A stretch of DNA of 43,364 nt from a virus. This document shows, piece after piece, positions 1-43,364 of the stretch (within the stretch, counting starts at the first letter, position 1; every line of letters begins with the position of its first letter). The notes below the pieces were generated by a model, which saw only the letters and a program-made list of their open reading frames with translations, ran no database searches and was not told where the DNA came from. A program made the position numbers and the translations under genes. The DNA is taken from IMG/VR virus record IMGVR_UViG_3300043449_002777, positions 1 through 43,364 of that record. One strand, 5' to 3'.

Positions 1-1836
1 ATGGGAATAGCAGGAGAAAATATTGATCCCAATTGGAAGGGTAAATATAAAAATCTAAAAGAGTTTTACTCAAAAGAATATGATTCTAGGTACTTTACTT
101 TTAGTAGGTATGAACTTGAAATTGACCCAATGGAAACTTTTGAAGAAATTGAGTCATATGATGCAGCAAAACAACAAAAGGAAATGATGAAGTGTGCTTT
201 GTCATTTCCATATTTTTGTCACAAGTATGTTAAAATCGCACACCCTAAAAGAGGTTTGTTGCCTTTTGTTCTTTACAATTATCAGCGACGTTGTGTTCAA
301 GAATATGAAAGCAACCGATTCAATATTATTTCAAAGTTTCGTCAGGGTGGTTTAACAACAGTCACGGTTTTGTGGTGCATGTGGAGATGCATGTTTAAGC
401 TTGATGAAACCATCATGGTTCTCTCAAAGTCTGACCGTGAAGCTATTGCGGCAGGCGAAAATGTTAAAAGAGCTTTGGCTGAACTCCCCGCTTGGCTCAG
501 ACCTGAGATGGACAAAAATAATGACCACCAGAAACTATTCACAGAAACTGGTTGTAAGTTATTTTTCTATACTCCTGAAGCTGCTCGTGGTCGCTCTATC
601 ACATATTTGGTATTGGACGAAGCAGCGTTTATTCCGCAAATGGACAAATATTGGAAAGCTATGTTTCCCACTATCAGCACGGGTGGTCACTGCATAACAA
701 TTTCCACGGTCAATGGCGTTGGTAACTGGTACTATGACATTTATCAAGAAGCTAAAAAGAAACAAAACGACTTCAATGTAATTGAATTAGATTATTGGGA
801 GCACCCAGAATACAACGACCCAGTATGGGTTAAAGGGACAAGAGCACAATTGGGAGAAAAAGGCTGGCTTCAGGAAGTTATGCGTGACTTCCTCGGTGCT
901 GGTGAGTCATATATTCCTACAGATATTGTCGTTGATTTAGATTTAGTTACTCAACAAATAGAGCCGCTTCGTATGTTGTTCCCACAATGGAACAACCTTG
1001 ATGAGGCTCGTGAACAACGAATTATAGATATGGAGAAGTGGGTACGTGGTGCCTTACATGTTTGGCGTGAACCTATTGATGGCCGTGAATACATCATGGG
1101 AATTGACTGTGCGGCTGGATTAGGTGGTGACAACGATAATAGCGTTATTCAAGTTATAGATGCGGTAACGTGTGAACAAGTTGCAGAGTTTTATTCAAAC
1201 ATGTGTCCGCCTTATAACTTTTCACAAATAGTTTCCATGATAGGAAGGCTGTATAACAACGCCATGATCGTGGTTGAAGATAATGGTGGTTATGGGACTA
1301 GTGTTTTGGATAAGCTTCAACATGATTTCTTTTATGAAAATTTGTTTGAGGCGTCTCAAGGCACGAGCAAAAACCCTAAGCCCGGAATTAAAACCACACA
1401 TAGCAACCGACCGAAGTTTTTAGAGTTGATACAAACACGTTTAATCAATAAAAGTATGGCAATTCGCTCACGAAGATTAGTCAAAGAACTAAAAGGCTTC
1501 GTTTGGAACTCTGCTACGAAAAGAGCAGAAGCATCTAAAGGCTTTCACGATGACGCAATTATGGCATTGTGTTTAGCTTTGTATGCAAGGGAAACCAATC
1601 AACGAGGCGGTCCTATTGGCTTGGGTGGCATGGAAGATGATAAGTATACTGAATCTTATAAAGCTGAAATTTATGATGAAATAAAACGAGAGCTAGCTAA
1701 AGATTCCCCTGATGAATGGATGGACCCTGATGATGCGGATTTATTGGGCGGAATCGGGAGAGATGAACTTTCTCCTGCAATCATGTATGGAATAAAAAGA
1801 CAAAATGACGGCCTTCTCAAAGAATTTGGGTGGTGA
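1..1836 (+). CDS. terL: Terminase large subunit (gp17-like packaging ATPase/nuclease)
   Basis: ATP-driven DNA packaging motor with headful nuclease, acting at the portal vertex of the prohead. The N-terminal ATPase has a variant Walker A at about residues 112-120 (KFRQGGLTT, lysine at the front of the loop and Leu118 where the usual GK lysine sits), a Walker B at 202-208 (YLVLDEA) and a TISTVNG coupling segment near 235. The C-terminal RNase H-like nuclease has acidic residues at D369 (MGID), E426/D427 (VVEDN) and D517/D518 (HDD). At 611 residues it has the length of the T4 family. The window opens exactly on an ATG, so an upstream start cannot be excluded. The end overlaps the next gene. The family call is very secure. 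Confidence 0.96.
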   Translation: MGIAGENIDPNWKGKYKNLKEFYSKEYDSRYFTFSRYELEIDPMETFEEIESYDAAKQQKEMMKCALSFPYFCHKYVKIAHPKRGLLPFVLYNYQRRCVQEYESNRFNIISKFRQGGLTTVTVLWCMWRCMFKLDETIMVLSKSDREAIAAGENVKRALAELPAWLRPEMDKNNDHQKLFTETGCKLFFYTPEAARGRSITYLVLDEAAFIPQMDKYWKAMFPTISTGGHCITISTVNGVGNWYYDIYQEAKKKQNDFNVIELDYWEHPEYNDPVWVKGTRAQLGEKGWLQEVMRDFLGAGESYIPTDIVVDLDLVTQQIEPLRMLFPQWNNLDEAREQRIIDMEKWVRGALHVWREPIDGREYIMGIDCAAGLGGDNDNSVIQVIDAVTCEQVAEFYSNMCPPYNFSQIVSMIGRLYNNAMIVVEDNGGYGTSVLDKLQHDFFYENLFEASQGTSKNPKPGIKTTHSNRPKFLELIQTRLINKSMAIRSRRLVKELKGFVWNSATKRAEASKGFHDDAIMALCLALYARETNQRGGPIGLGGMEDDKYTESYKAEIYDEIKRELAKDSPDEWMDPDDADLLGGIGRDELSPAIMYGIKRQNDGLLKEFGW

Positions 1837-2224
1837 AGTGAATAAAATTGGCGAAATTCAAAAACTTACAGGATTAGCAGAAAATCTTTTGCGAAAATCG
1901 ACAAACCTGCCAGATGATAAGCACATGTCAGAAGCTCGTTTTCACCTGCGTCAAGCTATTAAGTGTTTAGAAGAAGCTGGCTCTTCACGCTCTAAAAAAC
2001 AAGCTAAGTCAACGCAATTTGAATCTTGGTGGGGAAATGTAGTATCTGGCACGGCAAAAATGTCACAAAGTCCAGTATCCAATCAAGCGTACACAAGAAG
2101 TCTTAATGTATTGCAAAGCATGATAAATCAAGAAGAAAGTAAAATTACGGATATAGAAACACAAATTTCCAATACACAAAAAGTATCTATAGAGAGAAAT
2201 TCAGAGGACGTTTTGTTTGATTAA
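1805..2224 (+). CDS. Hypothetical protein downstream of terminase
   Basis: Not recognised. It is a small, mostly helical, charged protein of about 130-139 residues with many Lys, Glu and Gln and no Cys motifs or membrane segment. The ATG at 1805 overlaps the terminase gene by 32 bases. A GTG at 1838, just after the terminase stop and behind a GGTGG stretch, is an equally good start and would give 128 residues. Close coupling to terL suggests co-translation and a head or packaging role, but this is inferred from position only. Confidence 0.7.
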   Translation: MTAFSKNLGGEVNKIGEIQKLTGLAENLLRKSTNLPDDKHMSEARFHLRQAIKCLEEAGSSRSKKQAKSTQFESWWGNVVSGTAKMSQSPVSNQAYTRSLNVLQSMINQEESKITDIETQISNTQKVSIERNSEDVLFD

Positions 2225-2273
2225 AAATTAAAATTTCAAAGATATATAAAGAAAAATCTCAGTGAGGCATAAA

Positions 2274-3461
2274 ATGACGTACACAAAATTTGGAACATTT
2301 CTTGAAAGAAAAAATGTTCAAACCATGAACGTAAATGTTGATAGAATAGTTGAATCAATAATTGAATCTAATATTCCATTTGAAACATTTTACACAGAAT
2401 GTTTATTGCCAATTTTGACTGAATCACAAACTGAAGATCCTAACGAGCTTCTATCGGAAGTGGAAAGTTGGTTCCAAAGAAACATGCCAACATTTTCTAG
2501 AATGTTCGGTGGCTCAAAACAAGAAGCTCCAGCAGCCCCAAATCCTGAAGAAGAAGCTGCTGCAAAAAACCAAGCTTTTAATCAAAAACATAGTAATACT
2601 TTTGATAAAATCAAAAATATGTTTATTAATGGGTTGAAAAAAGCTGCAACTGAGATGCAAGGAAATGTTTCACGATATCCAAATGCTAAAATGTTAGTTA
2701 CTGCAATTCAAGCTCTTGTACAAAATGCAGCTAAGGCAACTCAAGGATATCAATTCAAACAAGGTTCCTCTGATGGATTTTATGATAAATTCCAAGCAAA
2801 TCAAGCTCAAGCAGGACAACAGAAAGCAATTCTCGGAGCACTGCAATCTGGAAATGCTCAAGCCTTATTAAAAATGCCTGATGACCAAATCATAAAAGCT
2901 GTTGAACAACAGCCGCAAATGAGACAACAATTGACGCAACTTGCTAAAAGCATCAATCAGCAAATTCAAGGAGCATCTGATCCGGCTCAAAAAGCTAATT
3001 TGCAAAGTCAGCTTCGTCGAGTTATGAATTTAACCAAATTTGGCATGGGTTCTGAATTTGTGCAGAGTGCAGCCAAGGGACAGACTCAACGTGATCAATT
3101 AACAAAGATGACAAATGATAGAGCGGCTCAAGCTCAAGCCCAAGCCAAAGCAAATGCTGAAGCCAAAGAAAGACAGGCATTTGATGATCAAATGTTCGAT
3201 CAGTTAATGAAAAATCCAAACCCTGAAAGAAGACCAAAAACTGAAGAAGAATTACAATTTGAACTTGATCGCCTTTGGAAGTTAGAACAGAAAAAACGTG
3301 CAAGAACCGCAGCGGGCAGCACATCAGTTACTGGTGGACCACAACCAATCCCATCACCTAGCGGAGCTTCATCTCCAGTAACCATGAATAAAGAAAGCAC
3401 AAGTCATCAAGATGATTTGTTGATTGAATCTTTAATTCGATGCACCGGCAATAGAAAGTAA
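2274..3461 (+). CDS. Gln/Ala-rich putative head protein with capsid-targeting-like N-terminus
   Basis: Not recognised by family. I chose the ATG at 2274, which has a GAGG ribosome site about 6 bases upstream; an in-frame GTG at 2262 overlaps that site. The N-terminus (MTYTKFGTFLERKN) fits the F-x-x-F-[LI]-E pattern shared by several proteins here and resembling the T4 capsid-targeting sequence. The middle (about 90-300) is rich in Ala and Gln with long helical stretches (repeated QAQA and KAAT-like runs). The C-terminus has a Ser/Gly/Pro linker before a short DDLLIESLIR helix. It sits between terminase and portal and ends at a strong terminator. A scaffold or internal head protein is plausible but inferred. 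Confidence 0.8.
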   Translation: MTYTKFGTFLERKNVQTMNVNVDRIVESIIESNIPFETFYTECLLPILTESQTEDPNELLSEVESWFQRNMPTFSRMFGGSKQEAPAAPNPEEEAAAKNQAFNQKHSNTFDKIKNMFINGLKKAATEMQGNVSRYPNAKMLVTAIQALVQNAAKATQGYQFKQGSSDGFYDKFQANQAQAGQQKAILGALQSGNAQALLKMPDDQIIKAVEQQPQMRQQLTQLAKSINQQIQGASDPAQKANLQSQLRRVMNLTKFGMGSEFVQSAAKGQTQRDQLTKMTNDRAAQAQAQAKANAEAKERQAFDDQMFDQLMKNPNPERRPKTEEELQFELDRLWKLEQKKRARTAAGSTSVTGGPQPIPSPSGASSPVTMNKESTSHQDDLLIESLIRCTGNRK

Positions 3462-3474
3462 AGGATATTTGACT

Positions 3475-3504
3475 AAAAGCCCAGCAGAAATGCTGGGCTT
3501 TTTT
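3475..3504 (+). terminator. Rho-independent terminator after the Gln/Ala-rich gene
   Basis: Perfect 12-base stem AAAAGCCCAGCA / TGCTGGGCTTTT closed by a GAAA tetraloop and followed by T residues. It starts 13 bases after the stop at 3461 and should end the terminase transcript. Confidence 0.92.
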
Positions 3505-3516
3505 CATTTATATGAT

Positions 3517-4035
3517 ATGTTGAATGTAAAGTATGATTTTTCTTGTGTGCATATAGATTTGCCCTTGAATCTCTCCAACGAAATCATCCTGTGGGGAAGC
3601 AAATATGTTACTGATGAAGACATATATGTTTCACAAAAAGATCCCACTTTTGGCAGAGAAGATGAAATACATGCCACGATCTTGTATGGGATTCATGGTG
3701 AATCTGCCGAAGAAGTTACAAATCTATTGAAAGGCATAGGCCCAATTAAAGCCAATTTAGGCAAGTTGAATGTATTTACTAACCCATATTATTTCGACGT
3801 GGTAATGATTGATGTCATCAGTGAAGATTTGTGCAATCTAAATAAACTTCTATCTGAAAATATTAAGCACACAAATAAGTATGGAGCATATAAGCCACAC
3901 GTAACGATTGCATATGTCAAAAAGAATAAAGGTTGGAAATATTTAGGAATCAGTAAATTTCAAGGAATGCAATTTACTTGTGATCAATGTGTGTTTTCAT
4001 CCAAAGATGGCAGCAAGTATCGTTTCTCTCTCTAA
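3517..4035 (+). CDS. 2H phosphoesterase / 2'-5' RNA ligase-like protein (possible Acb1-type anti-CBASS enzyme)
   Basis: Two H-x-T motifs mark the 2H phosphoesterase fold: H52-A-T54 (HATILYG) and H128-V-T130 (PHVTIAYV), 76 residues apart in a protein of 172. 2H enzymes act on 2'-5' or cyclic phosphodiesters. In phages this fold includes the anti-CBASS nuclease Acb1 (T4 57B), which cleaves cyclic-oligonucleotide signals, as well as RNA-repair enzymes; I cannot tell which applies. I placed the start at 3517 because the upstream in-frame start lies inside the terminator hairpin; no good ribosome site is visible, so the start is uncertain. Its end overlaps the convergent gene by 39 bases. Confidence 0.8.
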   Translation: MLNVKYDFSCVHIDLPLNLSNEIILWGSKYVTDEDIYVSQKDPTFGREDEIHATILYGIHGESAEEVTNLLKGIGPIKANLGKLNVFTNPYYFDVVMIDVISEDLCNLNKLLSENIKHTNKYGAYKPHVTIAYVKKNKGWKYLGISKFQGMQFTCDQCVFSSKDGSKYRFSL

Positions 4036-4437
4036 CGGTGGGTTCCACAAAGAACCGGGATTTCTTTTATAATATTGCTTCATGCCCTCCAATCTAACAC
4101 TCCAATAATCTTCAGCTTGAAATCTTCCGTACTTATGAAGATTAACTAAATCATCAACAACCTCTTCAAATGGTGTTGCCCAAAAAATAAATTGATAATG
4201 TTCGCACAATCTTTTCATAGTAAAATCTTTATTATGAAAAATTACATCAACATATTTTGCAGCAGAACTAGGCCATTTATGAGGATTTTGGCGTAAAAGC
4301 TTGACATCATCAGGGTGACTGTAATTTTGACCAGTTTGATAAACCTGAAGGTAAGGACACTCTTCTAGGACGGTGGCGAGTTTTTCCCAGCCAGATGCAA
4401 GATGAGTCATTAGAAACAAAGTGTTTTTCATATTCAT
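3997..4437 (-). CDS. Hypothetical protein, possibly sulfotransferase-like
   Basis: About 146 residues from Met at 4437; a second Met two codons later is equally possible, and the open frame continues upstream to 4521. The start LFLMTHLASGWEKL looks like a beta-strand plus loop plus helix and faintly recalls a sulfotransferase PAPS-binding loop, followed by FWATPFEEVVDDLVNLHKYGRF and a Trp/Tyr-rich end. That resemblance is weak and no catalytic residue can be assigned. The gene is antisense between the 2H gene and the portal gene. Confidence 0.6.
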   Translation of the reverse strand: MNMKNTLFLMTHLASGWEKLATVLEECPYLQVYQTGQNYSHPDDVKLLRQNPHKWPSSAAKYVDVIFHNKDFTMKRLCEHYQFIFWATPFEEVVDDLVNLHKYGRFQAEDYWSVRLEGMKQYYKRNPGSLWNPPLERETILAAIFG

Positions 4438-4523
4438 ATAGAAGTTAGGCAAACACAAAAATGACACAGACCTAATAACTAAATCAGGTATATTTGAATT
4501 GAAACAAAGCCAAGGGAGCAATT

Positions 4524-7082
4524 ATGGCATGGTGGGACTTTTTTAAGGTCTTTACATACGCATTTACAGACGATCCATTATCACGGCAAAATCGTCGTGA
4601 CTTTACCGGTGCCGGTGTTTCGCAAGTTGATGCTATTCCAGACATCCGAGCAGGAAACGAAGGCGTTTCGGGCGGAGCCGGTACAGGCTCTATTCGTCTA
4701 CGTGACACAAATGACTTTGTTGATTTATCAACGGTTACAAATCGTATTCATCGATATAAAGAATACGAAAGACTTCGTAATATGGCCGAAATAGAAATGG
4801 CCATGACAGTCTTTGCTGACGAAACTTGCTTCTCTGGAGACACCAAGGTCATGACTCCTCATGGCCCAAGAACTTTGAAAGATTTGTCAGAAAAAGAAAA
4901 AGACAAATTCTTAGTGTATTGTTACGATTTTGGTAAAGGCGATTACACTCTGGGTTGGGCATATGCCGCAAGAAAAACTAAACGTGCTCAGACTATTCGT
5001 GTGATCCTAGATAATGGCGATCACTTTATTTGCACTCCCGATCACCGTATTTTGACCGCCGATGGCAATTGGAAACAAGCTGGACAATTCTCAACGGGCG
5101 ATGAATTGATGCCCTTCTATCGAATTCCTGCAAATAGCGATTTAAGTAAAAGCAAAACCGCACAATTTCCTCGCATATACACTAAGACACATGGATGGAT
5201 TCATGAACGTCAGTTTGTTGATGAATGGCGTACAGGAAAAGTGCCAGAAGAACTAAAAGCAGTTAATCGTTACTGTCGTATGATTTCAGAAGGTTTAAAT
5301 GTAAGACAAATTAGCAAACTCACTGGAAACGATTTTGCGACTGTTAGAAATCGCATGAAGAAACATGGTTTTTCTAACAAAGAACTAAAATGGCTTGGAT
5401 CAAAATCCAAAACCCGTCGAGTGGTAGCTGTGCTTCCTCATGAAGAAATGGATGTGTACGATTTAAGTGTTGAAAAACACCATAATTTTGCAACCGAATG
5501 GGGAATCGCCCATAATTGTCAAAAAGATGATGATGGAAGAGTCTTTTCTATCCATACAAAAAACCAAGATGTAAAAGAAGAACTAGAGTTCCTTTTGTTT
5601 CATCGCAAAATGCTAAATTTTGATCAAAAGAAAGTATGGAATCTTTCCAAGTTGTTGTTTATTTATGGAGATTTCTTTTACGAGGTTGTCATCAATTTAG
5701 ACAATCCATCTGATGGCATTTGTAATTTGGTTCCTTTGCCTGCTGACTCAATGTACCGCATGGAAACAACTAAAGGAAAACTTGTTGAATTTCAACAATC
5801 AAAAGAAGGACCGGATTATCAAAGTCTTTCTCGTGTTGAAGTCACGCAAGCAACTGATGCAGATTTACAACAAGCCACAGCTATTAGATTTGCTCCTGAA
5901 CAGATTGTTCACATCCGAATTGGCGATGATAGGAAAACATTCTATCCATATGGAGTCTCTCTTATTGAAGCCGCTCGTGGACCAGCACACCAATTAAGGT
6001 TGATGGAAGATGCAATGGTCGTGTATCGACTTACTAGAGCACCAGAACGTCGTGTATTCTACATTGATGTTCAACAAATGCCGCCCTACAAGGCAGAGGC
6101 TTTCATTGAAAGAATGAAAGATCAATTTCGTAAGAAGAAAGTGCCATCGGCAGGTAAGGCTCCGGGGGCATCTTCGGTTGAGGAAAGATGGCAAGCTCCA
6201 GCGGCTGATGAAGATTTTTGGATTCCAATTCGTCCAAATGCAAATACCCGTGTAGAAACTTTGCCGGGTGCTCAAAATTTGGGAGAAGTAGATGACACTC
6301 TGTACTTCCGCAACAAATTGTTTACTGCCTTGAATTTCCCAAGAAATTATTTCAACAATGAAGATGCAGCCAGCACAAGAATAGCTTTATCTGCTCAAGA
6401 TGTGAAATTTGCCAGAATGATCGAAAGGCTACAAAGCCATATCGAAGATGCGTTTTGGGAAATTTGTGATAGACACTTAAGACTTCTTGGGTATCCTGAA
6501 GAAGCATACGAAGATTTGGTGGTCAAAATGACTCCTCCGAGTGATTGGAGAGAGTTAACTCGTGCAGAAGTGGTCACAAACAGATTGAACAATGCGTCCA
6601 ATTTAAAGGGCTCTCAATTGATGTCTGATTACGACATCATGACAAAGTGGCTCAAATATTCAGACGAAGAAGCAAAAAATATGTTGGCTCGTTTGAAGAT
6701 GCAAAAACTTGAAGACCTGAAACTGCAAATCATTGCACAAAACCCAGCACTCCTTGGTGTTGGTTTACCCGGTGCAAATGAAACAGAAGTTGGTACAGAA
6801 CCGGGTGGACCCAATCCTATGTTGGCACCCGGTGGTGAACCTCAAGTCTCACCTGCTGGTCCTGAGGCTGCTCAAGGAATCCCAGCGGGAGCAACAGGAA
6901 TGCGAAAATATATGGATGATGAACAGCAACAGGCACCTCAAGGGCAAGAGCCACAGGTTGCTGGTAGTGGAAACGCTTTACCTGAACCATCTGAAGAAGA
7001 TATCAAAAAATACGATCTCGATATTCAAGATTATGAAAAAGAGATGGATGAAGAAGAGATTGATCAAAGTGAGGAATCATGA
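4524..7082 (+). CDS. gp20: Portal protein (gp20-like) interrupted by an intein
   Basis: The dodecameric portal is the head vertex through which DNA is packaged and ejected. The 852-residue product contains a 230-residue intein (residues 102-331). The spliced portal would be about 622 residues, somewhat longer than T4 gp20 (524). Portal hallmarks include the YKEYERLRNMAEIEMAM helix, the IYGDFFYEV segment, the MPPYKAEAFIERMK region and the NFPRNYFNNEDA motif. The C-terminal 80 residues are Pro/Gly/Gln-rich with an acidic end. The start follows an AGGGAG site. The stop overlaps the ATG of the next gene. Position between terminase and prohead protease agrees with a T4-type head module. Confidence 0.95.
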   Translation: MAWWDFFKVFTYAFTDDPLSRQNRRDFTGAGVSQVDAIPDIRAGNEGVSGGAGTGSIRLRDTNDFVDLSTVTNRIHRYKEYERLRNMAEIEMAMTVFADETCFSGDTKVMTPHGPRTLKDLSEKEKDKFLVYCYDFGKGDYTLGWAYAARKTKRAQTIRVILDNGDHFICTPDHRILTADGNWKQAGQFSTGDELMPFYRIPANSDLSKSKTAQFPRIYTKTHGWIHERQFVDEWRTGKVPEELKAVNRYCRMISEGLNVRQISKLTGNDFATVRNRMKKHGFSNKELKWLGSKSKTRRVVAVLPHEEMDVYDLSVEKHHNFATEWGIAHNCQKDDDGRVFSIHTKNQDVKEELEFLLFHRKMLNFDQKKVWNLSKLLFIYGDFFYEVVINLDNPSDGICNLVPLPADSMYRMETTKGKLVEFQQSKEGPDYQSLSRVEVTQATDADLQQATAIRFAPEQIVHIRIGDDRKTFYPYGVSLIEAARGPAHQLRLMEDAMVVYRLTRAPERRVFYIDVQQMPPYKAEAFIERMKDQFRKKKVPSAGKAPGASSVEERWQAPAADEDFWIPIRPNANTRVETLPGAQNLGEVDDTLYFRNKLFTALNFPRNYFNNEDAASTRIALSAQDVKFARMIERLQSHIEDAFWEICDRHLRLLGYPEEAYEDLVVKMTPPSDWRELTRAEVVTNRLNNASNLKGSQLMSDYDIMTKWLKYSDEEAKNMLARLKMQKLEDLKLQIIAQNPALLGVGLPGANETEVGTEPGGPNPMLAPGGEPQVSPAGPEAAQGIPAGATGMRKYMDDEQQQAPQGQEPQVAGSGNALPEPSEEDIKKYDLDIQDYEKEMDEEEIDQSEES
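4827..5516 (+). mobile_element. Intein in the portal protein, with helix-turn-helix insert but no homing nuclease core
   Basis: In-frame protein-splicing element of 230 residues, from Cys102 to Asn331, with Cys332 as first C-extein residue. Block A is CFSGDTKVMTPHG. Block B is TPDH (T171, H174) followed by RILTADG. Block F is MDVYDLSVEKHHNF, and the junction is His330-Asn331|Cys332 (AHN-C). All residues for canonical class 1 splicing are present. Between blocks B and F lies about 100 residues with no LAGLIDADG or HNH core. It contains a segment of the form MISEGLNVRQISKLTG...VRNRMKKHG that reads as a helix-turn-helix, perhaps the DNA-binding remnant of a lost endonuclease. The insertion splits a conserved ADET/CQKDDDGR region. 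Confidence 0.93.
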
Positions 7083-7324
7083 CAAATAAAGCTATTCTTG
7101 ATCTTCCCAAAAGTGCTTTCAAAAACAAACAAAAGATTGAGCAATCTAAAGTTTGTGGTTGCTATCATTGTGCAACCATTTTTGATGCCTCACAGGTCGC
7201 CAAATGGACTGATCAAAGCAGCACAGCCCTCTGCCCTAACTGTAATGTAGATTCAGTAGTGGGCGATGCTGATTTTGCTCTTTCAAATGAACTATTAAAA
7301 GAAGCCCAACAATACTGGTTTTAA
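7079..7324 (+). CDS. Small zinc-ribbon protein
   Basis: An 81-residue protein whose ATG overlaps the portal stop (ATGA), implying translational coupling. It has two CxxC pairs, CGCYHC at about 27-32 and CPNC at about 52-55, which would bind one zinc, followed by a short acidic segment and a helical tail ending QQYWF. Similar small CxxC/CxxC proteins occur in many bacteria and phages without a known function. Its stop shares bases with the stop of the convergent glycosyltransferase gene. Confidence 0.85.
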   Translation: MTNKAILDLPKSAFKNKQKIEQSKVCGCYHCATIFDASQVAKWTDQSSTALCPNCNVDSVVGDADFALSNELLKEAQQYWF

Positions 7325-8076
7325 TAAAACAATCCAGAAAATACAGTGGAAGATTTCGCCCAAAGATGAATTAAATCGGGGCTTTCAACATGTTGTGCTT
7401 TATTGTTTTTGGCACATGTATACCAAGCTTCAACTCCAGTATCGAAATACTGTTGATAAAAATTGATAGTTCTTTCTTGTTTGAAAAAAGGCTTTTTTAC
7501 AAATTCAAGTTTATACAACTTTGCAAAATCAGGCTCATTTTTATGCTTAGATAAAAGACAAACATCAAAGTCAAACTTATTTGTATATTTTACATTCCAT
7601 ATTGAAGGCGTTGGATGTAAATGACCAGTAACTAGCTTCGTTCCACCCGCCATCCAAAAATTTTGGTGCATTGATTCTAGTAAATTTTTGAACCAAACAT
7701 TTCCTTTGACAATACAGTCTGGTTCTATATGTGCAAGATATTTATAACCATGATTATAAGCATAATTTATGGCAAGATTTAAACAATAGCCATGTGACAG
7801 TTTGATAGGAGTCAAAATAGTTTTTAAACGATTAACTCTCCGCAAACATCTTCTTTCTATTTCACATTGAGCAATATCTTTTTTATTAATATCACCCACC
7901 GAATTGGTGCAATTTAAAAAGCTTTTAGCACGATATTCTGCATCCTCTGATGTGGGATTATTATCAACAACAAGAATATCCACATCTGAAATGTGTTTCC
8001 GCAAAGAGCGAATACAATTTTGCGTCCATCCATTTGAATAATAAGACACGAGAACTATTAGACATTCTGAATTCAT
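7321..8076 (-). CDS. GT2-type glycosyltransferase
   Basis: A 251-residue protein with a GT-A nucleotide-sugar fold. An N-terminal VLVSYYSNGW strand is followed by the IRSLRKH helix and VDILVVDNNPTS. The metal-binding region is HIEPDCIV (variant DxD), then an acceptor domain with a conserved-looking YFDTGVEAW. Likely target is phage or host glycan, or modified DNA, but the substrate cannot be read from sequence. It is antisense between the zinc-ribbon gene (4-base stop overlap) and the next - strand gene. A second GT2 protein lies at 31551-32300 and a GT75 homologue at 37450-38397. Confidence 0.85.
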   Translation of the reverse strand: MNSECLIVLVSYYSNGWTQNCIRSLRKHISDVDILVVDNNPTSEDAEYRAKSFLNCTNSVGDINKKDIAQCEIERRCLRRVNRLKTILTPIKLSHGYCLNLAINYAYNHGYKYLAHIEPDCIVKGNVWFKNLLESMHQNFWMAGGTKLVTGHLHPTPSIWNVKYTNKFDFDVCLLSKHKNEPDFAKLYKLEFVKKPFFKQERTINFYQQYFDTGVEAWYTCAKNNKAQHVESPDLIHLWAKSSTVFSGLFY

Positions 8077-8087
8077 TACAGTATTGA

Positions 8088-8447
8088 TTATGATTCGTCG
8101 CCCATATTACTAAATCCGCTATCTGCTGAAGATGGGACTACTTCATCCACATTATTTGGATGCTTGGGCTTTTGGGTTAACTTTGGAACACTATTACGAT
8201 CAAGTTTTTTAAGCAAGTTGGCAACTTCAGCGTCACCTCTACGAGCAATTGTTTGGAAAAAATCTTGAGTTTCTTCAGGATATTTTCTTAATAGAACTTT
8301 GAATAATTCGCTTTCAGTTCGTTCTTGATCTTCAGCAAAATCTTGATCTTTATCCGAGTTATACGTGAATTTCTCTACAGGGTTGCCATTATCAGCCAAC
8401 CCCTCTTTATAACCTTTCTTCTTAAGCCAATCTTGGAACATCGACAT
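8088..8447 (-). CDS. Small protein with capsid-targeting-like N-terminus
   Basis: Starts at 8447 (MSMFQDWLKKKGYKEG) with an AGAGG ribosome site 7 bases upstream; an upstream in-frame Met at 8468 overlaps that site. About 119 residues, strongly charged and mostly helical, with no recognised domain. The F-x-x-W-L opening matches the N-terminal motif seen in several unrelated proteins of this window, though the Glu of the expected cleavage site is replaced by Lys. It sits next to the large head protein gene, divergently oriented. Confidence 0.75.
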   Translation of the reverse strand: MSMFQDWLKKKGYKEGLADNGNPVEKFTYNSDKDQDFAEDQERTESELFKVLLRKYPEETQDFFQTIARRGDAEVANLLKKLDRNSVPKLTQKPKHPNNVDEVVPSSADSGFSNMGDES

Positions 8448-8526
8448 TCTGTGCCTCTTTCTTAACAAAAATTGGGACGTTGTGCATAACTAGACTGTAG
8501 TAGGCAGCAAGTATCTATCACACTCG

Positions 8527-8555
8527 ACCCAAAATCGAGCAATTTTGGGTAAATA
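8527..8555 (+). promoter_or_regulatory. Inverted repeat followed by TAAATA motif upstream of the head operon
   Basis: Perfect 9-base inverted repeat ACCCAAAAT / ATTTTGGGT with a 6-base loop (8527-8550), running into GGTAAATA at 8548-8555, some 58 bases before the 8614 gene. An overlapping alternative stem, CTCGA with TCGAG, is also possible. The TAAATA core matches the T4 late promoter core (TATAAATA). The element could be a late promoter with an overlapping operator. The rest of the 8448-8613 gap shows only the GGAG ribosome site. Confidence 0.5.
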
Positions 8556-8613
8556 CAAGCAAAAGCTGTAGTGCTTTGGATGCCAATTAAATAAGAAGTC
8601 GAGGAGTTAAAAC

Positions 8614-10482
8614 ATGAGAAGAAAACTCATCAAACAGGATGCCTTCGATAGAATCATCAGCGAATCCGTTACTACGGCTGAGCGGGAGTTGGTTGAAGCC
8701 GAACCGATTCTGGCACGGGCAATGGGGAAGGAATACCTTCGCCTTAAGTCTTTCACTGAGTCCACATGCCTTTATGAGACTCACAACGGAACTTACGTCC
8801 ATGCTGGTTTTGAATTCAAGAACGGCCAGATCACATTCAATAATGTCGAAGAATTGGTTATTGACGAATCATCGCAAAAAGAAAAGCGTAAAGCAACTCT
8901 TTCTGAGATGCTTGATGCCGTTTTAGTAGACGATACCGCAAAAGCTGATGAATTGTTCGGAAGCTATTTGGGCATGGTTCGCTGGAACGAAGCCAAGGAT
9001 AACAAAAAAGAATTGCCTGCTTTCTTGAAGAAAAAGGGCAAAAAGGATGAAGACGGCGAAGATGAAGAAAAAGATCTTCCTCCTTTCATGAAGAAAAAAG
9101 ACAAGAAAGATGACAAGCTTCCTGCTTTCCTTAAGAAAGGAAAAGACAAACAGGATAGCAAGAAACATGATGAAGAGAAGAAAAATCATTTGTTCAAGAA
9201 GGCCAAGAAGGCTGGCAAGGATATTGCCGAAGCTTATATGACTTCTCAGAATGTTCTCGACTATGTTGAGTTCATGAAAGTTGGCCCGACTCTAGCTGAA
9301 GCTGTCACCAAGGTTGATGATAGTGGTAATCTAACTGATATTCGCATTCCAGCCCGTGCTCTTCGCAATGAAGCCAAACTCCAGCGTTTTGACTGGAAGG
9401 TTCTCAATGCCAAGGCTATGGATTGCCGCAAGAAGATCCCTCACTTCTGCGAGAGTCAAGATTTCTGCAAGGCTGTTGCTCAATTGAAGCGTCAAAACGC
9501 TTTCAGTGATGCACAAGGTCTCGAAGAAGCTTTGGACAACATTGTTAAGAATTACCCAGAGATTCTTTACGCAACACAAGCTGAAGTAGCTCAAGTTGTT
9601 GCTGAAGCTCTCACCACTGCTAACGTCACCAATTTTGATGACGAAACCTGCGAATTCATGGCTGAAGGAATTCTTCGTAAGGCACACAGTGCTTATACCG
9701 AAAGAGTTGCTCAGATTCTGCACCTCGCTTCCGCACCAAAGATGCAAGAAGGCACAGATTCATATGCTCACTTCCAGAGCGTAGTTGAAGGCTTCTTCCC
9801 AGCTTTGGATGAGAAGTTTGGTCTCGAACGCAAAGTATTTGCAGATTTGTATGAGTCTATTGACGCTGTTTATGCAAAGGCTAACCGCCGTGGCGACAAC
9901 GCTGTTAAGAATGAAGCTGCTTCTTATCTAAATGATTTGGCCGCTGTTCTTAACGATCAAGCTAAGCCAGAACTGTCACTTGCTGAAGAAGCTGCTGAGT
10001 TCCTCGCAAACATCATTGAGACCAATTTGGAATCAGGTGCTTGGGTTGTTACTAACACTCCTCACATGACTGTTAGCGGTGATCACCCTGACATGGCAAA
10101 GAAAGCTGCTCACGGCTACGCTCCTTCCAAGGACTTCAGCGGTGATTACGGCGATCCTGCTCCTGCTATTGGCAGTGACGACATGAAGTATAAGGGTGGC
10201 AAGCATTCTAAAGAAATGCGTCAAAAAGGTTGGGGCCAAGAAGGCGGAAATGATGTCTTCCCAAGCCTAAGCAACCCATATGTTCCCAAACCTTTCGGCA
10301 CTTACACCATGAAGGGTGAAATGGGAGTTGATAAGAGCAACAGTGGATTGTCACTCGATTCTTCAAGTGACACATGGCCAAACCTAAAGAACCCATACGT
10401 TCCTAAGGAAGGCGGTGCTGCTGGTGGCAAAGGCCACAAGATGAAGAATGGCAAGGAAACCGATTTGGTCGTAGACCGTTAA
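8614..10482 (+). CDS. Large head-associated protein with charged LPxF(L/M)KK repeats
   Basis: A 622-residue protein of unknown family placed directly before the prohead protease, where T4 has the small core proteins gp67/gp68. It starts behind a GAGGAG site. The N-terminus contains FDRIISES, which resembles a capsid-targeting/cleavage motif. Residues about 130-205 are a Lys/Asp/Glu-rich linker with three copies of LP[AP]F[LM]KK. The middle is helical. The C-terminal 130 residues are Gly/Pro/Asp-rich and contain two copies of a P-x-L-x-NPYVPK motif. Codon use is more GC-rich than the flanking accessory genes, as in the capsid gene, suggesting high expression. A prohead core or internal head role is inferred. 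Confidence 0.88.
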   Translation: MRRKLIKQDAFDRIISESVTTAERELVEAEPILARAMGKEYLRLKSFTESTCLYETHNGTYVHAGFEFKNGQITFNNVEELVIDESSQKEKRKATLSEMLDAVLVDDTAKADELFGSYLGMVRWNEAKDNKKELPAFLKKKGKKDEDGEDEEKDLPPFMKKKDKKDDKLPAFLKKGKDKQDSKKHDEEKKNHLFKKAKKAGKDIAEAYMTSQNVLDYVEFMKVGPTLAEAVTKVDDSGNLTDIRIPARALRNEAKLQRFDWKVLNAKAMDCRKKIPHFCESQDFCKAVAQLKRQNAFSDAQGLEEALDNIVKNYPEILYATQAEVAQVVAEALTTANVTNFDDETCEFMAEGILRKAHSAYTERVAQILHLASAPKMQEGTDSYAHFQSVVEGFFPALDEKFGLERKVFADLYESIDAVYAKANRRGDNAVKNEAASYLNDLAAVLNDQAKPELSLAEEAAEFLANIIETNLESGAWVVTNTPHMTVSGDHPDMAKKAAHGYAPSKDFSGDYGDPAPAIGSDDMKYKGGKHSKEMRQKGWGQEGGNDVFPSLSNPYVPKPFGTYTMKGEMGVDKSNSGLSLDSSSDTWPNLKNPYVPKEGGAAGGKGHKMKNGKETDLVVDR

Positions 10483-10506
10483 TTTTAAGTTAAGGAGCAA
10501 TAACAC

Positions 10507-11214
10507 ATGGATCAGATGTTACTCATCGACTGCTGTGGCGGCTCCGGTTTCGAACTACAACTTAGTGAGTCTAATGTCTCCACAAGAGGCGGACTCACTA
10601 AGTTTCGTGGCAAGTTCCAAGAAGCCGAAGCAGTGAATAAGAACAAGAGAATGTATCCGTATGATGTCCTTAACGAGAATATCGGTCGTCTTCAGGAAGC
10701 GGTCAATGATCGCAGACTGGTTGGCGAATTGGACCACCCATCGGATTCAATTATCCACTTCGCTAATACTTCTCACGTAGTTACTAAATTATGGTGGGAA
10801 GGAAATGTCCTCATGGGCGAGGGCGAAATCCTGAATACACCATCTGGCATGATTCTTAAGAGTCTTATCGATGGTGGCGTGAAAGTTGGAATTAGTTCAA
10901 GAGGAGTAGGAAACGGAAAGGTGAACGAAGATGGCATCCTTGTCATTGGTGAAAGCTACAAGCTTATTACCTTCGACGCTGTTGCCGATCCTAGCACTTT
11001 TGCTGCGTTCCAAGAAAAGGTCGTCTCCAAAGATGAAAGCGTCAATGTTCAAGCGGCTAAGCAGTATGTTCATAAGAAGCAACAGAATTTTAATAAATCA
11101 GTTGTTAAAAATGAAAGTGTCGGCATAGATACCGTTAACAAAGAAATATTGATCGCTTATCTAGGCGGCTTTGTGAAATCTCAAACAGAGAAATTTAAGT
11201 CGAGGTTAGGCTAA
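10507..11214 (+). CDS. gp21: Prohead maturation protease (gp21-like)
   Basis: Serine protease that cleaves scaffold, capsid and internal proteins after I/L-x-E-type sites during head maturation. The 235-residue product has the family's catalytic signatures: His77 in GELDHP and Ser131 in GISSRGVG. The preceding KNKRMYPYDVL and following VADPSTFAAF segments are typical of phage prohead proteases. It starts behind an AAGGAG site and its TAA overlaps the ATG of the scaffold gene by one base. It would process the capsid protein and any protein carrying the capsid-targeting-like N-terminus noted elsewhere here. Confidence 0.95.
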   Translation: MDQMLLIDCCGGSGFELQLSESNVSTRGGLTKFRGKFQEAEAVNKNKRMYPYDVLNENIGRLQEAVNDRRLVGELDHPSDSIIHFANTSHVVTKLWWEGNVLMGEGEILNTPSGMILKSLIDGGVKVGISSRGVGNGKVNEDGILVIGESYKLITFDAVADPSTFAAFQEKVVSKDESVNVQAAKQYVHKKQQNFNKSVVKNESVGIDTVNKEILIAYLGGFVKSQTEKFKSRLG

Positions 11215-12113
11215 TGGACAAAATCATAGAAGCATTGAAGAACATACTTCCTGCTGAGCATGTAAATGAGGTTGCCAAGGCTGTCGAAGAGATGATGGCT
11301 GAGAACGTCGCTGCTCTTGAAGCTGAATTCCAGAACAAACTGGATGAAGCATACGAGCAGATCGCTGAAGAGCGTAAGACGGATGAAGCTGTTGCTGAAT
11401 CAGGCTACCAGCAAGCTTATGAGATCATTCAATCATTGATGACTCGTTTAGATGAACAGCGTGAAGAATTTGAAAACGCCCTCGAAGAGGGATTCGAAGA
11501 AGCTTACAACGAGCTTCAAAAAGAGAAGGGTCGCAATCAAAATCTCGAAGTCGAGATTTATGAAGAAGCTGACTCTAAGCTCCAAGAGATGAAGAATCTT
11601 ATGGTTGACAAAATTGATCAATTCCTGTCTCTGCAAGAGTCAGAAATTTATGAGTCTGCCAAGCGTGATGTGTTAAGCGATCCACGTATTCTAGAACAAC
11701 GTGTTGCTATCGAAAAGATGGCAGAACTGTTGAGCGATTACATCGGCGGCGAATCCATCAATGGAGTTTCTTCATCCAAGATCGAAGAAATGTCGAAACA
11801 AGTTGAAGCCTTAAAGGGCCAGATGAGAATTATTGAAGCTAAGAACGTCCGTCTTGCTACTCAGAACAATAAGCTGAGCGAGCAAGTCCGTGAAGCTCAT
11901 AATGTTATCACCGAAGCTACTAAGGTTGAACGCACGAATAGAGCAAGCAAGAGAGAGAATGCAAGTGGGCGTGGACAAAGAGTTGTGAACGAGCAGATCA
12001 TCAGTGAATATGCCGCTCCAGCTAATACTAAATCAGCACAAGAGACCGACCTGCGTGAAGGTCATGACCCTCTAGCTGATCTTCTGGTTCTCTCTGGATT
12101 GGCTCAATCCTAA
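11214..12113 (+). CDS. gp22: Prohead core scaffold protein (gp22-like)
   Basis: A 299-residue, very acidic, almost entirely helical coiled-coil protein rich in Glu, Ala, Gln and Leu, as expected for the major core scaffold degraded by the prohead protease. It contains many I/L-x-E sequences that could be protease sites. It lies directly between the protease (1-base overlap) and the major capsid gene, as in T4. The call rests on composition and synteny rather than a specific motif. Confidence 0.88.
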   Translation: MDKIIEALKNILPAEHVNEVAKAVEEMMAENVAALEAEFQNKLDEAYEQIAEERKTDEAVAESGYQQAYEIIQSLMTRLDEQREEFENALEEGFEEAYNELQKEKGRNQNLEVEIYEEADSKLQEMKNLMVDKIDQFLSLQESEIYESAKRDVLSDPRILEQRVAIEKMAELLSDYIGGESINGVSSSKIEEMSKQVEALKGQMRIIEAKNVRLATQNNKLSEQVREAHNVITEATKVERTNRASKRENASGRGQRVVNEQIISEYAAPANTKSAQETDLREGHDPLADLLVLSGLAQS

Positions 12114-12156
12114 GAACTAAATCGAACTCATATTTATTAAGGAAAAGAGGACATTT

Positions 12157-13602
12157 ATGAACGCACGTTTCCTCAACGAAGCTCGTGAGATCGAGACCAG
12201 ATGGTCCAAGCCGCTTCGTAACGGCAAGTCAATGCTTGATGGCATTTCTGACCGTTACGAGAGAGCAACGACCGCTGTTCTCCTCGAAAATCAACGCCTC
12301 ATGAACGAGGCTATGACTGACAGTGGCGATATTTCTCAGTTTAAGAGAATCGCTATTCCGTTGGTTCGTCGTATTTACCCACAGTTGATCGCTAACAAGA
12401 TTGTATCTGTTCAGCCTCTGTTGGGTCCAACCGGTTTGGTTTACTACCTCCGCTTCCGCTACTCTTCAAACAAGGGTGCAATGCGTGGTGCTGACCTGAA
12501 CAGCGGTTTTCCAAGTGATGACGCTACCTCGCTCCAACAATTGGCAAGCGGTGATGGCAACTTGGATATTTTCTACACCCATCAGTTCGTGCAGAACGAG
12601 ACCAGCAGCACCGACGCAGGTGGAGACACCACTTCGGTTTTTGCTCCTCTTGAGCACACTCCTGTTTTGGCTGGCACCATGACTGGTACTGTTTATGACG
12701 GTGCTACTGCTGTCCAAACATTCGTCGTTGCTGAGAACGGCACTTTCACCTTCACCGACATCGGTTCCCCAACCAATAAGGCTACTGGCGGTACTCTCGA
12801 TCTCGTGACCGGTGAAATGACCTTGACTTGGAACAACGATCCGGGTGCTAACAATGTTGTTTGCTCTTATGAGTACAACATGGAATGCAATCAAGATCTG
12901 CCTGAAGTCAACCTCGTCATCGAAAGCGAAGAAATCGCTGCTAAGACCCGTAAGTTGAAGGCAGCTTGGAGCTATGAAGCTCAGCAAGACCTCCGCAGCC
13001 AGCACAATCTGGACGCTGAGGCTGAACTGACCGCTGTTCTAGCACAAGAAATCAACCTCGAAATTGACCGTGAAGTTCTAACCGACCTCCGCAATAACGC
13101 CGGTACTGTCGCTGTTTGGGACTTCAACACCGCTCTCGGCGATACGATCAAGGAAAAGTATGAAAGCCTTTATGTTAAGGTTGTCGAAGTTTCCAACGTC
13201 GTTCACCGTAAGACACTGCGTGGTGGTTGCAACTGGCTCGTTACCTCCCCTGAAGTCGCCTCTGTGTTCGAAACAGCTACCGCTGGTTTCGCTCCTGCTC
13301 CTTCTGAAGGTTTCACCAGCAGCCTCGGTATCCAATATGTCGGTACGATCAACAATCGCTGGAGACTGTACAAAGATCCTCTCTTCCCACAAGGTCAAAT
13401 CCTCATGGGCTATAAGGGTGATTCTTATATGGACAGCGGTTACTTCTACTGCCCATATGTACCATTGACCCAAACTCCAGTTGTTCTCGATCCAGAGAGC
13501 TTCTGCCCACGTAAGGGAATTTTGACCCGATACGGAAAAAAATTATTGAGGGAAGGGGCAAAGTTCTACGCTCGCATGAGTATTGCAAACTTCATCGTGT
13601 GA
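12157..13602 (+). CDS. gp23: Major capsid protein (gp23-like)
   Basis: The main shell subunit of a T4-type head, 481 residues. The N-terminal region (to about residue 51) is probably removed by the prohead protease near LMNE51|A52. It is followed by the family motif with GDISQFKRIAIPLVRRIYP and LLGPTGLVYYLRFRY. The core contains AKTRKLKAAWSYEAQQDL and INLEIDREVLTDLRN, both characteristic of gp23. A Thr/Gly-rich beta-type segment (about 165-240) is an insertion domain. Codon use is GC-rich and biased, consistent with high expression. There is a GGAAAAGAGGA ribosome site upstream and a strong terminator downstream. Confidence 0.97.
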   Translation: MNARFLNEAREIETRWSKPLRNGKSMLDGISDRYERATTAVLLENQRLMNEAMTDSGDISQFKRIAIPLVRRIYPQLIANKIVSVQPLLGPTGLVYYLRFRYSSNKGAMRGADLNSGFPSDDATSLQQLASGDGNLDIFYTHQFVQNETSSTDAGGDTTSVFAPLEHTPVLAGTMTGTVYDGATAVQTFVVAENGTFTFTDIGSPTNKATGGTLDLVTGEMTLTWNNDPGANNVVCSYEYNMECNQDLPEVNLVIESEEIAAKTRKLKAAWSYEAQQDLRSQHNLDAEAELTAVLAQEINLEIDREVLTDLRNNAGTVAVWDFNTALGDTIKEKYESLYVKVVEVSNVVHRKTLRGGCNWLVTSPEVASVFETATAGFAPAPSEGFTSSLGIQYVGTINNRWRLYKDPLFPQGQILMGYKGDSYMDSGYFYCPYVPLTQTPVVLDPESFCPRKGILTRYGKKLLREGAKFYARMSIANFIV

Positions 13603-13653
13603 TTTTTACACTCGATGTTAAAACTTGCATAAAAACAAGTAAAGAAAAAAGAA

Positions 13654-13681
13654 ACCCGACCAGAAATGGTCGGGTTTTTTT
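13654..13681 (+). terminator. Rho-independent terminator after the capsid gene
   Basis: Eight-base stem ACCCGACC / GGTCGGGT with an AGAAAT loop followed by seven T residues, 51 bases after the capsid stop. The rest of the 13603-13796 gap is AT-rich with no clear promoter or gene. Confidence 0.93.
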
Positions 13682-13796
13682 GTGGTATCGAAAAAGTGAT
13701 TTTAAAGGAAGGAAGAAAATTCTAAGCAAGAGACAAAAGTTTTATGCTTAACTTGACTATGATATTATGATACAATCCACGCAACAAAGGAAAATC

Positions 13797-14936
13797 ATGA
13801 ATATCAACCAATTCAAAGAACAATACGCCTCCTTCAAGGATGCTGAAAAAATCGAGATAACTTGTGATCATTTAGATCATAAGCCAAACGGCGAAGTCAT
13901 CATCATTGGTAAACAACCAGCCAAACGAAACATCTTGAAAAATGGTGGAGAACAGTTTATTTGCCGCAAATGCTTCATGAAATACGACAATCCGATGAAT
14001 CGTGTTGGGCAGAGTCGCCAAACTGACGAAAACATCGAGATATATTGTCCATGTCCAGAGCATAGTGGCGAACCATCTCGAATTATGAAGAAATCTTGTT
14101 ACTATGGAAAAATGGAAAAACCATATTTGCAAACGTGTGGAACTTGTTCCCAACTAGGAAAAGAAATTAGTGAGGAACAGAGAGAAAAAATAAGACTAGC
14201 TCTTACTGGCATCGAAAGAAGTGATGAGTTTAAGGAAAAACTCAGAGAATACATGAAGAATAATCCAGAGGGAATAGCTAGAGCTTCTGCAAATCTAATT
14301 CCCGGTGCTGGCGGCGGATGGAACGAAGGTCAAGAAATGCCAGAAGATACCAAACAGAAGATGTCAAAATCTCACATGGGTAAGGTATTTACAGATGAGC
14401 ACTGTGAGAACATCTCAGAGGGCCGCAAGAAGATGTTGGAGGAAAGGGGAGGTTTCACCCGAGAGCATCGTGAGAATATCTCTAAGGCAACAATACGCCA
14501 ATATCATAGAGGGTTTGAGCCAAAGCTACATCATCTAAAAGGTTGGCACGAAAGTCCTAAAGCTGGAAAGGTCTATTTCCGATCATCTTATGAGAAAAAA
14601 GCTTTTATGAAGCTTGATGAAGATGAGTCAGTTAAGATTTACCAAACGGAAGCTATTTCCACCGAATACTTCCATCCTCTTAAAGAAATCACATCTTCTT
14701 TTTTGATTGATCTTTTGGTAGAATTCAAAGATGGTTCTCGTAAGTTAATTGAAGTCAAGCCTGAGAAGTGGTTATCTGATGATGTGGTGATTGCAAAGAT
14801 TGAGGCAGGCGAAATGAAAGCAAAAGACATGGGAGTTTCATTTGAAATATGGACCGAAATGAATTTATTCGGACATGTATTCAACGAGAAAAACATGCGG
14901 TTGTTTGCTGATAAAATTAGAAAAAAATTGATTTAA
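13797..14936 (+). CDS. Free-standing homing endonuclease: NUMOD3 repeats with PD-(D/E)XK-type nuclease
   Basis: A 379-residue protein started at the ATG at 13797, 6 bases after AAAGGA; an in-frame ATG at 13767 overlaps that site. The N-terminal third has several Cys pairs (CRKC, CPC, CGTC) that may bind zinc. The middle holds three NUMOD3-like DNA-contacting repeats (REKIRLALTG, KQKMSKSHMGK, RENISKATIRQY). The C-terminus has a fold reading RSSYEKKAF...SSFLIDLLVEF...KLIEVKPEKW, with the D and E-x-K spacing of a PD-(D/E)XK nuclease. Such genes spread by cutting alleles that lack them. Position immediately after the capsid operon is typical of a late insertion. No intron is evident around it. 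Confidence 0.85.
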   Translation: MNINQFKEQYASFKDAEKIEITCDHLDHKPNGEVIIIGKQPAKRNILKNGGEQFICRKCFMKYDNPMNRVGQSRQTDENIEIYCPCPEHSGEPSRIMKKSCYYGKMEKPYLQTCGTCSQLGKEISEEQREKIRLALTGIERSDEFKEKLREYMKNNPEGIARASANLIPGAGGGWNEGQEMPEDTKQKMSKSHMGKVFTDEHCENISEGRKKMLEERGGFTREHRENISKATIRQYHRGFEPKLHHLKGWHESPKAGKVYFRSSYEKKAFMKLDEDESVKIYQTEAISTEYFHPLKEITSSFLIDLLVEFKDGSRKLIEVKPEKWLSDDVVIAKIEAGEMKAKDMGVSFEIWTEMNLFGHVFNEKNMRLFADKIRKKLI

Positions 14937-14994
14937 TACCGGGGCCTGAGAACTTGCAGAAGACTAACAAGTACGACGAAAAGGAATTTACAGA

Positions 14995-15750
14995 ATGGCT
15001 CGAATCACATACGAATATTGGCTCGAAAACATCTTAACAAATGGGACTTTGAGTCAAAAACAAATTTATTGGGCATATCAACAAACAGATCGATGGGAAT
15101 CTTTAAGAGAAGAACGATTAGTTTTAGATCAGCATCGTTGTCGCATGTGTAACGATCCTGCTAATTGTGTACACCATAGACTTTATCCTGAAGTGTATGG
15201 AGAAGAAAGCGTGAATGATCTGACATCTCTTTGTAATAACTGTCACGAACATTTTCATTCTCCAAAATCAGAACAGATAGAATTATTGAAAAAATGGTTC
15301 TGCTCACAATTAAAAAAAGGTGTTAAATGCCCGATTTGCGAAGTAGAGTCTAAAAAATACAAAATTCGTCTTAACAAAACTTATGTTCGTGCTTTGGCAA
15401 TAATGTCTTTAATTGGAGACAAAAAAGGTGACAAAGAAGGATGGTTTAAGGTTGGGCAAAAAGAACTTGGTAAAGAACTCGCACATGACCTTAACCACAT
15501 GAAATATTCCAAACTCAGGTATTTTGGTCTAATAGAAAAAATGACAGAAGGACACAATAGACGACCTTATGCTGGATTTTGGCGAGTTACAGATTTAGGT
15601 CATGATTTCCTTAAAGGAAAAAGAAAAGCAACATCCTTTGTTTATGAAGTTCACAAAAAACCTATCGAATGGTCGAATCATAAAGTGGATATCCATGAAG
15701 CGAATGAAAAAGAATTCAATTTTAACGAAGAAGTTTTGGGAGTGTTATGA
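14995..15750 (+). CDS. HNH endonuclease
   Basis: A 251-residue protein with a classic HNH/zinc site at about 40-85: HRCRMCNDPANCVHHRLYPE, then the Asn-containing loop and CNNCHEHFHS. The first CxxC and second CxxC bind structural zinc; the paired His are catalytic. A further CPIC motif and a C-terminal region resembling a winged-helix follow. It is preceded by an AAGGAA site. Likely a free-standing homing nuclease, although it heads a tight run of small genes with overlapping starts (ATGA at 15747). Confidence 0.88.
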   Translation: MARITYEYWLENILTNGTLSQKQIYWAYQQTDRWESLREERLVLDQHRCRMCNDPANCVHHRLYPEVYGEESVNDLTSLCNNCHEHFHSPKSEQIELLKKWFCSQLKKGVKCPICEVESKKYKIRLNKTYVRALAIMSLIGDKKGDKEGWFKVGQKELGKELAHDLNHMKYSKLRYFGLIEKMTEGHNRRPYAGFWRVTDLGHDFLKGKRKATSFVYEVHKKPIEWSNHKVDIHEANEKEFNFNEEVLGVL

Positions 15751-16142
15751 AAAATTTCATCGTAGTACAAGTAGATCAGAATTACGATTACGTGGAAGAC
15801 GTAAGATACATTGCCAGCTTTCCCACAGAAGAAGCCGCCAATGCTTTTAAACAAGAAAAAGAAGAAGAGCAGAATACCAAATGGAGAGCGAGACTTGATT
15901 ACATTGAGCAATGGGTAAATGCGATTCAGTTGCCTGAAAACATTGATTACAATTCATGGTGTGAATATCTTGAGGAATATCACCCATTTTCTGCGAAGCC
16001 CATGAAAGTATCTCCACAAGATTTTCATAAAGAATTAAAGGGGCATCTTCGAACTTATCATTCTGTTACACTTGAAGGGTATGATCCGCCAGCAGCGGAT
16101 TTTAAGTGGAATGGATTGCATGTGGTAAAGATAAATGACTGA
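15747..16142 (+). CDS. Hypothetical protein
   Basis: A 131-residue protein of unknown family, ATG overlapping the HNH gene stop (ATGA). It begins with an alternating hydrophobic strand (NFIVVQV) and has a Lys/Glu-rich helix around 30-45, followed by Trp- and Tyr-containing helical segments. No metal site or membrane segment. Part of a run of overlapping small genes. Confidence 0.78.
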   Translation: MKNFIVVQVDQNYDYVEDVRYIASFPTEEAANAFKQEKEEEQNTKWRARLDYIEQWVNAIQLPENIDYNSWCEYLEEYHPFSAKPMKVSPQDFHKELKGHLRTYHSVTLEGYDPPAADFKWNGLHVVKIND

Positions 16143-16326
16143 ACAAATACAATTTAGATTCTTGAAGAAGAACGACTCTATTTACATTAGAAAAGAAGAT
16201 GTGATCAATTATCTTCTTGAAATTGCCGCTGCTGAGGAAACCGATGTTCTCAACCGGTTGAATCAAGCGGCTTCAAACATCAACCAATTAGGAGATAAAA
16301 ATGATCAGCAAAGCAGATCTGGGTGA
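16135..16326 (+). CDS. Small hypothetical protein
   Basis: A 63-residue protein overlapping the previous gene by 8 bases and the next by 26. The N-terminal strand QFRFLKKNDSIYIRKEDVINYLLEIA suggests a beta strand plus helix. No known motif. The overlap pattern supports it as a real gene in a translationally coupled cluster. Confidence 0.65.
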   Translation: MTEQIQFRFLKKNDSIYIRKEDVINYLLEIAAAEETDVLNRLNQAASNINQLGDKNDQQSRSG

Positions 16327-16486
16327 ATTGCAAAGATTGGCAACAAATTTTTACGATGATGATAAGAAGTTTGTTCGTCGGATTATTCATCAAGTGAGCC
16401 TTATGGATAGGGAAATTTTGAGATTGCAAACAGAAAATGAAGCATTGAAGAAAGAAATTGCTGATTCCAAGGGGCTCAAAAAGTGA
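16301..16486 (+). CDS. Small coiled-coil protein
   Basis: A 61-residue protein behind an AGGAG site that lies inside the preceding gene. The C-terminal half (MDREILRLQTENEALKKEIA) has leucine-zipper-like heptads. Function unknown. Its stop overlaps the GTG start of the DUF3850-like gene (GTGA). Confidence 0.68.
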   Translation: MISKADLGELQRLATNFYDDDKKFVRRIIHQVSLMDREILRLQTENEALKKEIADSKGLKK

Positions 16487-16752
16487 AAAATCACAAGTGC
16501 AAGAGTTGGGTTCCTTTTTTTGATGCAATCAAAAAAGGGGACAAGAAACACGATTTGAGAATTGATGACCGAGGTTTTCAGGTAGGAGACACGATTACAC
16601 TTCAGAGTTATGATCCTTTTGCAGGCAAGTACACAGGTGAAGAAATAGATGTGAAAATCACCTACATTACCTCTGCTGTTACACCTTGTGCTTTTTCATC
16701 TGCCGTTCTCGACAAAAAGTATTGCATTTTGAGTTTGGAATTATTGAAATAA
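16483..16752 (+). CDS. DUF3850/ASCH-like RNA-binding-fold protein
   Basis: An 89-residue protein with a GTG start overlapping the previous stop. The order of motifs KSWVPFFDAIKKGDKKHDLR, then IDDRGFQVGDTITLQSYDP, then a final beta strand CILSLELL matches the DUF3850 branch of the ASCH/PUA-like fold, small proteins common in phages and thought to bind RNA or modified nucleotides. The exact role is unknown. It ends the small-gene cluster; the following 170 bases have no gene except a short leader. Confidence 0.82.
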   Translation: MKNHKCKSWVPFFDAIKKGDKKHDLRIDDRGFQVGDTITLQSYDPFAGKYTGEEIDVKITYITSAVTPCAFSSAVLDKKYCILSLELLK

Positions 16753-16874
16753 TGGATAATTGTGATTGCAACTTTCTCTGTTTTAACCATTCTTGAAATG
16801 TGTTCATATTTTTACCAAAACCTTTCATTGCTCTGACTCAATCATGATTAATAATAAAAATTACGTTTTAATCA

Positions 16875-16882
16875 GATAAATA
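16875..16882 (+). promoter_or_regulatory. TAAATA late-promoter-like motif, 4 bases before an ATG
   Basis: GATAAATA followed by ATTC and ATG at 16887. It matches the core of T4 late promoters. The tight spacing to the ATG would give a leaderless transcript if transcription starts 5-7 bases downstream. The same arrangement precedes four other genes in the window. Confidence 0.5.
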
Positions 16883-16886
16883 ATTC

Positions 16887-16928
16887 ATGTTTAGATTTTA
16901 TCGAATAAAACATGATGAGGGTATATGA
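16887..16928 (+). CDS. 13-codon leader peptide, vestigial copy of a neighbouring gene start
   Basis: Reads MFRFYRIKHDEGI then TGA, whose bases overlap the ATG of the 16925 gene (ATGA). The first 26 or so bases, with the TAAATA motif, closely match the promoter and start of the 17562 gene (MLRFSEF). It may be a real leader that couples translation to the next gene, or a relic of a duplication. Too short to be certain. Confidence 0.35.
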   Translation: MFRFYRIKHDEGI

Positions 16929-17485
16929 TTAGTTTTTATCAAATGATGAATTTATTAGAGGCCAAAGCTACTGATGAAGCTTTGTGGGCATATTACAGGT
17001 ATGTGCAACAAAATCCTAATTTTGATGATTTAAAGACATTATTGAGCATGATTGAGCAAACGTATTCTGGAAGAGATGCCACAGGCATGTTTGCCGATTT
17101 TTTAGGAGGCATACGCTCTCAAATCATTCCAAAACTGGATCGAGAAGAACAGCGTCAGGCATATGATGTGCTAAGCAAGATGCAAGCTCATCCTAAAACC
17201 GACATGTATATGAGAATAAATAACTTTAGAAAGTTCAATGACGTACAAGAATTTGAAGAATTTATTTTGCAATGCATTGAAAATAACCAGCCTAGCTCTG
17301 CCATGAAAGTTGTTCAAAATCCAGACAACCAATATTGGTGGCAAATGACAGCAGACGACATAAAAGAAGAGTTAAGGGACGCTTTGAAAAGAGAACAGCA
17401 ACGTATTAGAAATCAGCCCACCTTTGCACAATTAATTCAACGACAATTAAAAAATCAAAAAGATGATGAAAATTGGGATGCGTAA
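16925..17485 (+). CDS. Hypothetical protein with capsid-targeting-like N-terminus
   Basis: A 186-residue helical protein, start preceded by GAGGG. The opening MISFYQMMNLLEAKA contains an L-L-E|A sequence suitable for the prohead protease and resembles the T4 capsid-targeting sequence, less closely than the FQQW proteins. The body has many Tyr, Gln and Asp residues with no known domain (FDDLKTLLSMIEQTY, WWQMTADDIKEEL). It stands alone between the small-gene cluster and the next TAAATA-led gene. Confidence 0.78.
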   Translation: MISFYQMMNLLEAKATDEALWAYYRYVQQNPNFDDLKTLLSMIEQTYSGRDATGMFADFLGGIRSQIIPKLDREEQRQAYDVLSKMQAHPKTDMYMRINNFRKFNDVQEFEEFILQCIENNQPSSAMKVVQNPDNQYWWQMTADDIKEELRDALKREQQRIRNQPTFAQLIQRQLKNQKDDENWDA

Positions 17486-17549
17486 GTGCATCGTTTAAAC
17501 TCTTAATATAATGAGGCATCAACTTATTGTATAAATTAAGTATTTGAGC

Positions 17550-17557
17550 AATAAATA
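17550..17557 (+). promoter_or_regulatory. TAAATA late-promoter-like motif, 4 bases before an ATG
   Basis: AATAAATA followed by ACTC and the ATG at 17562, with no Shine-Dalgarno between. The surrounding 29 bases repeat the 16875 element with about three differences. Confidence 0.5.
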
Positions 17558-17561
17558 ACTC

Positions 17562-18413
17562 ATGCTTAGATTTTCTGAATTTATTCGTTTATCATTCAAT
17601 GAAATCGTAGAGCCGATGAAAACAACGGCCAAACGAAGGAATATAGTCAAAGATGCTGGTACGATGCGTGCTACGCCTGTTATTGAGTATCAATTTCAAA
17701 CATCTCTCGGCAACATAGTAAAGCTTCATTTTAGAAAAAAGGATGATAATCCTTTAACTTACGATGTGTCTTTTTATGTCAATGACACACAATACGATGA
17801 TGCCAGCAGGACTGATAGCAGCACTCGTGATCCTGAGATATTGAGTAAAATTTTGTATTTGGTTAGAAAAAAAGCAGATTCGCTTAAAGCTGAAGAGATA
17901 CATTTCCTTGCTCAGAAGGGCGAAGGGGATGTTAAAGTGGTAAGGAATTTAAACATTGAAGAATATAAGCCGAATGCTTTACAACAACTTAATTTATTGA
18001 AACAGTGGCTTCAAAGATATGAAGTCAAAATGATAGAGCCAAATAAAGAAATATATTTGAAGCTTAAAAGGCCCATACCGCCAGCCAGACCAGATATAGA
18101 TGTAGCAAGATGGGTCCGAGTTATTGATGAGTGCATAGCACTTATATCAAAGGGCCAGACCTTAGATATGAATAATCTAGAGGGCTCCATGTACACTCAA
18201 AACATTGAAGCCAATTATCCGCAATACAAAGTTTTGATTGAAGCGTTGCGTAACTATACAAACGCTGTCATGTCTAATACAGAATTCGGTTTTCAGAAAC
18301 GCAGAAACAGAAGGGCGTCATTGTATTCAAGATTGTTGGATAGATATTTCTCTGATTGGGATGTCAAACAGAGCAACGATTCTTTTGTTATGAAAAGACA
18401 ACAATCTTCTTAA
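17562..18413 (+). CDS. Hypothetical protein with capsid-targeting-like N-terminus
   Basis: A 283-residue protein of unknown family. It opens MLRFSEFIRLSFNE, fitting the F-x-x-F-I pattern of the capsid-targeting-like set, with a possible cleavage after FNE. The central part has a beta-rich region (NIVKLHFRKK, LTYDVSFYVND) and a helical C-terminal half. There is no ribosome site; the TAAATA motif lies 4 bases upstream of the ATG. Its TAA interlocks with the stop of the convergent Cys-rich gene at 18410-18413. Confidence 0.8.
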   Translation: MLRFSEFIRLSFNEIVEPMKTTAKRRNIVKDAGTMRATPVIEYQFQTSLGNIVKLHFRKKDDNPLTYDVSFYVNDTQYDDASRTDSSTRDPEILSKILYLVRKKADSLKAEEIHFLAQKGEGDVKVVRNLNIEEYKPNALQQLNLLKQWLQRYEVKMIEPNKEIYLKLKRPIPPARPDIDVARWVRVIDECIALISKGQTLDMNNLEGSMYTQNIEANYPQYKVLIEALRNYTNAVMSNTEFGFQKRRNRRASLYSRLLDRYFSDWDVKQSNDSFVMKRQQSS

Positions 18414-18820
18414 TGTGGCTCATGCAAGGCTTCTCTAGCTATTTGTCTGACTTTGCACATTAGACAAGTGTGCCCATGATAAGAGTCACATTCGCAACCT
18501 TGTGTGTTCACAATTGAAATAAGTCCTTCTTTCAACTTTAGTATTTTGTCTTTGGACTTAGGTTTGTCTTCTGGCGAATTGATGAAGTTCTTTGCCCAAT
18601 ATTCTGCGTGTCCACTTTCATCGAACTTACGAAGTGCATCTTGAATGTGAGTTTCCATGCAGCCGATATATTGATTGCCATTTTTCCAGATGCCATAGTC
18701 TTGCAAGCAAGTAGCATATCCTTCTCTGTATGCCTTTTTGAAGCAACCGTGACAATGAACGGTGCCTCCATTGACGCTTACGCCACCACATGATTTGCAT
18801 TCCACTGGCTCAGTCAGCAT
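18410..18820 (-). CDS. Cys-rich zinc-binding protein
   Basis: A 136-residue protein with an N-terminal CKSCGG plus CHGC pair (zinc ribbon) and a C-terminal CECDSYHGHTCLMC cluster. The helical middle has an IGCMETHIQDAL segment. Function unknown; nucleic-acid binding is plausible. It follows the HD hydrolase gene by 14 bases on the same strand. Confidence 0.78.
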   Translation of the reverse strand: MLTEPVECKSCGGVSVNGGTVHCHGCFKKAYREGYATCLQDYGIWKNGNQYIGCMETHIQDALRKFDESGHAEYWAKNFINSPEDKPKSKDKILKLKEGLISIVNTQGCECDSYHGHTCLMCKVRQIAREALHEPH

Positions 18821-18834
18821 TTTGTTATTTTCTT

Positions 18835-19410
18835 TTAAGACTTATCATCTTTGAGGCAATCCCATTGATCACCGTCGTCCATTCGGGCACTAATGCCATC
18901 GCATAAGTGTAATAGCCACGCCAAGCGACTATTGGGAGCGACAGGACTTCCCCAAGCTCTTAAGCCGTGATGAGCCAAAATGGCGTGTAAGACTTCATCT
19001 TGGTCTTGGAAGCCATAGTCCTTCGCAGTTTGGCTCCAAACAATTCCAGATCGGCTAATATGATGAATGTTTCTCTTGTGTGGAGTTGCTTGCCATTCGC
19101 AAATATTTTTATCATTTTTAGATGGCAAAAAATCATAATCCCACATTTTGCCTGCATCATGAAACAAAGCAGCGAGAAACAATTTTTGTTCACAAACTGC
19201 TTTATTCAAAGGCTTAAAATATTCATTATTTTGAAGACAAAGTTCTACTACTTCAAAAGTATGTTGTAATAGTCCACCATTGCCGTAATGATGATGAATC
19301 TTTTTGGCAGAACCTGAACAGAGTGCAAACCTTCCGTCGTCCAGAATGGCATTGGCCAATGGCAGAACTTCGTATTTTTTAGCTAAAAGCTTTAGTGCAG
19401 AAGTTTGCAT
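18835..19410 (-). CDS. HD-domain phosphohydrolase
   Basis: A 191-residue metal-dependent phosphohydrolase. Motifs in order are GNGGLLQH50, ALFHDAGK with H84 and D85, an HHISRS histidine pair, an ILAHHG motif and a final LHLCDGISA with Asp. This order matches HD proteins of the YhaM/OB-HD type and nucleotide phosphohydrolases. I set the start at the ATG at 19410; a TTG four codons earlier lacks a ribosome site too. It lies just downstream of the tRNA 3' half. A second HD domain is fused to the nucleotidyltransferase at 20649-22832, so both may act on RNA ends or nucleotides. Confidence 0.85.
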   Translation of the reverse strand: MQTSALKLLAKKYEVLPLANAILDDGRFALCSGSAKKIHHHYGNGGLLQHTFEVVELCLQNNEYFKPLNKAVCEQKLFLAALFHDAGKMWDYDFLPSKNDKNICEWQATPHKRNIHHISRSGIVWSQTAKDYGFQDQDEVLHAILAHHGLRAWGSPVAPNSRLAWLLHLCDGISARMDDGDQWDCLKDDKS

Positions 19411-19431
19411 ATTGGACGCCAAAAAAGAAAG

Positions 19432-19475
19432 TAGGCCGGACAGGACTCGAACCTGTAACCAACAGATTATGAGTC
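19432..19475 (-). pseudogene. 3' half of a tRNA(CAU) gene
   Basis: On the - strand this holds GACTCATAATC (anticodon loop with CAU), the T arm ACAGG-TTCGAGT-CCTGT and the acceptor 3' strand CCGGCCT plus discriminator A. It matches the 3' part of the intact tRNA at 20063-20135 with about five differences, two of which are compensatory in the T stem. No D arm or acceptor 5' strand precedes it. The acceptor strand pairs fully, with one G-U, with the 5' half at 20548-20578. Confidence 0.8.
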
Positions 19476-19513
19476 AATTTCGCCTGCGGTTGTAATTGCT
19501 GCCAATTAAGTAA

Positions 19514-20005
19514 TCATAATCCTTCACTCCAGTGAAGTTCTGAGTGGCAGTTGTTGCACAAAAGTGAACACTTGTCTAATTCGTTTTTCACTTTTTCCAA
19601 CAATCTGTTTTTCATCAAATTCCAATCAGGATCTTTTTGAGAAGTATCTTTGTGATGAAAACTTAAAGCACCCAAACACTTATCGTAACCACAAATTTCG
19701 CATTTGCTGCCTTTGTAATCAACAAACTCCTGCTTTCTCTCTCTCCACTTTCCTGAATTTTTTTTTCGCTGACAGTCATTGCAAAGACTCTTGTGGAATT
19801 TTTTAGTCGATTTGTTCAAAGAAAAAGCGTTATTAGGATTGGTTTCACCACAATTTTTACAACAAAACTTAATTCGTTTTATTGTTTTAAGATTGTATTT
19901 CTTTAACCAATGCTTAATCGAACTTTGGCTTTTGTTTGTTCTTTCTGCAATTTGTCGTTGAGATAAACCACTATCAACGAGACTTGCCAATTCGCTTTTA
20001 TCCAT
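19514..20005 (-). CDS. HNH endonuclease with N-terminal helix-turn-helix, inserted in the tRNA locus
   Basis: A 163-residue protein. Residues 1-40 form a resolvase-like helix-turn-helix (LSQRQIAERTNKSQSSIKHWL). Next are CKNC and CNDC zinc pairs. The HNH core follows: CEICGYDKCLGALSFHHKD, then NLMKNRLLEKV, then CSLLCNNCHSELHW. This HTH-HNH layout is common for free-standing phage homing endonucleases. It lies between the intact tRNA and the tRNA 3' half, suggesting that it caused or exploited the break in the tRNA gene. Confidence 0.9.
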   Translation of the reverse strand: MDKSELASLVDSGLSQRQIAERTNKSQSSIKHWLKKYNLKTIKRIKFCCKNCGETNPNNAFSLNKSTKKFHKSLCNDCQRKKNSGKWRERKQEFVDYKGSKCEICGYDKCLGALSFHHKDTSQKDPDWNLMKNRLLEKVKNELDKCSLLCNNCHSELHWSEGL

Positions 20006-20062
20006 ACAATTACATAGTATGGATTAACTCATTTTTTATGAGCAAGCAAATTAAATTTTGAG

Positions 20063-20135
20063 TAGGCCGAGCAGGACTCGAACCTGCAATCAACGGATTA
20101 TGAGTCCGCTGCATTAACCATTATGCTACCGGCCC
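20063..20135 (-). tRNA. tRNA with CAU anticodon (Met or lysidine-type Ile)
   Basis: A 73-base cloverleaf. Acceptor GGGCCGG/TCGGCCT (two G-U pairs), D arm GCAT-AATGGTTA-ATGC, anticodon stem GCGGA/TCCGT with loop CTCATAA (anticodon CAT), variable TGATT, T arm GCAGG-TTCGAGT-CCTGC, discriminator A. No 3' CCA is encoded, so maturation needs a CCA-adding enzyme. A fusion protein of that type is encoded just downstream in the window at 20649-22832. The first pair is not the C1-A72 mismatch of initiator tRNA, so elongator Met or Ile2 is more likely. Confidence 0.94.
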
Positions 20136-20151
20136 AGTTAAGTTACGGATG

Positions 20152-20529
20152 TTACGCAGCCTTAATTTCAATTCTTTCTGATGGATCATTATTTTGAGTT
20201 TCATTTGTTCCAGACATTGAACAATCTGGTCCCGGCACAGACCATTTAGTGAAAAACGTCTTAAATCCACCCTTGATGGGATTTCGATCATTTATGTCTA
20301 GGATGAACTCAGAGACCAACTCCCACATATCAGAATCAAGCCCACCGTCTTTGTTTCTGTGTCCATCAATGTCCAAGTAAAGATGCCTTGGTTGGTTAGG
20401 AAACTTTTGTTGTGCTTCCCAAACGCATTTCACCAAGGCTTTCACGGCGTCTCCAAAATTTTCTCGTTTGAAAACAACGTGATAAATGGCAATCGCCTTG
20501 CCTTCTTGTTTAACTTTTTGTTTGTTCAT
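20152..20529 (-). CDS. Hypothetical protein within the split tRNA locus
   Basis: A 125-residue protein. The GGAG site precedes three consecutive ATG codons, and the third (20529) has the best spacing. Segments IAIYHVVFKRE and RHLYLDIDGHRNKDGG suggest an alternating strand fold with an acidic loop; no family recognised. It begins immediately after the tRNA 5' half and ends 16 bases before the intact tRNA on the same strand. Confidence 0.72.
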   Translation of the reverse strand: MNKQKVKQEGKAIAIYHVVFKRENFGDAVKALVKCVWEAQQKFPNQPRHLYLDIDGHRNKDGGLDSDMWELVSEFILDINDRNPIKGGFKTFFTKWSVPGPDCSMSGTNETQNNDPSERIEIKAA

Positions 20530-20547
20530 CATCATCTCCAAATACGG

Positions 20548-20578
20548 GTCGCTGCTCTAACCATTGAGCTACCGGCCC
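20548..20578 (-). pseudogene. 5' half of a tRNA gene
   Basis: On the - strand it has acceptor 5' strand GGGCCGG, TA, D arm GCTC-AATGGTTA-GAGC, then A and GCGAC of the anticodon stem. It then runs into the ribosome site of the 20529 gene, with no anticodon loop or 3' half. It matches the intact tRNA closely and is complementary in the acceptor to the 3' half at 19432-19475, from which it is separated by 1072 bases. Confidence 0.8.
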
Positions 20579-20648
20579 TCAAAAATCTGAATCAGTATAC
20601 TGGCGATGCAAGTTAGAGTCTATCGATTTTTGAGTGACAAAAAGACAA

Positions 20649-22832
20649 TCAACCATTTTTCCAGCGTTGAAAACTTGTTTCATAGTCATTGGCTTGTCTC
20701 TTTCTCATTTCGGCACCGATTTCTGGACCCATTTTAGTCAGACCGAGTTCTTTTTGGATATCTTCGCCACTGAATTTGGTCGGTTCGTATTGTCCTAAGT
20801 GGGCCAAATGATCTTGGTCAACTTCGTGACCAACCATAGGATGGAACTGTCGTAGCAACTCTCTGCGTTGACTTGGGTTCTTTTTGTAGAGAGATACGGC
20901 GTGTTGACTCATGTCATCATGAGTTGGGTTTTTGGCGACATTCCAACTTTTGATCAACGAAGATACCTCGTCTACGACATCATTTGGCCACTTCATTGAG
21001 TTGAGTCTTTTGCGAATTTCATCTGGACTTCCAGCTTTTCTCAGAAGAACTGCCAAAGTTAAAACGACTTTGTTTTTGTTGACATTTTCCTTTTCTTCGC
21101 CTTTCAAGCCCAAAGATGATGGTAATTTTTCCAGATGTTCGACAGCATCCATGTCCAAAGTCATGCCCGGAAACATATAAGGTAGGGCACCAATGGCATC
21201 AAATCCATGTAAAACTATACGAGGATCTCTGGCTTTGATTAACGCTGCAACAAATTCAGCTTGAATGCGTTCAGGAGAAACGCCTTCCAAGCTACTGAAT
21301 TTCTTCATAGCTTCGAAGGTTTGAGGGTCGAGAACATCTTTAAGATGATCTGTATTGAAGATGCCGTGAAATCTTACACCACGAAGAACCCGTAACGGAT
21401 CTTCAGAAAAACGATCATGTGCAGATCCTACTGGATTTACTTTCTTTTGTTTGATGTCATCAAATCCTTTGCCCCCGCCAAAATCAATGATTGTACCGAG
21501 GCCACCGGCTTCACGAGGCATATCATAATAAAGAGCATTGAAGGTAAAGTCTCTTCTGCGATAATCATTTTTGGCATCAGAAGCTTTTACAGAGGATGGA
21601 CGGCGTCTATCTTCGTATCCAGACTCTTCTCTAAAGGTTGCAATTTCAAATTCTTGGTGATCGATTATTGCTGAAATTACACCAAAGGCTTCTCCTTTAG
21701 GAATATATTTGATTCCTGCGTTTTCCAGAATTTGTATCACTTCATTTGATAGTGCATCTGTGGCAAAATCTACATCTTTGATTTCAAAGGGCACACCATG
21801 ATATTTGCTCATCAAATAATCTCTAACGGTTCCACCCACCACATAAAATGTTTTGCCTGCATCTTTAAAAACATTTGAAAGAATGGTTGAGCCATTCTCA
21901 AATTTTCCCAAAGGAATATTTGCACGCATGGTAGCTGGTTCAGATTCTTGCGATTCAATAAATTGTCTGAAATTCATTTTCGATTCTTTGATCAGAGATT
22001 CAATTTCATCAGAAGTTAAGTTGAATTTGCCATTTTTGGTCATACCTGTGAGAGCCATGCGAATTTGATCAGTGGTTCGTCCTTTCTGTTTCAAATTTTG
22101 TACGACTATTTCTGGATTATCGCCAATAGGTTGGCTCGCACTTTTGGTTCTTCTGTTCATTTCTGAGCTATATAAATCAGAAGTCTTGTAAATCCCACTC
22201 AATCCTTGTTCGGCTGCTCCGGTATTTGATTGGGCAAATTGTTTGGCTGTGTTCCAATCAACTCCCCCTTGTCCACCTCTGCCCATTCTATCCATAAGCA
22301 GGAGAACTAACAATAATTTGATTTTTCTATCTGGCTTGTATTTGCCATTTTCGTCCAAAAGTTCTTTTTTGAGTGCTTTATTTTGGAAGCCATCTTTGTC
22401 TTTGAGGCTCATGTGGTATTTGATAACCCACCAAAGATCGTCTTTGTCTTGGAGATTGGCTTTCTCGTACATTTGGTGCCAAATTGGGCCAAGACGACGC
22501 ATGGCTTTTTCGAAAGTTCTGGGATCTTCATGTCCGTGAGCACTGAGAGTTTCCGGGTCTAAAGCGTCTCCTTTCCCGATATCGTGCAAAAGCCCAGCAA
22601 ATCTGAGGATATTGATGTCTTCTTTTGTGAAATTCAGGTCCAAATTAGACAAAGGTCCAGTTGGGTCTTCGGCTTGTTTGTTTTTTATTAGCTGTATAGC
22701 TGGATTAAGCGAAGCTCTGACCATCATTGTGTGACGATCTACAGGCCCTTCTGGATGATGCTTAGGGTTCTGAGGTACTTGGAGTTGATCTCTCAAGGAC
22801 GATTCGATTATCCATTGTTGGAAACTTTTCAT
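20649..22832 (-). CDS. HD hydrolase fused to CCA-adding/poly(A)-polymerase-type nucleotidyltransferase, with two capsid-targeting-like motifs
   Basis: A 727-residue two-part protein. Part 1 (1-285) opens MKSFQQWIIES and is an HD domain with H34 (DRHTMM) and H83/D84 (LLHDIGKGD). Part 2 opens with MNFRQFIES at residue 286 and is a class II nucleotidyltransferase: VVGGTVRDYL (GG 333-334, RD 337-338), DVDFATD (D353, D355), RRRDFTFNALYYD and RFSEDPLRVLRGVRF. CCA-adding enzymes repair tRNA ends, and the tRNA here lacks an encoded CCA. Both parts begin with a motif like the T4 capsid-targeting sequence, so the prohead protease could separate them after FIE. A TAAATA motif lies 7 bases before the ATG and there is no ribosome site. 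Confidence 0.93.
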   Translation of the reverse strand: MKSFQQWIIESSLRDQLQVPQNPKHHPEGPVDRHTMMVRASLNPAIQLIKNKQAEDPTGPLSNLDLNFTKEDINILRFAGLLHDIGKGDALDPETLSAHGHEDPRTFEKAMRRLGPIWHQMYEKANLQDKDDLWWVIKYHMSLKDKDGFQNKALKKELLDENGKYKPDRKIKLLLVLLLMDRMGRGGQGGVDWNTAKQFAQSNTGAAEQGLSGIYKTSDLYSSEMNRRTKSASQPIGDNPEIVVQNLKQKGRTTDQIRMALTGMTKNGKFNLTSDEIESLIKESKMNFRQFIESQESEPATMRANIPLGKFENGSTILSNVFKDAGKTFYVVGGTVRDYLMSKYHGVPFEIKDVDFATDALSNEVIQILENAGIKYIPKGEAFGVISAIIDHQEFEIATFREESGYEDRRRPSSVKASDAKNDYRRRDFTFNALYYDMPREAGGLGTIIDFGGGKGFDDIKQKKVNPVGSAHDRFSEDPLRVLRGVRFHGIFNTDHLKDVLDPQTFEAMKKFSSLEGVSPERIQAEFVAALIKARDPRIVLHGFDAIGALPYMFPGMTLDMDAVEHLEKLPSSLGLKGEEKENVNKNKVVLTLAVLLRKAGSPDEIRKRLNSMKWPNDVVDEVSSLIKSWNVAKNPTHDDMSQHAVSLYKKNPSQRRELLRQFHPMVGHEVDQDHLAHLGQYEPTKFSGEDIQKELGLTKMGPEIGAEMRKRQANDYETSFQRWKNG

Positions 22833-22839
22833 GACTCAT

Positions 22840-22847
22840 TATTTAGG
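22840..22847 (-). promoter_or_regulatory. TAAATA late-promoter-like motif, 7 bases before an ATG
   Basis: On the - strand, CCTAAATA then ATGAGTC then the ATG at 22832. No Shine-Dalgarno in between, so a leaderless transcript is expected if this is the -10 element. Confidence 0.5.
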
Positions 22848-22892
22848 CACTTCTTGTTCAAAGCTGAAAATCGAAAATTGGGGAAAAACAGC

Positions 22893-22920
22893 TTTACTGA
22901 GGGGTGGGTGAGCCTATAAT
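22893..22920 (+). promoter_or_regulatory. Sigma-70-type promoter for the nicotinamidase/VWA operon
   Basis: TTTACT at 22893-22898, 16-base spacer, perfect TATAAT at 22915-22920, 47 bases before the ATG at 22968. It is the best host-type promoter in the window and suggests early transcription of the + strand operon. Confidence 0.65.
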
Positions 22921-22967
22921 CCTGTGTCGTCGGAAAGTTCAACCACTTCAGTTTCGGGAGAAGAGTT

Positions 22968-23843
22968 ATGCAGAAGGTTCACCTAGTGGTGATTGACCCG
23001 CAAAATTCATTTTGCAAGGTTGTGCCACCGTCTGATCAACAGACGAGTCATGACGGAGAATTGTGTGTCTCTGGGGCGTGGCAGGACATGGAGAGAGTCG
23101 CAACAATGGTGCGACGTTTAGGGAAGAAAATTTCCCAAATTCACGTCACGCTGGACAGCCATCACCAGTGGCATATTGCCCATCCGTGCTGGTTCAAAGA
23201 CAGCAAGGGTTTGCCCCCTGCACCTTTCACTTTGATGAGAAATGAGAATGGCACGATCATTGGCTCACAGTTTGACGCCAATGGCCAGCCTCATGATGTG
23301 GGTGAGTATACTCCGACCTTGTTTGGCGATGCTTACAAGTGGACTTACAAGTATCTTTCGGAACTTTCGACGGGTGGTCGTTACCCACACGTTATTTGGC
23401 CCTACCACTGTCTGATCGGCACGCCGGGTCACAACATTGTGGCACCTCTTGGCGATGCAATTTTCGAGTGGGAGCAGAATGTTCGTCAAACTGTGAACAA
23501 AATCACCAAGGGGTCTTGTCGATTTGTTGAGCACTTTTCTGCCGTCCGTGCCGAGGTTCCTTTTGGAGAAGATCCTTCCACGCAGTTGAACACTGACTTT
23601 GTGACTATGCTTGGTCACGAAGCCGATGAAGTGTTGATTGCTGGAGAGGCTCTGTCTCACTGTGTGGCCAACACATTCCGAGACATTGCCAATGAGTTGG
23701 GAGATGACTTCGTTAAGAAGTGTGTTCTTCTTGAGGACGCCTCTTCGAACGTCACTGGTTTTGAGGCTTACGGCGAGCAGTTCGTCAAAGACATGGTTGC
23801 TCGTGGAATGCGTAAAACCACGACTGCTGATTACCTCAAGTAA
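22968..23843 (+). CDS. Nicotinamidase/isochorismatase-family cysteine hydrolase
   Basis: A 291-residue enzyme likely to hydrolyse nicotinamide to nicotinate. Motifs in order: IDPQNSFC (D10, catalytic acid), TLDSHHQW with metal ligands D63 and H65, WPYHCLIGTPGH with H147, a Lys181-containing KGS segment, and GEALSHCVANTF with nucleophile C232. The WPxHC and D-x-H metal site favours nicotinamidase over isochorismatase. It is longer than the usual 200-220 residues because of an insert at about 75-135. It heads a + strand operon under a sigma-70-like promoter, behind a GGGAG site, with GC-rich codon use. A role in NAD salvage or countering NAD-depleting defence is inference. Confidence 0.88.
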   Translation: MQKVHLVVIDPQNSFCKVVPPSDQQTSHDGELCVSGAWQDMERVATMVRRLGKKISQIHVTLDSHHQWHIAHPCWFKDSKGLPPAPFTLMRNENGTIIGSQFDANGQPHDVGEYTPTLFGDAYKWTYKYLSELSTGGRYPHVIWPYHCLIGTPGHNIVAPLGDAIFEWEQNVRQTVNKITKGSCRFVEHFSAVRAEVPFGEDPSTQLNTDFVTMLGHEADEVLIAGEALSHCVANTFRDIANELGDDFVKKCVLLEDASSNVTGFEAYGEQFVKDMVARGMRKTTTADYLK

Positions 23844-23891
23844 TCATTGGTATTAACCCTCTCATTCAATTTCATTCACAAGGAAAAATTC

Positions 23892-24620
23892 ATGTCTTCT
23901 GAAAATTTGGAACAGCACAAGATTGGCCATTTTGGCTTTAGTGCTGTTCATGTTGATAGCTTGGCTGCATCAGGTTACACACTTGTAACAATTGTGTGTG
24001 ACCGAAGTGGAAGCACGAGCGGATTTCAAAAGGAAATGGAATCTGCTCTGAAGGAAGTTATCAAGGCTTGTCAGTCTTCACCACGGGCGGACAATCTCTT
24101 GATGCGTGTGATCACCTTTGATAACACGCACTCTGAGTTTCACGGCTTCAAGATGCTCGAAAGCATTAATTTGGGTGATTACGACGGATCTTTGAATCCG
24201 GGTGGCTCAACGGCATTGTTTGATGCCATGATCAACGGGATTGAAGGCACCAACAACTACGCCAAGCAGTTGGCACAGCAGGACTTTGATGTCAATGCAA
24301 TCTTGTTTTTCATCACTGACGGTGATGACAACGCAAGTACCTACGGCATCAATCAGATCAAGGATGCTTTGGGGCATTCAGTGCGTTCCGAAGATTTGGA
24401 AAGCATGGTCACAATTTTGCTTGGAGTGAATGTCAAAGAACAGCATTTCAAGAACCGACTGGAAACGGTTCACAAAGACTGTGGTTTGACGCAATTTGAG
24501 TTTCTTGAAAACGCAAGTGCGAAGACGCTTGCAAAACTGGCAAACTTTGTGAGCCAGTCGATTTCGTCACAGTCACAGGCTCTTGGATCTGGTGGGCCTT
24601 CCAAGTCAATCAATTTCTAA
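23892..24620 (+). CDS. VWA-domain protein (TerY-like)
   Basis: A 242-residue von Willebrand factor A protein, started at the ATG behind AAGGAA. The metal-ion-dependent adhesion site is complete: D37-x-S39-x-S41 (CDRSGS), T107 (NPGGSTALFD) and D143 (FITDGDD). The single compact VWA domain without membrane segment resembles TerY. TerY homologues occur with a PP2C phosphatase and a protein kinase as the TerY-P triad, and both partners follow here within 1.5 kb. GC-rich codon use like the nicotinamidase upstream. A terminator lies just after the stop. Confidence 0.9.
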   Translation: MSSENLEQHKIGHFGFSAVHVDSLAASGYTLVTIVCDRSGSTSGFQKEMESALKEVIKACQSSPRADNLLMRVITFDNTHSEFHGFKMLESINLGDYDGSLNPGGSTALFDAMINGIEGTNNYAKQLAQQDFDVNAILFFITDGDDNASTYGINQIKDALGHSVRSEDLESMVTILLGVNVKEQHFKNRLETVHKDCGLTQFEFLENASAKTLAKLANFVSQSISSQSQALGSGGPSKSINF

Positions 24621-24641
24621 TCAAAAGAAATTGACTTAACG

Positions 24642-24673
24642 AAACACCCAGATTGCAAAATCTGGGTGTTTTT
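24642..24673 (+). terminator. Rho-independent terminator after the VWA gene
   Basis: Thirteen-base stem AAACACCCAGATT / AATCTGGGTGTTT with GCAA loop and T run. A second weaker dyad, AATTTCT/AGAAATT flanked by AAGTC/GACTT, overlaps the VWA stop at about 24603-24637. It may allow partial read-through to the PP2C and kinase genes. Confidence 0.9.
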
Positions 24674-24700
24674 GTAGGTGAAACTAAAATTGGCACCAAA

Positions 24701-25210
24701 ATGATTATCAAAAAATTGTTTCAAAGCGAACAAGAATTTTTAAACTATGCGTGGTCATGGATTGGGCCAGATCACCAAAAAATTTGGCGAGATGAGGATG
24801 TGCCTTTATTGGAGCCATTTTTCGCAGCTACAAAAAATGGAAATCATAATGTTGAATGGACAGATGAAATCAAAGCATCTTTTGATCATTATGAGAAATG
24901 TAAATTAGAATACGCAGATGATCGAATCGACAAAAGAGACGCTTGTCAAAACATTGACATTGATTATCTGCTTGATTTCTTTTTTCTTGAAGAAATTGAT
25001 GCAGAAATTGATTTAGATATATCCAACTTAAAAATTGCAGAAGAGCATAAAACAAAAATGTCATTTCCCATGATATTTGTGGGTTTTATTGACAGCACTT
25101 TTGACAGATCGGGTAGCTCAGGCTACTGCTTATCGGATTACGTTTGTCTTTCAGAGTTCTCGTCAGAAAAAACTCAACTTCCATCACTTGGAGCAAATCA
25201 TGCACTCTGA
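24701..25210 (+). CDS. Acidic hypothetical protein in the VWA-PP2C interval
   Basis: About 169 residues from the ATG at 24701; an in-frame ATG at 24653 lies inside the terminator. Very acidic, with dense Asp/Glu between 85 and 125 (IDIDYLLDFFFLEEIDAEID), no recognised domain. It overlaps the PP2C start by 11 bases, implying translational coupling and a possible role with the phosphatase and kinase. Confidence 0.68.
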   Translation: MIIKKLFQSEQEFLNYAWSWIGPDHQKIWRDEDVPLLEPFFAATKNGNHNVEWTDEIKASFDHYEKCKLEYADDRIDKRDACQNIDIDYLLDFFFLEEIDAEIDLDISNLKIAEEHKTKMSFPMIFVGFIDSTFDRSGSSGYCLSDYVCLSEFSSEKTQLPSLGANHAL

Positions 25211-26069
25211 CTCTTTCTACATCAAGGGTTCAACTCACAAAGAATGTCAAGATTATGCTGCTCATGGAGAGTGTAATGGCATACCCTACGCTATCGTTTC
25301 CGATGGTTGTTCATCTGCACCACATACTGACATTGGGGCGAGATTGCTTGTTAGGTCAGCGATTAAAACTTTAGACATCGCAACTAAAATCTCCGACTGG
25401 ACTTTGGTTGAAAATAGGAATGAGTTCATTAATCTGAATAGCATCGTTAATGCTCAGCAATCATTGAACGCCTTGGAATTACATGACGACGCTCTATGTG
25501 CCACCTTGTTATTGGCAACAATCAAGATGGATCAAACACCTTCTTTTTACACTTCAATTTCTGGCGATGGATTTGTAGCAGCAAAAAAGGGTGATTTCAT
25601 TGAGCTTCATGAATATAGATTTGCTAAAGGTGCTCCTTACTATTTGCGATATGCTTTAGATGATCAAATGTCGCACATGTATTGGCAAAAATTTGGCAAC
25701 AAAGTATTGCACAATGTGCATACTATTGGTAAGGATTTGTACATTGAAACTTTTGCCAGTGAAGAGCTAGAATTCGAACATGCTCCTTCTTGTTTTGAGC
25801 ACAACTTTCCTTTGTCGGAGTATCAATGGGTTGCAGTAATGAGTGACGGAGGCGGTTCATTCCTTGAAATGGTTGATCATGGGACAGGTTTGGAGCCAAA
25901 AGAATTAAATGTTGTAGCTGTGATGAGGGAATTATTGGGTTTCAAGAATTTTCAGGGCGAGTTTGTGCAGCGGCGTTGTGTCAAAGCATTCAAGGATTTC
26001 ACCAAGAAGCATTGGCAAAACACAGACGATTTTGCAATTGCGGCTATCGCTCGCAGTAGTTTCTTCTAG
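25200..26069 (+). CDS. PP2C-type protein phosphatase
   Basis: A 289-residue metal-dependent Ser/Thr phosphatase. It starts at 25200 with TTGGAG 6 bases upstream. Metal-binding motifs: QD18YA, VSD35GCSSAPHTDIGARLL, later MSDGGGSF and a final DDFAIAAI. The DG and terminal DD residues are the expected manganese ligands. This compact PP2C matches the form seen in TerY-P triads, where it opposes the partner kinase. The kinase gene begins 11 bases after its stop. Confidence 0.88.
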   Translation: MHSDSFYIKGSTHKECQDYAAHGECNGIPYAIVSDGCSSAPHTDIGARLLVRSAIKTLDIATKISDWTLVENRNEFINLNSIVNAQQSLNALELHDDALCATLLLATIKMDQTPSFYTSISGDGFVAAKKGDFIELHEYRFAKGAPYYLRYALDDQMSHMYWQKFGNKVLHNVHTIGKDLYIETFASEELEFEHAPSCFEHNFPLSEYQWVAVMSDGGGSFLEMVDHGTGLEPKELNVVAVMRELLGFKNFQGEFVQRRCVKAFKDFTKKHWQNTDDFAIAAIARSSFF

Positions 26070-26080
26070 GATTCATTAAA

Positions 26081-27817
26081 ATGAAACTGTTTCTCAAAGG
26101 CACTGGCACCGAGATCAATTTGACTCAGAGAGAGTTCATTGCCAAAGGCGGCGAAGGCAGCATTTATGGCAAAGGCAAGATTGCCTACAAGATTTACGAT
26201 GATGCAAGCAAAATGATTTCTGTGGCCAAAATTCATGAATTGGCTGCACTAGATCACCCCAACATCATTAAACCTGAAATCGTTTTGTTAGATGGCAAGG
26301 ACAAGCCGATTGGCTACACCATGAGGCTTCTGAGTGATACTACGGTGTTAGTATCGCTCTTTACAAAAGCATTTCGGCAAAGAAATGGAATTGATGATGC
26401 CAAAATGCTGCATTTGGTGAAAGAATTGCAGAAACTTATCGCTTTCGTTCACTCCAAAAAAGTTCTTGTTGTCGATTTGAATGAAATGAACTTCTTGACT
26501 GATGCCAAGTTTTCTGAAATTTATGGCATCGATGTCAATTCGTACCAGACTGCCAATTTCCCAGCCACAGCCATCATGGATACAATTCGTGACAGGCATA
26601 TGGTGGGTCACAACTTTAACGAAAACACAGATTGGTTCAGTTGGGCTGTACTTGCGTTCCAGATGCTTATTGGAATTCATCCATATCGAGGGAGTCATCC
26701 AGATTTTGAGAATCTGCCTAAGGACCAGAGACTCAACGCACGCATGGAGAAAAACATATCAGTTTTCCACAAGGATTCAACATTTCCTAAGGTGTGTCAG
26801 CCTTTTGATGTAATTCCAACTAGTCTTCGTGGCTGGTTTATTGATGTGTTTGAAAAGGGATATAGGGGTTTGCCGCCGAAAGACTATGATGCAGTTTTCG
26901 TCGCTGTCGCTGCGGCGATTAAGAGTGTCACAGGCACAAATCGCTTTGAAATTCTTGAGCTTCAAGAGTTTTTGAGTGATGTGATCCGTATTTGCACTAC
27001 AGCAACTACAACTGTGGCAATTACCAAAGACCAAATCGTACTGGGTAAAAAATATTATCCACTGCCATCCAACAATGCCAAAATTGGATTTGCACCCAAG
27101 ACAGAAAAGCCAGTGGTGTTTTGGATTGATAACGGGCTGAAAGCCTTGGATTTGATTTCTCAAACAGAGCTTTCTGTTCCAGCGACAGGTACAGCTTTAT
27201 TAGAGAATGATGGTCGAGTGTATGTGCAAAACGGCACACACATTATTGAACTCATCATTGCAGAGTTTCCCACAGGCATAAAGATCTTGCAAAAGCAAGT
27301 AGGGAAAGTGATGGATGTGCTGGGTGCAACGCAAATTTACGATGGTTTCATCTTGCAAAACGTGCTTGGAAAGTATTGGGGAACTTTCTTTCCCGCCAGT
27401 GGTCAGAGCTTTCAACTCAGCTTCCCTGAACTAAATGATTATCAAATCATCGATGCCAAACATCAAAAAAGCATCGTCGTTATGATTGGTAAGAAGTTAG
27501 CATCTACTAAGTCGATGAGGAACAAGGGCCAATATGACAGATTTGTTTTCAGATTGGCTGCTGATCACAAAACATATGACATGTGGAAGGCCGAGGACAT
27601 TAGTCCATCAGGCGTCAATTTTGCTGTTGCTGAACATGGAGTTGCAGTTTTGATGACTGAAGATGAGCACTTGGAGGCATTTTCTATCAACACTGGATCA
27701 TCGATTAAACGATTCGAAGATGAGGTTTTGGACGCAGACATGAGGCTGTGTTGTCGGGGAAGTAAAATCCTTTTTCATAAAGGCACGAAACTTTACTCGA
27801 TTTCGATGAAGCCCTAA
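26081..27817 (+). CDS. Ser/Thr protein kinase with C-terminal beta-propeller-like region
   Basis: A 578-residue protein. The kinase domain (1 to about 290) has a glycine loop AKGGEGSIYG (21-30), catalytic Lys37 (AYKIYD), a catalytic loop VVDLNEMN with D132 and N137 (HRD histidine replaced by Val), and metal-binding D151 in GIDVN in place of DFG. All essential residues for phosphotransfer are kept. The C-terminal 280 residues have repeated beta strands (KPVVFWIDNGLKALDL, GRVYVQNGTHI, KILFHKGTKLYSI) that look like a beta-propeller sensor. With the VWA and PP2C proteins it forms a TerY-P-like triad. No transmembrane segment. Confidence 0.88.
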   Translation: MKLFLKGTGTEINLTQREFIAKGGEGSIYGKGKIAYKIYDDASKMISVAKIHELAALDHPNIIKPEIVLLDGKDKPIGYTMRLLSDTTVLVSLFTKAFRQRNGIDDAKMLHLVKELQKLIAFVHSKKVLVVDLNEMNFLTDAKFSEIYGIDVNSYQTANFPATAIMDTIRDRHMVGHNFNENTDWFSWAVLAFQMLIGIHPYRGSHPDFENLPKDQRLNARMEKNISVFHKDSTFPKVCQPFDVIPTSLRGWFIDVFEKGYRGLPPKDYDAVFVAVAAAIKSVTGTNRFEILELQEFLSDVIRICTTATTTVAITKDQIVLGKKYYPLPSNNAKIGFAPKTEKPVVFWIDNGLKALDLISQTELSVPATGTALLENDGRVYVQNGTHIIELIIAEFPTGIKILQKQVGKVMDVLGATQIYDGFILQNVLGKYWGTFFPASGQSFQLSFPELNDYQIIDAKHQKSIVVMIGKKLASTKSMRNKGQYDRFVFRLAADHKTYDMWKAEDISPSGVNFAVAEHGVAVLMTEDEHLEAFSINTGSSIKRFEDEVLDADMRLCCRGSKILFHKGTKLYSISMKP

Positions 27818-27876
27818 GCAATCACAACTTTTGGGCAATCAGAGTCATACATAGATTAGCCCATAAGGAGATGAAA

Positions 27877-28308
27877 ATGGCCAACAATCAAAAACCGATA
27901 AATCTTGAAGACCTGCCAGAAGTTTTGAAATCACAAAGAGAACAAGGGGCATTTGGCACATCACCAGTGGTCAATACAGGGCAAATCATTGTTGAAAGCT
28001 CGGCTCCAAATTGGATTACAAAACTTGCTTTCACTTCTTTTTTTGGAGTGATGTTACTTGTTGGAGGAATGTTTGCTTACAATGCTTCTATGCCACAGAA
28101 CATTACTATTGTTGTTGATTTGAACAATGGCAATGCAGAAAGTGTTGCAAAAATTGTATCAGATAGTGGTGGCAAAGTTTTATCTGTAGAGCAAAAAGAA
28201 AACTCTACTTACGCAGTAAAGGTAAGCACTCGCAAGAGTAAAAAATCTTTATTGGATCTTCTGTTAAATAATCAAAACATAAAGAAGGCGGAGATAGAAA
28301 AGCCTTAA
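27877..28308 (+). CDS. Single-pass membrane protein at the end of the kinase operon
   Basis: A 143-residue protein. AAGGAG is 6 bases before the ATG at 27877; the ATG at 27871 is too close. Residues about 50-70 (FTSFFGVMLLVGGMFAYNA) form one membrane helix, with an N-terminal tail of about 48 residues and a C-terminal domain with two strands and a basic helix (STRKSKKSLLDLLL). Family unknown. Its place after the kinase suggests a membrane anchor or effector for the triad, but that is inference. Its TAA interlocks with the stop of the convergent gene. Confidence 0.75.
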   Translation: MANNQKPINLEDLPEVLKSQREQGAFGTSPVVNTGQIIVESSAPNWITKLAFTSFFGVMLLVGGMFAYNASMPQNITIVVDLNNGNAESVAKIVSDSGGKVLSVEQKENSTYAVKVSTRKSKKSLLDLLLNNQNIKKAEIEKP

Positions 28309-28580
28309 ATACCAACTTTAGGTGGATCTGAAAGTTTGAATCCACTTATTTCTTCAAATTTTGATTCTATTCCTATAGGTAAAGAAATTCTAAAAACAAC
28401 CGCACAAGATCTTGTGGGGTACAGCCACTCATTGTTTTTGATTTCGAGTGAGTGAGTGTCATGTAATTTGCCGCCACATAAAACTAAAGCATTCATTATG
28501 TTATACAAAGATTTTTGCGAGGGATTAATTATATCTTCTTCTCCAAGATCCCAAAATCTGCTGACTTTTATGGCTGACAT
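28305..28580 (-). CDS. Small hypothetical protein
   Basis: A 91-residue protein (MSAIKVSRFWDLGEEDI) with a helical N-terminus and a beta-rich C-terminal half (SCAVVFRISLPIGIE). No known motif. The stop shares TTAA with the stop of the membrane protein gene, supporting both reading frames. Confidence 0.65.
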   Translation of the reverse strand: MSAIKVSRFWDLGEEDIINPSQKSLYNIMNALVLCGGKLHDTHSLEIKNNEWLYPTRSCAVVFRISLPIGIESKFEEISGFKLSDPPKVGI

Positions 28581-28676
28581 ACTTATCCATTCTCGTTGAA
28601 AATTACTGCTAAAAGTATAGATGTGTTTTATGATTTTGTCAAAATTTATTCAAGTGCAAAAAGCCATTTGCCGATG

Positions 28677-28704
28677 ATTTTAGTAACAAAGGAGTTACTA
28701 AAAT
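28677..28704 (+). promoter_or_regulatory. Hairpin displaying the ribosome site in its loop and the start codon in its stem
   Basis: ATTTTAGTAAC / GTTACTAAAAT is a perfect 11-base inverted repeat with the 6-base loop AAAGGA, which is the Shine-Dalgarno of the gene at 28703. The A and U of the AUG are the last bases of the stem. It could control initiation by occluding AUG while presenting the ribosome site, or be a protein-binding translational operator. Confidence 0.75.
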
Positions 28705-29167
28705 GAATGATAGAATTACACATAAAATTGATGCTTCCAAAGTGCAAACTGGAGACTTAATGGCTTTGGTTTACTATGTCAAAGTAAAGGGAGTTACTGG
28801 CAAAGGCAGTGAATTACTTGTTGCAGATGTTGACAATGCAGGCCCTGATATTTTGGTTCGTGGCAAGGAGCTTATTGAGCAAGCACTTTCAGGTAACCAG
28901 TTTTCTGAAAGCGTTAAGATAAGCAAAACTCAAGCCGCTGAGATACTGGTGCATTCAAGTAATCGTCCTCTTACTGTGACTTTTGTAAAAGCGGATGGTA
29001 GTGACCGCACGCTTAGGGGTAGATTAATTAAACCCGAACCGTTGTTGGGTCGTAGCATGATGGAAGATCTAGATTTGTCACACAGTGAGAAAAATAGAAC
29101 AAGACTCGTCGATCACAGAACTATCAAAGAGTTGATCGTTGATGGTGTTAAATATACTGTGAATTAG
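28703..29167 (+). CDS. Phage SH3-like beta-barrel protein (putative regulator)
   Basis: A 154-residue protein. The C-terminal half reads LTVTFVKADGSDRTLRGRLI, then GRSMMEDLDL, then LVDHRTIKELIVDGVKYTVN. That order resembles small phage proteins annotated as SH3 beta-barrel fold. Function unknown; translational control by its upstream hairpin suggests a regulatory or dosage-sensitive protein. The TAG interlocks with the stop of the next, convergent gene. Confidence 0.72.
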   Translation: MNDRITHKIDASKVQTGDLMALVYYVKVKGVTGKGSELLVADVDNAGPDILVRGKELIEQALSGNQFSESVKISKTQAAEILVHSSNRPLTVTFVKADGSDRTLRGRLIKPEPLLGRSMMEDLDLSHSEKNRTRLVDHRTIKELIVDGVKYTVN

Positions 29168-29517
29168 TCGGGGCTATATCCGCAATTGGGGCATGAGACT
29201 ACGCCGCTTTGATATGAGTCGGCGTGTGCCCCACAATTAGGACAAGCTCCTTCGAATTCATCATTTTTATCTGTCATAGAAATCACTGGTTTGTAATTTA
29301 TGGAAACCAGTTGACCGAGTTTTTTAGCTAAATTTAAAGCTCGACCCGGAGCGTAACGCATAGAACTTCTGAAGATGCCTTTATTATAAAAATACATAGC
29401 ATCCATGACGTAAGTATACTTTTTGCCATTAATGTCAAAAGTAATTTCTCCAGCCTTATTATACGAAACTATGCGTATATTGTTATTAGTTTCAAGCCAT
29501 TGTGTAAAATTTTTCAT
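29164..29517 (-). CDS. Zinc-ribbon protein with capsid-targeting-like N-terminus
   Basis: A 117-residue protein. It opens MKNFTQWLETNN, a close match to the F-x-x-W-[LI]-E motif. The middle has beta strands (GEITFDINGKKYTYVM, a possible KTSC-like region), and the C-terminus is a zinc ribbon with CPNCGAH and CPNCGY. The TAAATA motif lies 7 bases upstream of the ATG and no ribosome site is present. It may be a packaged nucleic-acid-binding protein; inferred. Confidence 0.8.
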   Translation of the reverse strand: MKNFTQWLETNNNIRIVSYNKAGEITFDINGKKYTYVMDAMYFYNKGIFRSSMRYAPGRALNLAKKLGQLVSINYKPVISMTDKNDEFEGACPNCGAHADSYQSGVVSCPNCGYSPD

Positions 29518-29524
29518 AACACAG

Positions 29525-29532
29525 TATTTATT
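29525..29532 (-). promoter_or_regulatory. TAAATA late-promoter-like motif, 7 bases before an ATG
   Basis: On the - strand AATAAATA, CTGTGTT, then ATG at 29517. It sits between the stop of the upstream - strand gene (29541) and the start of this one. Confidence 0.5.
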
Positions 29533-29540
29533 TGACTGGA

Positions 29541-29762
29541 TTAAAAATGGCTTAATTCTTTTTTCCTAAAGAAAGATAATTTACCAGTGTATAGACACAA
29601 AGTGCCGTGTCTTACCTTATTTGATTTTGATTTTAGGCTAATTACAGCAAAGTGCTTACCGGTAATTGAAACGTCTGAAAAACCATATTTTTCTAAGAGC
29701 CAAGTTCCAGCAAATTTTTCTGCACGAAGTTCTATTTTTTCCCAAAGCCAAAAGTTGACCAT
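29541..29762 (-). CDS. Small hypothetical protein
   Basis: A 73-residue basic protein (MVNFWLWEKIELRAEKF) behind an AAGG site. The C-terminal half is beta-rich (HFAVISLKSKSN, HGTLCLYTGKLSFF). A + strand open frame of 63 codons covers the same bases, but this one has the better start and spacing. Confidence 0.62.
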   Translation of the reverse strand: MVNFWLWEKIELRAEKFAGTWLLEKYGFSDVSITGKHFAVISLKSKSNKVRHGTLCLYTGKLSFFRKKELSHF

Positions 29763-29801
29763 AAGTGCCTTATATTGATTTGATCATAGGTAGTATTAAA
29801 A

Positions 29802-29831
29802 ATACAATATTCATTGTATCAAACGTAAATA
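29802..29831 (+). promoter_or_regulatory. Dyad operator next to a TAAATA motif
   Basis: ATACAAT-ATTC-ATTGTAT (29802-29819) is a perfect 7-base dyad. Four bases later comes CGTAAATA at 29824-29831, 18 bases before the protease ATG. Could be a repressor or activator site overlapping a late promoter in the divergent 29763-29849 gap. Confidence 0.5.
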
Positions 29832-29849
29832 TTGAAACAAGAGGCGTAT

Positions 29850-30722
29850 ATGTGGAAAAAATATCTTTTATTGTTTGTTGCTTTAATTTCTGGGTGTAAT
29901 TGGACATCTAATCCAATTACACCAGACGTAGAACCAGTTCCTATCATAGAGCTTCCATACTATGAAACATCGTTTGTAAAACCGGGCTGGGAAGAAAGAG
30001 GTCCAGAATTTATCAAATGGAATTCAACTGGCGTTAGAATTGGTGGAGGGTCAGGAACATTATCTTACTACGATGCAACTAACAACTTCATGTATGTCGT
30101 TTCTTGCGGTCACTTATTTAATCAAGGAAGAGGCACCGCTCAATATTACAAAAAATATCCTAAGACTGTGAGAATTGAAGTGTTTTATCACAACGACAAA
30201 AAGCTGTCTCAGCCTGAATCTTATGAAGGCGAGGTTTTGTGTCATGTTTGGCAATCTAGTATTTATGATGTTTCTCTTATGAGGTTCAAGCCGAATTGGA
30301 AAGACCCTTGGACATACCCAGTGGCTCCTCTAGATCATCAAATGATTACCAACAATTACTATCACAATGTAGGTTGTGATGGTCGCTCCGAAGTCGCTCA
30401 CTACCTCGTAAAATTTGCAGAAACAAATGTGCGTAATGGAGTTGAAGAACTGATTTGTATAGAGAATGTGGCACGAGGTGGGCGATCTGGAGGTGGTTTG
30501 TTGTCTGAAGATGGCAAATTAGTGGGCATAACATCAAGATCAGACCGGGTTAGTACAAGTTACTATTCTTCATTCAAACAAATTCATCAATTCTTGAAAG
30601 AAGAGGGTTTTGAATTTGTTCTAGAGGGGTCGAATGATTGGGCTAGAGACTTACCAATTATTGATCGAAACAATCCTCAAGGAACTTATCCTAGAGAATA
30701 TATTCCTTTGCCAAAAAGATAA
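29850..30722 (+). CDS. Trypsin-like serine protease lipoprotein
   Basis: A 290-residue protein begun at the ATG at 29850 behind AAGAGG; a TTG at 29832 is in frame but poor. The signal peptide ends in lipobox LISGC with Cys16, so a membrane-anchored extracytoplasmic protein is expected. Chymotrypsin-fold triad: H88 (VVSCGHLF), D140 (IYDVSLMRF) and S213 (GGRSGGGLL). Secreted proteases are unusual in tailed phages and may alter the host envelope or exclude superinfection; this is inference. Alternative: a host-like stress protease picked up by transfer. Confidence 0.88.
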   Translation: MWKKYLLLFVALISGCNWTSNPITPDVEPVPIIELPYYETSFVKPGWEERGPEFIKWNSTGVRIGGGSGTLSYYDATNNFMYVVSCGHLFNQGRGTAQYYKKYPKTVRIEVFYHNDKKLSQPESYEGEVLCHVWQSSIYDVSLMRFKPNWKDPWTYPVAPLDHQMITNNYYHNVGCDGRSEVAHYLVKFAETNVRNGVEELICIENVARGGRSGGGLLSEDGKLVGITSRSDRVSTSYYSSFKQIHQFLKEEGFEFVLEGSNDWARDLPIIDRNNPQGTYPREYIPLPKR

Positions 30723-30809
30723 ACATGAGCATGGCAAGAAAATTATGCTTCATCTTAACACCTATTAAGGCTATCTATATTACTGCTCTTGATAGCAAAG
30801 GATGCAAAA

Positions 30810-31277
30810 ATGACAGAAAACAGAGAGCTTGTCCAATATGAAGGATCGCCGTGGTTTTGGAAAATTTTTGGCAGTGCGATAATGGGTGTTATAAGCATCT
30901 TGTTATTGGCCCACATTACCAATATTAACAGCAATATTGATCGTTCTTTTCTTTCTTTACGTGGCGAAATCAAAGATCTTTATGTAATGGTTGACACGCA
31001 GAAGGAGCGTCTAGTTGGTCTAGAACAAAATAAAGAACAAAATAAAGAAAAAATTTCCAACGTAGAAAAGTCACTTGTACAACTTCAAGCTTCTATAGAA
31101 GAAGTGAAACAGAAAGTTGTAGCTCACGAAACCCAGATTAATTCTTTGAAGGAAGAAATCAAAGCATTAAAAGACTCTAATAAAGATGCTATGCAACAAC
31201 TTCAAGACATAAGAGAAAAGTTGGTTGCAGCAGATGCGGCTAAAAAAGCCATCAACGAAAATCCTAAAGACAAATAA
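30810..31277 (+). CDS. Membrane-anchored coiled-coil protein
   Basis: A 155-residue protein started at the ATG behind AAAGGA; an in-frame ATG at 30789 is possible. One membrane helix at about 20-42 (KIFGSAIMGVISILLLAH) is followed by a long Glu/Lys/Gln coiled coil to the end. The shape fits a spanin-like or other envelope protein, but no lysis-specific motif is present. Its stop abuts that of the convergent gene with no gap. Confidence 0.75.
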   Translation: MTENRELVQYEGSPWFWKIFGSAIMGVISILLLAHITNINSNIDRSFLSLRGEIKDLYVMVDTQKERLVGLEQNKEQNKEKISNVEKSLVQLQASIEEVKQKVVAHETQINSLKEEIKALKDSNKDAMQQLQDIREKLVAADAAKKAINENPKDK

Positions 31278-31541
31278 TTACAAACCAAGTTTTTTGAGTT
31301 TGCTTTCTCCATCATTTTTCTTATGTTTCTTGTGTTTCTTAGAAGCTTTTCGGATTTCTTTGCTCAAAAGTTCTGGGTGCTCATCTCCATGAATAGAAGC
31401 AAATGCGTTCAAATGTCCTGCACTCGTAGGGGCAAAAGCTAGAGGTGGCAGTTGTCCTGAGCCATACAGTGGAGGATAAATACCTAGAGCGGTTCTTTTG
31501 CCTCGCTCCATTAGCCATTGTTGAAAAGTGGGAAGTGCCAT
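31278..31541 (-). CDS. Small basic protein with capsid-targeting-like N-terminus
   Basis: An 87-residue protein. It opens MALPTFQQWLMERG, with L-M-E as a possible prohead protease site. The middle is Pro/Gly-rich (IYPPLYGSGQLPPLAF). The C-terminus is very basic (KEIRKASKKHKKHKK). Size, basic nature and N-terminus recall T4 internal head proteins that are packaged with DNA and injected. The TAAATA motif lies 6 bases upstream of the ATG, with no ribosome site. Confidence 0.8.
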   Translation of the reverse strand: MALPTFQQWLMERGKRTALGIYPPLYGSGQLPPLAFAPTSAGHLNAFASIHGDEHPELLSKEIRKASKKHKKHKKNDGESKLKKLGL

Positions 31542-31547
31542 AATGTA

Positions 31548-31555
31548 TATTTACG
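31548..31555 (-). promoter_or_regulatory. TAAATA late-promoter-like motif, 6 bases before an ATG
   Basis: On the - strand CGTAAATA, TACATT, then ATG at 31541. It overlaps the last codons of the upstream glycosyltransferase gene. Confidence 0.5.
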
Positions 31556-32300
31556 ATAGTCCAGCATATTTCTCAAAAAAATACTTACTGTAAGCCCTTC
31601 TGGCGTGTACCCATTCGTCGGGTATTGGGGTTGTTGGATCTTCAATTGGATATTCGCCCCGAAAAAAGTGAACTGCCACACAAGAATTGTTATACATAAA
31701 ACATTGAGGATCAAACTTAAAAGAAGGCAAGCCTAAAAATTCTGTTTGATATTTATCCATTGGGAAAGATACAAAAGGTTTGTTTTTCAATCTTATTTTG
31801 ATTTCATAACCTACATCCATTTGAACATCCACAAAATGCCATTGTTGACAATTAGGACATTGTCTCCAAATAGCACTCATGTCGAGGTCTTTAATTTCAT
31901 CTAAAATGAAACTTGCCCCATAAACGGCAGGAAAGTTATTGTGTGCGAAAGAAGCACCAACTGCATGATTGCCATTTTCTAAAAAGCTTTGTAGGAATTT
32001 TAAATGACCTTGTTTGAGCCAGAAGAAGTCTGGATCTTGAAGCAAGATGTATTGTGATTTAGCTTCTGATAGAATTTTATTTAAGCCTGTGCCATGTGTT
32101 TGAAAAGTTTCACCATCATGATATAGCACTTTGCATCCAAACTCTTCACGCATTGCCTCTAAAGAATTGGTTTGATTTGGAAAAGTATTGTCTACAATAA
32201 TTAATTCAAAATCATCGTTAAATTCATAGAGGGTTTTACACTGATAATACAAATAGTCTACAGTTTTCCAATTGACAATTCCGACTGTCCATTTAGGCAT
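31551..32300 (-). CDS. GT2-type glycosyltransferase
   Basis: A 249-residue GT-A-fold protein. Motifs: WTVGIVNWKTVDYLY, FELIIVDNTFPNQ, then LLQDPDFFWL with the metal-binding D-P-D. A CPNCQQWH segment at about 147-154 is unusual for this family and may bind zinc. The C-terminus has VAVHFFRGEYP. Acceptor unknown. Distinct from the GT2 at 7321-8076, so the phage probably builds or modifies a multi-sugar glycan. Confidence 0.85.
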   Translation of the reverse strand: MPKWTVGIVNWKTVDYLYYQCKTLYEFNDDFELIIVDNTFPNQTNSLEAMREEFGCKVLYHDGETFQTHGTGLNKILSEAKSQYILLQDPDFFWLKQGHLKFLQSFLENGNHAVGASFAHNNFPAVYGASFILDEIKDLDMSAIWRQCPNCQQWHFVDVQMDVGYEIKIRLKNKPFVSFPMDKYQTEFLGLPSFKFDPQCFMYNNSCVAVHFFRGEYPIEDPTTPIPDEWVHARRAYSKYFFEKYAGLS

Positions 32301-32313
32301 TCCTGTATACCTT

Positions 32314-32940
32314 TCATATCACAAATTTTTCTTCTACAACTTCCTCTACAGGAATGAAAGCCATGACCTTATTTGGTGTAAAACTTCTGGGATCTGGATC
32401 TTTTGTTGGTCTTAAATCGATTCCGTTACTGGCTTTAAAAGGCTTAAACAATTTGCCTTGAAAACTAGATGTGTTTAGTTCTGTGATGCATTCTACAACA
32501 AATTTTTTCATTTTAGATGCAGGCACGTAGTAAATTTCAGTTTCGGATTGATTAAGAATGAAATAATGCTCAACCAATGTCCCTCTGTAGTCTCTGCCTT
32601 GTTGATGATAATTCTCAAGTTGATCGGCCAGCCTTAGGGTGCTGTCATGGTTTCTAAGAACTTCGTAGGCTATATCATTTCTACCCGGCTTGAAAGTTCG
32701 CCGAAGCTTAATTTGTACTGGTTCCTTGGGAAGCCCTCCAAGATAACCGTCAATTTTGAGACGTGCATCTACATGGTAACCTTCAGCAGGAAGGATTTCT
32801 ATTCCATGTTCCATAAGCTTTTCAATGATGAATTTCTCACCGATTACTCGTCCTTGAGCCATTCTATCATTGATGGGAAGACTACTAAAGTCTTTATTGC
32901 TCATCCCAGATTTTTCAAAATGTTTTTTGAATCTGTCCAT
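32314..32940 (-). CDS. Hypothetical protein, possibly PD-(D/E)XK nuclease-like
   Basis: A 208-residue protein. The N-terminal half has GEKFIIEKLMEHG, then VDARLKIDGYL, then PVQIKLRR; a Glu, Asp and Q-x-K in this order could be a variant PD-(D/E)XK nuclease core. The C-terminus is beta-rich. Motif support is thin and no family could be named. An imperfect stem CTGTGCT/AGCACAG at 32960-32981 lies just upstream of the start, and the rest of the 32941-33109 gap shows nothing clear. Confidence 0.7.
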   Translation of the reverse strand: MDRFKKHFEKSGMSNKDFSSLPINDRMAQGRVIGEKFIIEKLMEHGIEILPAEGYHVDARLKIDGYLGGLPKEPVQIKLRRTFKPGRNDIAYEVLRNHDSTLRLADQLENYHQQGRDYRGTLVEHYFILNQSETEIYYVPASKMKKFVVECITELNTSSFQGKLFKPFKASNGIDLRPTKDPDPRSFTPNKVMAFIPVEEVVEEKFVI

Positions 32941-33109
32941 GAATTATTGTCTGTCAGATCTGTGCTAAAAATGCAGCACAGAATGGTTACTTTATGTACT
33001 CTTTAACTTTCCATAATAAAAGCACATCAGTTGGGTGGTTGATTATTATAGCAATAGATCTTAATTTTAAAAGCCCAAGAAGATGCGTTCATAATAATAG
33101 ATAAGATGT

Positions 33110-33565
33110 ATGAAAAAATTCACACAAATAATTGTTTTGCTGATAATTTCCATTTTGTTGGTTTCTGGTTGCGGAAAAAGCCCAACATTAGTAACTAATA
33201 ATGAAGTTGTGCTTACAGAAGTTCTTTTTGTCCATAATGCAGAAAGAGGCAAAAACGGTGCCGATCAGCTTCAAATTAGCCCAGAACTTATGTCTTCAGC
33301 ACAACAATGGGCAGAAACTATGGCAAAACGGGGCAGAATGGTGCATGGCACCACATTTATGCAGCCTCAATTCATGTCATCTGGCGAAAATATTGCATAT
33401 GGACAAAGCACTATAGACGAGGTAATGACAGCATGGATGAACTCAACCGGTCATCGAAAGAATATTCTCAATAAGAATTTCACACATGCAGGGTTTGGTT
33501 ATGCTCGAACTTCGGATGGTAGACCTTATTGGTGTGCTCAATTCGGACAACAAAAAACCGAGTAA
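33110..33565 (+). CDS. CAP/SCP-domain lipoprotein
   Basis: A 151-residue extracytoplasmic protein. A basic signal peptide ends in lipobox LVSGC with Cys21. The CAP superfamily (PR-1/SCP) signature follows: HNAERGKNG, H79 (MVHGTT), E93 (SSGENIAYG), H115 (STGHRKNIL) and a final GFGYARTSDGRPYWCAQFG. Bacterial CAP proteins are often cell-wall linked with unclear biochemical function. It is the second lipoprotein in the window. No clear Shine-Dalgarno precedes the ATG. Confidence 0.88.
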   Translation: MKKFTQIIVLLIISILLVSGCGKSPTLVTNNEVVLTEVLFVHNAERGKNGADQLQISPELMSSAQQWAETMAKRGRMVHGTTFMQPQFMSSGENIAYGQSTIDEVMTAWMNSTGHRKNILNKNFTHAGFGYARTSDGRPYWCAQFGQQKTE

Positions 33566-33568
33566 GTT

Positions 33569-33685
33569 ATGGAGTTCATTATACACTTATTTTTTTGGCT
33601 ATCTGCACAAATCATGTATTTGATTTTTATGACTAAAAGTTATTTAATAAAACTCATAAATCGAACTAAATCCGATGATACATGA
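33569..33685 (+). CDS. Candidate small membrane protein
   Basis: A 38-codon frame starting 3 bases after the CAP gene stop. About residues 2-22 (EFIIHLFFWLSAQIMYLIF) would form one membrane helix, followed by a basic tail. It overlaps the 3' end of the convergent endonuclease gene by 20 bases. The ribosome site is weak, so it may be chance. Confidence 0.35.
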   Translation: MEFIIHLFFWLSAQIMYLIFMTKSYLIKLINRTKSDDT

Positions 33686-34310
33686 AGACGGGAAAACGAT
33701 GAGCGATCACTTTGAATAAAGATTCTGTCCCCTTAACTGAAAAAAGAATTTTCTGTCTATTTCCATCATGATTGACATTACAATTAATGTCTAGTTCATT
33801 AAAATATTGCATGATAATGTTTGTGCCATCAGTGCCAAACTTAGTTGTATTGATATAGGCGTTTTTCTTACCTCTTCCGGTTTTACCACCACTATCCAAA
33901 AACCACACAGCAATTCCTGTATCTGTCAGGATATCCAAAAGAGACATTTTAATCTTTCTTTTAGAGCCATCATAAAGCTCATTGTAAAGCTCTGTTATAA
34001 CTGGGCTACAACAGGAATTACACCGAAAAGTATTACCATATCTATGGACTTTGATTTCCCCAAAATAGTCTTTCATTTCTGCCATTTTATAGAAAAGCCA
34101 TTTTTCATTTTGGCTTCTCATAGACAGATAATAGTTAATCCCTTTGGGCGGTTTAACTAATGATGAGCCACCCAAGACAGTGCCAATAAGAACTTGAGAT
34201 TGAAAATTATGTATCATGTCCTTATGTAGACTTACATCTTTAGTTTTTTCATGCACCAAAATTAAGGCGAACCATGCACCATTGCATTTACAAGTATTTT
34301 TCTTAAGCAT
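33666..34310 (-). CDS. LAGLIDADG-type homing endonuclease, first acidic residue missing
   Basis: A 214-residue protein. The first LAGLIDADG-like helix is QVLIGTVLGGSSLV, then YYLSMRSQNEKWLFYK, and the second is TGIAVWFLDSGGKTG, followed by a typical DNA-contacting region. The first motif has GG where a catalytic Asp usually follows LG, while the second keeps FLD. It may be inactive as a nuclease, act as a maturase, or belong to a phage branch that always has this change. Free-standing between the CAP lipoprotein and the virion protein; no intron seen. Confidence 0.75.
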   Translation of the reverse strand: MLKKNTCKCNGAWFALILVHEKTKDVSLHKDMIHNFQSQVLIGTVLGGSSLVKPPKGINYYLSMRSQNEKWLFYKMAEMKDYFGEIKVHRYGNTFRCNSCCSPVITELYNELYDGSKRKIKMSLLDILTDTGIAVWFLDSGGKTGRGKKNAYINTTKFGTDGTNIIMQYFNELDINCNVNHDGNRQKILFSVKGTESLFKVIAHRFPVFMYHRI

Positions 34311-34353
34311 AACTATATTTGATTGGTTCCTCTTTCATTTTAAGGAGATCATT

Positions 34354-34695
34354 ATGGCTGCTACTTCTGTAACTGGCACGGGCCTTGGCTCTGCCGTTGG
34401 ACAACAAAAGGGTTCCGAGCACTTGAGCATTGGTGCCGAAAAGATCGTTGGCCCAAGAGTCGTTTATGCTGGAACTCACACTTTGGATAGCTCTGGCGAT
34501 TTGACCATTAAGCTTCCTGAGCTTGCTGGTGTTTCTGCTGATTATGTCGTTATCGCAACTGAGAATGGCGTTTCTGCTGCCGCAGCAGTTGCTGCTTCTT
34601 TAACTGTTGCAACTGATGCAACAACCATCGTTCTCAAGGGTCCAGCAAGCACCGCTTGCAGCGTACTCGTTGTTAAGGCTGGTTTGGCTGTCTGA
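34354..34695 (+). CDS. Small abundant virion protein (decoration- or fibre-type)
   Basis: A 113-residue protein rich in Ala, Gly, Ser, Thr and Val, with no Cys or Trp visible after the start and strong beta propensity (LTIKLPELAGVSADYVVIA, TTIVLKGPASTACSVLVVK). Start at the ATG behind AAGGAG; the frame is open further upstream to 34216. Its GC-rich codon use, strong ribosome site and strong terminator match the capsid gene and suggest high late expression. A capsid decoration or tail structural protein is likely but not assigned to a family. Confidence 0.8.
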   Translation: MAATSVTGTGLGSAVGQQKGSEHLSIGAEKIVGPRVVYAGTHTLDSSGDLTIKLPELAGVSADYVVIATENGVSAAAAVAASLTVATDATTIVLKGPASTACSVLVVKAGLAV

Positions 34696-34727
34696 TTAAA
34701 ATCTGTTTGTTAACAGTTTGTTACCGG

Positions 34728-34760
34728 AAACCCACTTCATATTTGTGAAGTGGGTTTTTT
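34728..34760 (+). terminator. Rho-independent terminator after the virion protein
   Basis: Twelve-base stem AAACCCACTTCA / TGAAGTGGGTTT with a 6-base loop and a run of six T. It also separates this gene from the convergent fibre genes, the last of which ends at 34759. Confidence 0.93.
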
Positions 34761-35511
34761 AATCACTAGATTGAGAGTTACGAAGTAAAGATGATGAAAA
34801 ACTTTGATTTCTAAGCTTTGGACTCCAAGTTCTTCTGTGAATGCCTTTTGTTAAACCCCAATGGTCTCTACCGCCCTGTTGCCACGATGATGAGTATAAA
34901 TCTTGTTCATCAATTTCTGAAATTGTGCCACCGGCATAAATCGATGATCCATTCAAATAAACTCCGCCACTTATGCTTGGGTTTAATGCGAGGGTCATAA
35001 TGGAAGTGCTATCTAATAAAACTCCTCCGCTAGTTGTTACATTAAATCCCTGTTTGCTGGTTGCAGTTAAAGTTGAATCTGTAGTTGCAGATGCAGTCAA
35101 TCCAATGCCAACAATAATGACATTACCTGTGACCGAATCTGTAATTTGAAAATTACCGCTTTTGATGAAATAGTTTGAACTGCCGCCAGATGCTGTGGTG
35201 CTAGAAAGGACCATCGAATAATCTCCAGCAGATAAAGAGTAATTTGAAAAATCAAACGTCATATCTGTAAAAGTTTGAGCAAAATTGGCTCCATCTATAA
35301 AAACAGAAGCCACTGAAGATCCGCCACCGTTAAATGCGTTATAAATTGTGGCTGTAATTCCGTCTGTTGATGCAGATCCTTTTTTCATGGAAAACAAGCC
35401 AGATGCTACATTGTAAACTTTGGTTACAGAAAAGTTGAATATTCTAGAGTTCCCACTATAGATTGGATCATTGGCACCAGTTTGATCTGTTTTAAGTACA
35501 ATGTTAGACAT
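34759..35511 (-). CDS. Putative tail-fibre/virion protein
   Basis: A 250-residue Ser/Gly/Thr-rich beta protein. The first 130 residues look like a jelly-roll or carbohydrate-binding module (RIFNFSVTKVYNVASGLFSM, AQTFTDMTFDFSNYSLSAG). The segment TTSGGVLLDST...ISGGVYLNGSS echoes the SGGxxxNGS repeats of the giant protein at 40278. The C-terminus is basic and Ser-rich. Last gene of a three-gene - strand operon starting at 36906. Confidence 0.78.
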   Translation of the reverse strand: MSNIVLKTDQTGANDPIYSGNSRIFNFSVTKVYNVASGLFSMKKGSASTDGITATIYNAFNGGGSSVASVFIDGANFAQTFTDMTFDFSNYSLSAGDYSMVLSSTTASGGSSNYFIKSGNFQITDSVTGNVIIVGIGLTASATTDSTLTATSKQGFNVTTSGGVLLDSTSIMTLALNPSISGGVYLNGSSIYAGGTISEIDEQDLYSSSWQQGGRDHWGLTKGIHRRTWSPKLRNQSFSSSLLRNSQSSD

Positions 35512-35519
35512 AGATTATT

Positions 35520-35960
35520 TTAACCATCAATTTGTAAAGTTAAATCGCCTACTGCAAAACTAACAGAGTCGCTACTATTGATTGTTTTACTTGACCCTAA
35601 AGCGGCGTACCATAATAAATTCCCACCACTTGATGCATCACAAATTGCCACTGCTGTAATTGTAGCAGTCCATGTTACGCTACTCCAAGCTATCGTGGAG
35701 TTGTTACTAGTTGTTCCATTTGTTCCACTGCTAGGAGTGGACGTATTGCCTTGCGTAGATAAAAAATTCGTTGCATTACATGTTAATGATTGACGTGAAT
35801 AGTTGCCACCTGAAACTTCTGATATAGTGCTACCAGTTGATGCATCAGTCGGAGTTGATGTGCATAACGCAAAATAAACTGTGGTTGGAGCCGTAAAGCT
35901 TTGTCCACGTAATAGAAAGTCTATTAACTTATTTTCCAAATAATTAGACATGCTGGCCAT
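35520..35960 (-). CDS. Phage tail-fibre-like structural protein
   Basis: A 146-residue protein behind AAGGAG. The pattern SNYLENKLIDFLLRG, PTTVYFALCTSTPTDAS, EVSGGNYSRQSL, then ITAVAICDASSGGNLLWYAAL and TLQIDG recalls a widespread family of small phage virion proteins with a conserved YLEN-start and GGNLLWYG-like motif. It lies 10 bases after the 36906 gene and 8 bases before the next one. Confidence 0.82.
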   Translation of the reverse strand: MASMSNYLENKLIDFLLRGQSFTAPTTVYFALCTSTPTDASTGSTISEVSGGNYSRQSLTCNATNFLSTQGNTSTPSSGTNGTTSNNSTIAWSSVTWTATITAVAICDASSGGNLLWYAALGSSKTINSSDSVSFAVGDLTLQIDG

Positions 35961-35970
35961 ATAACGCTCC

Positions 35971-36906
35971 TTATGGTGTAACTAGATCACCAGATTGCAA
36001 CGTATATGGAATTTCTGTCACTTGATCGGGATTTTTATTTGTTCCAGTATATTGATACTGAATTTTTCTACCTAAATCTCCAGCTTTAGCTCCTGCCGGA
36101 TATTCAATAACTTCTGTTATTCTATCACTTCCATCAACGGTCAATTTTTGGAATGAGAATAAGCCAGAAGCTCTGCCGCCTACTAACTGCCAATCTTCCT
36201 TAACAGTGTTAGAGTCAAGCTCAAGGCTTTTGCCCTTGGCATCTACAGCATTGTCTACAATATCATCATCTACTGCTGATGATCCGCCTGCATTGCTTGG
36301 ATCGAGAAGAATCAAAACATTGGTTTCATCAATTGGATCTGACATACTTCCGCCCCATATTTTGCATTTGGCAAAATAAGTAGGAAGTTGAGCCACACCT
36401 GCTCTTGCATTGAAGCCCAATACGGTCTCAGCACCCGAATTTAGAACAATAAACTTCATCCTAGAAGTCTCTAGTTTTTGAGTAATTATAATTCTGTTAG
36501 TGAATCCACTATTGCCCTTGCTGAGGCTTGCAGTAAAAAATGTAGAAAAGGTAGGATCGGCATTCATAATAGCTACAATTTCAGCAGGTTTTATCGCAGA
36601 AGCTGTTGGGGCAGGACTTAAAGAAGCATTGGTATTATCTGTTAAATCTACTGTGATATTGGTATAATTCTGAAATGTGCCATTTGTTGATAATCTTAAA
36701 GTAAGAATAGCTTTAGAATCACCATCGGCATCGTTTCCTGAAAGGTCATATGTTTCGGGAGATCCAGATGGTTCCTTCCACGCACTTACTAAAGTTTCAG
36801 ATCTACCAGCGTTGGGTGGACACACGAAGGCTATTGAATATTGCCTGTCGCCCAGAACCCAATTCCCTCTAAATTCTATTGGGAAAGGATTTTGAAAATA
36901 AGCCAT
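35971..36906 (-). CDS. Putative virion structural protein
   Basis: A 311-residue beta-rich protein rich in Thr, Asn, Ser and Asp. It starts behind AGAGG. The N-terminus (FQNPFPIEFRGNWVLGDRQYSIAF) and middle (LTLRLSTNGTFQNYTNITVDL) suggest a tail, baseplate or fibre component; no family recognised. First gene of the three-gene virion operon. Confidence 0.75.
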   Translation of the reverse strand: MAYFQNPFPIEFRGNWVLGDRQYSIAFVCPPNAGRSETLVSAWKEPSGSPETYDLSGNDADGDSKAILTLRLSTNGTFQNYTNITVDLTDNTNASLSPAPTASAIKPAEIVAIMNADPTFSTFFTASLSKGNSGFTNRIIITQKLETSRMKFIVLNSGAETVLGFNARAGVAQLPTYFAKCKIWGGSMSDPIDETNVLILLDPSNAGGSSAVDDDIVDNAVDAKGKSLELDSNTVKEDWQLVGGRASGLFSFQKLTVDGSDRITEVIEYPAGAKAGDLGRKIQYQYTGTNKNPDQVTEIPYTLQSGDLVTP

Positions 36907-37016
36907 GTTTGCCTCTTTTGATTAAACTAAGGGTATATAGCCCAATGTTGAGGCATTTTAGAATAATCAAAAACTGATAAAAGATTAATTTGCCTTCAAC
37001 TTGTGAGCCAATTTTA

Positions 37017-37045
37017 TTGCAAAACTTTGCAAGACTTACTAATAT
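37017..37045 (+). promoter_or_regulatory. Sigma-70-type promoter upstream of the GroES-like gene
   Basis: TTGCAA at 37017-37022, 17-base spacer, TAATAT at 37040-37045, 48 bases before the ATG at 37093. The rest of the 36907-37092 gap has no gene. Confidence 0.5.
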
Positions 37046-37092
37046 AGCGAGAGACAAAAGTCTTTGTTTTTTGAACAGAAAAGGAATGAAAA

Positions 37093-37446
37093 ATGTCAAA
37101 TGTTATTCTTGGCCCTATGGGCAATGAACTGAGAGCCGCTCTGCCGAAGGCAAAATCCGTCCACCCATTTGGATCAAAGATCCTTGTGGAAATCTTAAGA
37201 GCCGACGAAATTATGGGATCTTCGCTGCACATCAGTGAAAACACACAAATGGATGGTGCCCCACAGGCTTACATTACTGAAATGGGGCCAAATGTGCCAA
37301 GCGAATGTGGCTTGAAAGTTGGTCAAAGAGTTTATTGGACGGGCAAGGGCACCCAGATTGAAAATCCCGGTTGCACATCGGGTCGTGTGAATGCATTGCT
37401 AGAAGTAAGTAATATTTTGGCAGTCATTGAGGAATGCCAAAACTAA
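37093..37446 (+). CDS. GroES-like co-chaperonin (gp31-type)
   Basis: A 117-residue protein with the order expected for a GroES fold. HPFGSKILVEILRADEIMGSS is the first strand and start of the mobile loop. Then come QAYITEMGPNVPSECGLKVGQRVYWTG and a last strand NALLEVSNILAVIE. T4-type phages use gp31 in place of host GroES to fold their large capsid protein. The mobile loop is short (DEIMGSSLHISENTQ). AAGGA ribosome site; the glycosyltransferase gene begins 3 bases after its stop. Confidence 0.72.
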   Translation: MSNVILGPMGNELRAALPKAKSVHPFGSKILVEILRADEIMGSSLHISENTQMDGAPQAYITEMGPNVPSECGLKVGQRVYWTGKGTQIENPGCTSGRVNALLEVSNILAVIEECQN

Positions 37447-37449
37447 AAC

Positions 37450-38397
37450 ATGAATATTTTAGTTCTGCCAACTATACGAAAAAACAGCATCCAATCTTTC
37501 TTAAAAGCTTGGATGCCATATCGAGATTGGGATGCTGTTGTTCTAGTAGAGGATAATCCTGAAAAGTCTTTTGATGTAGAAGTCGATTATCACTATTCGT
37601 GGAAAGAAATCGATGAAGAACTTAAAGACAAAAGTTGGATTATATCTCGAAGAGATAGTGCAATTCGCTCATTCGGCTTTTATAAAGCATGGCAATTAGG
37701 TGCAGAAAACATTTTTACTCTTGATGATGATTGTCTGCCGCCTGAAGAAGGCATATCTTTCTGCGAAGAGCATTTAAAGAACTTGAATAACACCAGTCAA
37801 TGGTGCGAGTCTGTCCTAGGTTTCCGTACAAGAGGGATTCCATACAAAAATTTTGGATGTTTGAATAATGTGAAGTTTAGTATGGGTTTATGGCAGGGTG
37901 TGCCTGATTTTGATGCAATCCACATGCTAGCTGATTGCAAGCAAAATATTGTTTTGTCAGAGACAAGAGTTATGCCTCATGGGCAATATTTTCCATTCTG
38001 TGGGATGAACTTCGCTTTCAGCCGGGATGTAACGCCTTTAACCTATTTTCCTTTGATGGGGGTGAATTCCCCTTATGGACGTTTTGATGACATTTGGTTT
38101 GGCGTGATATGTAAAAAGATTTGCGATCATTTGAATTATTCGATCACCTGTGGCAAGCCTTACATTTATCACAGCAAAGCTAGTGATGCCTTCAGTAATT
38201 TAATCAAAGAAGCACCGGGAATAAAGTTCAATGAAAAGTTTTGGGAAGTTGTTGACAGAACACAATTTAAAGAAAGCTCCCCAGTCCTATGCATGAAAGA
38301 AGTAGGACAATTTTTAAAGTGGCATGAAGACAATTATTTAAAGCAACTTGGGCTTGCTATTGAACATTGGTCTGAACTTTTTATTGCCAATCCATAG
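37450..38397 (+). CDS. GT75 family protein (reversibly glycosylated polypeptide / UDP-arabinopyranose mutase homologue)
   Basis: A 315-residue protein. The order RRDSAIRSFGFYKAW (67-81), TLDDDCLPP (D92-D94), SMGLWQGVPDFDA, FPFCGMNFAF, PYGRFDDIWFGV and KPYIYHSKASDAFSNL matches plant and bacterial RGP/UDP-arabinopyranose mutase motifs throughout. These enzymes interconvert pyranose and furanose UDP-sugars or self-glycosylate. In a phage it may supply an unusual sugar to the two GT2 proteins, perhaps for glycan or DNA modification. Its last 17 bases overlap the convergent gene. Confidence 0.88.
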   Translation: MNILVLPTIRKNSIQSFLKAWMPYRDWDAVVLVEDNPEKSFDVEVDYHYSWKEIDEELKDKSWIISRRDSAIRSFGFYKAWQLGAENIFTLDDDCLPPEEGISFCEEHLKNLNNTSQWCESVLGFRTRGIPYKNFGCLNNVKFSMGLWQGVPDFDAIHMLADCKQNIVLSETRVMPHGQYFPFCGMNFAFSRDVTPLTYFPLMGVNSPYGRFDDIWFGVICKKICDHLNYSITCGKPYIYHSKASDAFSNLIKEAPGIKFNEKFWEVVDRTQFKESSPVLCMKEVGQFLKWHEDNYLKQLGLAIEHWSELFIANP

Positions 38398-38767
38398 AAT
38401 AAAACCAACTATTGTCCTGAGCGTGTATTTCGGCATTTACCACTTCCGAAGTGATGATAACTTGTTGTGTTTCATCAACAACGAATTCAAAACGCATTCC
38501 AAAACCAATCCAGTTCTCTCTTGGTATCAAGCTATTTTTGGCTGCTGAACCTACAAGAGACACCAATGTTGGATTTGGGAAACGTAAGAATTGACTTGCC
38601 ATATTTCCACCGAGAATCAAAGCCTTTTTCTTTTCGACTAATTCTAGATCGTAATTTGAATTCTTTGTTTTCAAGATAATGTGAGTATGACTCGGAAACT
38701 GTTGGAAGTCAAAACCCTTTTCGTTGTATTCAGAGATTTCCCTAGACGCCTTCAAAAAATCAATCAT
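38381..38767 (-). CDS. Hypothetical protein
   Basis: A 128-residue protein begun at 38767 (MIDFLKASREISEYNEKG) behind GAGGTG; the open frame extends to 38836. The N-terminal F-L-x-x-S pattern is a distant match to the capsid-targeting-like motif. The rest is beta-rich (THIILKTKNSNYDLELVEKKKALIL, GFGMRFEFVVDETQQVIIT). A CGTAAATA motif lies 47 bases upstream. Confidence 0.68.
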   Translation of the reverse strand: MIDFLKASREISEYNEKGFDFQQFPSHTHIILKTKNSNYDLELVEKKKALILGGNMASQFLRFPNPTLVSLVGSAAKNSLIPRENWIGFGMRFEFVVDETQQVIITSEVVNAEIHAQDNSWFYSMDWQ

Positions 38768-38814
38768 AATCACCTCGCAAAGACCCTTGAAACAAGGGCC
38801 TTCATATAATAAAA

Positions 38815-38822
38815 TATTTACG
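38815..38822 (-). promoter_or_regulatory. TAAATA late-promoter-like motif
   Basis: On the - strand CGTAAATA, 47 bases before the ATG at 38767, a normal leader distance. The leader holds an imperfect AAGGCCCTTG/CAAGGGTCTT stem before the GAGGTG site. Confidence 0.42.
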
Positions 38823-38866
38823 AAAATATCTCGCAAGTTTTTGGGTCGAAAATACGAGAATCATGC

Positions 38867-39949
38867 ATGGAACTTAGTGAAAAGTCAAAATTCGATCTTA
38901 CTGAGCGTCAAAAGTGGGCTCTTTACCAGATTGTCAATGGAATCAGGGACAAGAATCTAGCCGAACAATCTTTAGGCGGATATGCAGGTACGGGCAAAAC
39001 AACTTTAATTAAATATTTGACAAAGTTTTTCCCCGGTTATGCTGTTGCGGCTTATACAGGCAAAGCAGCTAATGTTCTTCGTAAAAAAAGCATCCAAGCC
39101 ACAACAATTCATTCTCGCATTTATAAACCATTCTTTGATAATGGCGTGGTTTATTTTGATTTGAATCCCGATGTGGGCTGCGATGGTTTTATCATTGATG
39201 AAGCCTCAATGGTGTCTCAAGATATTTACGATGATCTAAAAAGCTTTGGCTTACCAATGATTTTTGTGGGAGATCACGGTCAGTTAGAGCCAGTAGATTC
39301 CAAATTGAATCTTATGGAAAAGCCTGATTATACATTGGAAGAGATTCATAGAAATGCGGGAGACATAGCTAAATTTGCTGAACACCTACGCATGGGGCTT
39401 GCATCTCGTGGCTTTCGTGGCGTGGATAATACAGTGGAATTTTTACCCGGTCGAGCCTTGAAAGATGATGTTCTATGTGAGGTGAGTCAAGTAATTTGTG
39501 CCTTTAACAAAACTCGTGTGGCCACAAATATACAGATTCGCAAAGCTCTTGGATATGAGGGCGTGCTAAATATTGGCGAAAGAGTTATGTGTTTGAAAAA
39601 CAACCGGAAAGCTGGTCTTTTTAACGGTATGCAAGGCATCGTGCGTAACTTATATCGAATGAGAAATCGCAACTATATGGATTTTGAATTCGATGGAATT
39701 GTTCTTGAAGGTGTTTGTTACGACGATTCATGTTTTGGCCAAGAGTCGTACAAAATCAAACAAGGTGGACAAGATGGACCTAATCCCTTTGATTATGCTT
39801 ATTGTATTACAGCACATAAGTCACAAGGCGACGAATGGGAAGATGTTTTAGTGATTGAGCAAATGTGCAAAAATTGGTCGCATAAAAGATGGGCATATAC
39901 AGCGGCTTCTCGTGCCAAAAAAAGACTGCGTTGGAAAGCTGCAAGCTAG
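38867..39949 (+). CDS. SF1B DNA helicase (Dda/RecD-like)
   Basis: A 360-residue helicase. Motif I GYAGTGKTT (38-46), motif Ia AAYTGKAANVL, motif II FIIDEASM (D111-E112), motif III FVGDHGQLEPV and motif VI-like CITAHKSQGDEW plus YTAASRAKKRL are all present. It is shorter than T4 Dda (439). It probably works in phage replication or recombination, displacing proteins ahead of the fork. Its TAG interlocks with the stop of the convergent gene. Confidence 0.93.
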   Translation: MELSEKSKFDLTERQKWALYQIVNGIRDKNLAEQSLGGYAGTGKTTLIKYLTKFFPGYAVAAYTGKAANVLRKKSIQATTIHSRIYKPFFDNGVVYFDLNPDVGCDGFIIDEASMVSQDIYDDLKSFGLPMIFVGDHGQLEPVDSKLNLMEKPDYTLEEIHRNAGDIAKFAEHLRMGLASRGFRGVDNTVEFLPGRALKDDVLCEVSQVICAFNKTRVATNIQIRKALGYEGVLNIGERVMCLKNNRKAGLFNGMQGIVRNLYRMRNRNYMDFEFDGIVLEGVCYDDSCFGQESYKIKQGGQDGPNPFDYAYCITAHKSQGDEWEDVLVIEQMCKNWSHKRWAYTAASRAKKRLRWKAAS

Positions 39950-40281
39950 CAGTCCTTGAGTTTTTCTGCTTCCATCATCATTTTTTCAAAGTATGCTTGT
40001 GCTAGAGCATAAGCATCAGCATATTCTATGAGATCTGATTCGTTCCAAAGACCATTGTAAGTATCTTTGTAGACAACATTGAGTCTTCCATAAGTTCTCT
40101 TAAAATTGCTAACCAGTCGTTCTTTTAATACAATCTTCTCTAACTTGCCCTTACGGGCCGCATGAATATTGTACAGAATATCTCTGGCAAAGTACTTTGT
40201 ATAAACTTGTTGAATGTATCGGATGAGGCTACAACTTTTGACCTCAACTCCCCCAGACATAGTGATATTGTGAGTTATCAT
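39946..40281 (-). CDS. Hypothetical protein coupled to the giant fibre gene
   Basis: A 111-residue helical, basic protein (SLIRYIQQVYTKYFARDIL, YADAYALAQAYFEKM). The ATG overlaps the stop of the giant repeat gene, so it is co-translated and may be its chaperone or connector. The first residues MITHNITMSGGVEV echo the repeat motif of that protein (NITASGGTVV). No family recognised. Confidence 0.72.
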   Translation of the reverse strand: MITHNITMSGGVEVKSCSLIRYIQQVYTKYFARDILYNIHAARKGKLEKIVLKERLVSNFKRTYGRLNVVYKDTYNGLWNESDLIEYADAYALAQAYFEKMMMEAEKLKDC

Positions 40282-43200
40282 AGTGGTGCTTCCTCTTCTG
40301 CATTATTATTTCCAAAGATATTTATCCAAGCTGGATTAACATCTATAGTTTTTAAGGACAAAGCTCCAAAAACCGAATTTGGCTCCTGACTTCCGTCTTT
40401 AAATTGTTTGTATTGTTCCCAAAGTTCGGCACTAATTTTATTGACTTTTTCTCTTTGCATTACAGATTCAGATATCTTCAATGGATGCGGATACGAAGGT
40501 GTAATCTTTTCTGCTGGATTTTTTTGAAATCTATTGTTTCTTTTTGATATCTTAGCTTGTTTATCTGAAGCTTTTTCTCTGCTAGATATATCTTCTGATA
40601 TCTGAATGGGCTCAGGATAAACGGCTGTTTCGCTTCCACTAGGATCAACAGAACCTCTGACAAATCTTTCATATCTTCGTGCAAGTTCATCTGCAACTTT
40701 TGATTTTCTGATATGCTCAAAACCAGATTCTGAAATCAATTCCGTTTCGGCAAAAACTCCTAAATCTGTTATGTAGTACCAAACATTTTCGATGTTTCTA
40801 AAACCACGAACTATTGTCTTTGCGTACTGCACAGGCATAACTTGAGTTTGCACATATACAATTTCATTAATTCTATACCTACGAGGAAGGTTTTGAGTGC
40901 TACTGTTGAGAATTATACGACCTGTGGCGGCTCCACCCGTCACTACGCCGCCAAATACATCATGAATGTATCCATAAAATACAAGGATAGAGCCACTTAC
41001 AAGTGATCCTCCCGTCATAAACTCATCGTAAGCGAAAGTTGCCAATCCTCCACTGACAACAACTCCACCACTTGTTAGTATTTCTGATATAGTTCTAAGA
41101 TCAGAACCACCCTCAAGAATTACGCCACTTTCGCCAATTTCATTAAATATTTGCCCTAATGTTATTTCGCCATTTACTTGAACTCCGCCTTCCATCGGAA
41201 TCAAGAAGTCTAAAGTATTTTCTGAAACACCACCAATCAATATACCGCCAGTCGGCGTTATGCTATTTTCGATTGAATTCAGTGCTGTCCCATCAATGAC
41301 AACGCCACTAAAGGCTTCAATAGTATACGTTGCTAGAGTTGTGGATGTGCCGTTTACTACAGTTCCGCCAGTTGCGGCGATATTGTAGGTTGTAATTCCA
41401 GTCGCTGAACCGTTAACTACAGTTCCACCAGACATTAATTCAATGTCACTGAAAATTTGTATTCCAGATCCATTTACTACAGTTCCGCCTGAAGCTGTGA
41501 TATTGTAAGTTGCAATCGAGGTTGCTGAACCGTTAACTACAGTTCCACCAGACATTGATTCAATATCAGCAAAATCTGTAGTCGCAGAACCGTTAACTAA
41601 AGTTCCACCACTTGCAGTGATATTGTAAGTGACAAGTGATGTTCCTGTGCCATTTACTACAATTCCACCAGACATTGATTCAATGTCAGCAAAATCTGTA
41701 GTCGCAGTGCCGTTTACTACAGTTCTGCCTGAAGCTGTGATATTGTAAGTTGCAATTCCAGTCGCTGTGCCGTTAACTACAGTTCCGCCAGACATTGATT
41801 CAATATCAGCAAAATCTGTAGTTGCAGAACCATTTACAATAGTTCCGCCTGAAGCGGTGATATTGTAAGTGACAAGTGATGTTCCTGTGCCATTTACTAC
41901 AGTTCCACCAGACATTAATTCAATGTCACTGAAAATTTGTATTCCAGATCCATTTACTACAATTCCGCCTGAAGCGGTGATATTGTAAGTTACAATCGAG
42001 GTTGCGGAGCCGTTTACTACAGTTCCACCAGACATTGATTCAATGTCAGCAAAATCTGTAGTCGCAGAACCATTTACAACAGTTCCACCACTTGCAGTGA
42101 TGTTGTAAGTTGCAAGTGATGTTCCTGTGCCATTTACTACAATTCCACCAGACATTGATTCAATGTCAGCAAAATCTGTAGTCGCAGAACCATTTACAAC
42201 AGTTCCACCACTTGCAGTGATATTGTAAATTGCAAATGAGGTTGCTGTGCCATTTACTACAGTTCCACCAGACATTGATTCAATGTAAGCAAAATCTGTA
42301 GTCGCAGAACCATTTACAACAGTTCCACCACTTGCAGTGATATTGTAAATTGCAAATGAGGTTGCGGAGCCATTTACTACAATTCCACCAGACATTGATT
42401 CAATGTCAGCAAAATCTGTAATTGCAGAACCGTTTGCTACAGTTCCGCCCGAAGCAGTGATATTGTAAATTGCAAGTGAGGTTGCTGTGCCATTTACTAC
42501 AGTTCCACCAGACATTAATTCAATGTCAGCAAAAGCTGTAGTTGCAGAACCGTTAACTAAAGTTCCACCACTTGCAGTGATGTTGTAAGTTGCAAGTGAG
42601 GTTGCAGAACCGTTAACTACAGTTCCACCAGACATTGATTCAATGTCAGCAAAACTTGTAGTTGTTGAACCGTTAACTCTTGCTCCACCACTTGCTGTAA
42701 TATTATAAGTTGCAAGTGAGGTTGCAGAACCGTTAACTAAAGTTCCACCACTTGCAGTGATATTGTAAATTGCAATCGAGGTTGCTGAACCGTTTGCTAC
42801 AGTTCCGCCAGACATTGATTCAATGTCAGCAAAGGCTGTAATTGCAGAACCGTTTGCTACAGTTCCGCCCGAAGCGGTGATATTGTAAATAGCAATTGAG
42901 TTTGCTGTACCGTTTACTACAGTTCCACCAGACATTGATTCAATGTCAGCAAAATCTGTAGTTGCTGAACCGTTAACTAAAGTTCCGCCAGAAGTTGTGG
43001 TGTTGTAAGTAACAAGTGGTGTTGCAATGCCGTTTACAATAGTTCCGCCTGAAGCTGTAATATTGTATGTTGCAATCGAGGTCGCAAAACCGTTTATAAC
43101 AGTTCCGCCCAAAGCTGTAATATTATAAGTTGCAAGTGATGTTGCAGAACCGTTAACTACAGTTCCACCAGACACAGATTCAACGTCAGCAAATACTGTA

Positions 43201-43364
43201 GTTGCCGAACCATTTGCTACCGTTCCACCAGTTGCAGTGATATTGTAAGTTGCAAGTGAGGTTGCAGAACCATTAACTACAGTTCCGCCAGACATGAGTT
43301 CAATGTCGGCAAAACTTATAGTTGCTGTGCCATTTACAGCAGTTCCGCCACTTGCAGTGATATT
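40278..43364 (-). CDS. Giant repeat fibre/adhesin, 5' end beyond the window
   Basis: The frame is open to the right edge, so the N-terminus is not seen; at least 1028 codons are present. The visible N-terminal two thirds consist of about 34 twenty-residue repeats of two alternating types: x-YNITASGGTVVNGSAT-x-x and x-FADIESMSGGTVVNGSAT. The Gly/Asn turns suggest a beta-solenoid rod like AIDA-type adhesins. Degenerate repeats then lead to a C-terminal domain (from the RRYRINEIVYVQTQV segment) with two related helical blocks (ELARRYERFVRGS..., ELWEQYKQFKDGS...). A receptor-binding tail fibre is likely; no family name can be given. Confidence 0.88.
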   Translation of the reverse strand, partial: NITASGGTAVNGTATISFADIELMSGGTVVNGSATSLATYNITATGGTVANGSATTVFADVESVSGGTVVNGSATSLATYNITALGGTVINGFATSIATYNITASGGTIVNGIATPLVTYNTTTSGGTLVNGSATTDFADIESMSGGTVVNGTANSIAIYNITASGGTVANGSAITAFADIESMSGGTVANGSATSIAIYNITASGGTLVNGSATSLATYNITASGGARVNGSTTTSFADIESMSGGTVVNGSATSLATYNITASGGTLVNGSATTAFADIELMSGGTVVNGTATSLAIYNITASGGTVANGSAITDFADIESMSGGIVVNGSATSFAIYNITASGGTVVNGSATTDFAYIESMSGGTVVNGTATSFAIYNITASGGTVVNGSATTDFADIESMSGGIVVNGTGTSLATYNITASGGTVVNGSATTDFADIESMSGGTVVNGSATSIVTYNITASGGIVVNGSGIQIFSDIELMSGGTVVNGTGTSLVTYNITASGGTIVNGSATTDFADIESMSGGTVVNGTATGIATYNITASGRTVVNGTATTDFADIESMSGGIVVNGTGTSLVTYNITASGGTLVNGSATTDFADIESMSGGTVVNGSATSIATYNITASGGTVVNGSGIQIFSDIELMSGGTVVNGSATGITTYNIAATGGTVVNGTSTTLATYTIEAFSGVVIDGTALNSIENSITPTGGILIGGVSENTLDFLIPMEGGVQVNGEITLGQIFNEIGESGVILEGGSDLRTISEILTSGGVVVSGGLATFAYDEFMTGGSLVSGSILVFYGYIHDVFGGVVTGGAATGRIILNSSTQNLPRRYRINEIVYVQTQVMPVQYAKTIVRGFRNIENVWYYITDLGVFAETELISESGFEHIRKSKVADELARRYERFVRGSVDPSGSETAVYPEPIQISEDISSREKASDKQAKISKRNNRFQKNPAEKITPSYPHPLKISESVMQREKVNKISAELWEQYKQFKDGSQEPNSVFGALSLKTIDVNPAWINIFGNNNAEEEAPL
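41341..43364 (-). repeat. Tandem 60-base repeats in exact register
   Basis: About 34 consecutive 60-base units with no insertion or deletion. Most alternate in two types, giving a 120-base period; GACATT-containing units start at 41431, 41551, 41671 and so on to 42631. The order is broken by extra single units near 42691-42751 and near 42991-43111. Several neighbouring units are almost identical over more than 50 bases, showing recent duplication. The array runs off the right edge. Confidence 0.95.

Follow-up and report, generated by a model that had tools for sequence, protein, structure and literature searches.

A TerY-P-like VWA, phosphatase and kinase triad accompanies a predicted nicotinamidase gene and is linked to NAD+ biosynthesis genes in huge phages

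TerY-P triads, which consist of a TerY-like VWA protein, a PP2C phosphatase and a Ser/Thr kinase (Anantharaman et al. 2012, as described in PMC11090510), are known from gene neighbourhoods. A kinase and a VWA domain also occur together in PpkA/PppA, within one protein encoded in a type VI secretion locus. As for NAD+, large phages encode the NadV-NadM/NadR salvage systems (PMC7824862 and PMC9503650), which rebuild it from nicotinamide via NMN, and NARP1 (Adps and Namat; PMC12774641), which has phage and bacterial versions, reuses NAD+ cleavage products. In this study, we analyzed a window of viral DNA (the whole stretch of 43,364 nts, itself a genome fragment) that carries intact, co-directional VWA, PP2C and kinase genes (23892-27817, plus strand), which are separate genes, unlike PpkA/PppA. 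With a probability of roughly 0.6, these genes and an upstream nicotinamidase homologue represent a phage-borne Preiss-Handler NAD+ salvage module of huge phages with its own kinase/phosphatase/VWA switch. Like NadV-NadM/NadR, it would be a phage-encoded route from nicotinamide to NAD+; however, it would proceed via nicotinate and then PncB, NadD and NadE, which relatives carry instead of NadV/Nampt-type genes, and it has the triad attached. NARP1 shares the reuse of cleavage products but relies on other enzymes (the ADPR-PP route), with neither a nicotinamidase nor a phospho-switch. A search of PMC7824862 and PMC9503650 revealed no module of nicotinamidase, kinase, phosphatase and VWA protein. 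In the literature on nicotinamidase and the Preiss-Handler route in phages we found no account of the module; the 2012 Ter paper, which lay outside this search, may mention a related neighbourhood.

The gene directly upstream of the VWA gene (22968-23843, plus strand) encodes a 291-aa nicotinamidase (PncA)-like cysteine hydrolase and is a member of the same unit as the trio. Its catalytic residues (D10, K181 and C232) and metal-site residues (D63, H65 and H147) are 100% conserved in 96 relatives, and its sole PDB profile match is the yeast nicotinamidase 2h0r (E=4e-11). The protein also matches the Pfam Isochorismatase family (E=3e-5); a siderophore isochorismatase is disfavoured, as both the motifs and the PDB match favour nicotinamidase. 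In NCBIfam, the window protein has no match at E<=0.001, and its relatives match nicotinamidase PRK11609 down to 1e-10, which lies below the curated family cut-off (41.7 bits for the best relative vs 174). Judged from sequence, the protein is a predicted nicotinamidase. A promoter-like element (TTTACT-16-TATAAT, 22893-22920, plus strand; scan match 10/12, by consensus only) is located upstream, and an alignment of upstream regions indicates that its TATAAT is kept in locus L005 and reads TACAAT in L006, a close relative.

The following genes are all encoded on the plus strand. The VWA protein (242 aa, 23892-24620) gives a weak Pfam VWA_2 match below the cut-off (E=0.005) and PHROG matches only to families of unknown function, and its AlphaFold model has a VWA fold (pLDDT 86). 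The MIDAS motif (DxSxS...T...D) is conserved among 100 relatives (D37, S41, T107 and D143 in 100%, S39 in 88%), the C-terminal helix has a Ser-rich end, and a Phe/Ile at the C-terminus is conserved. A hairpin resembling an intrinsic terminator (24641-24672; 14-bp stem, T-rich 3' side, MFE -26 kcal/mol, z=-6.8) ends the PncA-VWA unit and has an equivalent at the same place in L005. Both this hairpin and the nicotinamidase gene had been overlooked in the preliminary description. The PP2C protein (289 aa, 25200-26069) matches PP2C_2 (PF13672, E=1.4e-10), and its metal-site Asp residues (D18, D35, D123, D216 and D276/D277) are invariant among relatives; the TTG start at 25077 in the ORF list was rejected as over-long in favour of ATG at 25200. 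The kinase gene (26081-27817) encodes an N-terminal Ser/Thr kinase domain (residues 1-270, 26081-26890) with a Pkinase match below the cut-off (E=6e-6), conserved residues (K37 98%, D132 100%, N137 98% and D151 100%), and an AlphaFold model and Foldseek matches of kinase type. Its C-terminal part (residues 289-576, 26945-27808) is modelled as an all-beta, propeller-like domain (pLDDT 91.5), for which Foldseek returned WD40/G-beta and other propellers. NCBIfam searches of the triad gave nothing useful. Thus, the three co-directional genes with MIDAS, PP2C metal ligands and kinase K/D/N/D residues that the preliminary description had reported are upheld by conservation, profiles and models, and its propeller-like kinase C-terminus is probably right according to AlphaFold and Foldseek. 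It had also listed an extra acidic protein (169 aa, 24701-25210, overlapping the PP2C start) and a predicted one-pass membrane protein (145 aa, 27871-28308); both exist, and neither has a confident Pfam or PHROG match. Both are lineage-specific, with relatives confined to L005, and they were therefore rejected as core parts of a conserved unit.

All three triad proteins are homologous to those of annotated VWA-PP2C-kinase triads. The window kinase matches the annotated kinases with profile E-values of 1e-21, 1e-16 and 3e-14, the PP2C protein matches its counterparts with 2e-13 to 9e-7, and the VWA protein matches those of two of the three annotated triads (2e-6 and 1e-5). Because this homology is accompanied by the same gene order (VWA-PP2C-kinase), the earlier label "TerY-P-like" is right. 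The Ser-rich end of the VWA helix is shared as well. However, TerY-P kinases end in a zinc ribbon, HhH or OB fold, whereas the window kinase ends in a predicted beta-propeller and has no zinc-ribbon CxxC (two CxxC motifs after residue 270 occur in 1 of 92 relatives). The TerY-P VWA protein has a C-terminal metal-binding domain, whereas TerY_C was not matched by the window VWA protein in a Pfam scan, and two CxxC motifs were found in 0 of 100 VWA sequences. Standard TerY-P membership was rejected on these two grounds. Other ter genes, already reported as absent, were not detected by Pfam scans of the larger ORFs in the window; the recurrent neighbours are NAD+ genes. A constant nicotinamidase partner and NAD+ gene neighbours further distinguish the window module from TerY-P triads, one branch of which now has a constant enzymatic partner.

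We then consider distribution in 101 distinct IMG/VR contigs (up to 619 kb). All four genes are present in 90 of them, with identical order (PncA-VWA-PP2C-kinase) and strand in 72 and a median PncA-VWA gap of 42 nt; among 58 contigs found via the kinase alone, 57 contain PncA. This co-occurrence is far beyond chance, and the module is present in dozens of giant phages as well as in some bacteria. The concern that these might be unrelated families that do not co-occur elsewhere can be dismissed, given that they stand together in 90 of the 101 contigs.

Unsupervised clustering of the genes flanking the module revealed five most frequent neighbours: nicotinate phosphoribosyltransferase (NAPRT, 29 contigs, 29/29 on the same strand), NAD synthetase (NadE, 24, 24/24), Nudix (20, 19/20), NADAR (14) and NadD (14, 14/14); NAD+-dependent DNA ligase was found in nine. 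Some of the Nudix genes are of NrtR or NadM type, and one phage copy carries the NrtR winged-helix domain. In L006, VWA and PP2C are separated by PncB and NadE genes, with a 4-nt overlap between the NadE stop and the PP2C start, and NadD stands ahead of the kinase; a suppressor tRNA for the TAG codons in this NadD gene was not found in the retrieved stretches. Distances were assessed in 50 large genomes with thymidylate synthase as a control. NadE is present in 39 of them, 21 of which have it no more than 10 kb away from the module (2.8 expected); the corresponding figures are 33 and 14 for NAPRT (2.5 expected) and 14 and two for the control (1.0 expected). Linkage of the module to NAD+ genes is strong. 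Within the retrieved stretches, NAPRT, NadE or NadD occurs in 36 of the 90 contigs with all four genes (48 when Nudix and NADAR are counted), and many lack any gene for NAD biosynthesis; in the 43-kb window, NAPRTase, NAD synthase and CTP_transf_like (PF04095, PF02540 and PF01467) were not detected.

These neighbours bear on two other explanations. If the locus were a TerY-P-like anti-phage or superinfection-exclusion cassette, the triad would sense a rival phage and signal arrest, and the nicotinamidase would be an effector or a modulator of nicotinamide. Homology of all three parts to TerY-P-type triads is in line with this, as are TerY-P-like modules with OB-fold kinases reported to be anti-phage (PMC11090510, citing Gao et al. 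2020) and the proposal that jumbo-phage Ter genes block superinfection (PMC7824862). However, the most recurrent neighbours are NAD+ biosynthesis genes, with no nuclease, toxin or McrBC/helicase effector, and PADLOC returned no VWA match and only weak ones for PP2C and kinase. Moreover, nicotinamidase itself does not deplete NAD+, and we regard such a cassette as unlikely. A damage-response module, in which the triad would sense NAD+/ADP-ribose perturbation and control RNA/DNA repair while nicotinamidase clears nicotinamide, an inhibitor of NAD+-using enzymes, appears somewhat less likely still. NADAR, NAD+-dependent DNA ligase, RNA ligase, Thg1, calcineurin phosphoesterase and KptA do recur near the module, and a CCA-adding enzyme gene lies directly upstream in the window (Pfam scan), but such repair genes are less numerous and for the most part lie beyond the unit, whereas NAPRT, NadE and NadD are often inside it or at its edge on the same strand. 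In any case, repair genes are abundant in huge phages.

The constant PncA partner and the NAD+ gene neighbours suggest that NAD+ supply is subject to a phosphorylation switch not recognised so far. The roles proposed in the preliminary description (rewiring of host signalling, superinfection block or countering a host triad) take neither into account; its identification of the triad is supported. Under the salvage reading, the nicotinamidase would convert nicotinamide, a by-product of NAD+-cleaving enzymes, into nicotinate, from which PncB, NadD and NadE would rebuild NAD+ via the Preiss-Handler route; genes for these three enzymes lie close to the module in many relatives, or the host would provide them. 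The kinase and phosphatase could form a reversible switch on this salvage, most likely acting on the VWA partner with its conserved Ser-rich tail, which may bind or release nicotinamidase or another NAD enzyme according to its phosphorylation once the kinase propeller senses a signal related to NAD+. For the phage, the benefit would be an NAD+ pool outlasting a long infection or host NAD+-depleting defences, and the module possibly helps against NAD+ depletion. Phage NAD+ supply would gain a route via nicotinate that is apparently controlled post-translationally. Because the partner's substrate (nicotinamide) is predictable and the pathway is defined, triad function can be tested with purified proteins and NAD+ assays.

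The same operon, often with NrtR at its head, was also identified in Acidobacteriota and Armatimonadota, as well as in Variovorax megaplasmids. Among 22 cellular loci with enough upstream sequence, PncA and VWA are encoded in 17 and a Nudix protein in 10. An NrtR-type Nudix regulator stands beside the module in several cellular copies (L221 among them) and some phage copies. NrtR is a repressor of NAD+ metabolism, and the regulons known for it comprise enzymes and transporters; what is new is that an NrtR-controlled bacterial NAD+ operon contains a kinase-PP2C-VWA triad. A broader proposal, which we offer tentatively, is that NAD+ salvage is under the direct control of reversible Ser/Thr phosphorylation through a VWA switch of TerY-P type, the triad being a dedicated NAD+-sensing regulator in some bacteria, shared with huge phages, that holds NAD+ against NADase immunity. 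If true, TerY-P triads in general would be metabolite-responsive phospho-switches. Cultured Variovorax plasmids encode Nudix-PncA-VWA-NAD kinase and, 20 kb on, PP2C-kinase-pncB-NADAR-NAD synthase. Because of this split and the terminator after VWA, the two gene pairs may be transcribed separately. The PncA-VWA and PP2C-kinase pairs are separated or reordered in some loci, as would also be expected of metabolic cargo, in which NAD+ genes and triad would be held together by shared mobility or timing of expression and would have no regulatory coupling. Such cargo is quite improbable, given that the genes co-occur almost without exception at protein identities as low as about 25-35%, both in phages and across several bacterial phyla, and that their catalytic residues are intact. 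An invention of phages only was rejected, since cellular operons exist and the kinase tree shows viral copies intermingled with cellular ones (14 changes vs 32 in shuffles; FastTree, many weak nodes). The module is exchanged between huge phages and cells, cultured Variovorax strains included.

The 43,364-base virus fragment that forms the window carries T4-type head genes, and the Pfam scan identified the large terminase, an intein-bearing gp20 portal, the gp21 protease and the gp23 capsid. On its plus strand lies a VWA gene (23892-24620). Genes for an acidic protein (24701-25210), the PP2C phosphatase (25200-26069) and the kinase (26081-27817) come next, and a gene for a small membrane protein (27871-28308) closes the series, all in the same direction. 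The preliminary description had reported these elements, and our analysis bears them out. PP2C scored above the Pfam cut-off (E=1.4e-10); VWA (E=0.005) and the kinase (E=6e-6) scored under theirs, so their assignment is based on conserved residues and structure. AlphaFold models, for which window and locus proteins had been aligned, gave a confident VWA fold (pLDDT 86; Foldseek) and, for the kinase protein, a kinase domain with an all-beta, propeller-like region C-terminal to it (pLDDT 91.5), with Foldseek matches to kinases, WD40/G-beta and other propellers. The acidic and membrane proteins have a counterpart only in L005, the nearest relative.

Directly 5' of the VWA gene, with a gap of 48 nt, lies a gene that the preliminary description overlooked (22968-23843), encoding a 291-aa cysteine hydrolase. 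The sole solved sequence matching its profile is yeast nicotinamidase Pnc1 (2h0r, 4e-11), and the catalytic Asp/Lys/Cys and metal Asp/His/His residues are invariant among 96 relatives. Because the window protein is divergent and falls under the Pfam and NCBIfam cut-offs, its identity as a nicotinamidase (PncA) is a strong prediction from sequence. The gene keeps its position before VWA in neighbouring operons (median gap 42 nt). Divergent from it, at 20649-22832 on the minus strand, is a gene for a 727-aa CCA-adding-type tRNA nucleotidyltransferase with an N-terminal HD domain; a gene of this type adjoins the module in L005 too.

IMG/VR was scanned with alignments of the kinase (70 loci), nicotinamidase (the best 80 of 110) and VWA (44), and the loci were merged into 101 distinct contigs. 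Iterated profiles detected the complete quartet in 90; the order is PncA-VWA-PP2C-kinase, with a single strand shared, in 72 of these and PP2C-kinase-PncA-VWA in six. This co-occurrence is independent of PncA as query, because PncA, VWA and PP2C were each present in 57/58 kinase-scan contigs, and each other member of the quartet in 30/33 VWA-scan contigs. Two sub-pairs can be distinguished: PncA-VWA, with a conserved terminator-like hairpin at its end, and PP2C-kinase. The largest module contig measures 619 kb, and three are published records of uncultured huge phages (462-595 kb). The module also occurs on contigs of 43-132 kb (L152, L158, L163, L164 and L166) whose IMG numbers resemble those of isolate genomes, not metagenomes. 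In one VWA protein (L003 17949-18689; LR745208.1) the MIDAS reads DATGS, with Thr replacing the first Ser, a position at which about 12% depart.

All other genes in the fetched stretches were clustered without prior choice and named from annotation and from reading of the sequences. The five most widespread neighbours, almost always on the module's strand, were nicotinate phosphoribosyltransferase (NAPRT, PncB; 29 contigs), NAD synthetase (NadE; 24), Nudix (20), NADAR (14) and NadD (14), followed by calcineurin phosphoesterase, NAD+-dependent DNA ligase and RNA ligase. Among 50 large genomes, 39 have NadE, and in 21 of these it lies no more than 10 kb from the module, against 2.8 expected if positions were random. 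NAPRT was present in 33 and as close in 14 (2.5 expected); the control, thymidylate synthase, was present in 14 and as close in two (1.0 expected). The close relative L006 (IMGVR_UViG_3300017388_000002), whose kinase is 72% identical to that of the window, has the order PncA, VWA, PncB, NadE, PP2C, NadD-like, kinase, with a four-base overlap of PP2C with NadE. Its NadD-like gene (8572-9193) contains two in-frame TAG codons at expected aromatic (Trp) positions, which would stem from decay, a read error or recoding; the fetched stretches yielded no tRNA. At least one NAD+-type gene lies within the fetched stretch in 48/90 quartet contigs, and NAPRT, NadE and NadD occur together in eight. With such neighbours in about half of the quartets, the other NAD+ steps often lie at another site in the phage genome or fall to the host; none was detected within the 43-kb window fragment.

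The quartet is conserved, has intact active-site residues and shows tight linkage with genes of the nicotinate pathway to NAD+. NAD+-cleaving enzymes release nicotinamide, from which nicotinamidase, PncB, NadD and NadE rebuild NAD+, and immunity by NADase exists. We consider a role of the module in NAD+ metabolism highly probable (roughly 85%). That this role is regulated salvage, with a kinase/phosphatase switch acting on the nicotinate route, is the favoured reading, held with less assurance: the pair would set the state of VWA or of an NAD enzyme, and the propeller of the kinase could act as sensor. The best candidate target would be a Ser cluster in VWA (S221, S223, S225 and S228; 91-94% conserved in relatives) and the best candidate docking end its free C-terminal Phe/Ile, and it is rather doubtful that this tail is the main target. 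Other routes of NAD+ rebuilding are known in phages (PMC12774641, PMC9503650).

Outside this group, the closest kinases from a plasmid collection include those belonging to annotated VWA-PP2C-kinase triads of Sphingomonas, Deinococcus and Pseudomonas. The module profiles match these triads for the kinase (1e-21 to 3e-14), PP2C (2e-13 to 9e-7) and, in two of the three, VWA (2e-6 and 1e-5), so the earlier label "TerY-P-like" is right as homology and architecture; their VWA proteins share with that of the module a Ser-rich end of the last helix. As had also been stated, no ter genes were found in the window. TerY-P kinases are defined by a C-terminal zinc ribbon or OB fold (PMC11090510), which the module kinase lacks, and TerY_C is not present in its VWA. 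The module is most aptly described as a separate branch of the VWA-PP2C-kinase triads, characterized by a propeller kinase and by its tie to nicotinamidase. Two published surveys of NAD+ systems in phages describe NadV, NadM and NadR, and a search of both by term revealed neither a nicotinamidase nor a kinase triad (PMC7824862, PMC9503650). No account of the module turned up in the other full texts searched; the 2012 Ter paper, outside this coverage, could mention a related neighbourhood.

Scanning GTDB genomes with the kinase alignment yielded 38 loci, many of them with the same operon flanked by ordinary bacterial genes, such as Nudix-PncA-VWA-PP2C-kinase in Acidobacteriota (L221 and L237) and PncA-VWA-PP2C-kinase-NadE on a 1.36-Mb contig of Armatimonadota (L233). 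In L221 the Nudix gene encodes NrtR (2e-47), an NAD+ repressor responsive to ADP-ribose, whose winged-helix domain was also found in one phage copy. Among named cultured organisms, the genes are found on Variovorax megaplasmids of 0.8 Mb. There Nudix, PncA, VWA and NAD kinase form one group, and PP2C, kinase, pncB, NADAR and NAD synthase form another 20 kb away. On one of these megaplasmids, plasmid 2 of Variovorax sp. PBL-H6 (NZ_LR594660.1; L255/L257), several neighbours are phage-like, namely RNase HII, AlkB, peptidyl-tRNA hydrolase and NADAR; gp23 and Terminase_6N were looked for there and neither was found. Virus and cell copies are intermixed in the kinase tree (14 changes), indicating that the module has probably been exchanged repeatedly between viruses and cells, in one or both directions. 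Misbinned phage may account for some of the MAG contigs, such as L239, which stands beside V_L125.

Elsewhere in the window, the gp20-type portal gene (4524-7082) is split by the intein (Intein_splicing, 6e-13), and genes for a TnsA-like/NUMOD3 endonuclease (13767-14936) and a LAGLIDADG homing endonuclease (33666-34310) were detected. A 1005-aa reading frame without Pfam match lies at 40278-43295 on the minus strand. Further genes encode a trypsin-like protease with a lipoprotein-like signal (MWKKYLLLFVALISGC; 29832-30722) and a member of the reversibly glycosylated polypeptide family (RGP, 7e-36; 37450-38397), which is best known from plants.
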